NCBI GenBank assembly: GCA_030765065.1 | Contig: CM060979.1 | Coordinates: forward strand, 13,483,001-13,547,000 | Origin: Deroplatys truncata | Lineage: Eukaryota > Arthropoda > Insecta > Mantodea > Mantidae | Direction of reading: 5' to 3' | DNA length: 64,000 bases | Shown here: in pieces, positions 1 through 64,000 of the stretch | How positions within the stretch are numbered: the first letter of the stretch is position 1 | Layout of the letters: each line of letters opens with the position of its first letter | The notes under the pieces: generated by a model | The model's input: only the letters and a program-made list of their open reading frames with translations | Database searches by the model: none | What the model was told of the DNA's origin: nothing | Translations under genes and position numbers: made by a program

Positions 1-656
1 GTGATCACATTGAAGTCCAGAAAGTAAATCCGTATGTTCACTTCAGCAGCATCATCTAATTTCTCACACACTATGTTCTTCAGAGCAGCATATCCCTCCT
101 CGAATGTCTTCTCTGGCAAGTCTTGCAGAAAAGGTAACATTCTTCTTGCTTTTTCTATAGTTATATCAGTAGATGCCTCATTTGATACTATTTTTCGTAC
201 ATCAAACAATTTACCTGCAGAATGAATATCATCATCAGCTGGATCAGCTGACATTAAGGAATTCAGCTTGGTAACTGACTTTATGCCCAATTGCTTGAAC
301 TGACTGATAACATAAGACTTCTTGAGGGTTGGCAGTCTCTGAACAAGACTTGAAGTTTTCTCTCCAAACGAGCCCTCAGCTACTATTGTGAAGCCATTTG
401 ATATATCTTTAAGTTTGCTTTATAGTTTATGAACAAATGGATATTTAGATCCCTCAAGCACTTCAATAAGGCAAATGGTGTCTTTGCAGTGTTCAAGAAG
501 GAAAGATGCCTGGCAGTTTATTATATTTTGAGACCGCATTGAAATACTACTGTGGAATCGGTTTGAATTCCCGCGTGCCGCAAAACTAAACTGACCTGGC
601 AACGTCTTGCACATGCTGTCTGTACGGCGCGCAAACGGCACGTTGCCCAACTCCAC
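1..656 (-). pseudogene. Unassigned decayed ORF, possibly hAT-like transposase
   Basis: On the minus strand one frame runs from about 656 to the window edge, broken only by an in-frame TAA at 420-422. The upstream part has a stretch reading NRFHSSISM and the downstream part is rich in K, L and E. The first stretch weakly recalls the TRWNS(T)YxM motif of hAT transposases, but I see no catalytic residues. The frame runs off the window, so the 3' end is unknown. I do not recognise the family with any certainty. Confidence 0.3.
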
Positions 657-1564
657 CGTCAGCTGAATTGTGCATGCGCTAGCTTAATTTGAAACGTGGT
701 TCCATCGGCATAATTCCTTTTCTTTTTCAGAGCAGAAGGTAAACAGACTCCTTGCGCTAAATTGTAACATAATTTAAAGAATATAACTTGACTCCAAACG
801 AATCTTTCAGTATAGCGGACACAAAATATACCTAGACATGCGTTCACATTATGGCAACGTCGCGAGACAGCAACAATTTTCGTGCGAGGGGTACAGGAAA
901 CGGAGACAGTGATTGGTAGAAGAGGCTGTCTACTGTCAGAATTGACTTGAACCAGACTTAGAAATTCATGCATTATTTAACGATACTTTTGCGACAGTCT
1001 TTTCCAGCCGGCATGAAATGGGGCGATGCAAGCATGAATCGTTAAAATACGGCATTAAAGAAGAATTGCAGGTAGTATTGTCATTTAAATCAAAGAATAA
1101 TTTGAGTGAAATGAGTAATCCGTCACTGATGCGGTGTTGCCGAGTTCCGATAAACCTGCCATTCCATTTGTTGTGCATGCGATAGGTGAAGAGTGAAGGG
1201 GACGGGGTAGTCGAAGCAGTACCGATGTTTGCCGAAGCTCTGGTTAAATCACAGTGCACTTTGGTGTTCTGTGCCGTGCAGCATGGCCGTAGCGAATGAC
1301 AATACACGTATCCGTAAATGATTGATAAGCCAAATATCTGATTGTTTATGTGAAAAGGAGAGACAAACGCCAAAAAAAAGGAGAGAGAGAGAAAAATTTC
1401 GAGTTATTTTGCACATTTTTTTTTTTTTTCATAACGGTGTTATTTCGCGTTTTCGCGATATAGAACTAATGTCACGTTATTTCGCGACTCAGAATGGATA
1501 TATATGTGGAATTTAAAAATAATTAATTAAAGGTTTTCCTTATTGTTAATTTTTGGCCAATTTC
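657..1564. other. No recognisable gene
   Basis: Several 100-135 codon minus-strand frames exist here, but none carries a motif I know. From 1380 the sequence is AT-rich with a long T run and repeated TTCGCG words (about 1445-1485). It may include the 5' part of the Harbinger element that follows. Confidence 0.4.
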
Positions 1565-1764
1565 GGGAATTAACTACTCGCGAAAAGTCGGGGTCCCTAG
1601 TTATCAGGTAAGAACTTTTCTTTTTTGGCCTTGATAGATAGGTTATGTAATGTTTAGGTTTCTATCATTTGGGGACTGTTTGGTTAATTAGCTTATTTTA
1701 TGAATTTCTATGGAATTCTAATAAAATCCTCGTTGCTTTAATGTTCTTTATTTCTAAATTGCAG

Positions 1765-2451
1765 ATTGTATATGGGGATCTGTCAAAAATCAGCCAGGCA
1801 AGTGCTTGCAGAATCATAAGAGAGATTTCAGAAAGATTGACAAGACATTTACTTAATATAGTACATTTTCCTCAGACTGAAGCTGGAAGACGTCAAGTGA
1901 AAAGCGACTTTTTTAACATGAGACGCTTCCCAAATGTCCTTGGATGTATAGACTGTACACACATACCCATTATAAACCCTGGAGGTGAAAATGCAGAGGT
2001 GTACCGAAACAGAAAAGGTTGGATGTCCTTAAATGTCCAAGCTGTAACAGGACCTCAGCTTCAGATATTTGATATAGTAATACGATGGCCTGGATCAACA
2101 CGCGATTCCAGAATTTTTTATAATAGTGGGGTTAAGGTATGTCTTGAGGATAGGGACCTCAGGAACTCCGTTTTGCTTGGTGATGGGGGTTACCGCCAAA
2201 CCAAATATCTTTATACACCAGTACAAGACCCACAAACAGTTCCTGAGCAGTGCTATAACAGTGCACTAATTCCAACCAGGACTTCTGTTGAAAGAACATT
2301 TAGTGTACTTAAGCGTAGATTTCCTTGCCTCTGTCAGAAGCTTAGAAATAAGCTAAAAACAACCATTAGAATAATTGCTGCATGTGCCGATATTGGCAGG
2401 GCATGGGATCCCCTAGATTTTCCAGTGGAAGGGAATGAGCATGAGTCATAG
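1765..2451 (+). CDS. HARBI1-like PIF/Harbinger transposase, 3' exon
   Basis: The predicted DDE nuclease of a PIF/Harbinger transposon, which would cut and join transposon ends in the nucleus together with its Myb-like partner. The exon starts after a good acceptor (ttgcag at 1759-1764), so the upstream in-frame ATG at 1669 is probably intronic. The DDE triad is visible: D in GCIDCTH, D in LLGDGGY and E in SVERTFSVLKRRFPCL. PGSTRDSRIF between them is also typical. The frame is open for about 229 codons to a TAG at 2449-2451. The N-terminal exon with the helix-turn-helix part is not seen, although a donor-like cag|gtaaga lies near 1606. The family normally has about 350-400 residues, so this is a 3' part. 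It could be a dead copy even though this exon is intact. Confidence 0.8.
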   Translation: MVYGDLSKISQASACRIIREISERLTRHLLNIVHFPQTEAGRRQVKSDFFNMRRFPNVLGCIDCTHIPIINPGGENAEVYRNRKGWMSLNVQAVTGPQLQIFDIVIRWPGSTRDSRIFYNSGVKVCLEDRDLRNSVLLGDGGYRQTKYLYTPVQDPQTVPEQCYNSALIPTRTSVERTFSVLKRRFPCLCQKLRNKLKTTIRIIAACADIGRAWDPLDFPVEGNEHES

Positions 2452-2635
2452 AAGCACTTAATGTAAGAGAAACAGACAGAGGCAGAGTAATTAAACAAAC
2501 ATTCATTCAGCGCCATTTTGGCAATGCTCCAAATTAATCAGTTAAATGTTACAACTGTGATGTTTTGTATTATATTGTATATGCATTTATTTAGCAACAG
2601 CAGTGCACTTTAATAATCATCAATACATCATATTA

Positions 2636-4098
2636 CAAGGGTTGGGGCAAAAGTCATGGCAACTATTTATTTTCTTGAAGATACCAGTTCGGTTGGAAAA
2701 TGTGACACATACAGATGAAAGGACAAGGTGTTAGCTACATGTGTGGACAATGAATAGCACTGAAATATCGTAACACACTAATTTATTATGGTAGTAACAG
2801 GGCAATATGGCGTTCACGGCGCAAAAGAATGACAACACAGTACACATACAGTTGACACGACAAACCTGGCCTAAAGACCCTCAAAGTAGTCCCCTGCTAC
2901 TGTCACCACACGCTGGGAGGCGCTGAATACCATCTGCCTCAGCATTTGCTGCACCATGTGTGAATCGGGTCACCTGTTCGCGCACAGCATTAGCAATGTC
3001 CTCTTGTGTTGCAAACCGCCTACCACATAGTGGTTCCGTAATCTTTCAAATGAGATCAAAGTCACAGGGTGAAATGTTTGGAGAGTACGGTGGGTGCTCC
3101 AATTCTTCCCATCCCCAACGTCGCAGAAGCTGCCCTACACATTCTGCTTTATGTGGTTTTGCATTGTCGTGCAAGATTATTGCACTGTCCACAAGATCCG
3201 GACGTTTCTCCCGAATGCCACGTCATACCTGTCACACCAGGAAGTCCCTGTAGTACTGTGCGGTCACTGTTCTGTCATGTGGAACAAAGTGGCAAACAAT
3301 GACACCCCTGACGTCATATGCGACGATAACCGTCAATTTGACTGGGGAAGGATTCTGACGGAACTTCTGCCTCCTTGGTGATCCAGCATGTCGCCACTCC
3401 GCGGACTGACGTTTCAGTTCTGGTTCGTATGCCCTGGTCCAAAATTCGTCGATGGCAATTATTCATGACAAGAATTGATCGCCGACCTGTTGCCAGCGTG
3501 CAAGGTGATCGGAGCATATTGCATAGCTCACCCACCTTTGAACTTCCGTCAGTGCATGTGGTACCCACCGCGATGTGATTTTGCTAGTTGCAGCTCATTA
3601 TGCAATATCCTGTGGACGGTGCGTTTCTCGATGCCACTTGCCATCTCTAACTCAAGTAGCGTCCATCGTCTGTCTTCATTCAGGAGCTGCTCGATGACTG
3701 CACGTGCCACGTCGGTCCGCTCACTAACAGGTCGTGCCGAATGTTGCTCATCATTTGCTGAAACATTCCTACCCACCGTGCTACTGTACAGTATGGTAGG
3801 GCATTATTCCCAAGGGCTTCCACTAATTCACTGTGACATTCCATCGCTTTTCTCCCTCGGAGAACGGCTATTTTGATGTAAGTGCGCTGCTCAACACGGG
3901 TTACTTCCATCTCGCACGACACTCACCAACTGACTGATTTCACAGCCCTCGCTGTCCTACTAGCAGCTATCACAGTGCCATCTGTTGTTCTGCATACACA
4001 CTATACCTGCAGAACTTCCACATGACACATACGTTTGTGATCCGTTCACATGTCTACAAGTAAAAAAATAGTTACCATGACTTTTGCCCCAACCGTCG
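2636..4098 (-). mobile_element. mariner transposon (DD34D), full length
   Basis: Terminal inverted repeats are clear. The left end has GGTTGGGGCAAAAGTCATGG from about 2641, and the right end is its complement up to about 4094. TA dinucleotides at 2634-2635 and 4099-4100 are the target duplication expected of Tc1/mariner. Length is 1463 bp, slightly above the usual 1.3 kb. It lies inside the larger Harbinger element, between the transposase exon and the Myb-like gene. Confidence 0.9.
2871..3922 (-). pseudogene. mariner transposase, decayed
   Basis: Minus-strand frames give a mariner transposase of about 350 codons. The N-terminal part starts MSCEMEVTRVEQRTYIK and contains the helix-turn-helix region (LELEMASGIEKRTVHRIL). 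The catalytic triad is visible as IAIDEFW, ILHDNAKPH and SPCDFDL, with 34 residues between the second and third Asp (DD34D). The gene is broken by a frameshift near 3776, another between about 3480 and 3560, and in-frame TGA codons. Two of these lie close together near 3215-3225 and one near 3050, and they look like CGA to TGA decay. The stop is the TAG at 2871-2873. It is inactive. Confidence 0.85.
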
Positions 4099-4100
4099 TA

Positions 4101-5389
4101 TATGCCACTTTGTTTACAGACAATGCTAGTCAACATGTTCTCTGGTTACAATGCTATGTCATCACCAAGCAGCAAGTCAGTAATTAACTGGTTTATAGCA
4201 TGTTTTAAACAATAAGGATGTTATAGTTTTCTACATTTTAATTTTATTATCACACAGATTTTTAAAAAAGTAACAGAAAACTGAAATAAAAAATGTTGCT
4301 TAAAACACATTTCACTTCATGTACCTACTGTTTTAAGTGTTGCCACACTAATTAAAACAAGACATTTAAGAGCACTGGATAGTCAGATGTTACTTTCTGA
4401 CTATGACAGTCGACATATATTGTAAGTTGAGAAAATCTTTTTCCAAACATAAGCAATGTAAACTGATTTGTGCGTGCTTAAAGTTGTGTACATATTGTAA
4501 AACCACATTATTTGCACTTCCATATTTTTAAACAGTGTACAACTGCAATGCAAATTATCATGCCATCACTTGAGCTATACATCCCATTTACTTCTTCCAC
4601 ATTGCCATGCTGAATGTAAAGGTGTTGGAAGTTCAAAGTATTTATCTGTTACAGAGGTTACAAAGCACACAATTCTCATTCATCAAATTGGGCTAGTAGC
4701 AACCTCATTTAAAAATGTAAACTGTTGAGTGCGATCATCTCTCATTCCACAGAAGTCCCTTATTGTCAGTTAATGTAACAACCAAATTTTGTGACCTTCA
4801 AGAGATGAATGGCACAAAGAAATTTTAATGTAATCTACAATATGTGGTGCAGTCTCCATGTTTTTGCAGTTTGGTGCTTCTAGAAACTTGTGATTTTATA
4901 ATACCAGTACTGAGAAACTTAATTTTACTCAGTGTGCAGTATATAAAACTTATTTTTTTGCATTTCTAACAGCCCAAGCAAAGTTTTTATGTTTTACAGA
5001 TTCATTGTGAATGGTATCAACACATTACTTTGATTTAATTCATGTATTAACATTTGCTTTTATTGCGTTCTTCTTAAGAAAGCACAGTAAAATTTTTAAA
5101 CATGTTCAACACTTTAAAATGGATTTCTGAAGTGCCTAATATTATTATGATTATGCTTGCATTATCAATCTTTGATAAGCCCAGTTAATGCATATTTAGT
5201 TCAGAACAGTGACAAGTTGCGATGATGAAAATCAAAAAAACACATATGACCCATATGCAACAGTTAAATGGGGTCCCATTTAATAGATATTTTCTATTTT
5301 CCTTCTTAATGGAATCTTCAGGTGCAGATTTGAAAAGGAATTTGTTACATATATATCATTATAAAGTAAGTAGGTGAAGGTATTTTGGT
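4101..5389. other. AT-rich stretch without recognisable gene
   Basis: No coding motif on either strand and no clear repeat of another part of the window. It probably belongs to the non-coding interior of the Harbinger element. Confidence 0.4.
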
Positions 5390-6841
5390 GCGTAATAAAT
5401 TACGTGAATTTCTTTATCTGCCCCGCAATTTAAAAAAAATTGTAGTAGTTGTTTTCTTCTACTGTTGATGTTTTTACTGTTGTTGTTGTTAGCCACACGC
5501 TTGGAAGCTAACTTGAAGAAGTGTGTCATTACGTAATATATGTTTATGTAAACTTGAAGAATTGTTTTATGTAATAATAGTTGCTTTATGTAATTTGCAA
5601 CACGCTTTGGGCGTCGGTTTAGAATTTGATGCTTACATAATATTGCTTATGTATGAATTTGCCTCGACTGCGTCAGTCTTACTTTAGAGTCATGTATCTT
5701 GGGTAGGGCGCAGTATTACAATTATTGTAGACATCACAGAATTAAACTTTTAAATTAACTTCTTTTATTTAAATTCTTGCACATATTTATAAACCACTAC
5801 ACTTTTTAAAGAACTATTATACATTCACTTAACGTGTATATCTGTTTTTACTAATCACCCGTAGAGAACACATTTTTCCATTTGTACTCTATCAAGTCTC
5901 GCCAGCAACTGAATAACTTTCAACGGTCAAAACCCATAAGCTTCAGTATTGCAAGTCTCTGATTGGCTAATTCTAGTCCAATAGAATATCTGCATTTAAC
6001 TTTAAAACTTTTCTTTGCTGCTGATTGGCTAATTTAAAACTGTTACAGAATTTACGTCATCATCGCTCTAATCATGACCAGTACATTTTAAACTCCAAAC
6101 ACATTATTGCCACAATTACCTCATTGTTAGCAACTTAAAACTTATTATTCTCACAGTTCTTGCATTATTACAGTATGTAATGTATTCACTTTTTGGGGGG
6201 GGGGGGTTCGGGAATCGGAAGGATTTGGCATGGGGTAGAAAGGAGAAGTAAGGAAAGGTATTGGGGTTCCGCTGATGCACCCCCGTTAGTACGTGGAAGG
6301 ATAACTGCCAGCTTATTGCGCTGGCAGCGTGGTGAGGAAGTGTCCGGCTGACGACCATGACCGAGGGTCTGGTCGCCACCACGGGTAGGTACGTGGAAAG
6401 GAGTTGGAAAGATTTGTAGCGTTGTTGTGTGTTGTTCTTTTCGTTTATTGCATCAATTGTTAGTTTTGGCGCGGTCTTCGAAAGGAGCCTGCTGGTGGTC
6501 TGTAGTGGCTTGGAAAGCGAGCGGTTTCTAGCGACATCAAGTAGCCATTTGTGCGTTCCTGTTCACTCCTCATGCCCGAGAGGACGGATGTTCACTCGTC
6601 AATCGTAAGCAGGACTGACGTTGTGTGCCTAACCTCCTCTAGGCATTCCGTCGGTGGTGGCGGTGCTGATGGTGGTGGCAGACTGGGGGAAACATTATTA
6701 AAATATGTTTACAATAGCATGTGAAATGACTGTTACATACAATTTAAATAATTATTACATACATATTGTTTCAAGGCTGTTATTGAATTTACCTATTATA
6801 AAATACAATTAAAATTATTCAGGTATTAAAATACTGCCTCA
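5390..6841 (-). repeat. Solo-LTR-like fossil, family 1b, with an insertion
   Basis: This is the same sequence as 9491-10538, read on the minus strand. It begins TGAGGCAGTATTTTAA at 6841 and contains the same central blocks. The far end near 5390 is indistinct. A separate element of about 500 bp (6189-6690) interrupts it: comparison with the other copy shows the flanks GTATTCAC and AACATTATT next to each other there. It is an old LTR fossil with no coding content. Confidence 0.6.
6189..6690 (-). mobile_element. Retroposon-like insertion sharing a hairpin with LINE A and B 3' ends
   Basis: The boundaries come from comparing the two copies of the host LTR. On the minus strand the insert starts with CCCCCAGTCTGCC and ends in a C-run plus AAAAAG. 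It contains a hairpin at about 6350-6378 (GGCGACCA ... TGGTCGTC around a CTCGGTCA loop), also present in the 3' ends of LINEs A and B. No long coding frame is recognised. It may be a 5'-truncated LINE or a SINE that borrows a LINE tail. Confidence 0.5.
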
Positions 6842-7674
6842 TAGGTCAGCTGATATAAGCTAAATAACTTAAAAGATTTAAAAATGTGGAAGAAATGGAT
6901 AATAACGCAAAATTCAATACTTATGTGAGTGATGAAGCTCAATTTCCACTGTGCTGACAAAGGACCCTGGGTTTTGTAAGTGAGTTTTTGTTTGTGTTTT
7001 TTTAACCTATGCAAAACAGACATCTTATTGAATATGCAAAATATCTGCTTTTTTGAGAGCAATTATTCTAAATGATATCTTTTATTTTATATTTATCATG
7101 GGCTAAAAAATATGGCCCTGTAAGCCTATAATTTATCAGCTGAATTGTGTTATTGTATTATATTTATTTTTTGCTACTGTTAAAAAATTGAATTCAGAAC
7201 ACATTGTTATTGTTAATCTGGAAAGTAGCACATTCACGCAAACAAAATGTAATGTTTTATGTAAGTAAATGTTGATAAGAAAATTCTATACATGTGCAGA
7301 CATTTCAAACAAATTGTTCAGTAAACAGTAATTCTCAAGGTTAGCACCTTCATCTGAATATATTGAAACACATAATTACTTCCTTATATGCCATTTACAG
7401 ACACGCAATTTAACAATGAGGATGAACATGCGGTTGCGACTGTAACATAATATTTACCACATGAAATAGTATGCTCTATTTTCAAGAGACATGGAGAATT
7501 GGCAAGGACATCAATATCTGCATATTTCCGATTTCAAATTTCCAATATTTCCAATTGTTGAAAAATGGAATAAGGGATTAGTAAGAAAATACAACATTAC
7601 ATTTCTGTGATAAAAAAATTAGCTTTATAATCTGAAAAAAAATCATTATTATGATTCATAAGGTACAATCATAA
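6842..7674. other. AT-rich stretch without recognisable gene
   Basis: No coding motif is seen. It lies just downstream of the last exon of the Myb-like gene and probably holds its 3' flank. Confidence 0.4.
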
Positions 7675-8335
7675 TTATTTTTTCAGCAATAATTCCATCT
7701 TAGCTTGGTGCTTCTCTATAGCAAATTTTGTCTGCAGCTCATACAATCTTTTTTCAAAATCAAATCTTTGCTGAGCTGTGGCAATTTTAATTTCTTGTTC
7801 TTTTTTTTGCCATTTCCCTGCTATGTTGAAGTTGCTCCAGTTCTTCTAATGTCATTTTTTGGCAGATATCTGCCTCCTTTTTCTTTATTTGATGCAATTC
7901 AAGCTCACCATCGGTAAGTTTGCGAAGCTTATTAAGCCGCACATCTAATTCAGCATTAATTGCTGTTTGCCGCGCTGTCAATTTTCTTTTGTATGTTTTT
8001 GGTTCTGAAGAAACTGAAATAGAAAAGAAAATAATACATTTAAGGAGAAAGTAGGTGCTAGTATGCCAAGGATTGCTGCAATATAGTTAGTGTTGATAGT
8101 GACGGTTATAGCAAGTTTAACAGAATAATGTAAGGAACAAGAAATATTATACTGTTTCTGTGTACTCTTGAAAAATTACAATACCTCTAATAGAGTTATA
8201 GCACTAATTAAGGGGAAGTAAATTACCTAATTAAAACACTATCTAAGGGCTTCTATTGGAATAATAAAACCTAGATGAAGGTAATTACATAGCATACCAA
8301 CATAACATTATTTGTGCAGCACACAATAACCTACT

Positions 8336-9122
8336 TGTCGCAGTTCTCGATATCTTGTGTTATCTTATTTGTTGGGCGCTTATTGTGTAATTATTTTTTT
8401 AAATTTGTGTTCTTTGTCCTCCGGCTAGCTGTTATAACTCAGTCGAGCACGTGTCTCAAAGCAGGGCGTGTAAACTGAAAGGAGTTGTTACTAAAAGATA
8501 ACACTGATAAAAAAAATCTGAATCTAGACTTTTATTGCCGTCACGCTTAATTAATAATTGTCATATTTAATCTTTATACACGCCTGACTGAAACTGTGAT
8601 ATTTCCGAATGTAACTACAGTCGTTTTAGTTGCCGCGCACCAATTACTTCGCGTACTTTACATTTTTGTAACTAACTCTGCGACGTGCACCTCGTGAGAG
8701 ATTCTTCAGAACTGTGCGGCACTTGCTTATGGCTCGAGAATATATACTCCTTCACCTCAAATTGCCTAAACATTATTATATAGCTCCTATTGGTTACCAT
8801 ATTGTGCCAACTTTAGCATCTGTTTTGGTCAGCCAATCACTACTACTAACATATATGCTCTAGGGAAGATTTCTCTCCATTTCTAAAAAAGACACGCTAC
8901 CCTGACGTCAATTTCGGCTTTCTCTTCTTAGTGACAAACAACTCAACCCCTCGGTTGATTGTTACCCACTTCTATTGTCAGTTTCAGCGAGGCCGTGCAA
9001 ACTTATTTCCTAACAATCCTTATGGCTAACAAACATCTAAAATCATGTACATACAATAATATTAATTTACAATATAATCACTCTGGCATTCACATCATGT
9101 TATGATATAAAATATTGCCTCA
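8336..9122 (-). repeat. Solo LTR fossil, family 1a
   Basis: On the minus strand it starts TGAGGCAATATTTTAT and ends CTGCGACA, giving TG...CA ends. The flanks TACT (8332-8335) and TGCT (9123-9126) may be a decayed 4-bp target duplication. It is similar along its length to 16983-17887. No coding region. It lies in intron 4 of the Myb-like gene. Confidence 0.65.
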
Positions 9123-9465
9123 TGCTTCAACCTCAGGTGTAATATAGAAATTGGGATGTGTAAGTAAATCTAACCTATGCAGGGAATTTTAACAACCCAC
9201 TTGGAGATGATTGTGAAGACTTTACTGCAGCTTGCATTCATTTAATTAAAATATTTATGATGGCTTTGATTCAGAGTTTTAATACACACTGGAAGATGTG
9301 TGCTGCTCAACCATATGAGGTTTTAAAGGTTTACTTTACTGGACATTTCTGTGCAGTTTATGCTAATAACAGATCTGGTGATGTAATATATGCATGCCTG
9401 AATATTCATACTTTTCATTTATTACTTACTGTTGAAGAAGGAAGATAGGTAGATGCTTTATGTTA

Positions 9466-9700
9466 ACTGCCCCACGTATGGGAGCCAATTTGAAGTAGGT
9501 TTGTTCTTCAACTGTTATTTGGTTCACGTAATATATTAAGTATGTTTTTATGTAAATTACTTTATCTGCCCCGCAATTGGGAGCCAACTTGTAGTAGTTG
9601 TTTTTTTTTAACTGTTGAAGTTTTACTGTTGTTGTTAGCCACACGCTTGGAAGCTAACTTGAAGTAGATGATTTGCTGCTGTTGTTGCATAATGTTTAAA
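9466..9700 (-). repeat. Repeated primer-site-like units beside LTR
   Basis: Three related units follow one another. Each has a block like TTGGCTCCCA(A/T)...GTGGGGC (9469-9487 and about 9573-9591) or a diverged form (about 9638-9660), followed by a TTCAAC/GTTGTT-rich stretch. The first block starts with TGG and would fit a tRNA primer-binding site three bases after an LTR end. Repetition of such a block is unusual. Confidence 0.45.
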
Positions 9701-10538
9701 TTTTGAAGATGTCGTTTTGTTTTATGTAATATATGTTTACGTAAACTTGAATTGTTTTATGTAATAATAGTTGCTTTATGTAGTTTGTAACACGCTTTGG
9801 GTGTCGGTTTGAATTTGATGCTTACGTAATATTACTTATGTATTTGCCTCGGCTGCATCAGTTCATACTTTAGAGTCATGTATCTTGGCTAGGGCGTGGT
9901 ATGACAATTATTGTAGACATCACGGAATTAAACTTTTAAATTAACTTCTTTTATTTAAATTCTTGCACATATTTATAAACCACTACACTTTTTAAAGAAC
10001 TTTTATACATTCACTTAACGCATATATCTGTTTTTACTAATCACCCGTAGAGAACACATTTTCCCATTTGTACTCTACCAAGTCTCGCCAGCAACTGAGT
10101 AATTCTCAACGGTCAAAATCCTTAAGCTTCGGTATTGCAAGTCTCTGATTGGCTAATTCTAGTCCAATAGAATTTCTGTATTTAACTTTTCTTTGCTGTT
10201 GTTTGGCTAATTTAAAAACTGTCACTGAAACTACGTCGTCATCGCTCTAATCATGACCAGTACATTTCAAATTCTAAACACATTATTGCCACAATTACCT
10301 CATTATTACTCATTGTTAGCAACCTAAAACTTATTATTCTCACAGTTCTTGCATTAAAGTATATAATGTATTCACATAACATTATTAAAATATGTTTACA
10401 ATAAAAATAAGATTTGCAATGACCGTTACATACAATTAAAATATTTATTACATAAATATTGTTTCAAGGCGGGCTGTTATTGAATTTATCTGTTATAAAG
10501 TACAATTGAAATTATTCGGGTATTAAAATACTGCCTCA
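9491..10538 (-). repeat. LTR fossil, family 1b, with primer-site remnant
   Basis: Read on the minus strand it starts TGAGGCAGTATTTTAA at 10538 and ends ...CTTCA at 9491. A likely primer-binding site TGGCTCCCATACGTGGGGC lies at 9487-9469. It is the second copy of the sequence at 5390-6841, and no internal coding region is present. Likely old. Confidence 0.6.
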
Positions 10539-10689
10539 CTAATTATCTTTTTTTTACGTTAGGTACCTGCATTTTACCTACTTATCATCTGAGTAATTGT
10601 GCTACAAATGCCTTTGATTAATAATAATAATAATAATGTAGATTTAGATTGAGTCACACTTTTTTACACTCACCTTCACTAATTAAAGT

Positions 10690-11560
10690 TACATAAAACA
10701 GGAAACGTTTTCAAGGGCATTCGTCCTCATCGTTAGCGACTGGGTGACTAAGGGTCGCTTTCTCCCATGTCCTCTTCTTCCTCATCCTGCGAATTCTGAC
10801 CCTGTTGCCATCTGGTGTTGGGGGCACAAAGTTTTAACACATTGCTTACAGGCGGGATTTAAAAATTAATGACGTTGTTGCTGTTTTTGACGATGTGTAT
10901 TTTTTCTCAGATGTTCAATTCTATTGGTGTGGTGAGGGGTTTTAACAACTTTATACTTTGGCCAATGTTGTGGTTTTCAGTCCAAAAATGGTGTGATACA
11001 GCGGATTTCTCTATTTGTTTTAGTTTTATGTTTCTTTGGTGTTCCTTAAGTCTGGTTTCCAACTTTCTTTTAGTTTTTCCTATGTAGTATTTCTCACATT
11101 CCTCACAACTGATCTGGTAAATTCCGGATTTTAGTGTGTTTGGGATGGTATTTTTGAGAGGTGTGTTTAGTAAGTTCTTCAAGCTGAATTTGTTCTGTGC
11201 AGCTAGTCTAATGTTAAATTTGTTGAAGATTCGTTCAAATATTCTAAAGGCCCAAGGGTGGTATGTGAATTTCTTGTATTTCCAATTTGTGTTTGCGAGA
11301 GGCGTTAGAGTGGTGGAATGTGAAATTGCCTTGAGTTTTTTCTTCTTGTATATCATGTTGCTTATGAGATCTGAGTTGAATCAATTAGTTATTGCTATTT
11401 TTTCTATGTTGTTCTTTTAAAAATTCTTCTTTACTCAAGGGAACGCTATGCAACCGGTGGATTAAACTTCTAAAGGCGGCTAGTTGGTGCGAAGTTGGGT
11501 TGCAACCATTTTTCTTTATGTAGTTGTCCACATGTGTGGGTTTTCTATGTATATGAATAC
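10690..11560 (-). mobile_element. Penelope-like element, 3' part
   Basis: The segment holds the end of a reverse-transcriptase thumb region (in pieces between 11360 and 11520, with words like LIHRLHSVPLSKEEF) followed by a GIY-YIG endonuclease. A short hairpin near 10700-10740, read on minus as CGATGAGGACGAATGCC...GAAAACG, resembles the structured ends of Penelope-like elements. It is a truncated copy within intron 4 of the Myb-like gene. Confidence 0.7.
10907..11356 (-). CDS. Penelope-like GIY-YIG endonuclease domain
   Basis: An open frame of 149 codons carries SGIYQISCEECEKYYIGKT, in which GIY and YIG flank a C..C pair. This is the arrangement seen in the endonuclease of Penelope-like retroelements, which nicks target DNA for reverse transcription. 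RKLETRLKEHQRNIK with its conserved Arg follows, then a His in SHHFWTENHN. The N-terminal part (WKYKKFTYHPWAFRIFERIF) belongs to the linker after the RT. The upstream frame is disrupted, so the protein is partial. Confidence 0.8.
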   Translation of the reverse strand: MIYKKKKLKAISHSTTLTPLANTNWKYKKFTYHPWAFRIFERIFNKFNIRLAAQNKFSLKNLLNTPLKNTIPNTLKSGIYQISCEECEKYYIGKTKRKLETRLKEHQRNIKLKQIEKSAVSHHFWTENHNIGQSIKLLKPLTTPIELNI

Positions 11561-12084
11561 TTCACTGTTAGTAACGCTTCTGTTTTTAATCTTTAATAAT
11601 AATGTAACTAACCATTTAGATCAATTTGTGGGACTTCATTTTCTGCAGAAGCTCTAAGCTCTTCTACTGTGGCTAACAACTGTGCAGGCACAAACACTTC
11701 ACTAGAGAGTTCATAGTTTTGATTCTGTTCAGATGCACCTAAAACAATAATACATTCTTTACAAAAATGGAATAAATTTCAGTTAATTGTGGACTTAAGT
11801 TAATTTAAACCTGCAGCATTTATAAGTTACATTTAATTTAGTGTGCAGGAGAGATTATAGAGCTATTCAGAGCAGAAACTGATTAATAAAAATACAAGAA
11901 TATGTCAAAGATGTAGGTTTCGGTGCTAATGCATATTATATTCTACCCAAAATAAATTTCAGAAAATAATATATCAAGTTATCAACTTAGATGTAAGCAA
12001 CATAATCGTATCGCTATCCAAGCATCCTCAAGCTCTACATTTGTTGCATTTAGGATGATAGCATCCGTTGGATTGTCATCATCT

Positions 12085-14400
12085 TTTGATTTTTTTATTT
12101 ATTTATTTATTTATTTATGCTAAGCTATATACAGGTGAATATGTCCGGTGTTCACCCCTTACTCTTTACCAGTCATACTCATATTTTACAATAGTTTATT
12201 ACTCCATTTGTCTATTTACTGCCCATATCCATTTATTTCTCACTTTGTATAAAAATTGTCCTATCTTACTGTCTTTTTTAAACATGTCAACTACCGCTAC
12301 ATTTCTATCTATTTTAAACCATTTCTTATTGATATACTCTTTTCTCCACACTTCAGTTCCTCTACATTCAAATAAAATGTGTTCCACATCCTCCTTTCCG
12401 CCACATATAGGACATTGGTTTTGTGAAATACCTTTCCTTAAACCTTTTATTCTCTATACACCTGCTTTCAACCATGCAATACCTTCCCGCTCCTCTTTAT
12501 TTGTCACTTCTATATACTTTTCCCTTCCCCACGTGTCTTTTATTGGTATATAGAAGAGTAAAGATCTCATGTCAGTTATCTCACTGAATATTTTTTGTAT
12601 TTCTATGTCCTCAAATCTTTTTCTTGTCAACTTCCAGAAATTATTCACATTATTTTCTCTTCTTCTCCACATTTCCCCTAACCCAGTGCTTTCCAAGTTG
12701 TTTCTGAGACAGTCTACCCATCCCTTATTCTTTAAACGTTTCTCTTGATATACTAAACACAATTTTAACAAATTCCTTTCTTCCAATTTCAATATTCTAT
12801 ACCAAAATTTCAATGCCCTTTCCATGATCTTTCCCCTGCTTGGCACTCTACCCAGCTCTGTTTGTGCTACCTGTCTAGCGGTGCATTTGGTAGCCCAAGT
12901 ATTTCTTTGCAGAATTTCCTATGCACCTCATCTATGCCTTCCCATCCTCCTTATAATCCCCATACTTCTATCCCATATAGCATTTTTGCCTCAACCACCA
13001 TATTGTATACTTTTTCTAACTATCTAATATTTATATTAGGTACTTTGTATTTGCACCTTCTAATAGCAGATAGAGCTCCTTTTCCTTTTGCCAGTACAAA
13101 TTTCTTTTGTTTATCCCAATTGCCCCCCACTGTCTATTTTAACCCCTAGATAAATACATTCTCTCACTACCCTGTACTCTTTTTTATTCTCATTCTTCCA
13201 TCTTTCATACTTGCTCAATTTCCCTCCTTTTTTGAACACTACAATCTGCATCTTTTCTTGGTTCACTTTTAAACTCCATTCTTTACAGTAATTATTTAAC
13301 ACTTGCAAAGATTGTTTTAGGCCATTCACTGTAATTGCACGTAACTAGATCATCTGCAAACAGTAATCCTGGAATTTGAATATTACTAATTATTGGCATA
13401 GAGTTATTATTTCTCCCAATTTCCATTAATACATCATCTATATATAAATTAAATAGGATTGGACTTAACTTGCATTCTTGTCTAAGACCTTTCTCTTGTT
13501 GCAACCCCTTCCTCCACTCTTATACAAAAGGTATTTTCCTTATATAATGCTCTAAGGGTGTACACCATTTGTTTGCTCACTCCTTTAATCAGCAACTTAT
13601 GCCACAACAATTGAAGCTCTATCCGATCATAAGCTTTCTCTAGATCCACAAATGCCATGTATAACTTTCCTCTTTTGTCTTGCAAATATTTATCTACCAG
13701 TGTTTTAATAATAAATACATTATCAACTGTCCTCCTCCCTTTTCTAAAGCCCATCTGAAATTCCGAAAGAGTGGTATATTCTTCAACCCATTTTTGTATC
13801 CTGCTTGCCATAATGCCAGTAAAAATTTTTCCTACATTTGATAGTAGTGCAATACCTCTATAGTTGTTTGTTTTGTCCACATTACCCTTGCCTTTGTATA
13901 TTGGATGTATGATTACTTTACTCCACTTTTCTGGTATATAAGCCTTCACTTTAATTGTGTTAAATAAATCTACAAGAACCTTAATTTTATTTATTTCATT
14001 GCACCATTCCTTAAGGAACTCTGTCGGTATCCCAGCTATTCCAGTTGTTTTATTTCTCTTCATTAATTTCACCTGCTGAATTATTTCTTCACTTCTTATT
14101 ATATCATCAAGTATATCTACATAGTTATTACCTATTTCCCAATCACCTATTTCATTTTTATTCCTTATCTCTGCATACAATTTTTTAAAATATTCCATCC
14201 ATTCTTCTGGTTGTATACTGGGTGTTGTTACATATTTATTATACATTAATTTCATAACCTTCCATACCTCATTTGGATTATTTTCATTTAGGACTCGTAT
14301 CAAATTATTTTCATATTTTTTCATCCAGCTTATTTTCTTTTGTTCCAGTAGTGAATTATATAAGTCCCTCCCTTGCATATAGAGGAGACTGTTATACCTT
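12085..14400 (-). mobile_element. 5'-truncated LINE, clade unassigned
   Basis: The RT frame 14378-13482 includes KNNYRGIALLSNVGKIF-like blocks (NNYRGIALLS) and FVDLEKAYDRI. GLRQECKLSPILFNLYIDDV and the catalytic LFADD follow in a second frame (13504-13292). The thumb (13329-13111) and a C-terminal region with a zinc-ribbon-like C..C...H...C (CPICGG...HILFEC, about 12430-12370) are also recognisable. Frames break near 13490, 13310, 13110-12850 and 12450. The 3' end is an (AAAT)n tail at about 12117-12086. The GLRQ..LSP form and zinc ribbon differ from the jockey-clade LINEs at 25-43 kb. It sits in intron 3 of the Myb-like gene. Confidence 0.8.
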
Positions 14401-14579
14401 GAATCACTTTTTAAAAAATCTGTTATTGACAGTACACTTTAATTGATTTATTTAAAGAAACAAACCTCACACATCAAAAGCATAGTGCTCTATAGTAATA
14501 CATATGTTTGAAACCTCATATACTTTCTCTAGTTACCGTATTGCATGTTTTAAAAATAGCTGACACATGATTTAAGGTA

Positions 14580-16788
14580 CAAGACCATCGTGTACCTCAG
14601 ATCATACCCTCTTGTACGTTGAATCGGTGGATAATACAGCATTATAAATGACAAGAGTTTATAATTTTACAATGTTACGTTGGCTTATAACTTCACATTA
14701 TTACATACATTTGAATTATTGTGTATGTTATTGCAGTTTATTTCACATTGTAGTTAGAAAAGTCTACTTGAAACCACAACTGTCCTTTTACTCGAGCAGA
14801 ACCAGTTGATTCAACTGGTTTTGGAAGTTTAAGTAGCACGTCCTCTTCAACAACATCAAATACAACTTCAGATTCAGAAATAAATTTACTACTTGCTCCA
14901 ATGCACTTGTAAAACTTGATCTGAAATTTGCACACATCTTGGGATACTATTTTTCCCACAAAATGTTCAGCAGCTCCTTTTTTCTTCGTAAACTCAACCA
15001 ACACACAATCTCCTTCTGCAAATGTTCCTCTCTTGAACAATAGTTCATCTTGTGCCTCACAGATTTCTTCATTTAGAAGCTCCATTAATGTAACATCATC
15101 CTCATCACTTGTTCTTCCCTCTACAGGGCTATCTATGTCTGCAGAATCAAATTCGCTGTCAAAGATTAATTCCTTAACAGCCTTACCTTACCACATTTTT
15201 TTTCACCTGGAAATGCTTTTACCTTAGACTTGAAGTTTTTCTTTTCAAATTTCTTCCTTCTCAGGAGTGTCAGTTACTATTCTGGTGCGTCCTGGTTTCC
15301 TTTCCTTTTTTTTATTCTTCCTCATAGTAGCTTTGGGAAATGGTTGAATTTCTCAGGTGTGATTATTGGATTGCTTTCAACCGTTTTCCTGGGTTTGGCT
15401 GGATCCTGTGTGTGTTCAGCTACTAGGTTCTGTGTGGGAGTGCCAAACATTGATGTTGATGGTCCAGTTTGAGATGGTTCAACTGCATCAGCATGGTTAC
15501 AGTTCTCTTCACTGGGATGGTCTGGAACTGAGCGATCTGTTACGTAGGATGAAAGAAAATCACTGTCTGAAAATAAACCTCTATCGAAGGGAAATATCCC
15601 TGTCTTTTTGAAGCCACTTATAATGTTGCTTGTAGTAAATGCTCGGGGGTATATTAGGCCCAAAATCTCAGCAATGCAGTAAATATCAAACGTTTTTCCT
15701 GGATTGTTTAAATGCCACGTATGAACAGCCTGATCGTAATATGCTTTGAGAGGGGAGTAAACAGAGACGTCCAGTGGCTGGAGCTTGTGTGATGTATGCG
15801 GTGGGAATGTCAACATCACAACCCCAGCTTCAGATGCCCGTTTATAGCTTCCACTGAAAGGTGACTTTCGTGATTGTCAATCAGTAATAGAACACGCTCA
15901 TTTTTTGATGGTTTTACGTGTTTTATAAAGTGTTCTAGAAAGGTCAAATAAAGAGAATTGGTGGGTTAGCTCCACCAATAGTTCCAGGAGGAGCCCCTTT
16001 AAACATAAAATCTTTAAAATTCACACGTAGGAAAATAAGCATGGGTGGAATGTGGTTCCCAATCACATTTATGCATGTATTAAGTGTTACCAGTTGGCCA
16101 TGTTCTGCTGAAGTTGAGCTGCCAAGTTGTTTCACACCTTTTGGTCCCACTATTTTTGGTGGAGTTTGAACAGTTGTAAGGCCGGTTTCATCTTGGTTCC
16201 AAATTCTTTCCGGAGGAAATGGGCCAAAACGTATATGTACTTCTTGAAGATTGTCAAAGAACTCCCCCAACATTGAATTTATTGACGCTCATAGATCGAG
16301 ACAAACTAGTAGCTTCGGGCTTCCTAATAGATAGATCCTTGGCGTACCGTTTCATGAAGAGTCTTATAAGCAAGCAAGCAAACCCCTTTTTTTGTAAGTC
16401 CATGTTGCATTTTTGCAATTGCCTGAATATATTGTACCAAGCATTGCTCTTCATCATTAAAAACTCTATGCACATCATACTTCACACTATAAGTATAATT
16501 TTCTTTCCCAGAAGCTTTGAACGACTGAAGATGTTGTACCAGAGTGGGTAACTTTACATTGTACACTCGCATGCCTCTCTAATTGATATACATTTATCTG
16601 GTGGTGAGCAGACAGTTTCAACAGCTCTTGTCATTGCCTCAGGATCAACAGGTGTCCTTTTATTTCCAGTTTTGCTTCTTGGCATTGTTACCTACAAAAA
16701 ATACAGAATAACATTAACATCATGTACCTTGAAACAGAGATCCACAGTACATGCTGTAACTGTGATCCGAGGTACAAGAGGGTGCTTG
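14580..16788 (-). mobile_element. pogo/Tigger-like DNA transposon
   Basis: Imperfect terminal inverted repeats of about 25 bp are visible. CAAGACCATCGTGTACCTCA at 14580 pairs with the complement of a block ending at about 16787 (GAGGTACAAGAGGGTGCTTG). TA precedes the left end at 14578-14579, and the right TA is unclear. Between them is a DDE_1-type transposase. It is inserted in intron 3 of the Myb-like gene, next to the LINE. Confidence 0.7.
14738..16685 (-). pseudogene. pogo/Tigger-like transposase (DDE_1), decayed
   Basis: The start is ATG at 16685 (MPRSKTGNKRTPVDPEAM), the usual N-terminus of insect pogo/jerky-like proteins, followed by a psq-type helix-turn-helix. The acidic triad is readable as IWNQDETG (about 16200), LLIDNHESHLS (about 15880) and KLQPLDVSVYSPLKAYYDQA (about 15780). 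The C-terminal 115 codons, ending at 14738, are an open acidic tail. The frame shifts at least four times, first just after REACE near 16565, then near 16260, 15940 and 15250. The third catalytic residue is Asp, as in pogo rather than in most DDE families. It is inactive. Confidence 0.8.
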
Positions 16789-16982
16789 TTTAAATATAAA
16801 CAATGGCCTAGCTTTGAGGTTAAGCTTAATCCTACTAAAGTGTATATGGTTATACTCACCAGGTGCTGAAGAACTTACATATGTGTATTGTTGTTGTTAA
16901 TTCCTTGTTACTTTGAAGTAGAATATTTTTTTGTAGTTGGAAGATGCTTCATGTTTATCTGCACCACGTATGGGAGCCAATT

Positions 16983-17887
16983 TGTCGCGGTCACTTCGTG
17001 TTATCTATTGCTGGGCGCCTGTTATTGTATTACTAGTTTGAATTTTGGGTTATTTGTCCTCCGGCTAGCTATTATTACTACTCAGTTGAGCATATCTCTT
17101 GAACAGGGTGTGTAAATGGAAAGGATTTGTTACTGAAAGATAACACTTATAAAAGAATTTGTTTTTACACTTTTATTACTGTCACAATTAATTAATTTCA
17201 CATATTGACTCTTGATACACGCCCGACTGAAACTGTTATATTTTCTAATATCACTATAATCACTTATTTGCTGCACATTATTAATTCGCATATTTCACAT
17301 TTATAACTAACTTTACAACGCGAGAGATTTTGTAGAATTGCGCGACGTATAACGCGTGAACGATTCTCTTAAACTGTGCGACGTATAACCTTTGTATGAT
17401 TCTGTTGGACTGAACGACGTATTACCGGCGAATCCTTCTGTTGGACTGAACGACGTTTGCCTTGTGAATTATCCTGTCAAACTGCGCATTACCCGACTCT
17501 GGCATGGAATTTATACTCCCTCACCCCAATATGTCTAAACATTATAACAGAGCTGCTGTTGGTTAATAAAACACGCCAACATTAGCATCTATTTTTATAT
17601 CCAATCAAAATTACAAACACATATGCTCTAGGGAAGAAATTCCCACCATTTCTAAAGAAACGCGCGCTAATCTGACGTCATTTGCTTCCCTCTTCTAATT
17701 AATAAACAACTCACCCCCTCGCTCATTGTTGCCCGCTCTTATTGTCAGTTTCAGTGAGGCCATGTAAACTTATTTCCTAACAATGCTTATAATTAACAAA
17801 CATCTCAAATCAATGTCATACAATAATGCTTATTTACACTATAATCACTCTGGCATTTACATTGTTGTGATATAAAATACTGCCACA
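16983..17887 (-). repeat. LTR fossil, family 1a, with primer-site remnant
   Basis: On the minus strand it starts TGTGGCAGTATTTTATATC and ends GACCGCGACA. Three bases later a tRNA-primer-like TGGCTCCCATACGTGGTGC is found (16979-16961). The ends match those of the small LTR element at 35178-36713 (TGTGGC...GCGACA), which suggests one lineage. No coding interior remains. It abuts a fragment of the 0.83-kb repeat family at 17888. Confidence 0.65.
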
Positions 17888-18024
17888 AACTGACCGTTCG
17901 TTTTTGAGTTATGCCATTTACAAACAGAACTTTTTTTATTATTCAGTCTCAAAACATCTACTACTGAAATCTGTAGCAGAATTTTGGATGGAATACAATA
18001 TTTTTGTAAGCAGCAGAGAAAGTA
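17888..18024 (+). repeat. Fragment of the 0.83-kb repeat family (copy 5)
   Basis: It matches the 3' end of the repeat at 46788-47626 and its sisters: CTGACCGTTCGTTTTTGAG, then CAGTCTCAAAACAT, GGATGGAATACAATA and the end block AGAGAAAGTA. Only about 140 bp remain, and the LTR at 16983-17887 replaces the rest. Confidence 0.6.
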
Positions 18025-18242
18025 CAAAGAAATGCTATGTAAATGTGTCCGGACACAAACTAAAATATGCCCCAATATACATGTGGACTGAGTTTATTCT
18101 GTCTTTGCCCACATGTATTTCTTACTGTTTTACGTAAAGCTGAATTACAGCAGTAAAGAGCCATTTAGTTCCATGATCAAAACCTATTGGATGATGGAAT
18201 GTATCTACCAAGGCTTGCTAGCAGCCATGCATGTCTAAACAA

Positions 18243-18315
18243 ACTTGCTTGCAGTACTGGTGGTTCGCAGTGGGGGTTTTCAACATCTTCAAAGAATAGT
18301 CTCCCCAGTCAGGGT
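18243..18315 (-). pseudogene. Candidate extra exon of the Myb-like gene
   Basis: A consensus acceptor (ttttcag at 18322-18316) is followed by a frame that, in the same phase as the other exons, reads DPDWGDYSLKMLKTPTANH. A W..Y...ML.TP motif is common in the middle region of Myb/SANT-like Harbinger proteins. No phase-compatible donor is visible, so the exon end is uncertain or has decayed. Confidence 0.4.
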
Positions 18316-18473
18316 CTGAAAATTACAAAATGATTTATTACTACACTGAGTTACAATTTAATATACATATTGCATTCTATGCCACCTTCGCCTGTAACAG
18401 AAGCAGAATTACACAAGAACCTAACTTAAAAGCCATATATCACTAGATATACTTGTTTTTAGGTCTCCTACCT

Positions 18474-19482
18474 TGGGGCAGTCACCTCCTCCTGTCCGTT
18501 GCTCGCGGCTTACCGTGATGCATCTTCCATGTTGGTTCCAGAAGTTCGCAGTGTGCTGGTTCTCTGCAATTTTATCCTCGGCTAGCTGCAGTAATTTTCT
18601 TTAAACTATATGGGAGCATGGACTTATCCTTGGTAAAGGAAGCGTCGATCTCGGGTGGTGATATAAGAAGACATAGACGTGCTTTGGTTATGAAAAGATG
18701 ACACTGCCGTTTCTTTTTATTTAACTAACCCACGTAGTACACAACACTGATATTGCCGCCGCTGTTGAAACACGGCACGGATAGGACGCGAAGTTTAGAT
18801 ATGCTCCTTATCTCTTTACTAGTAGCGATTCTAATGTCTGTTTCGAAAACTGTCTCTATTCCCTTTTGGCGCGATATCTCTTAAACATTCTACAGCATCT
18901 CTCCCTGCCCACACATGATAAAATGCCCCTAATTTCTTTCTAGCTGACCCATTTATAGTCGCAGGCTTCTGGGGCTGCTTCCTTTCCTATTGGTCCATTT
19001 TTAGCGCCACTCGACGCGTCTCACTATTTCATATAAACTTACAGGGATCTCATTGGTCCAAGTTTAACATAAATCGCGGCTTTTCCTAAATTTACCGTTA
19101 AGCTAGCTGTCTCTCTCACTTGGTCACGGCGAATTATCGAATAATAGGACGAAAACTTTACACCCTCGCTGTACGAACAATGGCCCTGTGACCAGAGAGA
19201 TGTCGTAAAACTAGATTTTCTGCCTTCGAAGACACTATTCCTGTAGCTAAAACATTTCGTCATGGACAGTATTTTAACAAAGCGCTTAAATTATTTACAT
19301 TAAACCATTTATAACTCTTCTAATATTAGTAACCTAAATACATACATAACGTTAAATCACCCTTCTTAAACTATACAAGCAGTATAAGAAAAAGATATGT
19401 ACATAGCATGATTTAACATCAATAAAAATTAATTAATAAATTATCTATAATTACAGTTCTCGGGCTCGGCCTAGAGTTGCCG
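18474..19482 (-). repeat. Solo LTR fossil, family 2, copy 1
   Basis: The reverse complement of 50547-51578 over its whole length. Read on minus it starts CGGCAACTCTAGGCC and ends GGAGGTGACTGCCCCA. The other copy shows a TATA box and AATAAA in LTR-like positions. It is a fossil without coding content, inside intron 3 of the Myb-like gene. Confidence 0.6.
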
Positions 19483-20218
19483 TTTCAACCTCCATAAAAA
19501 CAAGCTCTTCTAAAACATATCCATCTGACATGCAGAATACAGATTACATAAACATTATTGATTTGGAATTTAGCAGACATTTCCTGAGAATGCAAAGATG
19601 TTCCTTACTCCAACCAACCCTTCAAAAATACGGAGGATTATGTTTTCAAGAAATTCTAGTAACAACGTTGGTTTAAATATTGTGAGGCATGAGACAATTT
19701 CCCTCTCAGGAGATGTTATCTAAAGCAGCATCTATAGTCATACGACCAGTAAGGTACAATTTTGTTGTGCAGGAGTCTTGTTACATGCCAGTAAATATAC
19801 TGACATGTCACATTTTGCGCAGTATCACGCATCAACTGACCATACCAAGGAACCTTCTTGATTAAAACTAGAATTGATTCTGGAACGTTTGTACAGTCGG
19901 CAGACACTCTACATATATCAGTTGTTCTAACAGGCCTCATGTTCGTACAACATTCGTAGATGAAATATATAGAATAGATATCATAAAAGTAGAAATAAAA
20001 AAAGGCATTTCATAAACAAGGATGATACTTTATGTTCCACTATATATGAATGTGACACGGCTTTGGCATCTTCCCCATTCACTGCCTGAATTAAGTTCCA
20101 TTATAGGAAAAACAAATTAATATACATATATATTTGATACCTCAAATTTATAGGGGAAAATGTTGCTCCAGCTCTTTACTGTACTTAGCACAGATGTATT
20201 ATTACAGGAATTGCTTAC
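19483..20218. other. Intronic stretch without recognisable gene
   Basis: Part of intron 3 of the Myb-like gene. No coding motif or copy of another element in the window was seen. Confidence 0.4.
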
Positions 20219-21333
20219 CTTCCACTAGGGCAGGTCCTTGATCCACACCAGCAGAATCTTGAGACACACCACTCTCAGGCACCATTGTTACCTCCAAGAT
20301 TTCGGATACTGTGCTGGGTACCGCGTTACCTGGTATCATCACCATCTCCAAAACATCGGTGCTCTCATCTGCAATACCATTATACATTAAAACATAAGAT
20401 CTCATTTATATTTTCATAGGATTAACTTCAGAAAACACTTGCCATTCTTACCAAGAAGATCCGAGTCACATGTGGATTTTCTACCACTGGCCGTAGTGCC
20501 CATCAATGAATTGAGGAGATCGTCTGATGATGAGGTTTTAGGGGAAGGTGGTTTTCCTCCTCATGTACCATACTGAACCGTCTTCCGCTCTGCATTTGCC
20601 CTGCGTGCTTTTTTTTTCATTGTATCATACTTTTCCTTTATCTGCGTCGATGTTTGTTGATTAGTGGTAGCGGCATTAAACTTTCTAGCTATTGCTTCCC
20701 AAGCTTTCTCCTGAAATGGTAAAATTATCAAATTAATGTTTATACCTTATCCAAAACAAAAACAAGTATAAAGTAAGTGAAATATGTCTCAACACACCTT
20801 CTCTTTCCATGTGGCCGCCCCAGTGGCTTTGTTTTCTACCACATCTCTATGCTCGTGAATAAGCTGCAGAAGCACCATTCCCTCCTCTTCTGTATAATTA
20901 GCAGAACGTTTCCTTTTCTTCTCTCCGTCCATAACTACCCTATTTACTAACGCTAGCCACAAAAATATAACCTAACGCTACTTACTTCCCTACAAGAACT
21001 ATACTTTATACCTAATTATAACGAAACTAAACCTAAACCCTAGAATCAGCTAAGTATTAATAAAAATGCTCTAAAAATCTCCAAAACTGTTCAAAATCTG
21101 TTCCCTGGCTTTGTTACTAATGACGCTATAATGTTGCAGGTTACCACGAAAACAGTGAAATTACTTCAGAAAACTATTGCCAAGGAAAATACATTATCTC
21201 TTTGGTGTTGCCAACTTCTCCCTCAGCATCATAAACCTTAGGGTTACTAACCATCAGTTGATATGCATTCATAATACATGGCAGTGCACCTAACCTTCAC
21301 GTAGTGATAACTGATAGGTTACAAACCATGACT

Positions 21334-21360
21334 ATTAACCGGAGATCGTAATACAGGCCG
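21334..21360 (-). repeat. Putative right terminal repeat of the Harbinger element
   Basis: On the minus strand it reads GGCCTGTATTACGATC followed by TCCGGTTA, about 430 bp upstream of the Myb-like ATG. TTA immediately outside (21361-21363) fits the 3-bp target duplication of the family. The partner end was not found. Confidence 0.45.
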
Positions 21361-21363
21361 TTA

Positions 21364-23100
21364 GTGAATTATTTTGTGAAATTTCTAGTTTACTTTTTAA
21401 GTCTCTTGTTTACTGTTGCTAGTAGTTCTCCTCCATACAATAGGTTAGGTTTTATGTATGTTTTATATGTATTATTAAGGAGGTCCATGTTTCCACCCCA
21501 TTTTATTCCTGCTAAACGTTTTAAAATGTTGTTCTTTTTGTTGATTTTATTCGTTACATTGTTTACATTTTCTTTCATTGATAAATTTTTATCTAATTCT
21601 ATCTGTAGATAGGTTGTTGTAGTTGCTTCTTGTAGTTTTTTGTTGTTGATTTGCAGGCATATATTTTATGTTGCATTGTGAATAGTTGATATTGAGTTTT
21701 TCCTGTATTTATTTCTATATTGTTGTTATTAGTCCACTGTTCTAGGGTTATGATTGTATTCTCCATTGTTGTTTGTAGTTTTTTGTAATGTTTCCCAGAT
21801 CTTATGTTGTTTTCTGAAGTCCATATTACCACGTCGTCAGCAAACATTCCTACTTGTATGTTACCTGTTTTCTTTAGTACATCTACTAGGTTGTTTATAT
21901 ATATATATATATATATTGAACAGAATAGCACTTGTAACAGACCCTTGAAGTAGTCCAACTCTCGTTTCTTTCCATTTAGATGTAGCTGTTTTGTATTGTA
22001 CTGAAAATATTAAAACTATTTACAAACTTAATGCTCTCAGGTTTTTTGCATGCCACTAAAACATTTGTTTCATTGTCTTTGCTACCTTCATCATCCTCCT
22101 CTTGGGAAGCTAGTTTCGCTCACTGTGATAAGCAATAACATCACATAGCAGTCTGCTGAAATTTTGGGGTCCTCTGTGGTTCAAGTGCACCCCATCTTTC
22201 CCAAAGTCTGTGTTGTGAATGTAGTAATTACCATCAACCATTGCATACCCTTTTACACGGCAGAGCCAATCGAGTTCCCTGTTGATCCTAGCAATTACCC
22301 TATCTGATACATCTCTTCTCCGAAGTACGCCACTAATCACTACTTTAGTTGTAGGAGATGTCTTTGTGATACTGGTGGTCAAATCCATTATGTCGCCCAT
22401 TATTTCTTCCGCGGGAACATTAGGCCTTATGTGGTTGAGTTCATTTGCTTTAATCCCTGGAAAACAATACACTTTGTGTCCTTGTGTTTTGCACTGCTCC
22501 CCAGAGAATTTAAGTATTGAATCACCCATTACTATAACCTCATTGTTCACACTGTTATCTTCTTGTGCTGATTTATCTTGATTATCCGTATTTACGTTAG
22601 CATACTGAATTTATTCCTGCACTGCACAGTTCCTGTTATTTTTGCATTCCACGTAGTGTTCTTGTTCTTAAACCATGATGTTTGTTTTACGACATTGGCG
22701 AAACTTGCATTCTCCTCTTGCGACCTTGGTTTATCTTCGAGTTCTTTGTTTTCAGTTCTCAGTGTCTGAATTTCTAGCTGCGAAACTTTAAATTCTTCCT
22801 TTTCAGCTATTAGAGATTGAATTTTATGTTGAGCATTTCTATAATGACCTGCAAGGATGCTATTACTTCCGCCTCGTGCATCCTGCCTGCTGCCGACCTC
22901 ATTTCTGTCTTTTTCTCAGGTTCTGCATCACTTTCAAAGCTATCCCTATTTCTTCTTATTTCCCCATCATTAATACAAGTCCCATTGTTGTTCATTCTCA
23001 CACCACTTTCCGATTTACCTGTGTTTTTTAGTAAAATTTGAGCCTTACTCCGTGTTACGACGCTACTTGCTGCCATCTTGAACTTTCTGTTGGAGATGCT
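21364..23100 (-). mobile_element. Internally deleted LINE with SGNH-type ORF1
   Basis: From 23076 down, the element holds ORF1 (coiled coil plus SGNH domain). After about 22030 it jumps directly to the late palm of an RT: VGLLQGSV-like text, then INNLVDVLKKTGN and MFADDVVIW with the catalytic FADD (about 21840). A thumb and a LYGGELLATVNK-like connection follow (21578-21390). The endonuclease and front half of the RT are missing. A (TA)n run at about 21898-21915 sits inside the RT. The 3' end abuts the Harbinger end, so this LINE probably lay next to its target site. Confidence 0.65.
22110..22550 (-). CDS. LINE ORF1, SGNH/GDSL esterase-like domain
   Basis: An open frame of 146 codons starts MNNEVIVMGDSILKFSGEQC. 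GDS is block I of SGNH hydrolases, and GVHLNHRG near the end matches the terminal D..H block (DGVHLNHRG). Esterase domains of this type occur in ORF1 proteins of CR1-like LINEs, where they may help membrane or chaperone functions. Upstream, 23076-22550 holds the N-terminal part (MAASSVVTRSKAQILL, then a heptad-rich stretch with LIAEKEEF and LEIQTLRTENKELED) in shifted frames. The ORF1 is therefore split by at least one frameshift near 22820 and stops near 22560-22600. Confidence 0.65.
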   Translation of the reverse strand: MNNEVIVMGDSILKFSGEQCKTQGHKVYCFPGIKANELNHIRPNVPAEEIMGDIMDLTTSITKTSPTTKVVISGVLRRRDVSDRVIARINRELDWLCRVKGYAMVDGNYYIHNTDFGKDGVHLNHRGPQNFSRLLCDVIAYHSERN

Positions 23101-23299
23101 GCTGCTCCTTTGTTTTATGTGGCCACAGTGATGGCTGATAGATCATCCACTTTGTTTATGTCTTCTTAATTTTAACACTGTCTGCCATAAATTGTGTATG
23201 CAGTCCATTGATTTTACACTTCATGTCATCTGAGGTAGTTCCAGGTCACATCTGTAAAATGTACAACATTATGTAAATACAGGCTAAAGATATATAAGC

Positions 23300-24330
23300 T
23301 GTCAGAAAATAAAGGTACATTGCATTAATGCTATACTAATGACAGTTAAATTGTGGTGTATTTGGAAATTGTTGCAAAAATCAAATTTATTGGAAATAAT
23401 ATTTAGTTTTGGAGCCAAAATTCTTGGGCATAACTCTAAATCAGAACTTACAAGATAGATAGATTTATTGTACAATTTGTTATACAATGTATATTCATTT
23501 ATACCCCTACATCTATTGTACAATTTGTCTGGTGCTTGTTTTCTTATTGGGCCACTCAGATTGCTTAGCTCCCTGGCCTTTTCGCTCACTGAGCGGCCCT
23601 TACTTTTCTATACCATTTTCTTCCCTTTGCCTTCCTTATTATTCTCTCAAGTTCTTGGTTTTGTTTCTTAGAGCCTTTTATTGAGTCAATCATCTTTATG
23701 GTTTTTTACCCCAATTTCCCCATTTTTCACACTTTCTTGAGTTTCATTTATCGCTTTTGTAACCCTATCAATGATATGGTGCTTACAAAATCGCCTGCAT
23801 ATATAGAACCTGAAATCTCCTTATCTCCTATTACTGGATAATGCTAATTTCGTATTTTTACTCCTAATATCATCTATTAATAAATTACTAATATTAACTC
23901 AATTTACATCCCTGCCTTACTTTTATTTTCTTTTGTATCAATTTACTTCCTTTCCCTATTTGTTCTTTGTTTTATCTTGATACGTAAATTTCTCTATTGC
24001 TTTTCTGAGTCTAGTACGTCTGGATACAGGGTCGACACTTTCCTCCCCTTGTAGCGTTACCCTCCCTTCTCTCAAATCTATTATTTTATACCCTCCTTCT
24101 TGCAATTTCTTCCGCTTCACTGACCGTTCTCACTCTTATTATTTCCCCACTTCTCACTCGTGCCCCTCCCTCCTCCGCATACGTATTTCTTGCTGCACTG
24201 TTAATCAACTGTTCACTTGGCTTCTCTCCACTTCTTCTTTGCATCTCTTCCCGCCCCGCCTCTGCTACCAATGTTATCTCAGAACTTACAATGGATTCAT
24301 CATATTTAACCCTTAACATTGAAACTTAGC
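23300..24330 (-). pseudogene. Unassigned decayed coding stretch
   Basis: Minus-strand frames with a coding flavour include 24319-24086 (charged, R/E-rich, reading EAGREEMQRRSGEKPSEQL), a stretch EEIARRR continuing in another frame to RRTRLRKAIEKF, and 23589-23302 (SEKARELSNLSGPIRKQAPD). It may be the N-terminal part of a retroelement protein. I do not recognise the family. Confidence 0.3.
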
Positions 24331-24639
24331 AAAGTATGTTTTACTCTAAGGTATATTAGAGGGGCAGTAAACATTCAAATTTTATGGACATTTTATTATG
24401 CAAATCTTCATTCACTCTTGTGTTATGATATAGTGTTCTGCAGAAACTCCAGCCAAGCAAAAGTAATATTTACAATTCAAGAAAGAACCATTTGTCTATT
24501 TTTGAATATAAATTGTAGAAAAAGATGCAGAGAATTTTTCAAGAAATTAAAAGTACTACCATTATTCTGTGTATACCAAGTGTTAAAAATAAAGTATTCC
24601 ATATTTTGAGAGGTGGTAGTATGTACCAAAGCAATTCAA

Positions 24640-25170
24640 TTTATTTCATCCATAATAACACTTACATGTTGCCGGATACGTCAGAAATATATACATTTAT
24701 ATTACAATTCATCCAGCCTATACAAATATTTTTGTATTAGATATTTGTTTAGTTCATTTTTAAACAGTTTCCCTTTTTTTGGTTTTACTGAAATCGGTGA
24801 TTTATTGAATAGTATTTTCCCTATTATTAAGGGACCATTATCTGTTAACTTCTTATTTACAGTTATTCTATGGTAATTGTTTTGTGACCTTGTTTCGTGG
24901 TTGTGATAGTGCTGATTTAAGTTACTTACTCCGTCTTTACTAACTACAACATGACTACTTTAAAAACATATAAAAATACTACTGTTAGAATTTTGTTATC
25001 TACAAAGACATTTTTACATGATTCTCTTCTATTTACATTATATATGCATCTTAAACATTTCTTCTGTAAGATTAGTAATCTGTTCATGTTAGTTATACAA
25101 GAGCTGCCCCAAACCTTGTGGATGTATTATTCCATAGTAGGTCAATTTCAGATAAGTAATATCCGGGCTT
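24640..25170 (-). mobile_element. LINE 3' fragment (same group as the copy at 50.2-52.9 kb)
   Basis: The minus strand reads HETRSQNNYHRITVNKKL, then KILFNKSPISVK and LNKYLIQKYLYRLDEL. This is the C-terminal end typical of a LINE ORF2 and is closely similar to 50.4-51.7 kb and 63.5-63.8 kb. The frame is open over about 24900-24680 and decayed above. No 5' part. Confidence 0.6.
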
Positions 25171-25279
25171 GTAGGCCATGGTATAGAAGGCATCGTGGAT
25201 ACCGACCTTTCGCCAAGTACAGCGCTTGGCATCTTCAGGGTGAAGTGATTCAGTGTCTGCGGTGGTCGGAGTCTGAATT
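25171..25279 (-). other. Hairpin-bearing repeat flank of the LINE array
   Basis: On the minus strand CCTGAAGATGCCAAGC...CTTGGCGAAAGG forms a perfect 6-bp GCCAAG/CTTGGC stem between CTGAAGAT and GAAA. Similar CTGAxGATG...GAAA hairpins end Penelope-like pieces at 10.7 and 58.45 kb. This is probably the pre-existing repeat into which the LINE array was inserted. Confidence 0.4.
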
Positions 25280-25286
25280 CGGAGAC

Positions 25287-26739
25287 TTTTTTTTTTTCAA
25301 GTGGAGGAGAATGATTTAATCACTTACCTCAGCCCCGATGGGAGTCGGGACTGAGAGTGTGGGACTCACCAATAGTCGGCATACCCACTAAAAACTCCTC
25401 CACCGGAATGGAAAATAAGGAAGAAGGAAGAAAGAGGAATTCGGAGTGGAAATGCGGCCGTACCGCTGTTGCACCGGCGTATTCAGGGTAAGGATATATT
25501 GGCCGGCCACTAGGGCTTAAGCCAGGTGAAGGTGAAGCGCCAGGACGCATGACCGAGGCCCTACTTGCGCCCTTGGGAATTCAGGAGTGAAGTGTGAAAG
25601 GAAGTTAGGAGTGAATGTGCGGCAGTAGTTTCCACCTGCGCCATTTGGAATTCAGGGTGTAAGGAATGTAAAGGAAGTAGTTAGGCATGTCTGCGCTAGC
25701 GGCCAGACCGGCCACCGCGAAACCTTGAAGCCGGAGGATGGCTGAATGTCGGCGGCGGAAGTCTTTCGTCCAGCATCGTCTCAAGGGCTGCTACCTCCGC
25801 CCTGACGTACTTTTCGATGGTTGAGGTGATGTAGGCTACTTTTCCGTCAACATCACAGAGGTGACGACCGGGAACCTGATTGCTTCGGGATCTGGTCTGG
25901 GGTTGATGTCGAAGCGGAGTTCTGTGACTTCCACCTCCAGGCTAGCAATCTTCTCCGACAAGTGCAGCAGTTCCGCCTGAATGTCCTCCAGCTTCTGGAG
26001 TATTTCAGGGGCAGCGTCGGTCGTGATGCTCGGAGTCTGAGCCTGGGCCTGGGGAGGTGGTGCGATGTACTGCGGTGGAGATGTGAAGCTCTGCGTCGTT
26101 TCAGCGATGTGCGGCGTAGCTCTACGAGGGTAGAGTGGGCAGGCGGCCTGACCGGTGAAATGCCCATTGCCCCCGCAGGAGGCGCAGAAGCGTCGTTGTT
26201 GAGTCAGGTCGTGCGCCCTTCAGTAATGGCAGCGGGGCGCGGCGTCGCATGTTGAGTCAGTGTGCCCGTACAGGCAGCAGTGGCGGCATGGCGTTGGGCG
26301 AACACTACGGCTGGCCTCAAGCTGCAGGGTTTGCCCTAACAAGGGCAGTCCTGCGCCGAGAGCCGCCAAGTAATCGTCCTCTTCCAAAAAGATGTGCCTG
26401 ACAAGTGGCGTAGGACCTCTGATGTTCCTAATTCGCGTCGCCCTGGCCGCAGACGCCCAAAAGCACTGCGCGGCGGTGAGGAGTAAAGTCTCCGGTAGTT
26501 GTCGATGAACTCCCCGGACGACAGCTGAGTGGCGTGCGTGCACGCGGTTCTGCGGTGAGTGGTTGGCTGCGCTGGTAGGAGAGGTGGCGCTGGGTGCTTC
26601 GGCTGGCGGCGGCGAAGAGGCGGGAAGCTGGTCTTCTGCGTCGGCGATGGCTGCCTCACAAGCAGGAGGCTTTGAGGCTGCGGCGGTCTTCTTCTTTCTT
26701 CCCATGTTGACTCGATGAGAGCACGAAGCGAAGATCTAA
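25287..26739 (-). mobile_element. LINE A: gag-only jockey-like element
   Basis: It starts right after the GTCTCCG motif at 26746-26740, has a 5' leader of only about 35 nt, then ORF1, then about 400 bp of 3' UTR and an A11 tail (25297-25287) followed by another GTCTCCG (25286-25280). No endonuclease or RT sequence exists. The layout is a complete short retroposon rather than a 5' truncation, like the ORF1-only HeT-A of flies or HAL1 of mammals. It would need enzymes from a relative. The 3' UTR shares hairpins and GTGGGAGT/CCCACACTCTC blocks with LINE B. Confidence 0.7.
25708..26705 (-). pseudogene. LINE A ORF1, gag-like zinc-knuckle protein
   Basis: MGRKKKTAAASKPPACEAA starts a proline/alanine-rich N-terminus. 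A nucleic-acid-binding core follows (RHIFLEEDDYLAALGAG), then CCHC knuckles CRHCCLYGHTDSTC, CHY*RAHD (broken) and CASCGGNGHFTG. A coiled coil (ILQKLEDIQAELLHLSEKIASLE) comes next. One in-frame TGA replaces an expected Cys after CHY (about 26220). A frameshift near 25845 separates the last part (TSTIEKYVRAEVAALETM). The protein would coat LINE RNA. Confidence 0.7.
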
Positions 26740-26746
26740 CGGAGAC

Positions 26747-27140
26747 TTTTTTTTCCGAGTGGAGGAAAAATACTTTTGCGTACTAACCCCATCTAAGATG
26801 AGAGTGTGGGACTCCACCTCGGCGTGAAGCCGAGGCCATACCCACTAAATAAACCTCCACCGGAGGGAAAAGTCATGGTAAGGTGAGGCAGTACCGCTCT
26901 TGCACCTGCGGATTGAAGGAAAGGAAATGTTGGCCAGCCATAGGCTGAGGCCAAGGTGTGGAAGGAGGCCGGACGCAACCATGACCGAAGCCCTGGTTGC
27001 GCCCTGGCGAAATTTTAGGTGATCTTTTTTGAGGATTCTGGAAAGCGCCATGGCGCTGCGTCCTAAGATATTACTGGTGTTGGGCGTCACAAGCAGGCAC
27101 TTGTGCGCGAGTCGTTGGATCTGAGCCAATGGCTGCGTCC
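26747..27140 (-). mobile_element. LINE B: 5'-truncated 3' end
   Basis: It carries the last part of a coding region (IQRLAHKCLLVTPNTSN), a hairpin at about 26970-27003, and the 3' blocks GTGGGTATGGCC and CCCACACTCTC also found in LINE A. It ends in an A8 tail (26754-26747) that directly touches the GTCTCCG at the 5' end of LINE A. The 5' limit against LINE F is approximate. Confidence 0.6.
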
Positions 27141-27612
27141 CTTTAACAGATATTTAGTGCATGCAAATATAAATATACGGATATATATAAATATACGGAT
27201 TTGATTAGTAATTAATCAGCTTAAGCTATAATTCTTAGCTTATTACTTATGTTAATATTCTAAGTTACACATACACTTAGGATTGCGGTAAATATTTGTA
27301 GAATTAATTTGCTCCGCCAGGTGGCGTCGTCGCTTATTAGTTAGGATGTTTAAATGTACTTGTTTGTAGTTTTGGTTTTCGCCCAAAAAGGCATCGTCCT
27401 TAATGTTATCCAAATCATTAACCATGACTATGCTGGGTCATATAGAGTGCACACCGGCGGGCAGTCTGCCTACAGTTGCAGGTGCTAGCCAGTGCCACTT
27501 GCGGGGGGGGGGCCTTCCCCCGGGACCGCCTTGACTCGGAGAGCAAGGACTTCGAGGCCACAAATTGTCACGTCGTGAAGCTGTAGTCATGGGTGTTATA
27601 ATGGGCACATTA

Positions 27613-30345
27613 CTAACGTGTCAAGATAGCTTGAATGTCGATTTCGGGCTCCCCGAGGCCTAGGGTTCTGTCAAACAGTGACAGCGGTCTTTTGTGCTTG
27701 TTGTGGTTGGTTTCATATGAACCTAATTCCTGTATGAGTCTGTTTGTGTTCTTTTCCTTGCTCTTATAGAGGTTGAAGCTTAAGCTCTTAACGAAGTCTT
27801 CAATTGAGTGTAATTTTAGTTCCTCGTGTAGGAGATATGCCGGCGCTAGCGGCGGTTGCTTAGTAATTATTCGTATTATTCTATTTTGGAGTGTTTGTAT
27901 TTTATGCATATGAGTTTTGGCCGCGTAGCCCCAAACTGGGGCTGCATACGTCAGTATTGGCCTTATTAGTGTTTTATATAGGGTTAGCCCCATGTTTATT
28001 TTCAATTGGTTATTCATGTTAAAAATTGGGTATAGTCTGTTTAGTTCACCATTGGCCTTGGCTCTGATTTTCTCAATTTGCTTATTCCAGGTCAGGCCTT
28101 GTTCCATGTTGAGACCTAAATAGGTCACTTGGTCCTTCAATTCTATTCTTTCGCCTTGATAGTTGAGGGGCTGGAGAGCGTGTTTACCTTTACGGTGAAA
28201 TGTTCTTTTAGTGAATATTATTGCTTGAGTTTTTCTAGGATTTACTTTGATCCTCCATTTGGTGAACCAAGATTCTAGTGTGTTAAGCGCATTTTGCAGT
28301 CGTAAGTGTATAATTCTCGGTTGTGTTGACTGCGTGGTTATCGCGGTGTCATCAGCGTAAATGTATTTGTTTGATCTTACCAATACTGGCATATCATTTA
28401 TGTATAAATTAAACAGCGTCGGTCCCAATAGACTTCCTTGTGGGACTCCGGCCTTGATTGTCTTGGTGCTTGATACCGCATCCTCTACCGACGTGTGGAA
28501 GCGCCGGTCGCAGAGGTAGTCCCTAATGAGGGCTATAGCGGAGTCAGGGAAATTGTAGTGTTTTAGTTTCTTTAAGAGTCCGGCGTGCCATACTTTATCA
28601 AACGCGCGTTCAATATCTAGATAGATGGCGCCTGTTGATTTATTCGTGTTGTAGCCTTTAGTGATTTCCTCCGTCATCCTGAGGAGCTGCAGGGTTGTTG
28701 AGTGTTGGGTTCTGAACCCAAACTGTTCAGGCATAAGTATGCTTTGCTTGTGTATATGTTTATTAATTCGCTTTAGTATCACTTTTTCAAGTACTTTACT
28801 TAGCGTGTTCAATAGGCTTATTGGCCTGTAGTTTATGGGAAGTGTCAGGTTTTTGTTTGCTTTCGGGAATAGCAATATTTTGGCCTCTTTCCATACAGGG
28901 GGGAACCGGCCATGTTCTAGTGTGTAGTTAAATATTTTGGCTAGTGCTTGTAAGGCTCTGATTGCTAGATTCTTCAGAACCACATTAGGTATTTTGTCTG
29001 GTCCAGGTGCTTTTCTGGTAGGCAGGTGTTTAATAATCCACCCTATTTCGCCTGGGCTAGTTTTTCGCATTTTATTGTGCGTAGGCTCTCGTCCTATGTT
29101 ATTAGCTTCGTTTTCTGTTTCTGCGATAAAATTGTCGTGTCCTGCCGTTTGGTTCGGGGAGAACACATTTTCAAGCGTGACCGCAAAGGCTTCTTCCTTG
29201 GCCCGGGGAGTTTCCGCAATGACATTATTAATTTGTAACGGAGGTATATTGGTTCGAGTGCGCGTTAGGCATCTTGCTATTCGCCAAACTGTGTTTTGTT
29301 GCGAGTTTAGATTTTCAAGGGTGTTATCCTATTGGTTTTGTATGTAAGTTCTCGCTCTTTCGTTTGCTCGGTCTCTTGCTTGGTAATATTCTGTTCTGTG
29401 TATTATGTTTCGCGTTTTTTGCCATTTGCGTCTGGCTCTGTTTTGTGCTTGTTGCAGCATTTTTACATCATTCGGGAATTTGGCGTATGTGGAGCGTGGC
29501 CGTGTAAGCGGTACGCATGCCGTGGTGGCCAGTTTGATTGCCGTTTCTAATCGATCTATCGCAGTGTCGTGTTCATTCGCGGAGTTAACCTCTAGGTCTG
29601 GTAGGTAGTAATCTACCGTGTCTTTAAAGGTATCCCAATCTACTTCATTGTAGTTATGCCTTAATGGAGCTGGTTTAAATGCTACTGGTGCATTAATTGT
29701 CATCAGAACCGGTAAGTGGTCTGATGTAAGCTCCTGTAACACTTCTAATTCTATATTGTAGCGAATGTTATTTAATAGCGCAATGTCCAGAATGTCTGGC
29801 GTGCAATTTGGTAAATGTGGTATAAAAGTGGGCTCTTCCGGCCCTGAGATTAAATAATTTCTGTTATTGATGTAATTTAATAGCTTAGTGCCTTGAGCGT
29901 TGGGGTTCCTGCAATTCCAGAGATAATGATTGCAGTTGAAGTCCCCGGCCGCAATGACCCGTGGTCCTAGATTCATTATTTTATCTAAGTCGTCCGTGTC
30001 AACGTTCCCTGGGGGATTGTACACTGACGCTATCACAATTTCAGAGTTTTCTATCTTAAGTTTTATTGCCGTTGTTTCAGCATGTGATAGGGTGGGGGAT
30101 TGAATTTGATAATGATCAATGCTTGCCTGAATGGCTATCGCGGTTCCCCCTCCTCTTCGGTCGCGATCATTTCTGTAGATTTTATAGCCCGGAACAGATA
30201 GGCGATCGGTGTTATTGATGTGTGTCTCCGATAGTAGAGCTACTTGTATTGAATATGTTTGCAGAAAATCTGCTAAATGTTTGGTCTTTTTCCTAATACC
30301 GTTGCAGTTCCAGAAAATTATTCTTAACGTGTCCGAACTAGCCAT
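27613..30345 (-). pseudogene. LINE F ORF2: AP-endonuclease and reverse transcriptase
   Basis: MASSDTLRIIFWNCNGIRKK opens the endonuclease, with SETHIN, VYNPPG, AAGDFNCNH and TSDHLPV motifs. The RT has APGPDKIPN, INYRPISLLNTLSK, YLDIERAFDKVW, GVPQGSLLGPTLFNLYIND and the catalytic YADDTAI. The thumb and C-terminal part follow, ending LGLGEPEIDIQAILTR. A single in-frame TAG after YIQNQ (29329-29331) is the only lesion: the frame is the same on both sides and would give about 910 residues, the usual jockey length. CAG to TAG is the simplest change. It is near-intact but not functional as it stands. Confidence 0.85.
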
Positions 30346-30412
30346 GACTACAGTCTTCGAAGAGTTGTCACAAAGTCAGCGAGGTAGTGAGCTATGATTA
30401 CGTCATCTGTTC

Positions 30413-31871
30413 CTATTTGACTAATCGCGTCACAGAGCCTTCTGACCATGGAATGAACTTCATTGACAGAAACCTTTTTTGAGGATTGCCTAGTGACTTC
30501 ACTAGTGCGTCCATTGCCTTGCCTGCATCTTTGTGCACTGGTCCTTTGCGTTGGGGGAGCGACTTTGCTGTCTGGTTAGGCCCGACAGCCTCCAGTAAGG
30601 GACCTACAACTACTGGTGGAGGGTTGTCCTGACTTTCACGAGGGTGTCGCTCGTCGCTGGTTGGTTCGGCCTCAGCAGCGACCTGAGGTTCCCCAACCAC
30701 TGGTGGCTCAGGTTCTGGGGCTGGTCGCGTCCTACCTTTGCTGTCCCTAATGAGCCACTCAGTGTTTTTCGTGGTAACCTCCGCGTAAGTTCGCGTTCGT
30801 CCTGTCTTTGGGGGATTCTTTGGAGGTTGTCCACTGGGCAAGGTCTTTTTCTTGCATGCTGCTTGATATGTTGGGCAACCGCGCCAGGTTGCTCCATGGC
30901 CCTGAGCGCCACATAAGAAGCATAGTCGGTTCTTAGGTGGAACCCTGCATGTCCCTGAGAAATGAGGTCCTGTACATTTGGCACAAGTGGGGGCGGGGGA
31001 CCTACATTCTCTTCTCACATGCCATAACTTTTGGCAGTGTGAGCACTGTTTTGGCTCTGTGCCGGCCCTATACTCCTCTACCTGTACTCGGAAGTGTGCC
31101 AAAAATCGGAGGTCAAGAATTTTCCTATTTTCAGTTGTATCCTGGAGTTCAATTAAGAACATCGGCAGGGGGCCCTATTTCTGTTGCGCCGCCGCATCTA
31201 AACGGCCCTGATTGCTTCGAAACCGCATTGAGCTAGGTCTTCTACGATTTCTGCACTGGAGACTTCGGCGTACAGCCCCTTAACGACATAGCGTGCGGTT
31301 CTATTCTCGGGTTGCTCTAAAAGATAGTGCTGTACGCCCCTGTCCTTGAGATGCTTAGCCACAGTTTGGTAAGTCAAGGTTGAACGCCTTGATACAAAAG
31401 TCTCCAGAGTTTCTAGCTACACACAGAGTAATGAGTATTATTGAGGTGGTGTGTCTTGTCTAGGTCTTTGATTAGCTGGTGGAATGTCGCGGCCTGGTTC
31501 TTTCCTACAAAGATTGGCGCTATGGGGGACCTCCTGTCCTTCATGAAATCGGAGGGTTCCTGTCGAGCGTCTGGTCCTGCGTCCTTAGAAGTGCCAGCTT
31601 TCGGCGAGGACGGTATCACAGGAGTAGGTGTTTGGGTAGAAGTAGGTATAGGAATGGGAAGTCGTGAGTTGGGTGTCACAGGAGTGGGTTTAGTAGGTGA
31701 GTCAGAAGGTGTAGGGCTGGAAGGAGTTTGGGTGCTAGGTGAAAAAGGCACAGAAGTGGAAGGAGTAGGAAAGATAGGTTTAGGAAGGGCGGCCTTCTTC
31801 CTAGTCATCATTGTCTTCGGTGCTGAAAGGGTTGGCTTGGTGGCCGTCGTCGTCCTGTTTCCCTTTGCCAT
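30413..31871 (-). pseudogene. LINE F ORF1, gag-like protein
   Basis: MAKGNRTTTATKPTLSAPK begins a long P/S/T-rich leader. A PRE-C2HC-like region (RTARYVVKGLYAEVSSAEI and nearby) follows in a shifted frame at about 31410-31200. The frame 31162-30413 then has the three knuckles CSHCQKLWHVRREC, CAKCTGPHFSGTC and CFLCGAQGHG...GC. Two frameshifts, near 31410 and 31200, separate the three parts. The tail (KSLGNPQKRFLSMK) ends 65 nt before ORF2. Confidence 0.75.
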
Positions 31872-32116
31872 CCTATCTTAGGTGAAGTTGTTCAAGAGAG
31901 AAGGGAAAACCTAATACTTAGCCTAACAGGGGGCTTAGTCTAGAAGGAAAGAGGAAAAAGTACAGTAGAAGAGAAAGAACAGTAAGTGAGCGCTAAGAAG
32001 CACGGGGAGACAGAGGGTCGAACTTCGGAGAGGCGCTTAAGCAAGTCTTGCGACTGCTTGCTGTGACCGTGTATCCCCTACTCGTCTGTACTGCGAGAGT
32101 TGTGCTCAAAGAGCTA

Positions 32117-32188
32117 GGCTTTGGTTAAGCAACCGCGGCAATCCCGAGCCGAAGGCTTTGGTACAAGTACCACGGCAATGCCGAGCCG
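32117..32188 (-). repeat. Tandem duplication in the LINE F leader
   Basis: Two units of about 36 bp, each GGCTTTGGT...CGGCAAT(C/G)CCGAGCCG in + orientation, lie side by side in the 5' UTR of LINE F. Repeated leader segments are known in promoters of several LINEs. Confidence 0.6.
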
Positions 32189-32704
32189 TTCCAGCGGTGG
32201 CTGCTTCTTTGCAGCGGACTGCTTCTTTCTTGTCTGGGAGCTCCTCTAGTAGATGTTGCTTGGTCCACATCTCGAAGCGAAGTGGTAACGGAGACCAGAC
32301 AGAGACAGACAACGTAATTAAGGTTAGCAGATGCTAACCAAGGCTGCTCAGGGTAATCCCTCTTCAGCCAAGTAATGATTTATTTTTTATTGGTTGTAGC
32401 ATCGACATCCCACAGAGTCATCGCAACAGCATGGATGATTGTGATTTATGGTGGTTGAAAGGATCAGGGAAGTGTTTTGGGGATTTTTTTATGGTGTCGG
32501 ACACACGACTCAGGGCTTAGCCCACGGAAATTTTGTTTTTTCTTGAAGGTTGATGTTTACTTTGTGGACTTGTTTATGTGATGTTTCTTTTTGTATGGAG
32601 TTTGGTTTTGGTTTCTATCGTTGCTTGCTGGTTTAATTAATGTTTATTTGATAGGTTCTTGTAGGATTTGTTGTGCTGCTGCTTGGTCCTGTTCATGTGT
32701 TTTT

Positions 32705-35700
32705 TCAGTATGATGTTTTATATATGTAACTGGAGTTAGTGTTAGTTCTGGGAGTTGGTTGTTGGCACGCTTTTTGAAGTTTTCTTCTGATTGTAGAAGC
32801 TGTTGTCGGTGAGGGAGTTTGGAGGCTTTTGCTATGTAGGTTGTATAAGCTCGGTCGATGAATTCTTTCAATGGTTCTGTTTTTGTTAGTGTATGGATAT
32901 CTCTGTTGGGGTAGCAGTAGGGGACTTGCTGCAATGCGTAGGCATTTCCGCTCCATTGTTTCCATCAGGTGCATGGTGGTTGGTGCTGTGGTTGGGGCTG
33001 GTGCTACAGCTACGTATGTGAGGACTGGTCGGACGAGTGTTTTGTAAAGGTGTAATAGTGCTTCAGTTTTTAGTCCTTCGCCTCGCTGGTTGCTCAGGTA
33101 TCGTAGTGTTGCTTGGATTGGTTTTATTTGTTTCAGCTTGGAGTTGAAGTGTTTGGTTTTCAGGCGACGGGTGATTAATATTCCAAGATATTTTGCTGTG
33201 GTTTTTGTTTTTATATGTGTTATGCCGATTTTAATTTGTAAATTTTTACGTTGAAAGCAGCTTTTTCGTTTGATGGCCAGTATTTGTGTTTTGTGCGGAT
33301 TAATTGAAATGCGCCATTTATTCGCCCAGTCAGTGAAGATGGCAAGTTGCGCCTCAAGCTTTTTTTTGGCAACTGTCGGTTTTAATTCGGTGCACCAATA
33401 TAGCGTATCGTCTGCATATTGGGCTAGTGAGACTGTTGGTGTTTTTGGCTGAGGAGTGTCATAGGTATAGATGATGTATAGGAGGCCAGAGATGGCACTT
33501 CCTTGGGGGGTTCCAGCTTGTAGTTGAATGAGGTCGGACAGTGTATTATTTATTTTTAGTCTGGCTGTCCTGTTGTTTAGAAAGCTAGCTATCCAGCGTA
33601 CAATGTTTTTTGGGATGCTTAATGTTGTCATTTTGAACAGGAGACCGTTGATCCAGCATTTGTCGAACGCTGCCTCAATATCCATGAAGGTCGCTATGGT
33701 AGTTTTGCTACGGTTGTAGCCGTCTTGGAAATTCGAGAGGACACGTAATAGTTGGTCCTGGATGGTTATATCACACCTAAAGCCTGCTTGGGTGTCAGGA
33801 ATTATTTTTGTGTTGTTTATGAATGTGTGTAGGCGGTTGACCAATATCTTTTCCAGTATTTTGTATAGAGTGGTGGTGAGGGAGATTGGTCGGTAGTTCT
33901 TATGGTTTGTGTTATCCTTGCCCGGTTTTTCAAAGAGCAGTATGTGTGCGTGTCGCCAGTTTTTTGGATGATAGCCGTGTTTTAGGCACTTGTTGTATAG
34001 TTGATGTAATCTGTTGATCATTTCCTGTGGTAGTTCTTTGAGCATTTTATAGGTTATTTCATCCGGGCCTGGGGCTGTGTTGCCCTGGGTTTGTATGGTG
34101 GCGGTTAGTTCGAAAAGTGTGATCGGTCTTGCTGGTCCTGTTGTTTCGTCAGGTTCATAGAGTTCATCTTGTGGGGTGTAGCGCAGTGGTGAATTCTTCA
34201 CATGATAGTTTATGCGGTTGTAGCATTGTTTGTCAAAGTTCGGATGTTCTGGTGTTTGAAAGATGGTGTCATAATGTGATTTAAATAGTTGTAGTTTTTC
34301 TTCGGTGTTCCAGATATGTTTGTCATCAACTTTTATGGGGTAGGTGGTGTGTTTCTTTCCTCTCGTTGCCTTTATGAGTTGCCAGAATTTTTTGGGTTCC
34401 TGTGTGTGGTGTTGATTTAGTGTTTGTATATATTCCGTCCATTTGTTGGTGCGAAATTCTATTATTGCGTTTTTGACTGCTTTCTGTATATGGTTATATA
34501 TTGTTTTGTCGTATTGATGATGTGTTTTCATGTATTGGCGGTGTGCTTTTCTTTTCTCTTTAATTAACAGTATTATGTTTTTTGGTAGTGTGTTGATGTT
34601 CCTTCCCGGGTCTCGCTTGGATGTTGGGACGGCAATCTGGCGAGCTTGTATTATTTTTGTGATTGTGCTCTCTTCTTGATCAATTTGCGCTGTGATATTT
34701 CCATTAGTATTTATTTCAGCGGTGGCGAGTCGCTTGTTGATTTCTTGTCTATAGAGGTTCCAATCAGCTTTTCTGTAGTTTGGTACTTCATATGGTGTCA
34801 AAGTTTCGTAGTACCATCTATTGGTGGCGATGGTTACTATGATCAGTATGTGGTCGGTGTTTGTTGGTACATCTGTTTGTATTTCTAGTATTTTATGGTG
34901 AAGTTGAGGTGATGCTAGTACCTTGTCTGGTGATGTCGGTTGTTGGGTGCCTGTCCCAATTCGGGTGGGCCCGGGTATAGGGGCAATTTTCAGTTTTGTT
35001 TCGCTTAGTATGCGCAGTAATTCTTTACCGTAGAGGTTTGTGGTAGTATCCAGCAGGCTGTGATGTGCATTAAGATCTCCAATGATGAGTAGGTTGTTGT
35101 ATTTATTGCTAAGGTATTTTATTAGGGCATTGGGGAACTGATTGTTCTGGATGGACATTTGGTTTGGTGGTGCATATTGTCGCGTACCTCGATAATCTGT
35201 AATTTATTATTTAACTTTCAGAGGAGAGCTACTCGCTGTGAGAGGGTCGTTATTCAAAACTAAGGAAACTTTACTTTAAGAGGCACCGACACAAAGGGAC
35301 GCAGCTAAAGTTAAATTCACAAATATTCTTACACTCACATAATTCCTGGCTGAAGGGAAAGGCAAGGATTCTATACTACCATAATTAAAAAGTCAAGGAA
35401 GAAGCTTAAGTAGAAGATTTATTAAATATGCTTACCCATGTGTCTGCCGGGACGAGGACGCCCTATCATTGCACAACTATCCGTACATCTCAACACCACG
35501 AAGACTAGACACTGACTCCTGAAAAAACTCGTTAAGCTTGGCGTCCTAACGCCATATCCCCTCCAATGAGACTATTTCCCCTCAAACGCCCCTCCTCGGA
35601 TAAGCTGCCAACCTTCAGCTTGAGTAACCAGAGGGCACGGCTATTACTACAATCTGTGCACATGCCACATCTCCCCCTGGCCACCCAAGTCGACGTCCTC

Positions 35701-37022
35701 GTCGACAGAAAGAACATAAGTATACAAAATACAGGAAAAAACAAAAGAAAGACATACCAAAAAAAATGACATAGAAATGTGTGATGTAAAATAAAAGAGC
35801 AATACATATTTGTGGTTGCACCCAGCCGACGACAATGGTGCTGGGCGATAACGAGAAGCGAGAGCGATGTAAGTGCAGTCGACGTAATATTGTTAATGCA
35901 CTAGCTTTGGCATCCCGCACACGCACACACCACGCTGCCTTAGTTCACAGACACACTACACTGCGCAAAAGGGTGATGAACTGCCGTAACTGTTTGTGGG
36001 TGGTTGAGACAGTGCCCACAACGACGATTTGTCCTGGTGTAGGATTAGCACCGCAGGTCTCTGGTGATGACAACAGGGTGGGCAGTCGCTGGCTTGGACT
36101 GCCCCCCGACATGGTGGCTCCTTATGCCACGGCAGTGTAGTGGCTGCCCGACAGCTTCCCGTGGTGTTTCTTGACTTCTGGTGTGCTCTGGGGATGCTCT
36201 GGAGATGCTCTGGAGATGCTGGTGCATCTTCTCGCTCTCTGCCACTGCACACTACTAAAACAAAACCACCACACAATAAACAGGATGCTCCCACAAAGAA
36301 TCACACAGAAAAGAAGGGTATGTCCTTTACAAATAAAGATTTTAAAGTATGAAAAGTGTACACTAAAAATTCTTTTGACATGGGCAAGTAAAGAGAAAGG
36401 AAAATTAGAACAAATTGGCATAAAAAGAAATTTTTACAGAGTTGCCATCCAAAATTGAACTTACAATGCTTCATAATCCAAATGCCTCCACCAATTTGTC
36501 GCGTACCTCGATAATCTGTAATTTATTATTTAACTTTCAGAGGAGAGCTACTCGACTGACTCCTGAAAAAACTCGTTAAGCTTGGCGTCCTAACGCCATA
36601 TCCCCTCCAATGAGACTATTTCCCCTCAAACGCCCCTCCTCGGATAAGCTGCCAACCTTCAGCTTGAGTAACCAGAGGGCACGGCTATTACTACAATCTG
36701 TGCACATGCCACAATATATGGCGGCTATAACGATGTTTTGGTTGTTGAGGTGAATTTGTGTTAACACTGCCTCAGCCGCTCGGAATTCATCGGGCAGTGG
36801 TATTTGTGTTGTACGATGGATGGGTTTAATCAGTGTGAGCACTCCACCCCCTATTCCAGTTTCGGGATCATGACGGTGGGTCTGGTATGGCGGAAAAGTA
36901 AACATGTTATATGGTTTCAATTTGGTTTCATTTATTGCTATTATGTCCGGGTCGTGTTCATTGATGGCTGCTTTAAGACGATCTTTTTTGGATCGAATTC
37001 CATTAATGTTAATGTGCAGCAC
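32705..37022 (-). CDS. LINE C ORF2: AP-endonuclease and reverse transcriptase (split by an insertion)
   Basis: The part 37022-36718 carries endonuclease motifs HININGIRSK and AINETKL and ends VIAAIY. The part from about 35177 resumes APPNQMSIQ, with IIGDLNAHHS and NTDHILI. The RT then follows: APGPDEITYKML, KNYRPISLT, FMDIEAAFDKCW, AGTPQGSAISGLLY, and QYADDTLYW with the catalytic DD. The stop is at 32705. The intervening 1.54 kb is an LTR element with ATAT duplicated, and no other lesion is visible in about 930 codons. An in-frame start upstream of 37022 is not obvious, and the frame overlaps the ORF1 end near 37090. This is the least damaged LINE coding region in the window. Confidence 0.85.
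35178..36713 (-). mobile_element. Small non-autonomous LTR element (fossil) inside LINE C
   Basis: Direct repeats start at 35178 and 36488, both TGTCGCGTACCTCGATAATC in + orientation, and both end in TGTGCACATGCCACA (at about 35671 and 36713). A 4-bp target duplication ATAT lies at 35174-35177 and 36714-36717. On the minus strand a purine tract (GGGGGAGA) precedes the 3' LTR, and a primer-site-like TGGTGGAGGC follows the 5' LTR. The interior of about 0.8 kb has no coding motif. It is younger than LINE C, and the two LTRs differ in length. The LTR ends match those of the solo LTRs at 16983 and 8336. Confidence 0.8.
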
Positions 37023-37550
37023 TTCTATGTGATGTTTTTCCTTAATTACAGGCGCTATTTCTTGTCTTTTGTTGTTTTGTTTGGTCTTTTTGTTGCTTTT
37101 AGTTTTGTTGTGTTGTTTCTAGTGTGCTTACTAGTACTGCCAGCTCGGTTCCAATGTTTGTAATGTTGATTGTTTTGTTGAGTGTTTTGCGAAAGGTATC
37201 TTGTATTGTTTTATTTGTCCTCTCTCGGTGTTCGGGAGGTGTGATTTCTTGAAATGCTACTGTCAGGCTTTTTAGCATCTGGTCGGCAAGATGGTGGAAG
37301 AGCTTCAATACGAAGTCTGTTTGTATCTCATGGTGTTTCCTCATCTGTTCTAGTGTTTGCTGGTGTTGTTTGTTGCTGGCTTTGGTGAGGTCTTTTAGCA
37401 GTTTTGTGATTTCAGATTCAGATTTCTTTTATACGGAATAGTGACCTGGTGCCGGTACATAGGGCCCGGCTAACAGGCAAAACTTTACATGAAATACATA
37501 TGTCTTATTGTTTATGAGATGAGTTGACAGAAAAATAAAGAAAAACCCAT

Positions 37551-37575
37551 TCGGCAACCATGCTTAGGTTGCCGA
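37551..37575 (-). promoter_or_regulatory. Perfect hairpin in the LINE D 3' UTR
   Basis: TCGGCAACC and GGTTGCCGA form a 9-bp perfect stem around a 7-base loop, between A/T-rich arms. It is about 150 nt from the 3' end, where LINE RTs often recognise RNA structure. Confidence 0.4.
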
Positions 37576-37636
37576 GAACAGTTTTTTTGTGCATGTTATT
37601 GTTTCTTTTTTCAATTTGAAAACAATTTTTTTTTCT

Positions 37637-37645
37637 TACACACAT

Positions 37646-37692
<47 letters not shown>

Positions 37693-37737
37693 GCACGCTC
37701 GCACTCACACACACACGCGCGCGCGCGCTCACTCACG
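37637..37737. repeat. Compound (CA)n-(TA)n-(CA)n-(CG)n microsatellite
   Basis: Runs of ACACAC, then more than 30 bases of alternating TA, then CACACA and GCGCGCGC, all in the 3' UTR of LINE D. Alternating purine-pyrimidine tracts of this length can form Z-DNA or cruciforms. Confidence 0.85.
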
Positions 37738-37839
37738 CATTTGGTCATGCGCTGCACGTCCCAGTTCCGACACACGGAAGCACTAGCACACGAAATAAAT
37801 AAAACACACTTAACACTGACTATATACAATATATACAAG

Positions 37840-40420
37840 TCCGCGGTTTTGCTGTGCGGCAGCTTGTATCCTCCATGGAGGGGACGCCATCTGGCGGGGG
37901 CCTCCGCCGTATTTGTGAGTGGCCTTGGGCCGGGTGAGATGGGCGCGCAAAGTGGCGAGCCAGTGTTGTTTCAGAACATTTTGATTCGCGCATGTTTGCG
38001 GTGTTTTGGCTCGCCACTGCCGATGTTGGAAATGAGATGATTGTCATGTCGTCGTATGCGCGCCCATACGGAGCAGCCTCTTTTTGTTATTGCATCTACT
38101 ATTGTTGGCATGTTTGTTTCTTCATGTGGGGTTCTATTGTTTGTGAAGAAGGGGACTTGGAGAATTTTCCTGAGGGAAATGTTTTGAACAGTCTGGAGGT
38201 ATTGGAGGGCAGTTTTAGAGGCGCTCGCCCAAGCCGCACAGGCGTAGAGGACCACTGATAATATAAATGACTTATATAGAACAAGTTTGGATTTTAATTT
38301 AAGCTGTTTGTTTCGGAAGACGGGGGCGCATAACTTTAATCGCTGCCGCCCTTTGTTGGCGGTATTTTTTTAAGTGGGTTGTCCATCGCATTGTGTGATC
38401 CATTGTCACGCCAAGGTACTTGATTTGCTGACGGCGGTGCAATCTTTGACCACCGACCGTTAGGTCCATTGCCGGAGGGCGTGCCCGCTTAGAGAAATAA
38501 ATTAGCTGGCACTTATTTGCATTAATTTCTACTTTCCAATCGTGGAACCACGAGAGGAAGCGGTCAACTTACCGCTGCATTTCCAAAAGACCGAAACGAG
38601 GATTTTTGTGGTGGTTGTAGATTGCAGTGTCGTCAGCATACATTGCGATTTTGCATCTGGCGTCCACAGGGAAATCATTAGTAAATAATATGTACAAAAA
38701 GGGGGACATTATAGCCCCTTGAGGGACGCCAGCCCGCATAACTCGCTCCCGGGAGGAGGAGCGGCCCACTTGGACGTAGAAGCGCCGGTTTTCTAAGTAA
38801 TTTTGAATTAAGAACATATAATCCTGGAGGCCGCGAAAGTTGTGGTGCAGTTTGTAAAGCAGGCCATTATGCCAGCACCGTTCGAATGCGGCTTCTGCGT
38901 CCAAAAATAACGCCAACGTTGAAGCCCCATTGTTAATTGCTCGGTTATGTCATCAGCAAGTCGTAAGAGCTGTAATTCTGTAGAGTGTGCTTTTCTAAAA
39001 CCAAACTGAGATTTTGAAAATTCGTTAGTTTCCGAAACTTGTTTTTGTAGTCGATAAAGTATAATTTTCTCAAGCAATTTGCCAATAGTAGACAGGAGAC
39101 TAATGGGGCGGTAATTTTGAGGTTGCCTGGTGCTTTTCCCTTGCTTAGGCAGCATAATCACCTTGGCTCGTTTCCAAGTGGCTGGGAAATAGTTATACCT
39201 CAAACAGGCGTTGAAAATCTTGGTGAGTTGCACCAGGGCTTTTCTCGGGAGATGTTTGAGTTCCTCATTAGTCACCTTGTCCGGGCCGGCGGCTTTCCCA
39301 TTAGGCAATTGCCTAATGAGCTTGTACACTTCCTGCGGTGTTATATGTGGGTGATGTTGCTCACGCTTCTGCGCCATCCAGTTTTGTACCCATGTCTGTA
39401 CTTCTTGTGCTTTGTTTAGATTGTGTGTGATGTTTTCTGAGAATCTGTCTTGCAGACAGTCGGCGAATATCTCGGCTTTTTCCTCTGAGGAGAAGTGCAG
39501 GCCGAGTGGAGTGTGTAGCGCCTCAGTGCCAGTAGGAGCGCTAGAGGAGACCTTGAATGTCCTTAATAATTTCCATAAAGACTGGTCCGAATGTGTGGTA
39601 CTCAGCATTTTATTTTCCCACTGTTCACTTTTGTTAAGCTGAATCTGTTGCCGAATGATGTTGCGTAGCCACTTTGCTGCAACTTTGTATTCGGGCTGGC
39701 GGGTAAGCCGCCACAGTCTCGTCAGGCGTCGCCTCCTAGCAATGAGCTGCTCCACCTCCGGGTACGTGCAAAAACTGGGTGGACTTGTGGTGTACGTGGT
39801 AGCGTTTCTTTTGGCCGTGTGTAGCGAGGCAGTGAAGTTTTCAACGGCGGCATCAATGTTTGCCTCGCTGTAGTATGACAGCTTAGGCTGAGCCATCCTG
39901 TGCATATCCATGGTAAATTGTTGCCAGTTTGTCTCTGCTCGGCGCTGGGGGCCGTGACCGCGCCGCAGATTTCGAAATGCACAGGTAAATGGTCAGAGTC
40001 TAAGCTGTGATACACTGTTAAATTTTGAGTAATAGCCGCATTTTTTGTAAGCACGAACTCCAAAATTTCAGGATCAAAGTGACCTGTTTTATGCCAAAAA
40101 GTGGGTTCTGGGGGAAAGTGAACCTCAATGTCGTCATTCTCCGTTATAAGTTCTACCAGGAGATTTCCGGTCGCGTTTGCTCGGCGTGAATGCCACCATG
40201 GGTGCCGAGCGTTGAAGTCTCCTGCAATTATAACGTGCTCCTCTAAATTGAGGATCTGTTCGAGGTCTCTCAATAAAGGTGAGCCAGGGGGCCTGTAGAG
40301 CGCTACCAACAATACTGTTCGGTTATTGATGCAAATTTTTAGTGCTGTGCACTCCAACGCTGTCAATGCTGGCAGCGTGACAGGAGCGTGAGCAACTGTG
40401 TTTTAAAAATATGGCGGTAC
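37840..40420 (-). pseudogene. LINE D ORF2: AP-endonuclease and reverse transcriptase
   Basis: The endonuclease frame 40366-39722 has ALYRPPGS, IAGDFNARHPWWHS and SLDSDHLPV. The frame 39911-38808 has GKAAGPDKVTNEEL, NYRPISLLSTIGKLLEK and FGFRKAHSTELQLL. The frame 38916-38569 has LFLDAEAAFERCW, AGVPQGAIMSPFLYILFTND and the catalytic MYADDTAIY. The C-terminal part lies at about 38258-37971. At least three frameshifts (near 39900, 38930 and 38300) break the gene. The first endonuclease motif, with its Asn, lies above 40366 in a decayed region. It is clearly older or more damaged than LINE C ORF2. Confidence 0.8.
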
Positions 40421-40635
40421 CACCCCCCTGTCGGCCAAATCTGTCATTTCGAAAAACTTTGTAACCCCTGAGGTTAAAAGTGTACTCTTATTTTAAATTT
40501 AGTTTCGCAAATAAATGCGACATCAATTTTGTTACGCCGCAGGTAGTTTTCAAGTTCGTGCTGTTGCCGGTAGATGCCGTCGGCATTCCACAGGAGCGCG
40601 CGAGTTAAAGTTATACCTCCTCTTACAGTGGCCAT

Positions 40636-41809
40636 CTAATCGAAGATTGTGGAGAGAAAGCATATGATGGTTTCTAGCTTGTCCCAGGTGCTGGTGCAGC
40701 CTTTGAATTTTGTGATGAATGGCTTCACCTTTGGGAGGAGTGTTGGGAGGTTGAAAGATTTAAATAGATCTATGAGATCTTTTAGCCCGCCCAGGTCGCC
40801 AGCGGGCTCCTTGGAGGGGGGACCACTTGGTGGTGGCACGGGTGCCTTTTGCCCCTTAGCGGCGCCTGCAAATAAGACGCCTTCCTTGACCAGGGCCGGG
40901 TTAAGAATGGGTTTTGGCCCTGGCTTAGCACCCGGGGAGCTCCTGGCCATGGATGCCAGTTGGCGGCGGTGGCGTTCGTTTCTGAACGTTTCACAACCGC
41001 GATAGCTGGCGGATGCGTCTCCCTACAGTTCGCACAGTGGGGTACAACGTCCTGCGTGGCCTTTTTGGGGCAGTCAGCTAAGCGGTGGAGGCCACCGCAG
41101 AGGACGCACCGGGAGGTCATGTGGCACATTTGGAAAGTGTGCCCTAGTTGCTGGCAGTTCTAGCATTGAGTTATGTGGTGGTTGGTTCGGAGGACCTCCA
41201 CGGTGACCATCATATGGCACACCTCTCTCTCCTGCAATAGTTTAGTGTTTGCAGTGGTCCTATCTAGGGTGACTTGGAAAGTAGGCAGAGGCCGACCGCG
41301 TGATTTGAGTTGTCGTACCTGGACGCCGGTGTATCCTTTGAGCTGCAGGCTTTCTCGGATGAAGTCCTCCTCCAGGTCCTCCGGGAGTCGCTTAATGACG
41401 TACCGGAGGGGCTGGTCACTCCGGGGTGTGAAACTGTAGCTCTCGATGCCGGCGTCCTTCAGGTGTCCCATGGTGGGGATGGCGTCCTCCTTCCTGCTGA
41501 GGAACAGCTTCAGGCAAGTGCGGGTGTTTTGGAGCTTGTATTTGTCGGCCTGGAGCGAGTTTCGCAGGACGTGCAGGACCTTTGTTGCGTGTTTATTGTC
41601 TGGTATTATAATCCTGGGTGGCTTCTGTGACTCCGGATTGTTGGTGGCCGCTGTTGTGGCGGAGGTGGAGGTGGAAGGTTTCGGGTGTGTGGAGGTGGAA
41701 GGTTTTGGTTGTGTGGAGGTGGACGGTCGCGGTGATGTGCGCGCCGGCCTTTGGATTTTGGGTTGAGGAGAGGGGGGAGAGGAGCTGCGGCTGGTGTTGC
41801 CTGGTCCAT
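40636..41809 (-). pseudogene. LINE D ORF1, PRE-C2HC and zinc-knuckle gag-like protein
   Basis: The leader MDQATPAAAPLPPLLNPKSK is proline-rich with repeated LPPPHT words. After a frameshift, RIIIPDNKHATKVLHVLRN and a PRE-C2HC-type domain (RYVIKRLPEDLEEDFI) follow. The knuckles are CVLCGGLHRLADC and CANCRETHPP, with the first (NCQQLGHTFQMC) next to a TAG near 41160. Further shifts occur near 40985. The C-terminus ends at 40636 (FLSTIFD). Domain order is that of jockey, Doc and F-type ORF1. Confidence 0.75.
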
Positions 41810-43231
41810 CTCGGCGTCGCTGCTGTCCGCGGCGTCGGAAAGTACCGCAAACTTGTTGCTGGTCGTGACTGGTGTCGGTTGTAGGTGGCGCGTTTTGTTT
41901 TTGTGATTTCTTGTCTGCTTAGGTCCGTTTTATTTTCAGGAATGGTAGGTAGGGGAGTGGCTTGTGTTTCATTGGTTAGTGGTGGAGGGGAAGGGGATGG
42001 TGGAGGTGGGTTGTTGTGAGGGAATATTCTTATTGGCTGAATGTGTTGCATTGTGCTGGGGGCCTCTTTTGGATATAATGGGCATCGTATTTGCTCGGTA
42101 TAGTGTCCCGGGTCATTGCATGTGGCGCAGAAGGGTTCATTTGGTGTTCGGCTGTCATGTGTGCATATTTGTGTGATCCTATTGTTTCCGCAGTAGAAGC
42201 ATCGCGGGTCATTTGTGCAGTTGTCCAGGTTATGGCCGTACTTTTGGCATTTTCGGCATGGGACATGTCTGGTGGTTGTTCTCGCCGGCTCAACACGGTA
42301 GACCTGGCTTTCTAGCACAATACCTTTGTTCAGAATTTCTTGCATTGTTTGCAATTCATCTGAAAATCCGCACTAGCGGTGTTGGCTGGTTTGTAGCTCG
42401 GCTGATTATTCTCACAGCCCGGTTAATGGTTGGTTGGTTTTCCTGTATCGCATTAAGTAGTTCCGCGTCAGGTACTGCGAGGGGAACATTTTTAATTACG
42501 GCTACCAGTTGTCTCTTCTGTCGCGGTGAGGCGTCTTCTTGGATTAGAGTTGTTAGCATGGTCAGATAATGGGCCTGTGTTCCAAAATTGGTGGCGCTGA
42601 TCGCTTGCTGAAATATTCGCCCTTGCTGTTCAGTTTTAAATGCAATGCCTAATGTGTTCTTTGGTTTGTATATTGGGCTGATTCTGACTATCTGGATAGG
42701 GTAGTTTTGGTCTACTTTCTTAGCTATGAGTTCCTTCACTCGGAAGTAATTGAGGTGTTTCTGTTCGCATGGTGTGACATAGATCGAAGCTTCCATGTGG
42801 AAGGACTTCGTTTCTGAGTGTTGGTGATCGAAGTTTTGTGTTGTTGTCTTTCTCAGTGTTCTTGACCTGGGCTTGGATTCTCGGGCCTAGTTCGCTCTCT
42901 GATTCCAGGCTTGTGTCCGATAGGTTATTTTCGGACATTCCGTCGTCGCTGTGGTGGATAGGTGCTTTCTCCTGATGTGAGCTTTTAGTTGCTGTTGTGT
43001 GTTTAGTGGATGTTCCTGGTTGAGCATGGGTCGATGTAGATTTGTTTTCCGGTTTGTCTAGTTTAGGCGGTGGTTTTCCTGTTTTAACCATGGTGTAGTA
43101 GCTGATACTGGGTTTTGGGCTGTATGTGTGGTCGTGTGTCTAGATTTTGAGTTTTGTGGTGATAAGGCAGGTATTATTATGGGCTGTGGTCAGATGGATT
43201 GGCTGCTAATTAGCTCGTCTGGTGTGTTGCC

Positions 43232-43282
43232 TCGGCCGAAGCCGAATAAGTGTGGTTTCAAGAAACCACAGGGTAAAACCCT
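43232..43282 (-). promoter_or_regulatory. Three consecutive hairpins in the LINE C leader
   Basis: TCGGC-CGAA-GCCGA (43232-43245), TGTGGTTTCAAGAAACCACA (43251-43270, a perfect inverted repeat) and AGGGT-AAA-ACCCT (43270-43282) stand side by side, about 140 nt upstream of ORF1. They are visible directly. A role in translation start or RNA processing is only inference. Confidence 0.5.
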
Positions 43283-43599
43283 TTAACTAAGCTTAGAAAG
43301 TTTAGGGCTAATACCAGACTGGCCACAGGATAGGTAAGGTGGGTGAATTGGAAGAGGTTATGATGATTATGATTTCCGGCCTGAAAAGGAAGAAAGTATT
43401 AGGGTACCGCAGGACCGTGGACGGCTGGCTGACTGCGCTGTGGTTGGCTGACGCTGCTGAGGTAGGCGGGATGTTGTGGCTATCTCCGCTGCTCGCTGCT
43501 GGCTCGTTGGCTGCTTCCCGGCGTTCACCTGCTCGAAGACTCGAAGAAATTCTTAGAGGCTCGCTGACTACACCGCTCGGTTCCACGCCCACGCATTAA

Positions 43600-43680
43600 C
43601 GGAGACCAGAGGATGGCGCTCTTATATAGTGGGGGTGGGCTTACTGTGAGGTCCTGTGCAGTGATTGGCTCGCGTCTCTG
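43600..43680 (-). promoter_or_regulatory. TATA/CACCC/CCAAT promoter-like block upstream of LINE C
   Basis: On the minus strand AGCCAATCAC (around 43664), CCCACCCCCAC (around 43634) and TATATAAG (43628-43621) lie in the usual order of a pol II promoter. The expected start about 25-30 nt after TATA falls on GTCTCCGTTA, the first bases of LINE C. It may be LINE C's own promoter or that of the repeat in which the array sits. Confidence 0.5.
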
Positions 43681-43769
43681 GGAGTGGGTGGGTAATTTGC
43701 TAGGCTCCTTATTAAGTGGAGATGTGTACTTGTGTGTATTTTCTTACATATGTAGTCAATATGGTGTCT

Positions 43770-45870
43770 AAATACCTAAAAATTATATTTTATCTAATTG
43801 CTGGGCAGGTTCACCATTTATCGTTACATTTACAGGACTTTTATTGCTATACCTGTTATTGCAGTGTTGGAACATTACTGTTTTTGTTTTATGAAGATTA
43901 ACTTTCAGGCGATTGCTTGTAAGATAATTGTAAATAATTTGCATCTTTGTAGTTATTATTTTTTCCATTTCGTTTACTCCATTGTGTCCAAATATTAATG
44001 AGGTGTCATCCGCATACGTCACTGTTTTGGAGTGTGGAGTTATTGGAAGATCATTTATATAAAGTAAAAATAGTATTGGCCCTAGGTCAGATCCTTGAGG
44101 TACTCCCGCTTTGACATTTCCATAATTGGATGTGATAGATTCTATTGTGTGTTTACTCTTGGTTCTGACTACTGTACATTGTTTCCTGTTTTCAAGGTAG
44201 CATCTTAATATTGTGTGAAATTTTCCCCTTATGCCATATTTCTGCAGTTTATTCAGCAGTATTTCATGCGATACACTGTCAAATGCTTTAGATAAGTCAA
44301 GGAATATCCCTGTGATCTTCTCGCCATTATCAAGCCCTTTGGAGTATAGTATGATATAGCTCTGCTATAGCAGTGGTTGTGGAGTGATTTTTTCTGAATC
44401 CATGTTGGGATTTACTTAGTGTATTAAATTTATTTAGAAAGTTAAGTAATCTATTTTTAGTACTTTTTCGAAAACTTTAGCAAAGACAGAAGTTAAGGAA
44501 ATAGGTCTATAATTATCTACTTTTGTTTTATTGCCTTTTTTAAATATTGGCCGAACTAATGTCACACCTTTAATTTGAAGGGGGTTGAGGACGTGCATTT
44601 GGGAGCGTGGCAGGATTAAGGGTTGGTGAGCAACTCTGAATAGCAAGACACAATTAACAAAAATGATAACAGATTTAATATAATAAACGAGTAGACACAA
44701 AGACTGAGCAAGCAAGCCAGCCATTTTTAGGATTAAATATTTAAGAAAGATCAGTTTCTAGTTACCTAGTGCCATTGAGCAGATGTTATGCTGGTTGCCA
44801 TACGCAAAGGTGAATGTTGATCTGGGCAGCGCCTCCGGCCGCACCTGGGTTGTTCCTATCAAGACTGCCATCCCCATAGATTTATGAAAGGGGTTTTATA
44901 TCATAGATAGATGCCGCCACACAGGACATGGCCATATATGGAGAGTTAACCTCTACTCTATGAGTTGGCATCACCCGCATAATATCACAAGAATATGACT
45001 AGCATTGAATGTCCAGCTCATGCATCCTGTGTTGCACCATATGAAGTAAGAATGCAAGAAATGAGCTTCACATGAACCAAATTCTAAAGAAAAGTAATTT
45101 TTAGGAAAATAATTTAACTTGACTTGACCCATACGTTACACTATGCTTATTTTTAGACAATCAGGGAAAGATTCCTCAATTACTGATGTATTTATGAGGT
45201 GCTCCAGTATATCTAGTAAGGCATATGTACAGTGTTTTTGTGGATACTTCATCCCATCCTGCCGACATGTTATTATTTAGTTTGTTTATTATTTTTTCTA
45301 ACTCTGTTTTAGTGGTTCCTTTTAGATAAATGTAAGATAATAGTCCATTTGTCCCCTGAGTTGTATCAATAATCTGACTGATTTTATCGATTCCCATTTT
45401 TAAAAAGTAATTATTGAAGATCTGACAAACATCTTTAGGATTTTTCACTACCTGCATGTTTTCTTCTAAGGTTATGTTTTCAAATGTCTTATTGTTTACG
45501 TGTTGTTCTTTTACAGTTCCCCATATCATCTTTGCTTTATTATTTTATTTTATTATTTTTTTGCTAAATTGTTGTCTCTTTAGATTTATCAGTTCTTGGG
45601 CATACTGCTTTTTTAGACATCTATGTTTATCCGCATAAATAACTAAGTTTGTAGATTTATAGAAGGTATGGTAATCCTTCATTTTATCCCTAATCTTTTT
45701 TACTTCAAATGGAATTTTAATATTATGGTTACAAGGTTTTGCAACCCTTTTGTTTTTGAGTGGACAGTGTTTATCTAGGTGCCATTTTATTGTATCAAAG
45801 AAGAAAAAATGTCCAGTAAACAAGGGATCTAAAATGTATACCTTAAGAGGTATGAGCACGGACAGAAGTA
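43770..45870 (-). mobile_element. LINE G: decayed LINE with an insertion
   Basis: From 45859 downward, frames read an endonuclease-RT linker (KNPKDVCQIFNNYFLKMG), SAGWDEVSTK, then after a 0.57-kb interruption GVTLVRPIFKKGNK and NYRPISLTSVFAKVFEKV. The catalytic TYADDTSLIF is near 44015, and a thumb (SNRLKVNLHKTKTV) follows. At least four frame breaks. It is a close relative of the LINE at 50.2-52.9 kb. The 5' endonuclease is mostly absent. Confidence 0.7.
44581..45154. mobile_element. Unidentified 0.57-kb insertion in LINE G
   Basis: It splits the RT coding sequence of LINE G between FPDCLKI and IKGVTLVRP. One strand can be read TGTAACG...CCTCA, which is LTR-like, and a GATATAAAA block lies near 44900 on minus. 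I found neither a target duplication nor a second copy, so the family is open. Confidence 0.4.
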
Positions 45871-46787
45871 TGCCTTACTATGAATGGGCACCATATTGAG
45901 CTCTTTCTTTAGCAATGGCTCACAAGTGCAGGTCATATGTAAATGTCAGCAAATTACATTAGAAGTTATGAAGTTTCACAGTAACAAAGTAATGTATCCT
46001 TATTTGTTTACTGCATTCTGTAGGTCATATGTAATAGCAAAGAGCTTGCAGCAGAAAAGATGTTTCATGAAGATGAACAAATGCTCATAGCTCTTAAGGT
46101 ATGCATTTTATAGCCCATGTTTACTGGGCATTTTTGTCTTGTTTCAGTCCATACTACTACCTCTCAAAATATGGAATACTTTTTCATTAACATCCAGTAT
46201 ATCTTTGAATTATGTTAAAGCCAATCCGCACGAGTTCAATGCAATATCCCAGGTGCACTCACACGACACACATAACAAAAATAATTTACATAGATATACA
46301 CATAGATCCAAACCTTTTGAAGAAAGAAGGTTTAACTGAAAACATTCCAGCTACAGCATTGCTTTTATACACTGGAGGAACTTATGGAAAACTGCAGTAT
46401 GTTGTAAACACTGTCCATTAGATTTTAATTCAACAATTGAGTGGATGTTGTAAACATTGCTGAATATTGTAAACATTTTATATAAAGAATATTTTGTATC
46501 TAGTCTGTTTCTAATGTAATTGCTGATTTGACAAGCTGTACATTTGTATCTTATATTGTAAATATTTTATTTCGCATGTCCAATAATAATGTATATGGTT
46601 TACAAAGGATGAAAATAAATGAAATAAGAATTGTTGTTATAAAATGTTTGAATAAAAACTTGTTAAAAGGCAGTTTATTTAGAGCACCCCAGTACTGCCA
46701 CTTATTTTATAAAGATTGTTATTAGTTGAGTTTTACTGTAGAGGAGTGGGTTAAAGGCAGTACTCTTTTAGCACATATTAAGAAAAA
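45871..46787 (+). other. Possible LINE 3' fragment, otherwise nothing recognised
   Basis: Around 46200-46450 the + strand reads VHSHDTHNKNNLHRYTHRSK, and a shifted stretch has a faint resemblance to LINE C-terminal ends (H..DTR...). The evidence is weak. The rest of the interval shows no gene. Confidence 0.25.
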
Positions 46788-47626
46788 TCTGATGTGTTAC
46801 ACTCACTTGACTTTCTCTACTCTTGTACAAACTATTTTTACAAATGCTTATTCTCCATCTACTTCATGTTAATCGAGATGTTAATCTTATTGCTAATTTT
46901 CTTGTAGATGCAAGGGAATTGGTAGGCTTTAAGCGATAGTCAAATGTTTTAAGAGCTGGTTGCTATGTGGAGTATTCCATTCTCTTTGCATTACCAGGAC
47001 AAAAAAAAAATGAATAACGAATTTCCATTTGAGAAAAAGTATAAGTATTGGAAAATTTAAGGGAATAACAAGCAATGTCTCGAAAATGGTTCACTCAACA
47101 ACAAAAAAATGTATATGACATAAATTGTGTATTTTAACGCGATCTACATTTTTTGTGTAGTAAAATTTTGTCTATCTCATGGTTTACCAGTTACGCAAAA
47201 GTCGTTCACAATGAAGAATACTTTTGGAGACATTACCAGAAAATTCGAGATATACATTTCATTTGCCATGAAAATATCTTGAACATATGATATTTTAATC
47301 AAAATCGTTAGCCATTTTTTAGAAAATTTAAATTTTCGAAAAATGTTCCATATAAAGGGTAGTCTGGGGTGGGGGGGTGGGTTTCTTGAAAACCTTCGTG
47401 TCGCATCCCTGGAAGATACTGAACCTAAATACCAAGTTTGGTGTTTATCTGACTGTTCGTCTCCGTGTTATGCTGTTCACAGACACACACACGGACATGT
47501 TTCCAAAAATTCTTTTTTTTGGATTCAGGGGGTCTCAGAACATGTATTTCTGGTGAAATCTCGGTATCGAATTTTTGGGTGGAACACAATACTTCCCCTA
47601 CTTACTATACGTAGTAGAGAGAGTAA
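46788..47626 (+). repeat. 0.83-kb repeat family, copy 1
   Basis: It starts TCTGATGTGTTACACTCAC and ends ACGTAGTAGAGAGAGTAA. The same start and end occur at 52940, 58854 and about 59822. Ends are imperfect inverted repeats (TGACTTTCTCTACT inside the left end, TTACTCTCTCTACTACG from the right). No coding capacity. It may be a non-autonomous DNA transposon. It interrupts or abuts the LINE at 47627-49165. Confidence 0.7.
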
Positions 47627-49165
47627 TATATGTTTCCCCTTTAGACATCCTAGCAGATCTCCAATAATCCATTTCTGTTACCAATAATTTTCTTTTCAAG
47701 TGATAGTTCAGAGTCCACACGTCTGAGTCATAGGTTATAATCAGGGTTAGGAATTTTAGGTGCAAATTTCAGATGAAAAAAGCAAGGGAAAAGGTGCTCA
47801 AATAAAGTGCTGGTTTATTTAAGGGGATGCACAACTGAAATTGCTATTTTCTAAACTATTCATTCAATTGGGCTGAAATGTTAACCACATGTCAGTCTTC
47901 TTTAGATACAATTGTTTTGTGAATTTCAATCCAAAATATAAAATTATAGGTATATGCAAAATGCAACACATGGTGCATTTTTCAAAAAAAAAAAAAAAAA
48001 TCTTTTGTTGCTTCTATGTCAAGGAACTACAAATCTGCCATATAACTTTTTTTCTACCATTCTTAGTTGAAGAGAAAAAAAATTGCATTTTTGTATTTGC
48101 ATTTTTTTAATTTTTGTAATATATTATCTTAAAAAATTAGTAGCGCAAAAACTATTCATTACACAGAAAAATTATATGAGAGTTTTAATTATTTGGATTT
48201 TTGAAATAAGCATAACAAATTTCAATATGAATGGATGAAAACTACATCGCGTGGAACATTTTGAATATGCAGAAATGCTGAAAATAAGAAACGCCTTAAA
48301 ATCAAGTTTTAAAAATATAAACAGCTAGCAACTAAATGCGCAAGGGTATTTAAAAAGTCTCAGCGATTTCTAGTTGTTTTGAGCAGAACCCAGTCTTAAT
48401 AATTCTCGGAACTGCGCGGGTGAGGTCTCTGCGTGCCCAGCCTTCGCCTCCATGCAAACAGACGAAGTCTCTCACAGTAATAAACTCACATTCACGGACA
48501 GCAGGCTACTGATTCTGGTGGGATAGAATCACTCATTGTCAATTGCATTATTACGGGCTACTTTAAAGCGGTAAAGTGAGAGAAAGAGGTTTTCATCGAA
48601 CACACAATTATTTTCCATTGTTTGCGGGTGTGCTTTCAATTCCCACGCGGCGTTACCTGAAAGAGCTAGGCTTACTATTCGCATGTACACAGCAAGCTGA
48701 GGAGACGTTAATTGAAAGTTAAAGAATAAATTGGAATGAAACTTGAAAGAAAAAGGGATTATGAGCATGGTTGGGGGAAAATGGGATAAAGATGCGAAAA
48801 AGGGGTAAAGGTCCAAGAAAAGGTGGGGAAAAAATGCACCTTTTTGCAACTAGAAACAAAATTTCACACTGTGATATCTTTCTGCACAGCTTTAACTTAT
48901 CCTAAGAAAAAAGGTGTGCACCTAAAAATCCTAACCCTGGTTATAATACTTCTATTGTTTTAAAAATTGTAGTTTTAGTTTCTTTTGAGATCTGTTTATC
49001 CCATAATATACTATTCAAGGTAAATATAGCATATTCCTAAGTTTATCTTTGATCATACTTCCTTTCCATGTAATCTTTACTCCCTGGTATTTATATTCCC
49101 CTGTTTTAATTATCCCCATTTTGTCTTCAAGTACCAAATGAGGAGCATTTTTTCAAGTCAGTAAA
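47627..49165 (-). mobile_element. LINE I: 3' RT remnant split by a hAT element
   Basis: Right of the hAT insert (49160-48948) the minus strand reads IKTGEYKYQGVKITWKGS, the LGV.I...G thumb motif of LINE RTs. Left of it (47741-47640) it reads DSDVWTLNYHLKRKLLVTEM, the matching Y(G)SE.WTL...EM motif. Both parts are contiguous once the 8-bp duplication is considered. Only the C-terminal third survives. Confidence 0.6.
47742..48939 (-). mobile_element. Non-autonomous hAT element, 1198 bp
   Basis: The ends CAGGGTTAGGA (47742) and TCCTAACCCTG (48939) are inverted repeats. A perfect 8-bp target duplication GTTATAAT lies at 47734-47741 and 48940-48947. The inner parts match, in reverse, both the 5' part (about 53950-54130) and the 3' part (about 56130-56750) of the hAT element at 53.85-56.75 kb, so it is an internally deleted derivative lacking the transposase. 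The duplication is undamaged, which argues for fairly recent insertion into LINE I. Confidence 0.9.
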
Positions 49166-49562
49166 TGCTCAATTTTTCATAATTCAGATTTTTGTAGTTA
49201 CAAATCAAGCTTGTTGCTAATGTACCTGTTGAAACACTTTGGTCAAAATGCAATATTTGCTGCTGTTATTGAAATCTAATTTGCTCTCAGCCAGTTAAAG
49301 CAAAAGACGATAAACGCAAACTGTGCTTTGCTTCTGAGAGATCTGAATGGAGAATACCAATGTAAGAAGTCGTTTTCAATGACGTGAGAGAGTTTTCTGC
49401 AAAAAACAAAATAAAATAAACTGTAGGCAAGCACTTGCTGCCAGGACCAACAATAGAAATTAGTGGTTCACACAACATTAATTCCTGATTATTGCTCAAT
49501 TTGAGGCAGCTTTGTCAGGGAAAATCTTGCAGTAAAAGAGTAGGCTGTTAAACTGTAAAATG
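49166..49562. other. No recognisable gene
   Basis: AT-rich. A 70-codon minus-strand frame (49499-49287) has no motif I know. Confidence 0.35.
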
Positions 49563-50163
49563 GAGGTTAATATAAGCGATTCAGAAAATGATATACATGC
49601 AACTGAGTGCTCAGGAGGTAAGAAGTCCAGGTTGAGAGTGAAAGCATCCAAGAAGTCCAACAGAAAATACCTATTGCCTGTTCACATGGGCTATCAGACA
49701 TACCAGTGAACCCATAAACCTTAGGAAGAAAAGAATAAGTGCAGCTGATTTCATTTAGGATGATATCACAACTTTTCATCATCATGTAATTAGTTTAAAT
49801 GAAACTGACCAGGATAAATTATTACTAAAATACATGGATGGTAATTAGATCACCAAAATACAGAAACAACATGAAAGAAGCAAAAAAATAAGAGGACTGT
49901 TTTGCAAAGTACAGCAAAGATGGCCAGACAGTACCTATATGTGCTGCAACATTTCAAAGGAACATCAGGGGTCTCCAAAGACAGACACTCAAATTTGGCC
50001 AATTAATTATGGGAAGTTACCAGCTGATAGTCAAGGGGGAGACGACAGCACTATTAAAGATAAGAAAGTTACACAAGCTATAAAGAATATCAAAACATAT
50101 AGGTGTAGAGAGAGCCACTATTCAAGGAAAAAGTCCAAAAGACGATATTTACCATCCAAGTGA
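49563..50163 (+). pseudogene. Decayed copy of an uncharacterised insect protein, likely transposon-derived
   Basis: The + strand reads GGKKSRLRVKASKKSNRKY near the start. Later, in the frame 49939-50163, it reads ISKEHQGSPKTDTQ... and YRCRESHYSRKKSKRRYLPS. The ESHY.R..S.R.YL.S block is one I associate with a widespread insect family of unknown function, often multi-copy. Many stops lie between 49710 and 49930. The 3' part is cut at 50164 where a LINE tail begins. Confidence 0.4.
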
Positions 50164-50164
50164 A

Positions 50165-52932
50165 TACAATAATAATTATTTATTGTCCATAGCTTCATAC
50201 ATTCTCATTATCAAATTACGTTAAGTACACATTAATTTACATACACACTATTTCCTTTGTGCAGTTTAACATTAAACAAGTCTTGGTCACTTATATTTAA
50301 ATGTTATTTACATATATACAGTTTTGAGTTGATGTTTCAATCTCTCATTTATATAACAACATTCTTACAAATCTTTATTCGCTATGGTTAACTTCTATGA
50401 ACATAAATATCACAATTAATCCACCCTGTATAAACATTTTTGAATTAGATATGATTTAAGTTCATTTTTAAATCTCTATGCAATTTAATCTCCATTGGTA
50501 ATTTATTGAATAGTATCAATCCCTTGATCAATGGTTCCTTATGAAATGGCAACTCTAGGCCGAGCCCGAGAACTGTAATTATAGATAATTTATTAATTAA
50601 CTTTTATTGATGTTAAATCATACTATGTACATATCTTTTTCTTATACTGCTTGTATAGTTTAAGAAGGGTGATTTAACGTTATGTATGTATCTAGGTTAC
50701 TAATATTAGAAGAGTTATAAATGGTTTAATGTGAATAATTTAAGCGCTATGTTAAAATACTGTCCTCGACGAAATGTTTTAGCTACAGGAATAGTGCCTT
50801 CGAAGGCAGAAAATCTAGTTTATGACGTCTCTCTGGTCGCAGGGCCATTATTCCTACAGCGAGGGTGTAGCGCTTTTGTCCCTTTATTTGATAATTCGCC
50901 GTGACCAAGTGAGAGAGACAGATAGCTTAACGGTAAATTTAGGAAAAGCCACGATTTATATTAAACTTGGACCAATGAGATCCCTGGAAGTTTATACGAA
51001 ATAGTGAGACGCGTCGAGTGGCGCTAAAAAATGGACCAATAGGAAAGGAAGCAGCCCCAGAAGGCTGCGACTATAAATGGATCTGCTAGGAACAAATCAT
51101 GGGCAGTTTGGCATTTTGTCATGTGTGGTCAGGGAGAGATGCTGCAGGATGTGTGAGATATCGCGCCAAAAAGGGAATAAAGACAGTTTTAGAAACACAC
51201 CTAAGAACCGCTACTCGTAAAGAGATAAGCATATTTAAACTTCGTGTCATATCCGCGCCGCGTTTTAACAGCGGTGGACAGTATTTTAACGGCGGCAATA
51301 CCAGTGTTGTATACTACGTAGGTTAGTTAAATAAAAAGAAACGGCAGTGTCATCTTTTCATAACCAAAGCACGCCTATGTCTTCTTATATCACCACCCGA
51401 GATCGACGCTTCCTTTACCAAGGATAAGTCCATGCCCCCATATAGTTTAAAGAAAATGACTGCAGCTAGCCGAGGATAAAATTGCAGAGAACCAGCACAC
51501 TGCGAACTTCTGGAACCAACATGGGAGATGCATCAAGGTAAGCCTACGAGCAACGGACAGGAGGAGGTGACTGCCGCACTTGCAGGTAGATTTAAGGTTA
51601 ACCTGTATCCTGTGATAATTGTCCTTACCTTTAGTATGAGAAGTATAAAGTACACTGTTACTTAGCCCATTATTTACCTTTTCTGTTGCAATGACTATTA
51701 CCTTATATACATATAACCCCACTACTGTAAGAATTGTGTTATCTATAAATACATTTCTACATGGTTTTCCATTTGCTAGCCCATATATACATCGTAAGCA
51801 TTTTTTTTTGCAGTACCAATACCCTATTCATATCAGCAATGCTGGTATTTCCCCATAATTTTATGCCATAGAAGATATAAAGCTATATGATTCCAAAATA
51901 TAAGGCTTGTAACATCTTTTTATCTAAATACAATGATAATTGCCTTAATGCATATATATTAGAACTTATTTTTTTACATACATAATCAGTATGAGCTTCC
52001 CAAGTTAGCTTACTATCTATGTTTATGCCCAAGAAATTATGATTGTCAACTTTTTCAATTTTAGTGTTATTTAAAAATACAAGAATATCTACTTCTTTAT
52101 TAACATGGCGATGTTCAAATAGGATCAGCTTAGCTTTACAAGGATTTACTTTTAAGCTTATAGTATTAAGGTAGTTTGCTAGCTGTTTTACAGAATGGGA
52201 AATTGTTTTCTCTAATTGACTATGGGATTCATTGAGGTATCATTTGCATAGGATATAATAGTATTTGTCATGATATTTGGTAGACTATTTACATATACTA
52301 GGTATAACAGTGGCCCCAGAACAGACCCTTGTGGTACTCCAACTGTTTCTTCTGTTTGTTCTGATATGAACTTTGTGTTTTTTATGCCTATTTTATGGGC
52401 AATTTCTGTCTAGCATTTTCTGTTGCTTATGTAAGACTTAACTATGTTGAACATTTTGCCTCTTATGCCATAAGATTCTAGTTTATATATTAATGTTTGG
52501 TGTGAGACACTGCCTTTGACAAGTCAATGAATTGACAGACCTTTTCTAAACCCATGCTGATGGCAATTTAATACATAGTTTTTACTTAAAAAAATCAACC
52601 ATTCTAACTAATATAATTTTCTCAAAGACCTTCCCAAATACTGAAGTTAATGTTATTGGCCTATAATTATTGATATTATTTTTATCTCCCTTTATGTACA
52701 TTGGTTTTATGATTCCAAGTTTTAGACAGTTTGGAAATGTTTCTTCATTTATGGAGCAGTTTATTAAGTGATTCAGGATAGTAACAAGAGAATTCTTGCA
52801 CTTTTTCAATATTTTGGTAGATATACCATCCCACCCTGAAGTTGTTTGATCTTTAAAGCTTGCATCAAGCCTTCCTATTTGCTCTTTATCAAAGTACAAA
52901 TATTTTCTATCACTGCTTCAATTTATCATTAA
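50165..52932 (-). mobile_element. LINE H: decayed LINE with LTR insertion
   Basis: Frame 52899-52582 reads QTTSGWDGISTKILKKC, GIIKPMYIKGDKNNINNYRP and TSVFGKVFEKIILVRM. Then come RT blocks in broken frames (GVPQGSVLGPLLYLVYVN, and a damaged SYANDTS at the catalytic site). A C-terminal end YHRIQVNLKS (51600) is cut by an LTR (50547-51578), with the remaining tail on the other side. The 3' end is an AATAAATAATTATTATTG tail at about 50190-50165. The Asn in YAND would abolish activity. Many stops. No endonuclease. Confidence 0.7.
50547..51578 (+). repeat. Solo LTR fossil, family 2, copy 2, inside LINE H
   Basis: It starts TGGCAACTCTAGGCC and ends GGTGACTGCCGCA. It has CTATAAATGG near 51070 and AATAAA near 51330 in LTR-like order. 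It is the inverted counterpart of 18474-19482 and is about 1.03 kb. It cuts the C-terminal end of LINE H. I could not confirm a target duplication. Confidence 0.65.
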
Positions 52933-52939
52933 AAAAACG

Positions 52940-53764
52940 TCTGATGTGATACATTCACATGACTTTCTCTGCCCTCTATCGTTTATTAGTGGATATACAA
53001 ATTATACTTACTCAAGCTATTTTTCTATCTAAACCATTGCAGAAATAGCTACATTACACATTTCATTATAGATACAAAGAACATGGATAGACAGATGTTT
53101 AAGAACTGAATGCTATATGCTGATCTTAAAATTCCATACTGTTTCCATGCAATCCCAAGAAATAACTGAATATTGAAAGGGCTTTAAAAGAAATGAGCAA
53201 TTCAAGCCTATAATAACAAATACCTCAGAAACGGTACAAAAAAGCTTATTTTAAATATATTGTGTGTTTTAAAGATACCTACATTTTTGGTGTAGTACTT
53301 TTTCGTCTGTTGCTTAACATTTACCATACAGATTATACAAAATTTCTTCCAAATGAAATGGATTTAACAGGCTATTCCCAAAAAATTCAAGATACACATT
53401 TTATTTGTCATGTAAATATCTTTAATATAATATAATATGTGAATCAAAATCGTTAACGCCAGTTATTTAGAAAATCATAATTTTCGAAAAATGCTACATG
53501 TAAAGGGTAGTCTGGGGTGGGGGATTTTATTGAAAATCTTTTTGTTCCACATTTGGAAAGTACTGAACTTAAATACAAAGTTTGGTTGATCTGACTTTTC
53601 GTTTTTGAGCTGTGCTGTTCACAAACCGTGGACATGTTTCTAAAAATGCTTTATTTGATTCAGGGGGCCTCAAAATATGTATTTTCTGGTGAAATCTTGG
53701 TATAGAATTTTTGGGTGTAATGCAATACCTTCTATACATACTAGGTACATGGCAGAGAAAGTAA
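52940..53764 (+). repeat. 0.83-kb repeat family, copy 2
   Basis: It starts TCTGATGTGATACATTCAC and ends GCAGAGAAAGTAA, and is colinear with copy 1 throughout, including GTAAAGGGTAGTCTGGGGTG near 53500. It is more diverged than copies 1 and 3. Confidence 0.65.
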
Positions 53765-54473
53765 AAATTATGGATTTTTTTCTACTTCCCTTTCTCTCCT
53801 TTATGCACAAAAGCTTTCTGTTGTAGTATAAGTGCATTATTTTGCAGGGCAAAAAGGGCTAAGAGCTACCCGTAACAATGCATGGTAAAGTCAATGTCGG
53901 GGGAAACGGGTATAAGTCCAAAGTTTTTAATACATACAAAAAATACTCAGCTTGCTGTGTACTTGCGAATAGTAAGTCTACCTCTTTCAGGAAACGCCGC
54001 GTGGGAATTGAAAGCACACCCGCAACAATGGAAAATAATTGTGTGTTCGACGAAAACCTCATTCTCTCGAGTTACCGCTATAAAGTAGCCCGCAATAATG
54101 CAATTGACAATGAGTGATTCTATCGCACCAGAATCTGTAGCCTGCTGTCCGTGAATGTGAGTTTGTTACTGTGAGAGATTTCATCTGTTTGCGTGGAGGC
54201 GAAGGCTGGGCACGCAGAGACGGCAGTAACCTCATCCGCGCAGTTCCGAGAATTATTAAGACTGGGTTCTGCTCGAAACTACCAGCAATCGCTGAGACTG
54301 AAGTTCCAGCATGAATGAGAACATTCTGCTAATTGTCGCGGTGTTATAAGAGAATGTGGACAGCGAATGGGCGCAAGAGTGAGTTGTGTGACAGTCGCAT
54401 TGTGTTAGCAAGTGAACTAGTGTTAGCTCTATGTTAAATTACCAAACGAGTGTACTAGTAGATAGATTTTACC

Positions 54474-55884
54474 GTGCCAAAGGTGTCCAGTGCTCGATTT
54501 ATTGTTCTGGCTGAGGAATTCAAACAAGATTTCATAGACACTGATGGAACTGTTATGCGACGTACTGTTTGTGATTCAGGAATTTCGTTAGATGAAAAAC
54601 ACCAGCGAGATCGCATCAAACAACACATTTCCAGCTCTAAGCCTCAAATGAACAAGACTCTTCAAGCAAACAAATCACGGCAACCTCTATTACGAAATGC
54701 GTTTCAACAGAGTTCTTCAAAAAGTAAAAATTTGAAGGAATTAAACATTGATTTGTGTGCAGCTCTTACATAAGCAGGAATTCCACTCAATAAGGTGAAC
54801 CATCCAGCCTTCAAGGGATTTCTTGAAAAAATACATAAAGATGAGAGTACTTTAAGAAAAAACTACATGGAGCCTGTTTACCAAGAAACCATAGAAAGAA
54901 TCAAGGAGAAAGTGTCCGATTGCAAAGTGGGAATCATTGTGGATGAAACCATAGACTCAATGGAACGATATGTTTTCAACATTTTAGTTTTTCTCTTAGG
55001 GGAGAAAGTTAAGCCCATGTTGTTAAACATCCACGAGCTGCAGAAAGCCAATGTCAGTACAGTAATGCAATCCATTATGGACTTCTGCCAAAAACTCTGG
55101 CCTACTGGTATCGAGTTTGAAAAACTTCTTGTTGTTACGGACGAGGCTCCATACATGGTTTCAGCTGTTAACCAATTGAAACCTATATTTCCCAGCTTGA
55201 AGCATGTGACATGCTTGGCTCATGCCCTTCACGGGGTTTGTGAATCCATAAGGAACGAATATGACATCGCAAATCAATTCGTCTCTGCCCTGAAGAAGAT
55301 TCTACTGAAAGCTCCAGCTTGTTTACTACAGGGAAATCACTGGCCTACCCCTTCCAAATTTCCCGGTCATTACTCGCTGGGGATCTTGGATTGAGTGTGC
55401 TGCTATGTTGTGTGAGAATTTTGACAAAATTAAAGAGTTTGTGCTTTCTTTGGGTCCATCCGACGCAGGTGCAATTTCCAAGGTACAGCAACTTCTGTTA
55501 CCGGAGAAAATACATAATTTGAAGATAGAACTATATTGTGTCCATAGTTACAAGTACCTGTCTGCAGCTATTGAACGATTGGAAAAACAAGGTCTGAATA
55601 AGGAAAACCAATGGGATATTTTTATTTCCGTGAGGGAGCAGTTAGATGGCTTTGCCAAAGACAAACTTGAGTCCAGTCTTCAGAAGAATCCAGACATTGA
55701 GGAAGTTGCATTCCGAGTGAATACAAGGTGTGCCCCACTGGTGTCTGTGGATGTTGAAAGAAGCTTTAGCATCTACAAAGACATTCTATCTCCTAATAGA
55801 AACAGACTTACTTTTAAAAATGTGGAGATGCTTAATGTCTTGAAGTACAACTGCTTTATGTTTTTTCCTTCTTTTGATGAGTGA
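54474..55884 (+). pseudogene. hAT transposase with CGGBP1-like N-terminus
   Basis: MPKVSSARFIVLAEEFKQDF starts a zinc-binding N-terminal domain of the type shared with CGGBP1-like hAT proteins, although its Cys/His set looks incomplete. The catalytic part has GIIVDETIDSMERY with the first Asp, LLVVTDEAPYM, and CLAHALHGVCE. The C-terminal dimerisation part has SVDVERSFSIYKDILSPNR with the Glu. An in-frame TAA after DLCAALT (54771-54773) and a frameshift near 55350, just before ITRWGSW-like sequence, are the lesions seen. The two long pieces are otherwise well kept. Inactive as read. Confidence 0.8.
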
Positions 55885-55983
55885 TAATTTGATGTACTTG
55901 TTTGTAGTTCAATAAATTAGAATAGAGGAAAGAGAAATCGTTGAATTAGTTAAGAGAATGCACAACTGAAATTAACCCAAAAC

Positions 55984-55986
<3 letters not shown>

Positions 55987-56014
<28 letters not shown>
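55987..56014. repeat. A28 homopolymer run
   Basis: An uninterrupted run of about 28 A inside the 3' region of the hAT element. The related 1198-bp element has a shorter A run at the corresponding place (about 47984-48000). Confidence 0.9.
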
Positions 56015-56015
<1 letters not shown>

Positions 56016-56754
56016 TGTTCCCAAAAAATTCTCCATTGCTTGTAGTTTTAGAATCCACTTTTATTTTTGACCTAGCGAACACTTCAGGGTCGTTACAAGA
56101 CTTTTCAAATACCCTTGCGCATTCGGTTGCTAGCTGTTTATATTTTTAAAACTTCATTTTAAGGCCTTTCTTATTTTCAGCATTTCTCCACATTCAAAAT
56201 CTTCCACACGATGTAGTTTTCATCCATTCATATTGACATTTTTTATGCTTATTTCAAAAACCCAAATAAATAAAACTGTCATATTTTTTCTGTGTAATGA
56301 ATAGTTTTTGCGCTACTAATGTTTGAAGATAACAATGTATACAAAAAATGTAAATACAAAGCTGCAAAACTTTATTTTCTCTTAAACTTAGAATGGTAGA
56401 AAAAAATTATATAACAAATTTGTAGTTCCTTGACATAGAAGCAACATAAGATTGTTTTTAAACAGCATCATGTGTTGCATTTTGTATATACCCATAATTT
56501 TATATTTTGAAAATTAATGAATTGAAAACTAATTAAGATTTTGGATTGAAATTCACAAAACAATTATATCTAAAGAAGACTGACATGTGGTTAAAATTTC
56601 AGACCAATTAATTGGATAATTTATAAAATAGCAATTTCAGTTGTGCATCCCCTTAAATAAACCAGCACCTTATAGTCCCTTTTTTTCACGCTATTTGAGC
56701 ACCTTTTCCCTTCCTTTTTTCATCTGAAATTTGCATATAAAAATCCTAACCCTG

Positions 56755-58349
56755 CTGATCAGTTTCATGTAGGTAGTATGAATACGATTTGAAACAACAG
56801 CTAGTTTTTGTCAGCCATTTACGCTGTTAGTGAACATGATTTCTTGCAATCTGACTTCGCAGCATGAAAGATCACTTCGGAAACTATACGAAAATGTATC
56901 AAATTCAATTTTGTCCATTAGATTTCATTCGTAAGAATTATTTTTCGCGATTTCTCCAGTATACACTCTACCTTTAGATCCAATAAGCATACAACAAAAT
57001 CTTTTAAAACCTTTAAGCATTTCGTAGGCCAACTGCTTAAAAATTAAAGCCGCTATAGGAGACAAAAAATTCCACATTAGGGTTACACTGTGATATAATC
57101 ATTAAATCTCTTCTCTGAACATTATTGTAAGTGCTTGAATAAAAGCAGAAATCGCAATTTAATTGTGATAAATTGTGACGAAATTTTAAAGATATTATCG
57201 AAAAAGGTTGTGAATGATCTTTAAAGGTATCATCTAATAGCCATGGACCTTCAGAAAGCATTTTCCACTCTAAGCTAAAGGTATGCAGCGAAAGAAGCGT
57301 TTAATCAGTGTTGCCAACTAAAGTATGGAATAATTTTCCAAAAGAACGGATTTATTTCCGTTATCCCCTGGTATTTACGCTGTTTTAGTGTATATAGTAT
57401 TTTTGTTTACCTGTTTATTGACGTATATTAAACCTGCAAGTATAAAAGAATCACAGAAAACAAAAAGATTATTGCAGGCTTCGATATTACGGTTTGGGGG
57501 TACTTTGAGCGCCCCTTACGTAAGCCCTAGGTGATAAGATTAAAATTCTTTACAGAGGCTCTGGTGGGCAGAGACCGACCCACGACCGATATTCCTTGGA
57601 ATGCATTATCGATGCGTGCGCCGTCTATGGCGATCGACGTTAACCGTTGTAAAAATGGCGCGTCTGTTTGAAACTGTGACGAAATAGATTACAAAGCAAT
57701 TTTTTTCCGATTAAAAGAAATGCAAATTCGCGTTCTTTTATGAAAACTGATATTCACGTTACCGCAATTTAAAAAAATAAGGTGTTTTACACACATCAAC
57801 TTAACCAGCAGCAGAAGTCAGGAGACAGCCTTCCATTCATGGTCAGTAATGTAGAAGTTTATAATATTGTTTATTGTGCAAGATTATCCTGAATTATTAT
57901 AAATAATCTAGCCATTTGCAGTATATAATCTTTACTAAAAACATTAAACATTATTTTTATTGTATAAGAAAGAAGCTACAATGATGTGCTTTTAATTCCA
58001 AAGTATCTTAATAGTGAGTCACATTTAGAACACTAACACCATTCTCATTATTTTGAACTTGAACATGTTTGACAATTGCCTCCATATTTAGTACATGTCC
58101 GACTGGTTCGTGGTCATGTGATTGTATCTTTGTTATGTGTCATTTTGCAAAGGTGAAACATACTTCCAGAGACGATTTGACAGCAGCAGGTCTAATTCAT
58201 TAGCTGATCTTTTGTTTTACGAGTTTTTTTGGGGTATCTAGTTCAGCCGAGTATCTGCTGGGTTTCAATACTTAATATCATGGTTAGTCGACCAAAAGTG
58301 ATGTGACATAGCAGATTTCTTTGTTTATATTTTAATTATCTCATGTTCC
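56755..58349. other. No recognisable gene
   Basis: An AT-rich stretch with no coding motif. A GC-richer patch at about 57500-57670 (words such as ATTATCGATGCG and GGCGATCGACG) has no match elsewhere in the window. Confidence 0.4.
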
Positions 58350-58746
58350 GATTATAAATATTTTTTAGGAAGCACAGTGAAGTGAATTCATAACAACTGA
58401 ATAAAGAAACACAACTTCACTAATTTCCATTTGAAAAACTTACAAATTTCAGGACATGTTTCAAAGGCAACTTGCCTTCATTCTCAATTTTGATCGACTG
58501 CCGATTCATCTAATTTCTGTGGGGGCTGATTTCTCGGTTTTATAAATTCATGTTGAGATTTGGTTCATTGGATGTATAAAATTTATACCCAGTGCTACCT
58601 CTGTGACTCTTCATAAGTAATTTCTCCCAAATAGTTTTTTGGCGACTTGACAATTTTGCTTCCTCCATGAAACCAAAAATGAAAGGCTTCCCTATATGTT
58701 TGTATTTAATATGCTTCATGTGCTCTTTGAATTTTGTTTCTAGGTA
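58350..58746 (-). mobile_element. Penelope-like element, 3' end
   Basis: The minus strand reads RYLETKFKEHMKHIKYKHIGK, which is the second half of a Penelope-like GIY-YIG endonuclease. A hairpin region near 58505-58450 (ATGAAGGCAAGTTGCCTT...GAAACATG) and GAAATTAGTGAAG follow, paralleling 10690-10760. The copy is cut on its 5' side by the TTTA repeat. Confidence 0.6.
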
Positions 58747-58749
58747 CCT

Positions 58750-58751
58750 TT

Positions 58752-58810
<59 letters not shown>

Positions 58811-58811
58811 T
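58750..58811. repeat. (TTTA)n microsatellite
   Basis: About 15 perfect units. It separates the Penelope-like fragment from copy 3 of the 0.83-kb repeat. Confidence 0.95.
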
Positions 58812-58853
58812 GTCCAAGAATGGAAGTAAAAGTAATACATAACAATAAAAAAT

Positions 58854-59671
58854 TCTGATGTGTTACACTCACATGACTTTCCCTACTCTTGTACAATCTA
58901 TTTTTACAAACGCTTATTCTCCATATGCTTCATGTTAATCTTATTGCTAATTTTCTTGTAGGTGCAAGGGGAATATGGTAGGCTTTAAGCGATATTCAAA
59001 TATTTTAAGAGCCGGTTGCTATGTGGCGCATTCCATTCTCTGTCCAGGACATAAAAAAATAAATAATGAATTCCCATTTGAGAAAAAAGTATAAGTATTG
59101 GAAAATTTCAGGGAATAACAAGCAATACCTCAAAAATGGTTCACTCAATAAAAAAATGTATATGGCATAAATTGTGTATTTTAACGCGATCTACAATTTT
59201 TGTGTAGTAAAATTTTGTCTCTCTCTTATGGTTTACCAGTTATGCAGAAGTCGTTCACAATGAAGAATACTTTTGGAGACATTCCCAGAAAATTCAAGAT
59301 ATACATTTTATTTGTCATGAAAGAATCTTAAATATATGATATTTTAATCAAAATCCTTAGAGCTATTTTTGAGAAAATTAAAATTTTCAAAAAATGTTCC
59401 ATGTAAAGGGTAATCTGGGGTAGGGGAATTTTCTTGAAAACCTTCGTGTCGCAACTCTGGAAGATACTGAACCTAAATACCAAGTTTGGTGTTTATCCGA
59501 CTGTTTGTTTCTGAGTTATGTTGTTCACAGACACACACAGACATGTTTCTAAAAATGCTTTTTTTGGATTCAGGGGGTCTCAAAACATATATTTCCGGTG
59601 AAATCTCGGTATTGAATTTTTGGGTGGAATACAATACTTCCCCTACTTACTGTACGTAGTAGAGAAAGTAA
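58854..59671 (+). repeat. 0.83-kb repeat family, copy 3
   Basis: It starts TCTGATGTGTTACACTCAC and ends ACGTAGTAGAGAAAGTAA. It is very similar to copy 1 along its length and is followed by an A run. Confidence 0.75.
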
Positions 59672-60437
59672 AAAAAAAAGGGGGTAGAATTTGGGTTTCA
59701 TAGGAAAATTACACATAAAAGAACTACATAAACAACAAGAGTTACAGTCCACAACAGCACAAACAGGCCACACATAGGTAAACAAGAACAAGAAGAAATA
59801 TGATCAGAAGTGGTACCAAGATTTGATATGCTACATTCACATGACTTTCTATACCTGCTCTTCTACAAGCTATTCTGTTAAGATAAACATTTGCAGAAAT
59901 GCTTTTATTACACATTTTGTTATAGGTACAAAGAGAATACAGTAGAATTAAGCGATAGTCAAATCTTTTAAAAGCATTAAAACATATGATGGATTTGAAA
60001 CTTGATTCTTTTTCTTGGCCACAAGAAAAATCTAATAATATAGCAGCTGAATAAAAAAGTATTTGACAATTCAAGCCAATAATACACAATACCTCTGAAG
60101 TGGTTAGTGCCACAAAAATTGATTTGATATAAATTGTGTGTTTTAACATCTGTGTATTTTGTGAAGGAAGTTTTCGTCTTGTCTCTTATGATTTACAAGT
60201 TATACAAAATTCATGACAAGAATGATGATGATTTCTCAGTATTCATAAAGTTTAAGATATATAGATTGTCATACAAATATCTTTTAAATAAAAATTGTTA
60301 AGAGCCATTTTTAATAAAATAAGAATATAAGGAAGGTTTTTTCTGTAAAAGGTAGTTTAGGGTGGGGTGAAAATCTTCATGTCACATCCCTGAAAGATAC
60401 TGAACTTAAAATACCAAGTCCGGAGTCATGCTGTTCT

Positions 60438-60507
60438 CACACACACACACACACACGCACGCGCGCACGCACGCACACACACACTCTCTCTCTCTCTCTC
60501 TCTCTCT
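60438..60507. repeat. (CA)n-(CG/CA)n-(CT)n microsatellite
   Basis: A compound simple repeat inside copy 4, where the other copies have only a short ACACAC run. It therefore expanded locally. Confidence 0.9.
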
Positions 60508-60532
60508 TTGGAATCAGGGGCCTTGAAACATG

Positions 60533-61690
60533 GGGTTCTAGGATTAGCACAAAATTGGATAGAATCATACTTGAAAAATAGAACACAGTGTGTGTGGAAC
60601 TAAATCATAGAAATAGCAGTGGTACAGTAAACAAAGTCAAATCAAATTTTCAAATGGTGAAGCAAGGTGTTCCACAAGGTTTTAAGTTAGGGCCATTTTT
60701 GATTTTAGTTTACGTGAATGATATATTTGAAGTAATACAAAGAAAAGGAGGTATTGCAATCGGGTATGCTGATGATATGACTATAATAATTAGAGATAAA
60801 ACAGCAACAAGGTTGGAAGCTAAAGCTAAGACATTAATCAAAATAATACAACATCATTATTTAAATCTAAATATGATATTAAACAGCTTGGATAAATTTT
60901 GAAATAAGGAAATGCAGTAAAAATGATATAAAAATTGAAATAGAGGGAGAAACAATACCAGAAATAAAACATACAAAATTCCTAGAGGTAATAATAGATA
61001 AACGTTTGAACTGGAAACCATACATAGCGCACATAGCCAAAGAAATAAACAAAGGCATTTTTATATTGAATCAAGTGAGACAAAATATGGACAGTGAGAC
61101 ATTAAAACAGGTATACTATGCATTTATGTATGCACACAAAGTATGGGATCACGGTATGGGGTAATATTACAGCAACTGAAGTAAAAAGGATATTTAAATT
61201 ACAAAAAAAGGCAATTAGAAAAATGGCAAAAATAAATAGTAGACAGTTGTGCAGATTGAATTTCAAACAATACAGTATTTTAACTGTTACTTGCCTCTAT
61301 ATATATATGAAACAATAAAGATTATTTTACAGGAAATAGACGAATCAAGAAATAAAGGTATTCACATGCATAATTTAAGAAACAATGAGCACTACTTCAG
61401 AACTGTATATAGGGGTACATTAAACAAACGTAGTAGTAAGAGTATGGGAAGGCAACTGTACAATAAGCTACCTGAAGAAATAAAAGCAATTAATAGAATA
61501 GAACTTAAATTAAAGAAAATAAAAACATATTTAATAACAAATGTTTTTATAGCCTGGAGGAATTCAAGTGTGGAGTTGTATAGGAGTAGATAAACATTGT
61601 ATATATGTAAATTTATTGTATTACATTATATCACACAGTTGACGTGTCCCTAAAATGATGTATTTAAAGGATGAATAAAAGTATCTTATC
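60533..61690 (+). mobile_element. LINE J: 5'-truncated LINE nested in the 0.83-kb repeat
   Basis: It opens inside the RT: CVELNHRNSS, then VKQGVPQGFKLGPF and YVNDIFEV, and the catalytic GYADDMTIII (about 60770), in frame 60588-60902. The thumb is in a shifted frame. A C-terminal end DESRNKGIHMHNLRNNEHYF and LYNKLPEEIKAINR follows (61249-61593). GAATAAAAG lies near the 3' end. Frameshifts near 60895, 61140 and 61300. The insertion point is exact because the host repeat has intact sister copies. Confidence 0.7.
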
Positions 61691-61760
61691 TTCCAGTGAA
61701 ATCTCAACATCAAACTTTTTGGGTGGAATAAAATACTTCCTCTTACCTGTAGGTGTGTGC

Positions 61761-62203
61761 AAGTCTGGCTCAAAGTGGGGGTTAAGTGGTACCACCACCC
61801 AGGGTGGCAAAATCTTAAACATAAACAAAAATGACAGAAATACAAATTATGCTTAAAATCTAGCAACTTTCTGTTATGAAACTGGTGATGAAGTGCTAGA
61901 GTTGGTCACTTTGGATGCGACCCTTATTGTTGATCGTCAAAACATCCCATGCACAGGGATGTTCAACAGTAAGCGTCATGTTTATAGACAGGAGTGTTTC
62001 AAACCAATAGCTTTAGCTTATTTGCTAACATTAGTGACTCGTGTACCTCTCAGGTCAGTTATTGCCCTAGTGGTATCCTGGAGGCCAAGCTTGTTTTTGT
62101 CTTCAGTTACTTCTTGTGTTGTTAGCTTACTTTGTTGGCAACTACTGCTTTTATCTCTAAGACAGATTCAACTGGACAACTTTGAATCGAATGCAATAAG
62201 AAG
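61761..62203 (+). other. No recognised gene; one open + frame
   Basis: The + frame from about 61880 reads DEVLELVTLDATLIVDRQN and stays open into the SINE. The words look coding, but I do not recognise a family. Confidence 0.25.
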
Positions 62204-62580
62204 AAGGCGGCACAGTGGCCGAGTGGTTAGACCACTTGCCTCTCACCTAGGTGGCCCGGGTTCAATCCCAGGGACCTGCATGTGGGATTTGTGGTGGAAA
62301 AGCGGTGTCTGGACAGCTTTTCTCCGAGTTCTCCGGTTTCCCCCGCCATTTATTCCACCAACTGCTCCATCATTGCCTTTCCTTTCATCCATTTCACCAT
62401 TTCATTTCATCTACTTCCTTCCTCCCATACCAGGCGTCAGCTAATCACCCATCCTGGATATTCTGTCTGATCCACGAGTGTCTGCTCCTCGACGGGCCTC
62501 TGACCCCAGACAGCTGCCTGTAAGTTCTGGGGGGTGTAAGTCCTACATACGGAGGAGGTTAAACAGAGAAAGAAGAAGAA
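62204..62580 (+). mobile_element. tRNA-derived SINE
   Basis: A head of about 80 nt carries a pol III A box (TGGCCGAGTGG, 62217-62227) and a B box (GGTTCAATCCC, about 62259-62269), like a tRNA-Ser/Leu type. A body of about 270 nt and a GAA-rich tail (AAGAAGAAGAA) follow. A perfect 11-bp target duplication GCAATAAGAAG lies at 62193-62203 and 62581-62591. It is a young-looking, complete copy, and the pol III promoter boxes are intact. Confidence 0.85.
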
Positions 62581-62591
62581 GCAATAAGAAG

Positions 62592-63480
62592 ACACATCTA
62601 TGACTTCTACATCCAAAATGAGCATCCTCGCACATGCAAAGTTATTTCTTCACTTAAGAAAGCAGCTCTATGAACAAGGACCTCCATGATGTCGGATTCG
62701 AGCTCAAGACAGTAAATCAGAGAAAAATAATACTCAAAAGATCTGATATTGTAGCCCTAAGAGCATTATTTTTAAGATAAACACACAATAAGAATTTGAG
62801 GGAAGTGGTAGGGTTAGTTAAAACATGGTTAAATACCAGTGTTAACGTATCAAAGGGCTGGACTGAAGACAATTGAAAGCTCAAGTCACCCGCAAGATTT
62901 TATTGCCCATGCAGGGACATCTCGTTTAGCAGGCACCTACTGCCCTTCAATTCGAGATCTGGGGATTACCATGAAGGCATTAACCATGACCATTTCTACA
63001 GATGGTTTAAGGATCAGTTACTGCTTAACATTCCATGTTATTGTCGTGGAAACAATGCCCATGCCACATGGTCCAGATAGGTAAGTGCACAGTAACGGCA
63101 ACACTAATTAGTACAAAATAAGAGCGGCTCACTAGCCATAATGGGACATGTAACCTACAATGAAATAAGGGGAGTTTATTAACTTCCGTTACTTATAAAT
63201 GAAAATAAGCCCATCTAGATTATTAAATGGTGCAATAGACCATCAAGTGTATTTTCATTTTGTGGGCATTTTTTTTTTTTCTAAAACTTTGGTAGATAAT
63301 TTGGACTTAATATGCAGAGAAGTTTGTTAAATACTTCATTTACGCTGGGGCTGTACTGGTGCAAGCTAGCTGAAGAAATAAACAGCAGCTAGAGTTCAGT
63401 GGCCAGAATAGCGTATCAAGAATTTCCTGATGTGGCTTCGTTTGTTGTTTACAGCAATCCTGCCGTGAAACATTTATAAC
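62592..63480. other. No recognisable gene
   Basis: Neither strand shows a motif I know. The 81-codon + frame at 62839-63084 has no recognisable domain. Confidence 0.35.
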
Positions 63481-63919
63481 GCAAAGCATCCTAACTGTAG
63501 TTTCACTCTATGTGTTTAAAACCATTACACTTGTTAAAGATAGAAAGCAATTTAACATACTCAATAAAGACTGTCATTCATTCATACGATACGAGAAGAG
63601 CAAACCATTACCATAGGGTGAGCACGAATAAAACTCAAACTAATAAGGACCCATATAAAATGGGAGCTATATTATATAATAAATTACCATGTGCAATTAA
63701 GAATACCAGAGATTCAAAATTTAAAACTGTCCTAAAATATTTCCTGATAGAGAAATGCTTGTGTAATATTACTGAATTATAATGGATATGTGTACATATG
63801 TAAATATTAAGTAAATTGTTTTGTATAGCTATAATTGACAGTGTTAGATGCTCTTGTAAGAGTCTATTGACTGCAATAAAGTTATTAGTTATTCATCATC
63901 ATCATCATCATCATTATTA
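63481..63919 (+). mobile_element. LINE K: 3' end
   Basis: The + frame 63510-63782 reads IHSYDTRRANHYHRVSTNK, then GAILYNKLPCAIKN and VLKYFLIEKCL, the same C-terminal end as at 24.7, 51.6 and 61.4 kb. It ends with AATAAAG and an (ATC)n run at about 63895-63914. Only the last 90 codons remain, and they are open. Confidence 0.6.
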
Positions 63920-64000
63920 TATCAACTTCTATGAATCATCCTAAAGGATACCTCAACACTTAATAGACATCATTTAACTCTGGGGTGAACATGAGTTTTG

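Follow-up and report, generated by a model that had tools for sequence, protein, structure and literature searches.

Within the window, the 64,000-nucleotide stretch of DNA analysed here, LINEs lie head to tail on the minus strand, and the word GTCTCCG recurs at their junctions. Does this word belong to the LINEs, or does it mark a target that LINEs have entered repeatedly, and what feature of the target recurs?

A head-to-tail array of three LINEs

The array itself is real. A sequence-only reading had listed its members as C, F, B and A; the arrangement stands and the membership does not, as the 5' end at 43606 that had been assigned to C belongs to F, and C is nested inside F (Table 1). The 12-bp duplication GAAATCACAAAA flanks C within F (41910-41899 and 37413-37402), which rules out C and F as separate members. 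Because C lies within this duplication and an LTR-type element is likewise inserted in F, the array on the minus strand consists of F, B and A. The bounds of both inserts in F were set by their duplications. The F tail, with GTCTGTCTCTGTCTG as its final letters, directly adjoins B.

Table 1. Features of the array and its target repeat, in minus-strand reading order
Feature	Positions	Strand	Remarks
T, upstream part	43607..43693	-	CCAAT motif 43669-43662; TATA box TATATAAG 43628-43621
GTCTCCGTTA between T and F	43597..43606	-	starts 22 nt after first T of TATA box
LINE F, endonuclease and RT	32296..43596	-	two inserts; RVT_1 and Exo_endo_phos_2 on ORF 32705-35158
LINE C, nested in F, outside the array	37414..41898	-	flanked by GAAATCACAAAA
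LTR-type element, nested in F	35178..36713	-	ends TG..CA; ATAT duplication; internal 159-bp and 59-bp repeats
GTCTCCGTTA between F tail and B	32286..32295	-	
LINE B	26747..32285	-	ORF1 with PRE_C2HC; endonuclease ORF 29329-30345; RT ORF 27613-29166; poly-A end
GTCTCCGTTA between B poly-A and A	26737..26746	-	
Element A, ORF1-only relative	25287..26739	-	B-like 3' UTR, poly-A; 1.45 kb
GTCTCCG, downstream copy of target word, behind A tail	25280..25286	-	
T, downstream part	25160..25279	-	initiator-like TTCAGAC 25277-25271; hairpin arms 25238-25225 / 25217-25202

Both B and F matched Exo_endo_phos and RVT_1, i.e. an apurinic-type endonuclease plus an RT, and a scan of the nine ORFs with 200 aa or more gave no RNase H match. 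PRE_C2HC (PF07530), a domain linked to jockey, was matched by ORF1 of B only, with a score of 24.1 bits (E = 3.9e-5; cut-off 22.1 bits). In a comparison with solved structures, TRAS1 was closest to the B endonuclease, and a chain named RNA-directed DNA polymerase, followed by L1, was closest to the B RT. The protein of A resembles B ORF1 (30% identity over 74 aa, E = 8e-6) and matched neither the endonuclease nor the RT of either B or F at E values up to 1. The 3' UTR of A matches that of B, and near-full-length relatives of A were found at five loci (L046, L053, L054, L060 and L063).

GTCTCCG is a target-site duplication

On the minus strand, GTCTCCG is present at 43606-43600, 32295-32289, 26746-26740 and 25286-25280, and TTA follows it directly at all three 5' junctions; both observations had been made in the sequence-only reading, and both hold. 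Its proposed comparison with chance also came out in favour of the motif: the window contains eight copies, counting both strands, against 1.94 expected, and none of 100 shuffles reached eight. The remaining four copies lie outside every array junction. A genome-wide search with GTCTCCGTTA gave 1819 matches, and the eight loci examined represented an unrelated satellite on contig C1.

When the outer flanks of the array were joined, they matched a contiguous high-copy repeat, T, mostly over positions 28-241 of the query. In 30 of 30 empty T copies read, GTCTC(C/T)(G/A) occurs exactly once, 22 nt behind the TATA box. At occupied sites, LINE 5' ends follow the T word directly at L147, L148 and L150, and what appear by reading to be internal pieces of LINE ORFs do so at L142, L149 and L151. 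Since 5'-truncated LINE pieces begin immediately behind the word, GTCTCCG is the target word, duplicated upon insertion, and not a LINE 5' end. Of the two explanations offered earlier, a target sequence duplicated at each insertion is thus the one supported by the data. The TTA at the junction of B and A probably represents the first three nucleotides of A.

The target itself looks like the 3' end of a Penelope-like element, and probably is one. T contains a GVY..YIG-type coding tail, then the TATA box, then an initiator-like motif; GVYKVPCSCGKVYIG-type frames precede the TATA box, and an inverted copy of T is often adjacent. A published account describes TATA-containing pLTRs in Penelope-like elements, and the coding tail, the TATA box with its initiator-like motif and the inverted copies of T are like those elements as described there (PMC3846280). 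T differs from them in being the target rather than the inserting element, and Pfam does not support the resemblance, as three frames of the coding tail gave no match at 0.01. A hammerhead ribozyme in T was considered and rejected for want of Rfam support; in 12 T loci, five matches were seen, each below threshold, to another family and within a single fold-back of L024.

LINEs have inserted repeatedly at one base of T

Among 214 T sites, 59 were non-empty, all at exactly the same base. Of these occupied sites, 58 end A-rich, and 52 fall into four tail families. Fourteen 5'-junction matches were obtained, nine of which, including the window, carry other sequence right behind GTCTCC(G/A). Thus, the same nucleotide of T has been hit by independent LINE copies while empty sites are present, as is expected of a target-specific LINE, and the site preference proposed earlier is supported by this recurrence.

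The stricter pattern, with nearly all copies in one target, was not found: most A-type copies lie away from T and from the second target described below. In the best 30 A loci, two (the window and L074) run straight into T and one (L047) lies in an array within T. At L047 the upstream part of T meets foreign sequence and the word is missing, which counts against the proposed rule. Unrelated sequence behind the tails of other copies had been named beforehand as evidence against target specificity, and this was partly what we saw, as none of 40 unselected A-type tails lay in T and one (L158) lay in the second target.

TATA boxes at insertions outside T

Beyond T, the recurring feature is the location behind a TATA box and not the word GTCTCCG. 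Further LINE 5' ends were found with a 16-letter query (the exact 33-letter 5' end gave only five places), and the first 40 of 493 were sampled, 35 of which do not follow another tail. A TATA match was defined as at least 7 of 8 positions, starting at -42 to -27 before TTCGC, and was compared with neighbouring windows of the same 5' ends and with shuffles. Such a match was present at 19 of the 35 non-array 5' ends, compared to 0, 2 and 1 in the neighbouring windows and a shuffle mean of 1.93 (maximum 7). By batch, the counts were 10 of 18 and 9 of 17; the search interval had been fixed once T, L046 and the first batch of 20 copies had been seen, and the second 20 share target families with these. 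With one site per target group, 10 of 23 matched, compared to 0, 2 and 1 in the neighbours (shuffle mean 1.18, maximum 6). Relaxing the match to 6 of 8 gave 27 of 35 (shuffle average 10.71, maximum 19) and left 8 of 35 with no match in that interval. The TATA spacing scatters over about 15 nt. From these sequences, we conclude that these LINEs, which comprise several families in a large genome, appear to prefer TATA core promoters.

At L046, a locus outside T, a 7-bp duplication, AGTGGGC, lies 21 nt after TATAAG, and L063 carries the 7-bp duplication TGAAACC; in target V, the single downstream junction seen (L197) implies about TATA+19, not 22. For the second target, a junction generalised from four copies was found at 140 places, with 0 in the control. 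Of 100 tails listed for each of A and D, 6 and 9, respectively, end at this target, and none of the 200 had an antisense neighbour there. Behind the tail, CAGT at offsets 8-10 was found in only 10 of 70 flanks, or 6 of 51 groups, although the background was 0.46 (0.27) per offset. A fuller initiator score downstream of insertions gave 19 against 14.0 expected, and a fixed-distance initiator does not seem to hold for insertions in general.

Proposed mechanism and alternatives

We consider it probable that the array arose by three successive insertions at one promoter site in T, each from a nick approximately 22 nt behind the TATA box, and that other TATA promoters are entered by a similar rule. 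This proposal starts from the shared site, the duplication and the orientation observed at T, and from the TATA enrichment. Target-primed reverse transcription would start at the nick, in sense orientation, and each insertion would duplicate 7-10 bp of target. Because the TATA box would be left intact and the site recreated, later LINEs could enter at that position again and accumulate head to tail, the newest copy presumably landing nearest the TATA box. TTA is missing at the T insertions L147, L148, L150 and L229, so that the TTA common to the window junctions points to insertion probably in the order A, then B, then F; an order with F oldest was dropped, as A first better accounts for the shared TTA.

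Given a duplication of 7-10 bp, the LINE would begin about 29-32 nt behind the TATA box. RNA polymerase II normally starts at this distance, so transcription of a new copy could begin exactly at its first base. Each new copy may in this way obtain a ready-made promoter, and the captured promoter may drive the LINE. The nicking complex might be guided by TATA-bound factors or by promoter DNA shape. We give roughly even odds to the fuller proposal that this LINE group uses the RNA polymerase II core promoter, through TATA-bound factors or the DNA that they bend or open, as a landing pad, nicking about 22 nt behind the TATA box, with the 7-10-bp duplication setting the first base at the natural start, and that promoters of Penelope-like and other repeats are captured such that copies arrive with a working promoter.

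A plain sequence-specific endonuclease could also be envisaged, whose cut motif happens to lie in the promoters of a few abundant repeats with the TATA box as a passenger. CG|G is common to the cut contexts CCG|GTC in T and ACG|GCC in the second target, suggesting that an endonuclease preference may contribute, and the same repeat families are struck repeatedly. We nevertheless regard this explanation as unlikely, because the duplicated words differ (GTCTCCG, GCCAACG, AGTGGGC and TGAAACC) and the TATA enrichment persists when each target group is counted once. A broad preference for the open chromatin of active promoters, in which the TATA box is not recognised by its position, would fit the many TATA-bearing targets in the sample. 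Accessibility alone should scatter sites and orientations; the reuse of a single nucleotide at 59 of the 214 T sites and at 140 second-target places, together with the lack of antisense neighbours among the 200 tails listed, makes this explanation quite improbable. An origin of the array through tandem duplication or unequal exchange is more doubtful still: the tail copies L153-L155 look like segmental duplicates and six second-target places lie within 74 kb on C1, but F, B and A are different elements with their own tails, the RTs of F and B are 34% identical and A has no ORF2. Finally, the earlier reading had alternatively suggested, from the three 5' ends in the window, that GTCTCCG is a conserved LINE 5' end drawing in further insertions; this is almost certainly wrong, since the word is already present in each of the 30 empty T copies and before internal LINE pieces, and sampled 5' ends outside T carry other words there.

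Comparison with known systems

A counterpart is a LINE at RNA polymerase III genes, which is placed by its distance from the promoter, about 48 bp upstream, and not by a fixed sequence; here, the promoters are of the polymerase II TATA type and insertion falls between TATA and start. In Drosophila telomeric LINEs, the neighbour supplies the promoter, whereas here the promoter comes from another repeat. Addition to chromosome ends without target duplication, a trait of those elements, was not observed; the target is internal and is duplicated. The head-to-tail order is like that of the HeT-A/TART/TAHRE arrays, as outlined in two reports (PMC9723646, PMC11698117).

A survey lists rDNA, spliced leader, tRNA and snRNA genes, transposons, microsatellites and telomeric repeats as sites of target-specific LINEs, and places most such families in the early-branched, Tx1 and R1 groups (PMC4640811). 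As in the LINEs described there, the same nucleotide of a repeat is reused here, the 5' boundaries vary, and elements occasionally stand in tandem within a single target (PMC4640811). In contrast to LINEs confined to particular repeated sequences, several unrelated sequences here share a position behind TATA, and most copies lie elsewhere. Titles and abstract openings in the open-access literature, among the matches listed, included no report of LINEs at a set distance behind TATA boxes. If true, LINE landing at a set distance behind TATA would add a type of target defined by promoter geometry, and would be relevant to how the expression of full-length LINE copies is maintained and to how one retroelement may parasitise the promoter of another.

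The array consists of F, B and A, with C nested in F

The sequence-only reading described four LINEs (C, F, B and A) in a head-to-tail array, with GTCTCCG at four places, one of them the 5' boundary of C at 43606. The head-to-tail array stands, and the word was found at all four places, always on the minus strand, but C is nested within F, flanked by a 12-bp duplication GAAATCACAAAA. Because both C and an LTR-type element lie inside F, the element starting at 43606 is F, and the array consists of F, B and A on the minus strand. The ends of the LTR-type element have 159 and 59 bp in common, and it contains no ORF of at least 200 aa. The motif count exceeded chance: the window holds eight GTCTCCG copies, compared with 1.94 expected, and none of 100 shuffles reached eight. 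Four of these copies lie at array junctions and four at none.

Judged from domain content and general background, the array LINEs are putative jockey members. The RTs of F and B are 34% identical. The A protein matched ORF1 of B (30% over 74 aa, E 8e-6), with no match at E up to 1 to the endonuclease or RT of B or F. The 3' UTR of A resembles that of B, and near full-length relatives of A were read at L046, L053, L054, L060 and L063.

Features located in the window and in C1, C3 and C4 of the genome (G000)
Feature	Position	Strand	Remarks
LTR-type element nested in F	35178-36713	-	about 1.5 kb; ATAT duplication
ORF with DDE_Tnp_4 transposase domain	1669-2451	+	E 2.6e-28; DNA transposon relic
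LINE reading frame, seemingly present on both sides of T	43694-44500 and below 25160	-	
A-type 5' ends	C3:84782855-84785771; C4:95796006-95797483	same strand	spaced 1443-1462 bp
Thirteen GTCTCCGTTA words	C1:2005916-2057102	one strand	the 8 read are satellite unrelated to LINEs

GTCTCCG is a target duplication within a repeat, T

When the flank ahead of F was joined to the flank behind A, an uninterrupted repeat, T, resulted. With 40 of 1597 candidates scored, the joined flanks gave 43 matches, of which 40 were nearly full length (91-95% identity). Over the 220 nt around the site, each of the 30 T copies read carries the word a single time (GTCTCCA, 15; GTCTCCG, 12; GTCTCTG, 3), just ahead of a ATTCAGAC-like motif. 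In both the window and the consensus of T, the word lies 22 nt after the first thymine of TATATAAG. On the upstream side of its TATA box, T has GVYKVPCSCGKVYIG...NNFNRKEEAL-type reading frames, which may represent the GIY-YIG end of a Penelope-like element; three such T frames gave no match in Pfam. An inverted T copy often adjoins T copies, and neighbouring inverted copies are likewise described for Penelope pLTRs, in which a TATA box and initiator-like sequence are possible (PMC3846280). T itself seems to have inserted into another LINE.

The proposal that GTCTCCG is a target sequence duplicated on insertion was borne out by the foreign sequence directly behind the word at T sites. A search for upstream T running into GTCTCY(G/A) and then any base but C, a pattern that picks duplications of at most 7 bp and gives no measure of their length, found 14 places. 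Five were T copies, either intact or shortened (L141, L143, L146, L036, L030), and nine had other sequence right behind the word (window, L142, L144, L145, L147-L151). This was a LINE 5' end in L147, L148 and L150 and, in our reading, probably internal LINE ORF sequence in L142, L149 and L151. Duplications of 7 bp were found in L046 and L063. The word is a target duplication.

To count occupied sites, T was searched with any base but G before the word, giving 72 places (control, 0), all of which were read: 13 were empty with a changed base and 59 were not empty. An A-rich end preceded the word in 58 of the 59, the exception (L079) being an inverted copy of T itself; in L086 just five A follow TATATAAG. 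The tails formed groups of 32, 11, 7 and 2, plus seven singletons that include L079 and L086. Dropping the first-letter condition gave 214 places, of which the 72 above were read one by one; in the other 142 a G precedes the word, and tails that end in G, such as that of F, would hide there. Several tail families share a single insertion nucleotide in T, with sense orientation and a short duplication.

A second promoter-like target

A second junction, TATAAAGAGAGCGGCACTAACG then GCCAACGCATCAGACG, was derived from L158, L216, L225 and L231; our guess is that this repeat, PLE-2, is a Penelope element. In a pattern search of which a minority of places were read, AAAAGCCAACGCATCAGACG occurred at 140 places (control, 0). 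By coordinates, 6 of the 100 listed A tails and 9 of the 100 listed D tails end at this site, with no antisense tails among these 200. One local cluster holds two of the six A tails, and six of the 140 places lie within 74 kb on C1. In L216 and L225 the sequence before the cut ends in AACG instead of AAAA. When 5' ends were paired, by distance, with same-strand junctions 1375-1655 bp downstream, the duplications measured about 10 bp (L216), 8 bp (L225) and 7 bp (L231). In L231, poly-A is followed by GCCAACG, the counterpart of the window's GTCTCCG, and then by an A-type 5' end.

Many sampled 5' ends are spaced alike from a TATA box

A 16-letter 5'-end pattern matched 493 places (control, 1). 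The first 40 listed, which are not a random sample, were read. Five lay behind another tail (A/B-type in L195, L220 and L230, F-like in L197, bare poly-A in L231). Among the 35 non-array 5' ends, 19 had a TATA match of at least 7/8 starting -42 to -27 before TTCGC; the adjacent windows of 16 nt had 0, 2 and 1, and shuffles averaged 1.93 (maximum, 7). At 6/8 the count was 27 (shuffle mean, 10.71; maximum, 19), and eight ends had no match even then. When each target group was represented once, 10 of 23 matched (windows 0, 2 and 1; mean of 1000 shuffles, 1.18; maximum, 6); since this grouping drops groups containing array copies, the repeat V is absent from the 23. The TATA window was set with knowledge of T, L046 and the first 20 copies; taken separately, the batches gave 10/18 and 9/17, with target families common to both. 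TATA boxes stand at a comparable distance ahead of other insertions of the group.

T and the second target are both cut at a measured TATA+22, and for L046 the measured value is +21 from TATAAG. L197 suggests a cut at about +19 in V; the spacing is carried by T, the second target and L046. V (GAGTATAAA.., promoter-like) is itself a recurrent LINE target (L197, L200, L206, L208, L212, L214, L221), and several V copies have a GGTAACG-like end.

Most A-type tails lie outside T

The same site recurs in T (59 of 214 T sites not empty). The majority of the A-type 3' flanks read are unrelated sequences. Among the 30 top-scoring A loci, two run directly into T (window, L074) and one (L047) lies in an array in T; the first 40 of 2967 A-tail pattern places include none in T and one (L158) in the second target. 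Further repeated targets, with hairpins like those of T, were met in L052 and L057. A GCGCAGTT-type repeat is another in L056 and L059, and probably in L174 and L186; in these four loci, A-type tails run time and again into a short repeated unit that has GCAGTT..ACAGAATC-like sequence. CAGT stood at offsets 8-10 in 10 of 70 flanks versus 0.46 per offset, in a sample with duplicate rows (L153-L155; L152, L171, L173), and in 6 of 51 versus 0.27 with similar flanks grouped. With a fuller initiator score the signal was weak (19 versus 14.0 expected).

Elsewhere in the genome, the spacing of A-type 5' ends on C3 and C4 is what ORF1-only elements arranged in tandem would produce, and that of the thirteen C1 words suggests an 18.7-kb duplication.

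Probable insertion order and a possible mechanism

The three array junctions read GTCTCCGTTA; at L147, L148, L150 and L229 the word lacks the following TTA. A would have inserted first, with TTAGATC as its own 5' end, followed by B and then F into that position, with duplication of 10 bp. This order would account for the repeated TTA, and the reverse would require two coincidences. Judged from this one array, the newest element would be the one nearest the TATA box, as expected if the site is set from the TATA side. In a second T array (L047), the word stands between elements and before downstream T; the upstream part of T joins foreign sequence there, and the word is absent from that junction.

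TRE5-A of Dictyostelium is reported to insert within a narrow window close to tRNA genes. Among the matches listed, open-access titles and abstract openings named no LINE targeting TATA promoters or Penelope-like elements. We infer that the reverse-transcribing complex may be positioned by TATA-bound factors or by promoter DNA shape, and that some endonuclease preference for CG|G may contribute. The first base of the LINE would then fall where polymerase II starts, and the promoter would be captured.
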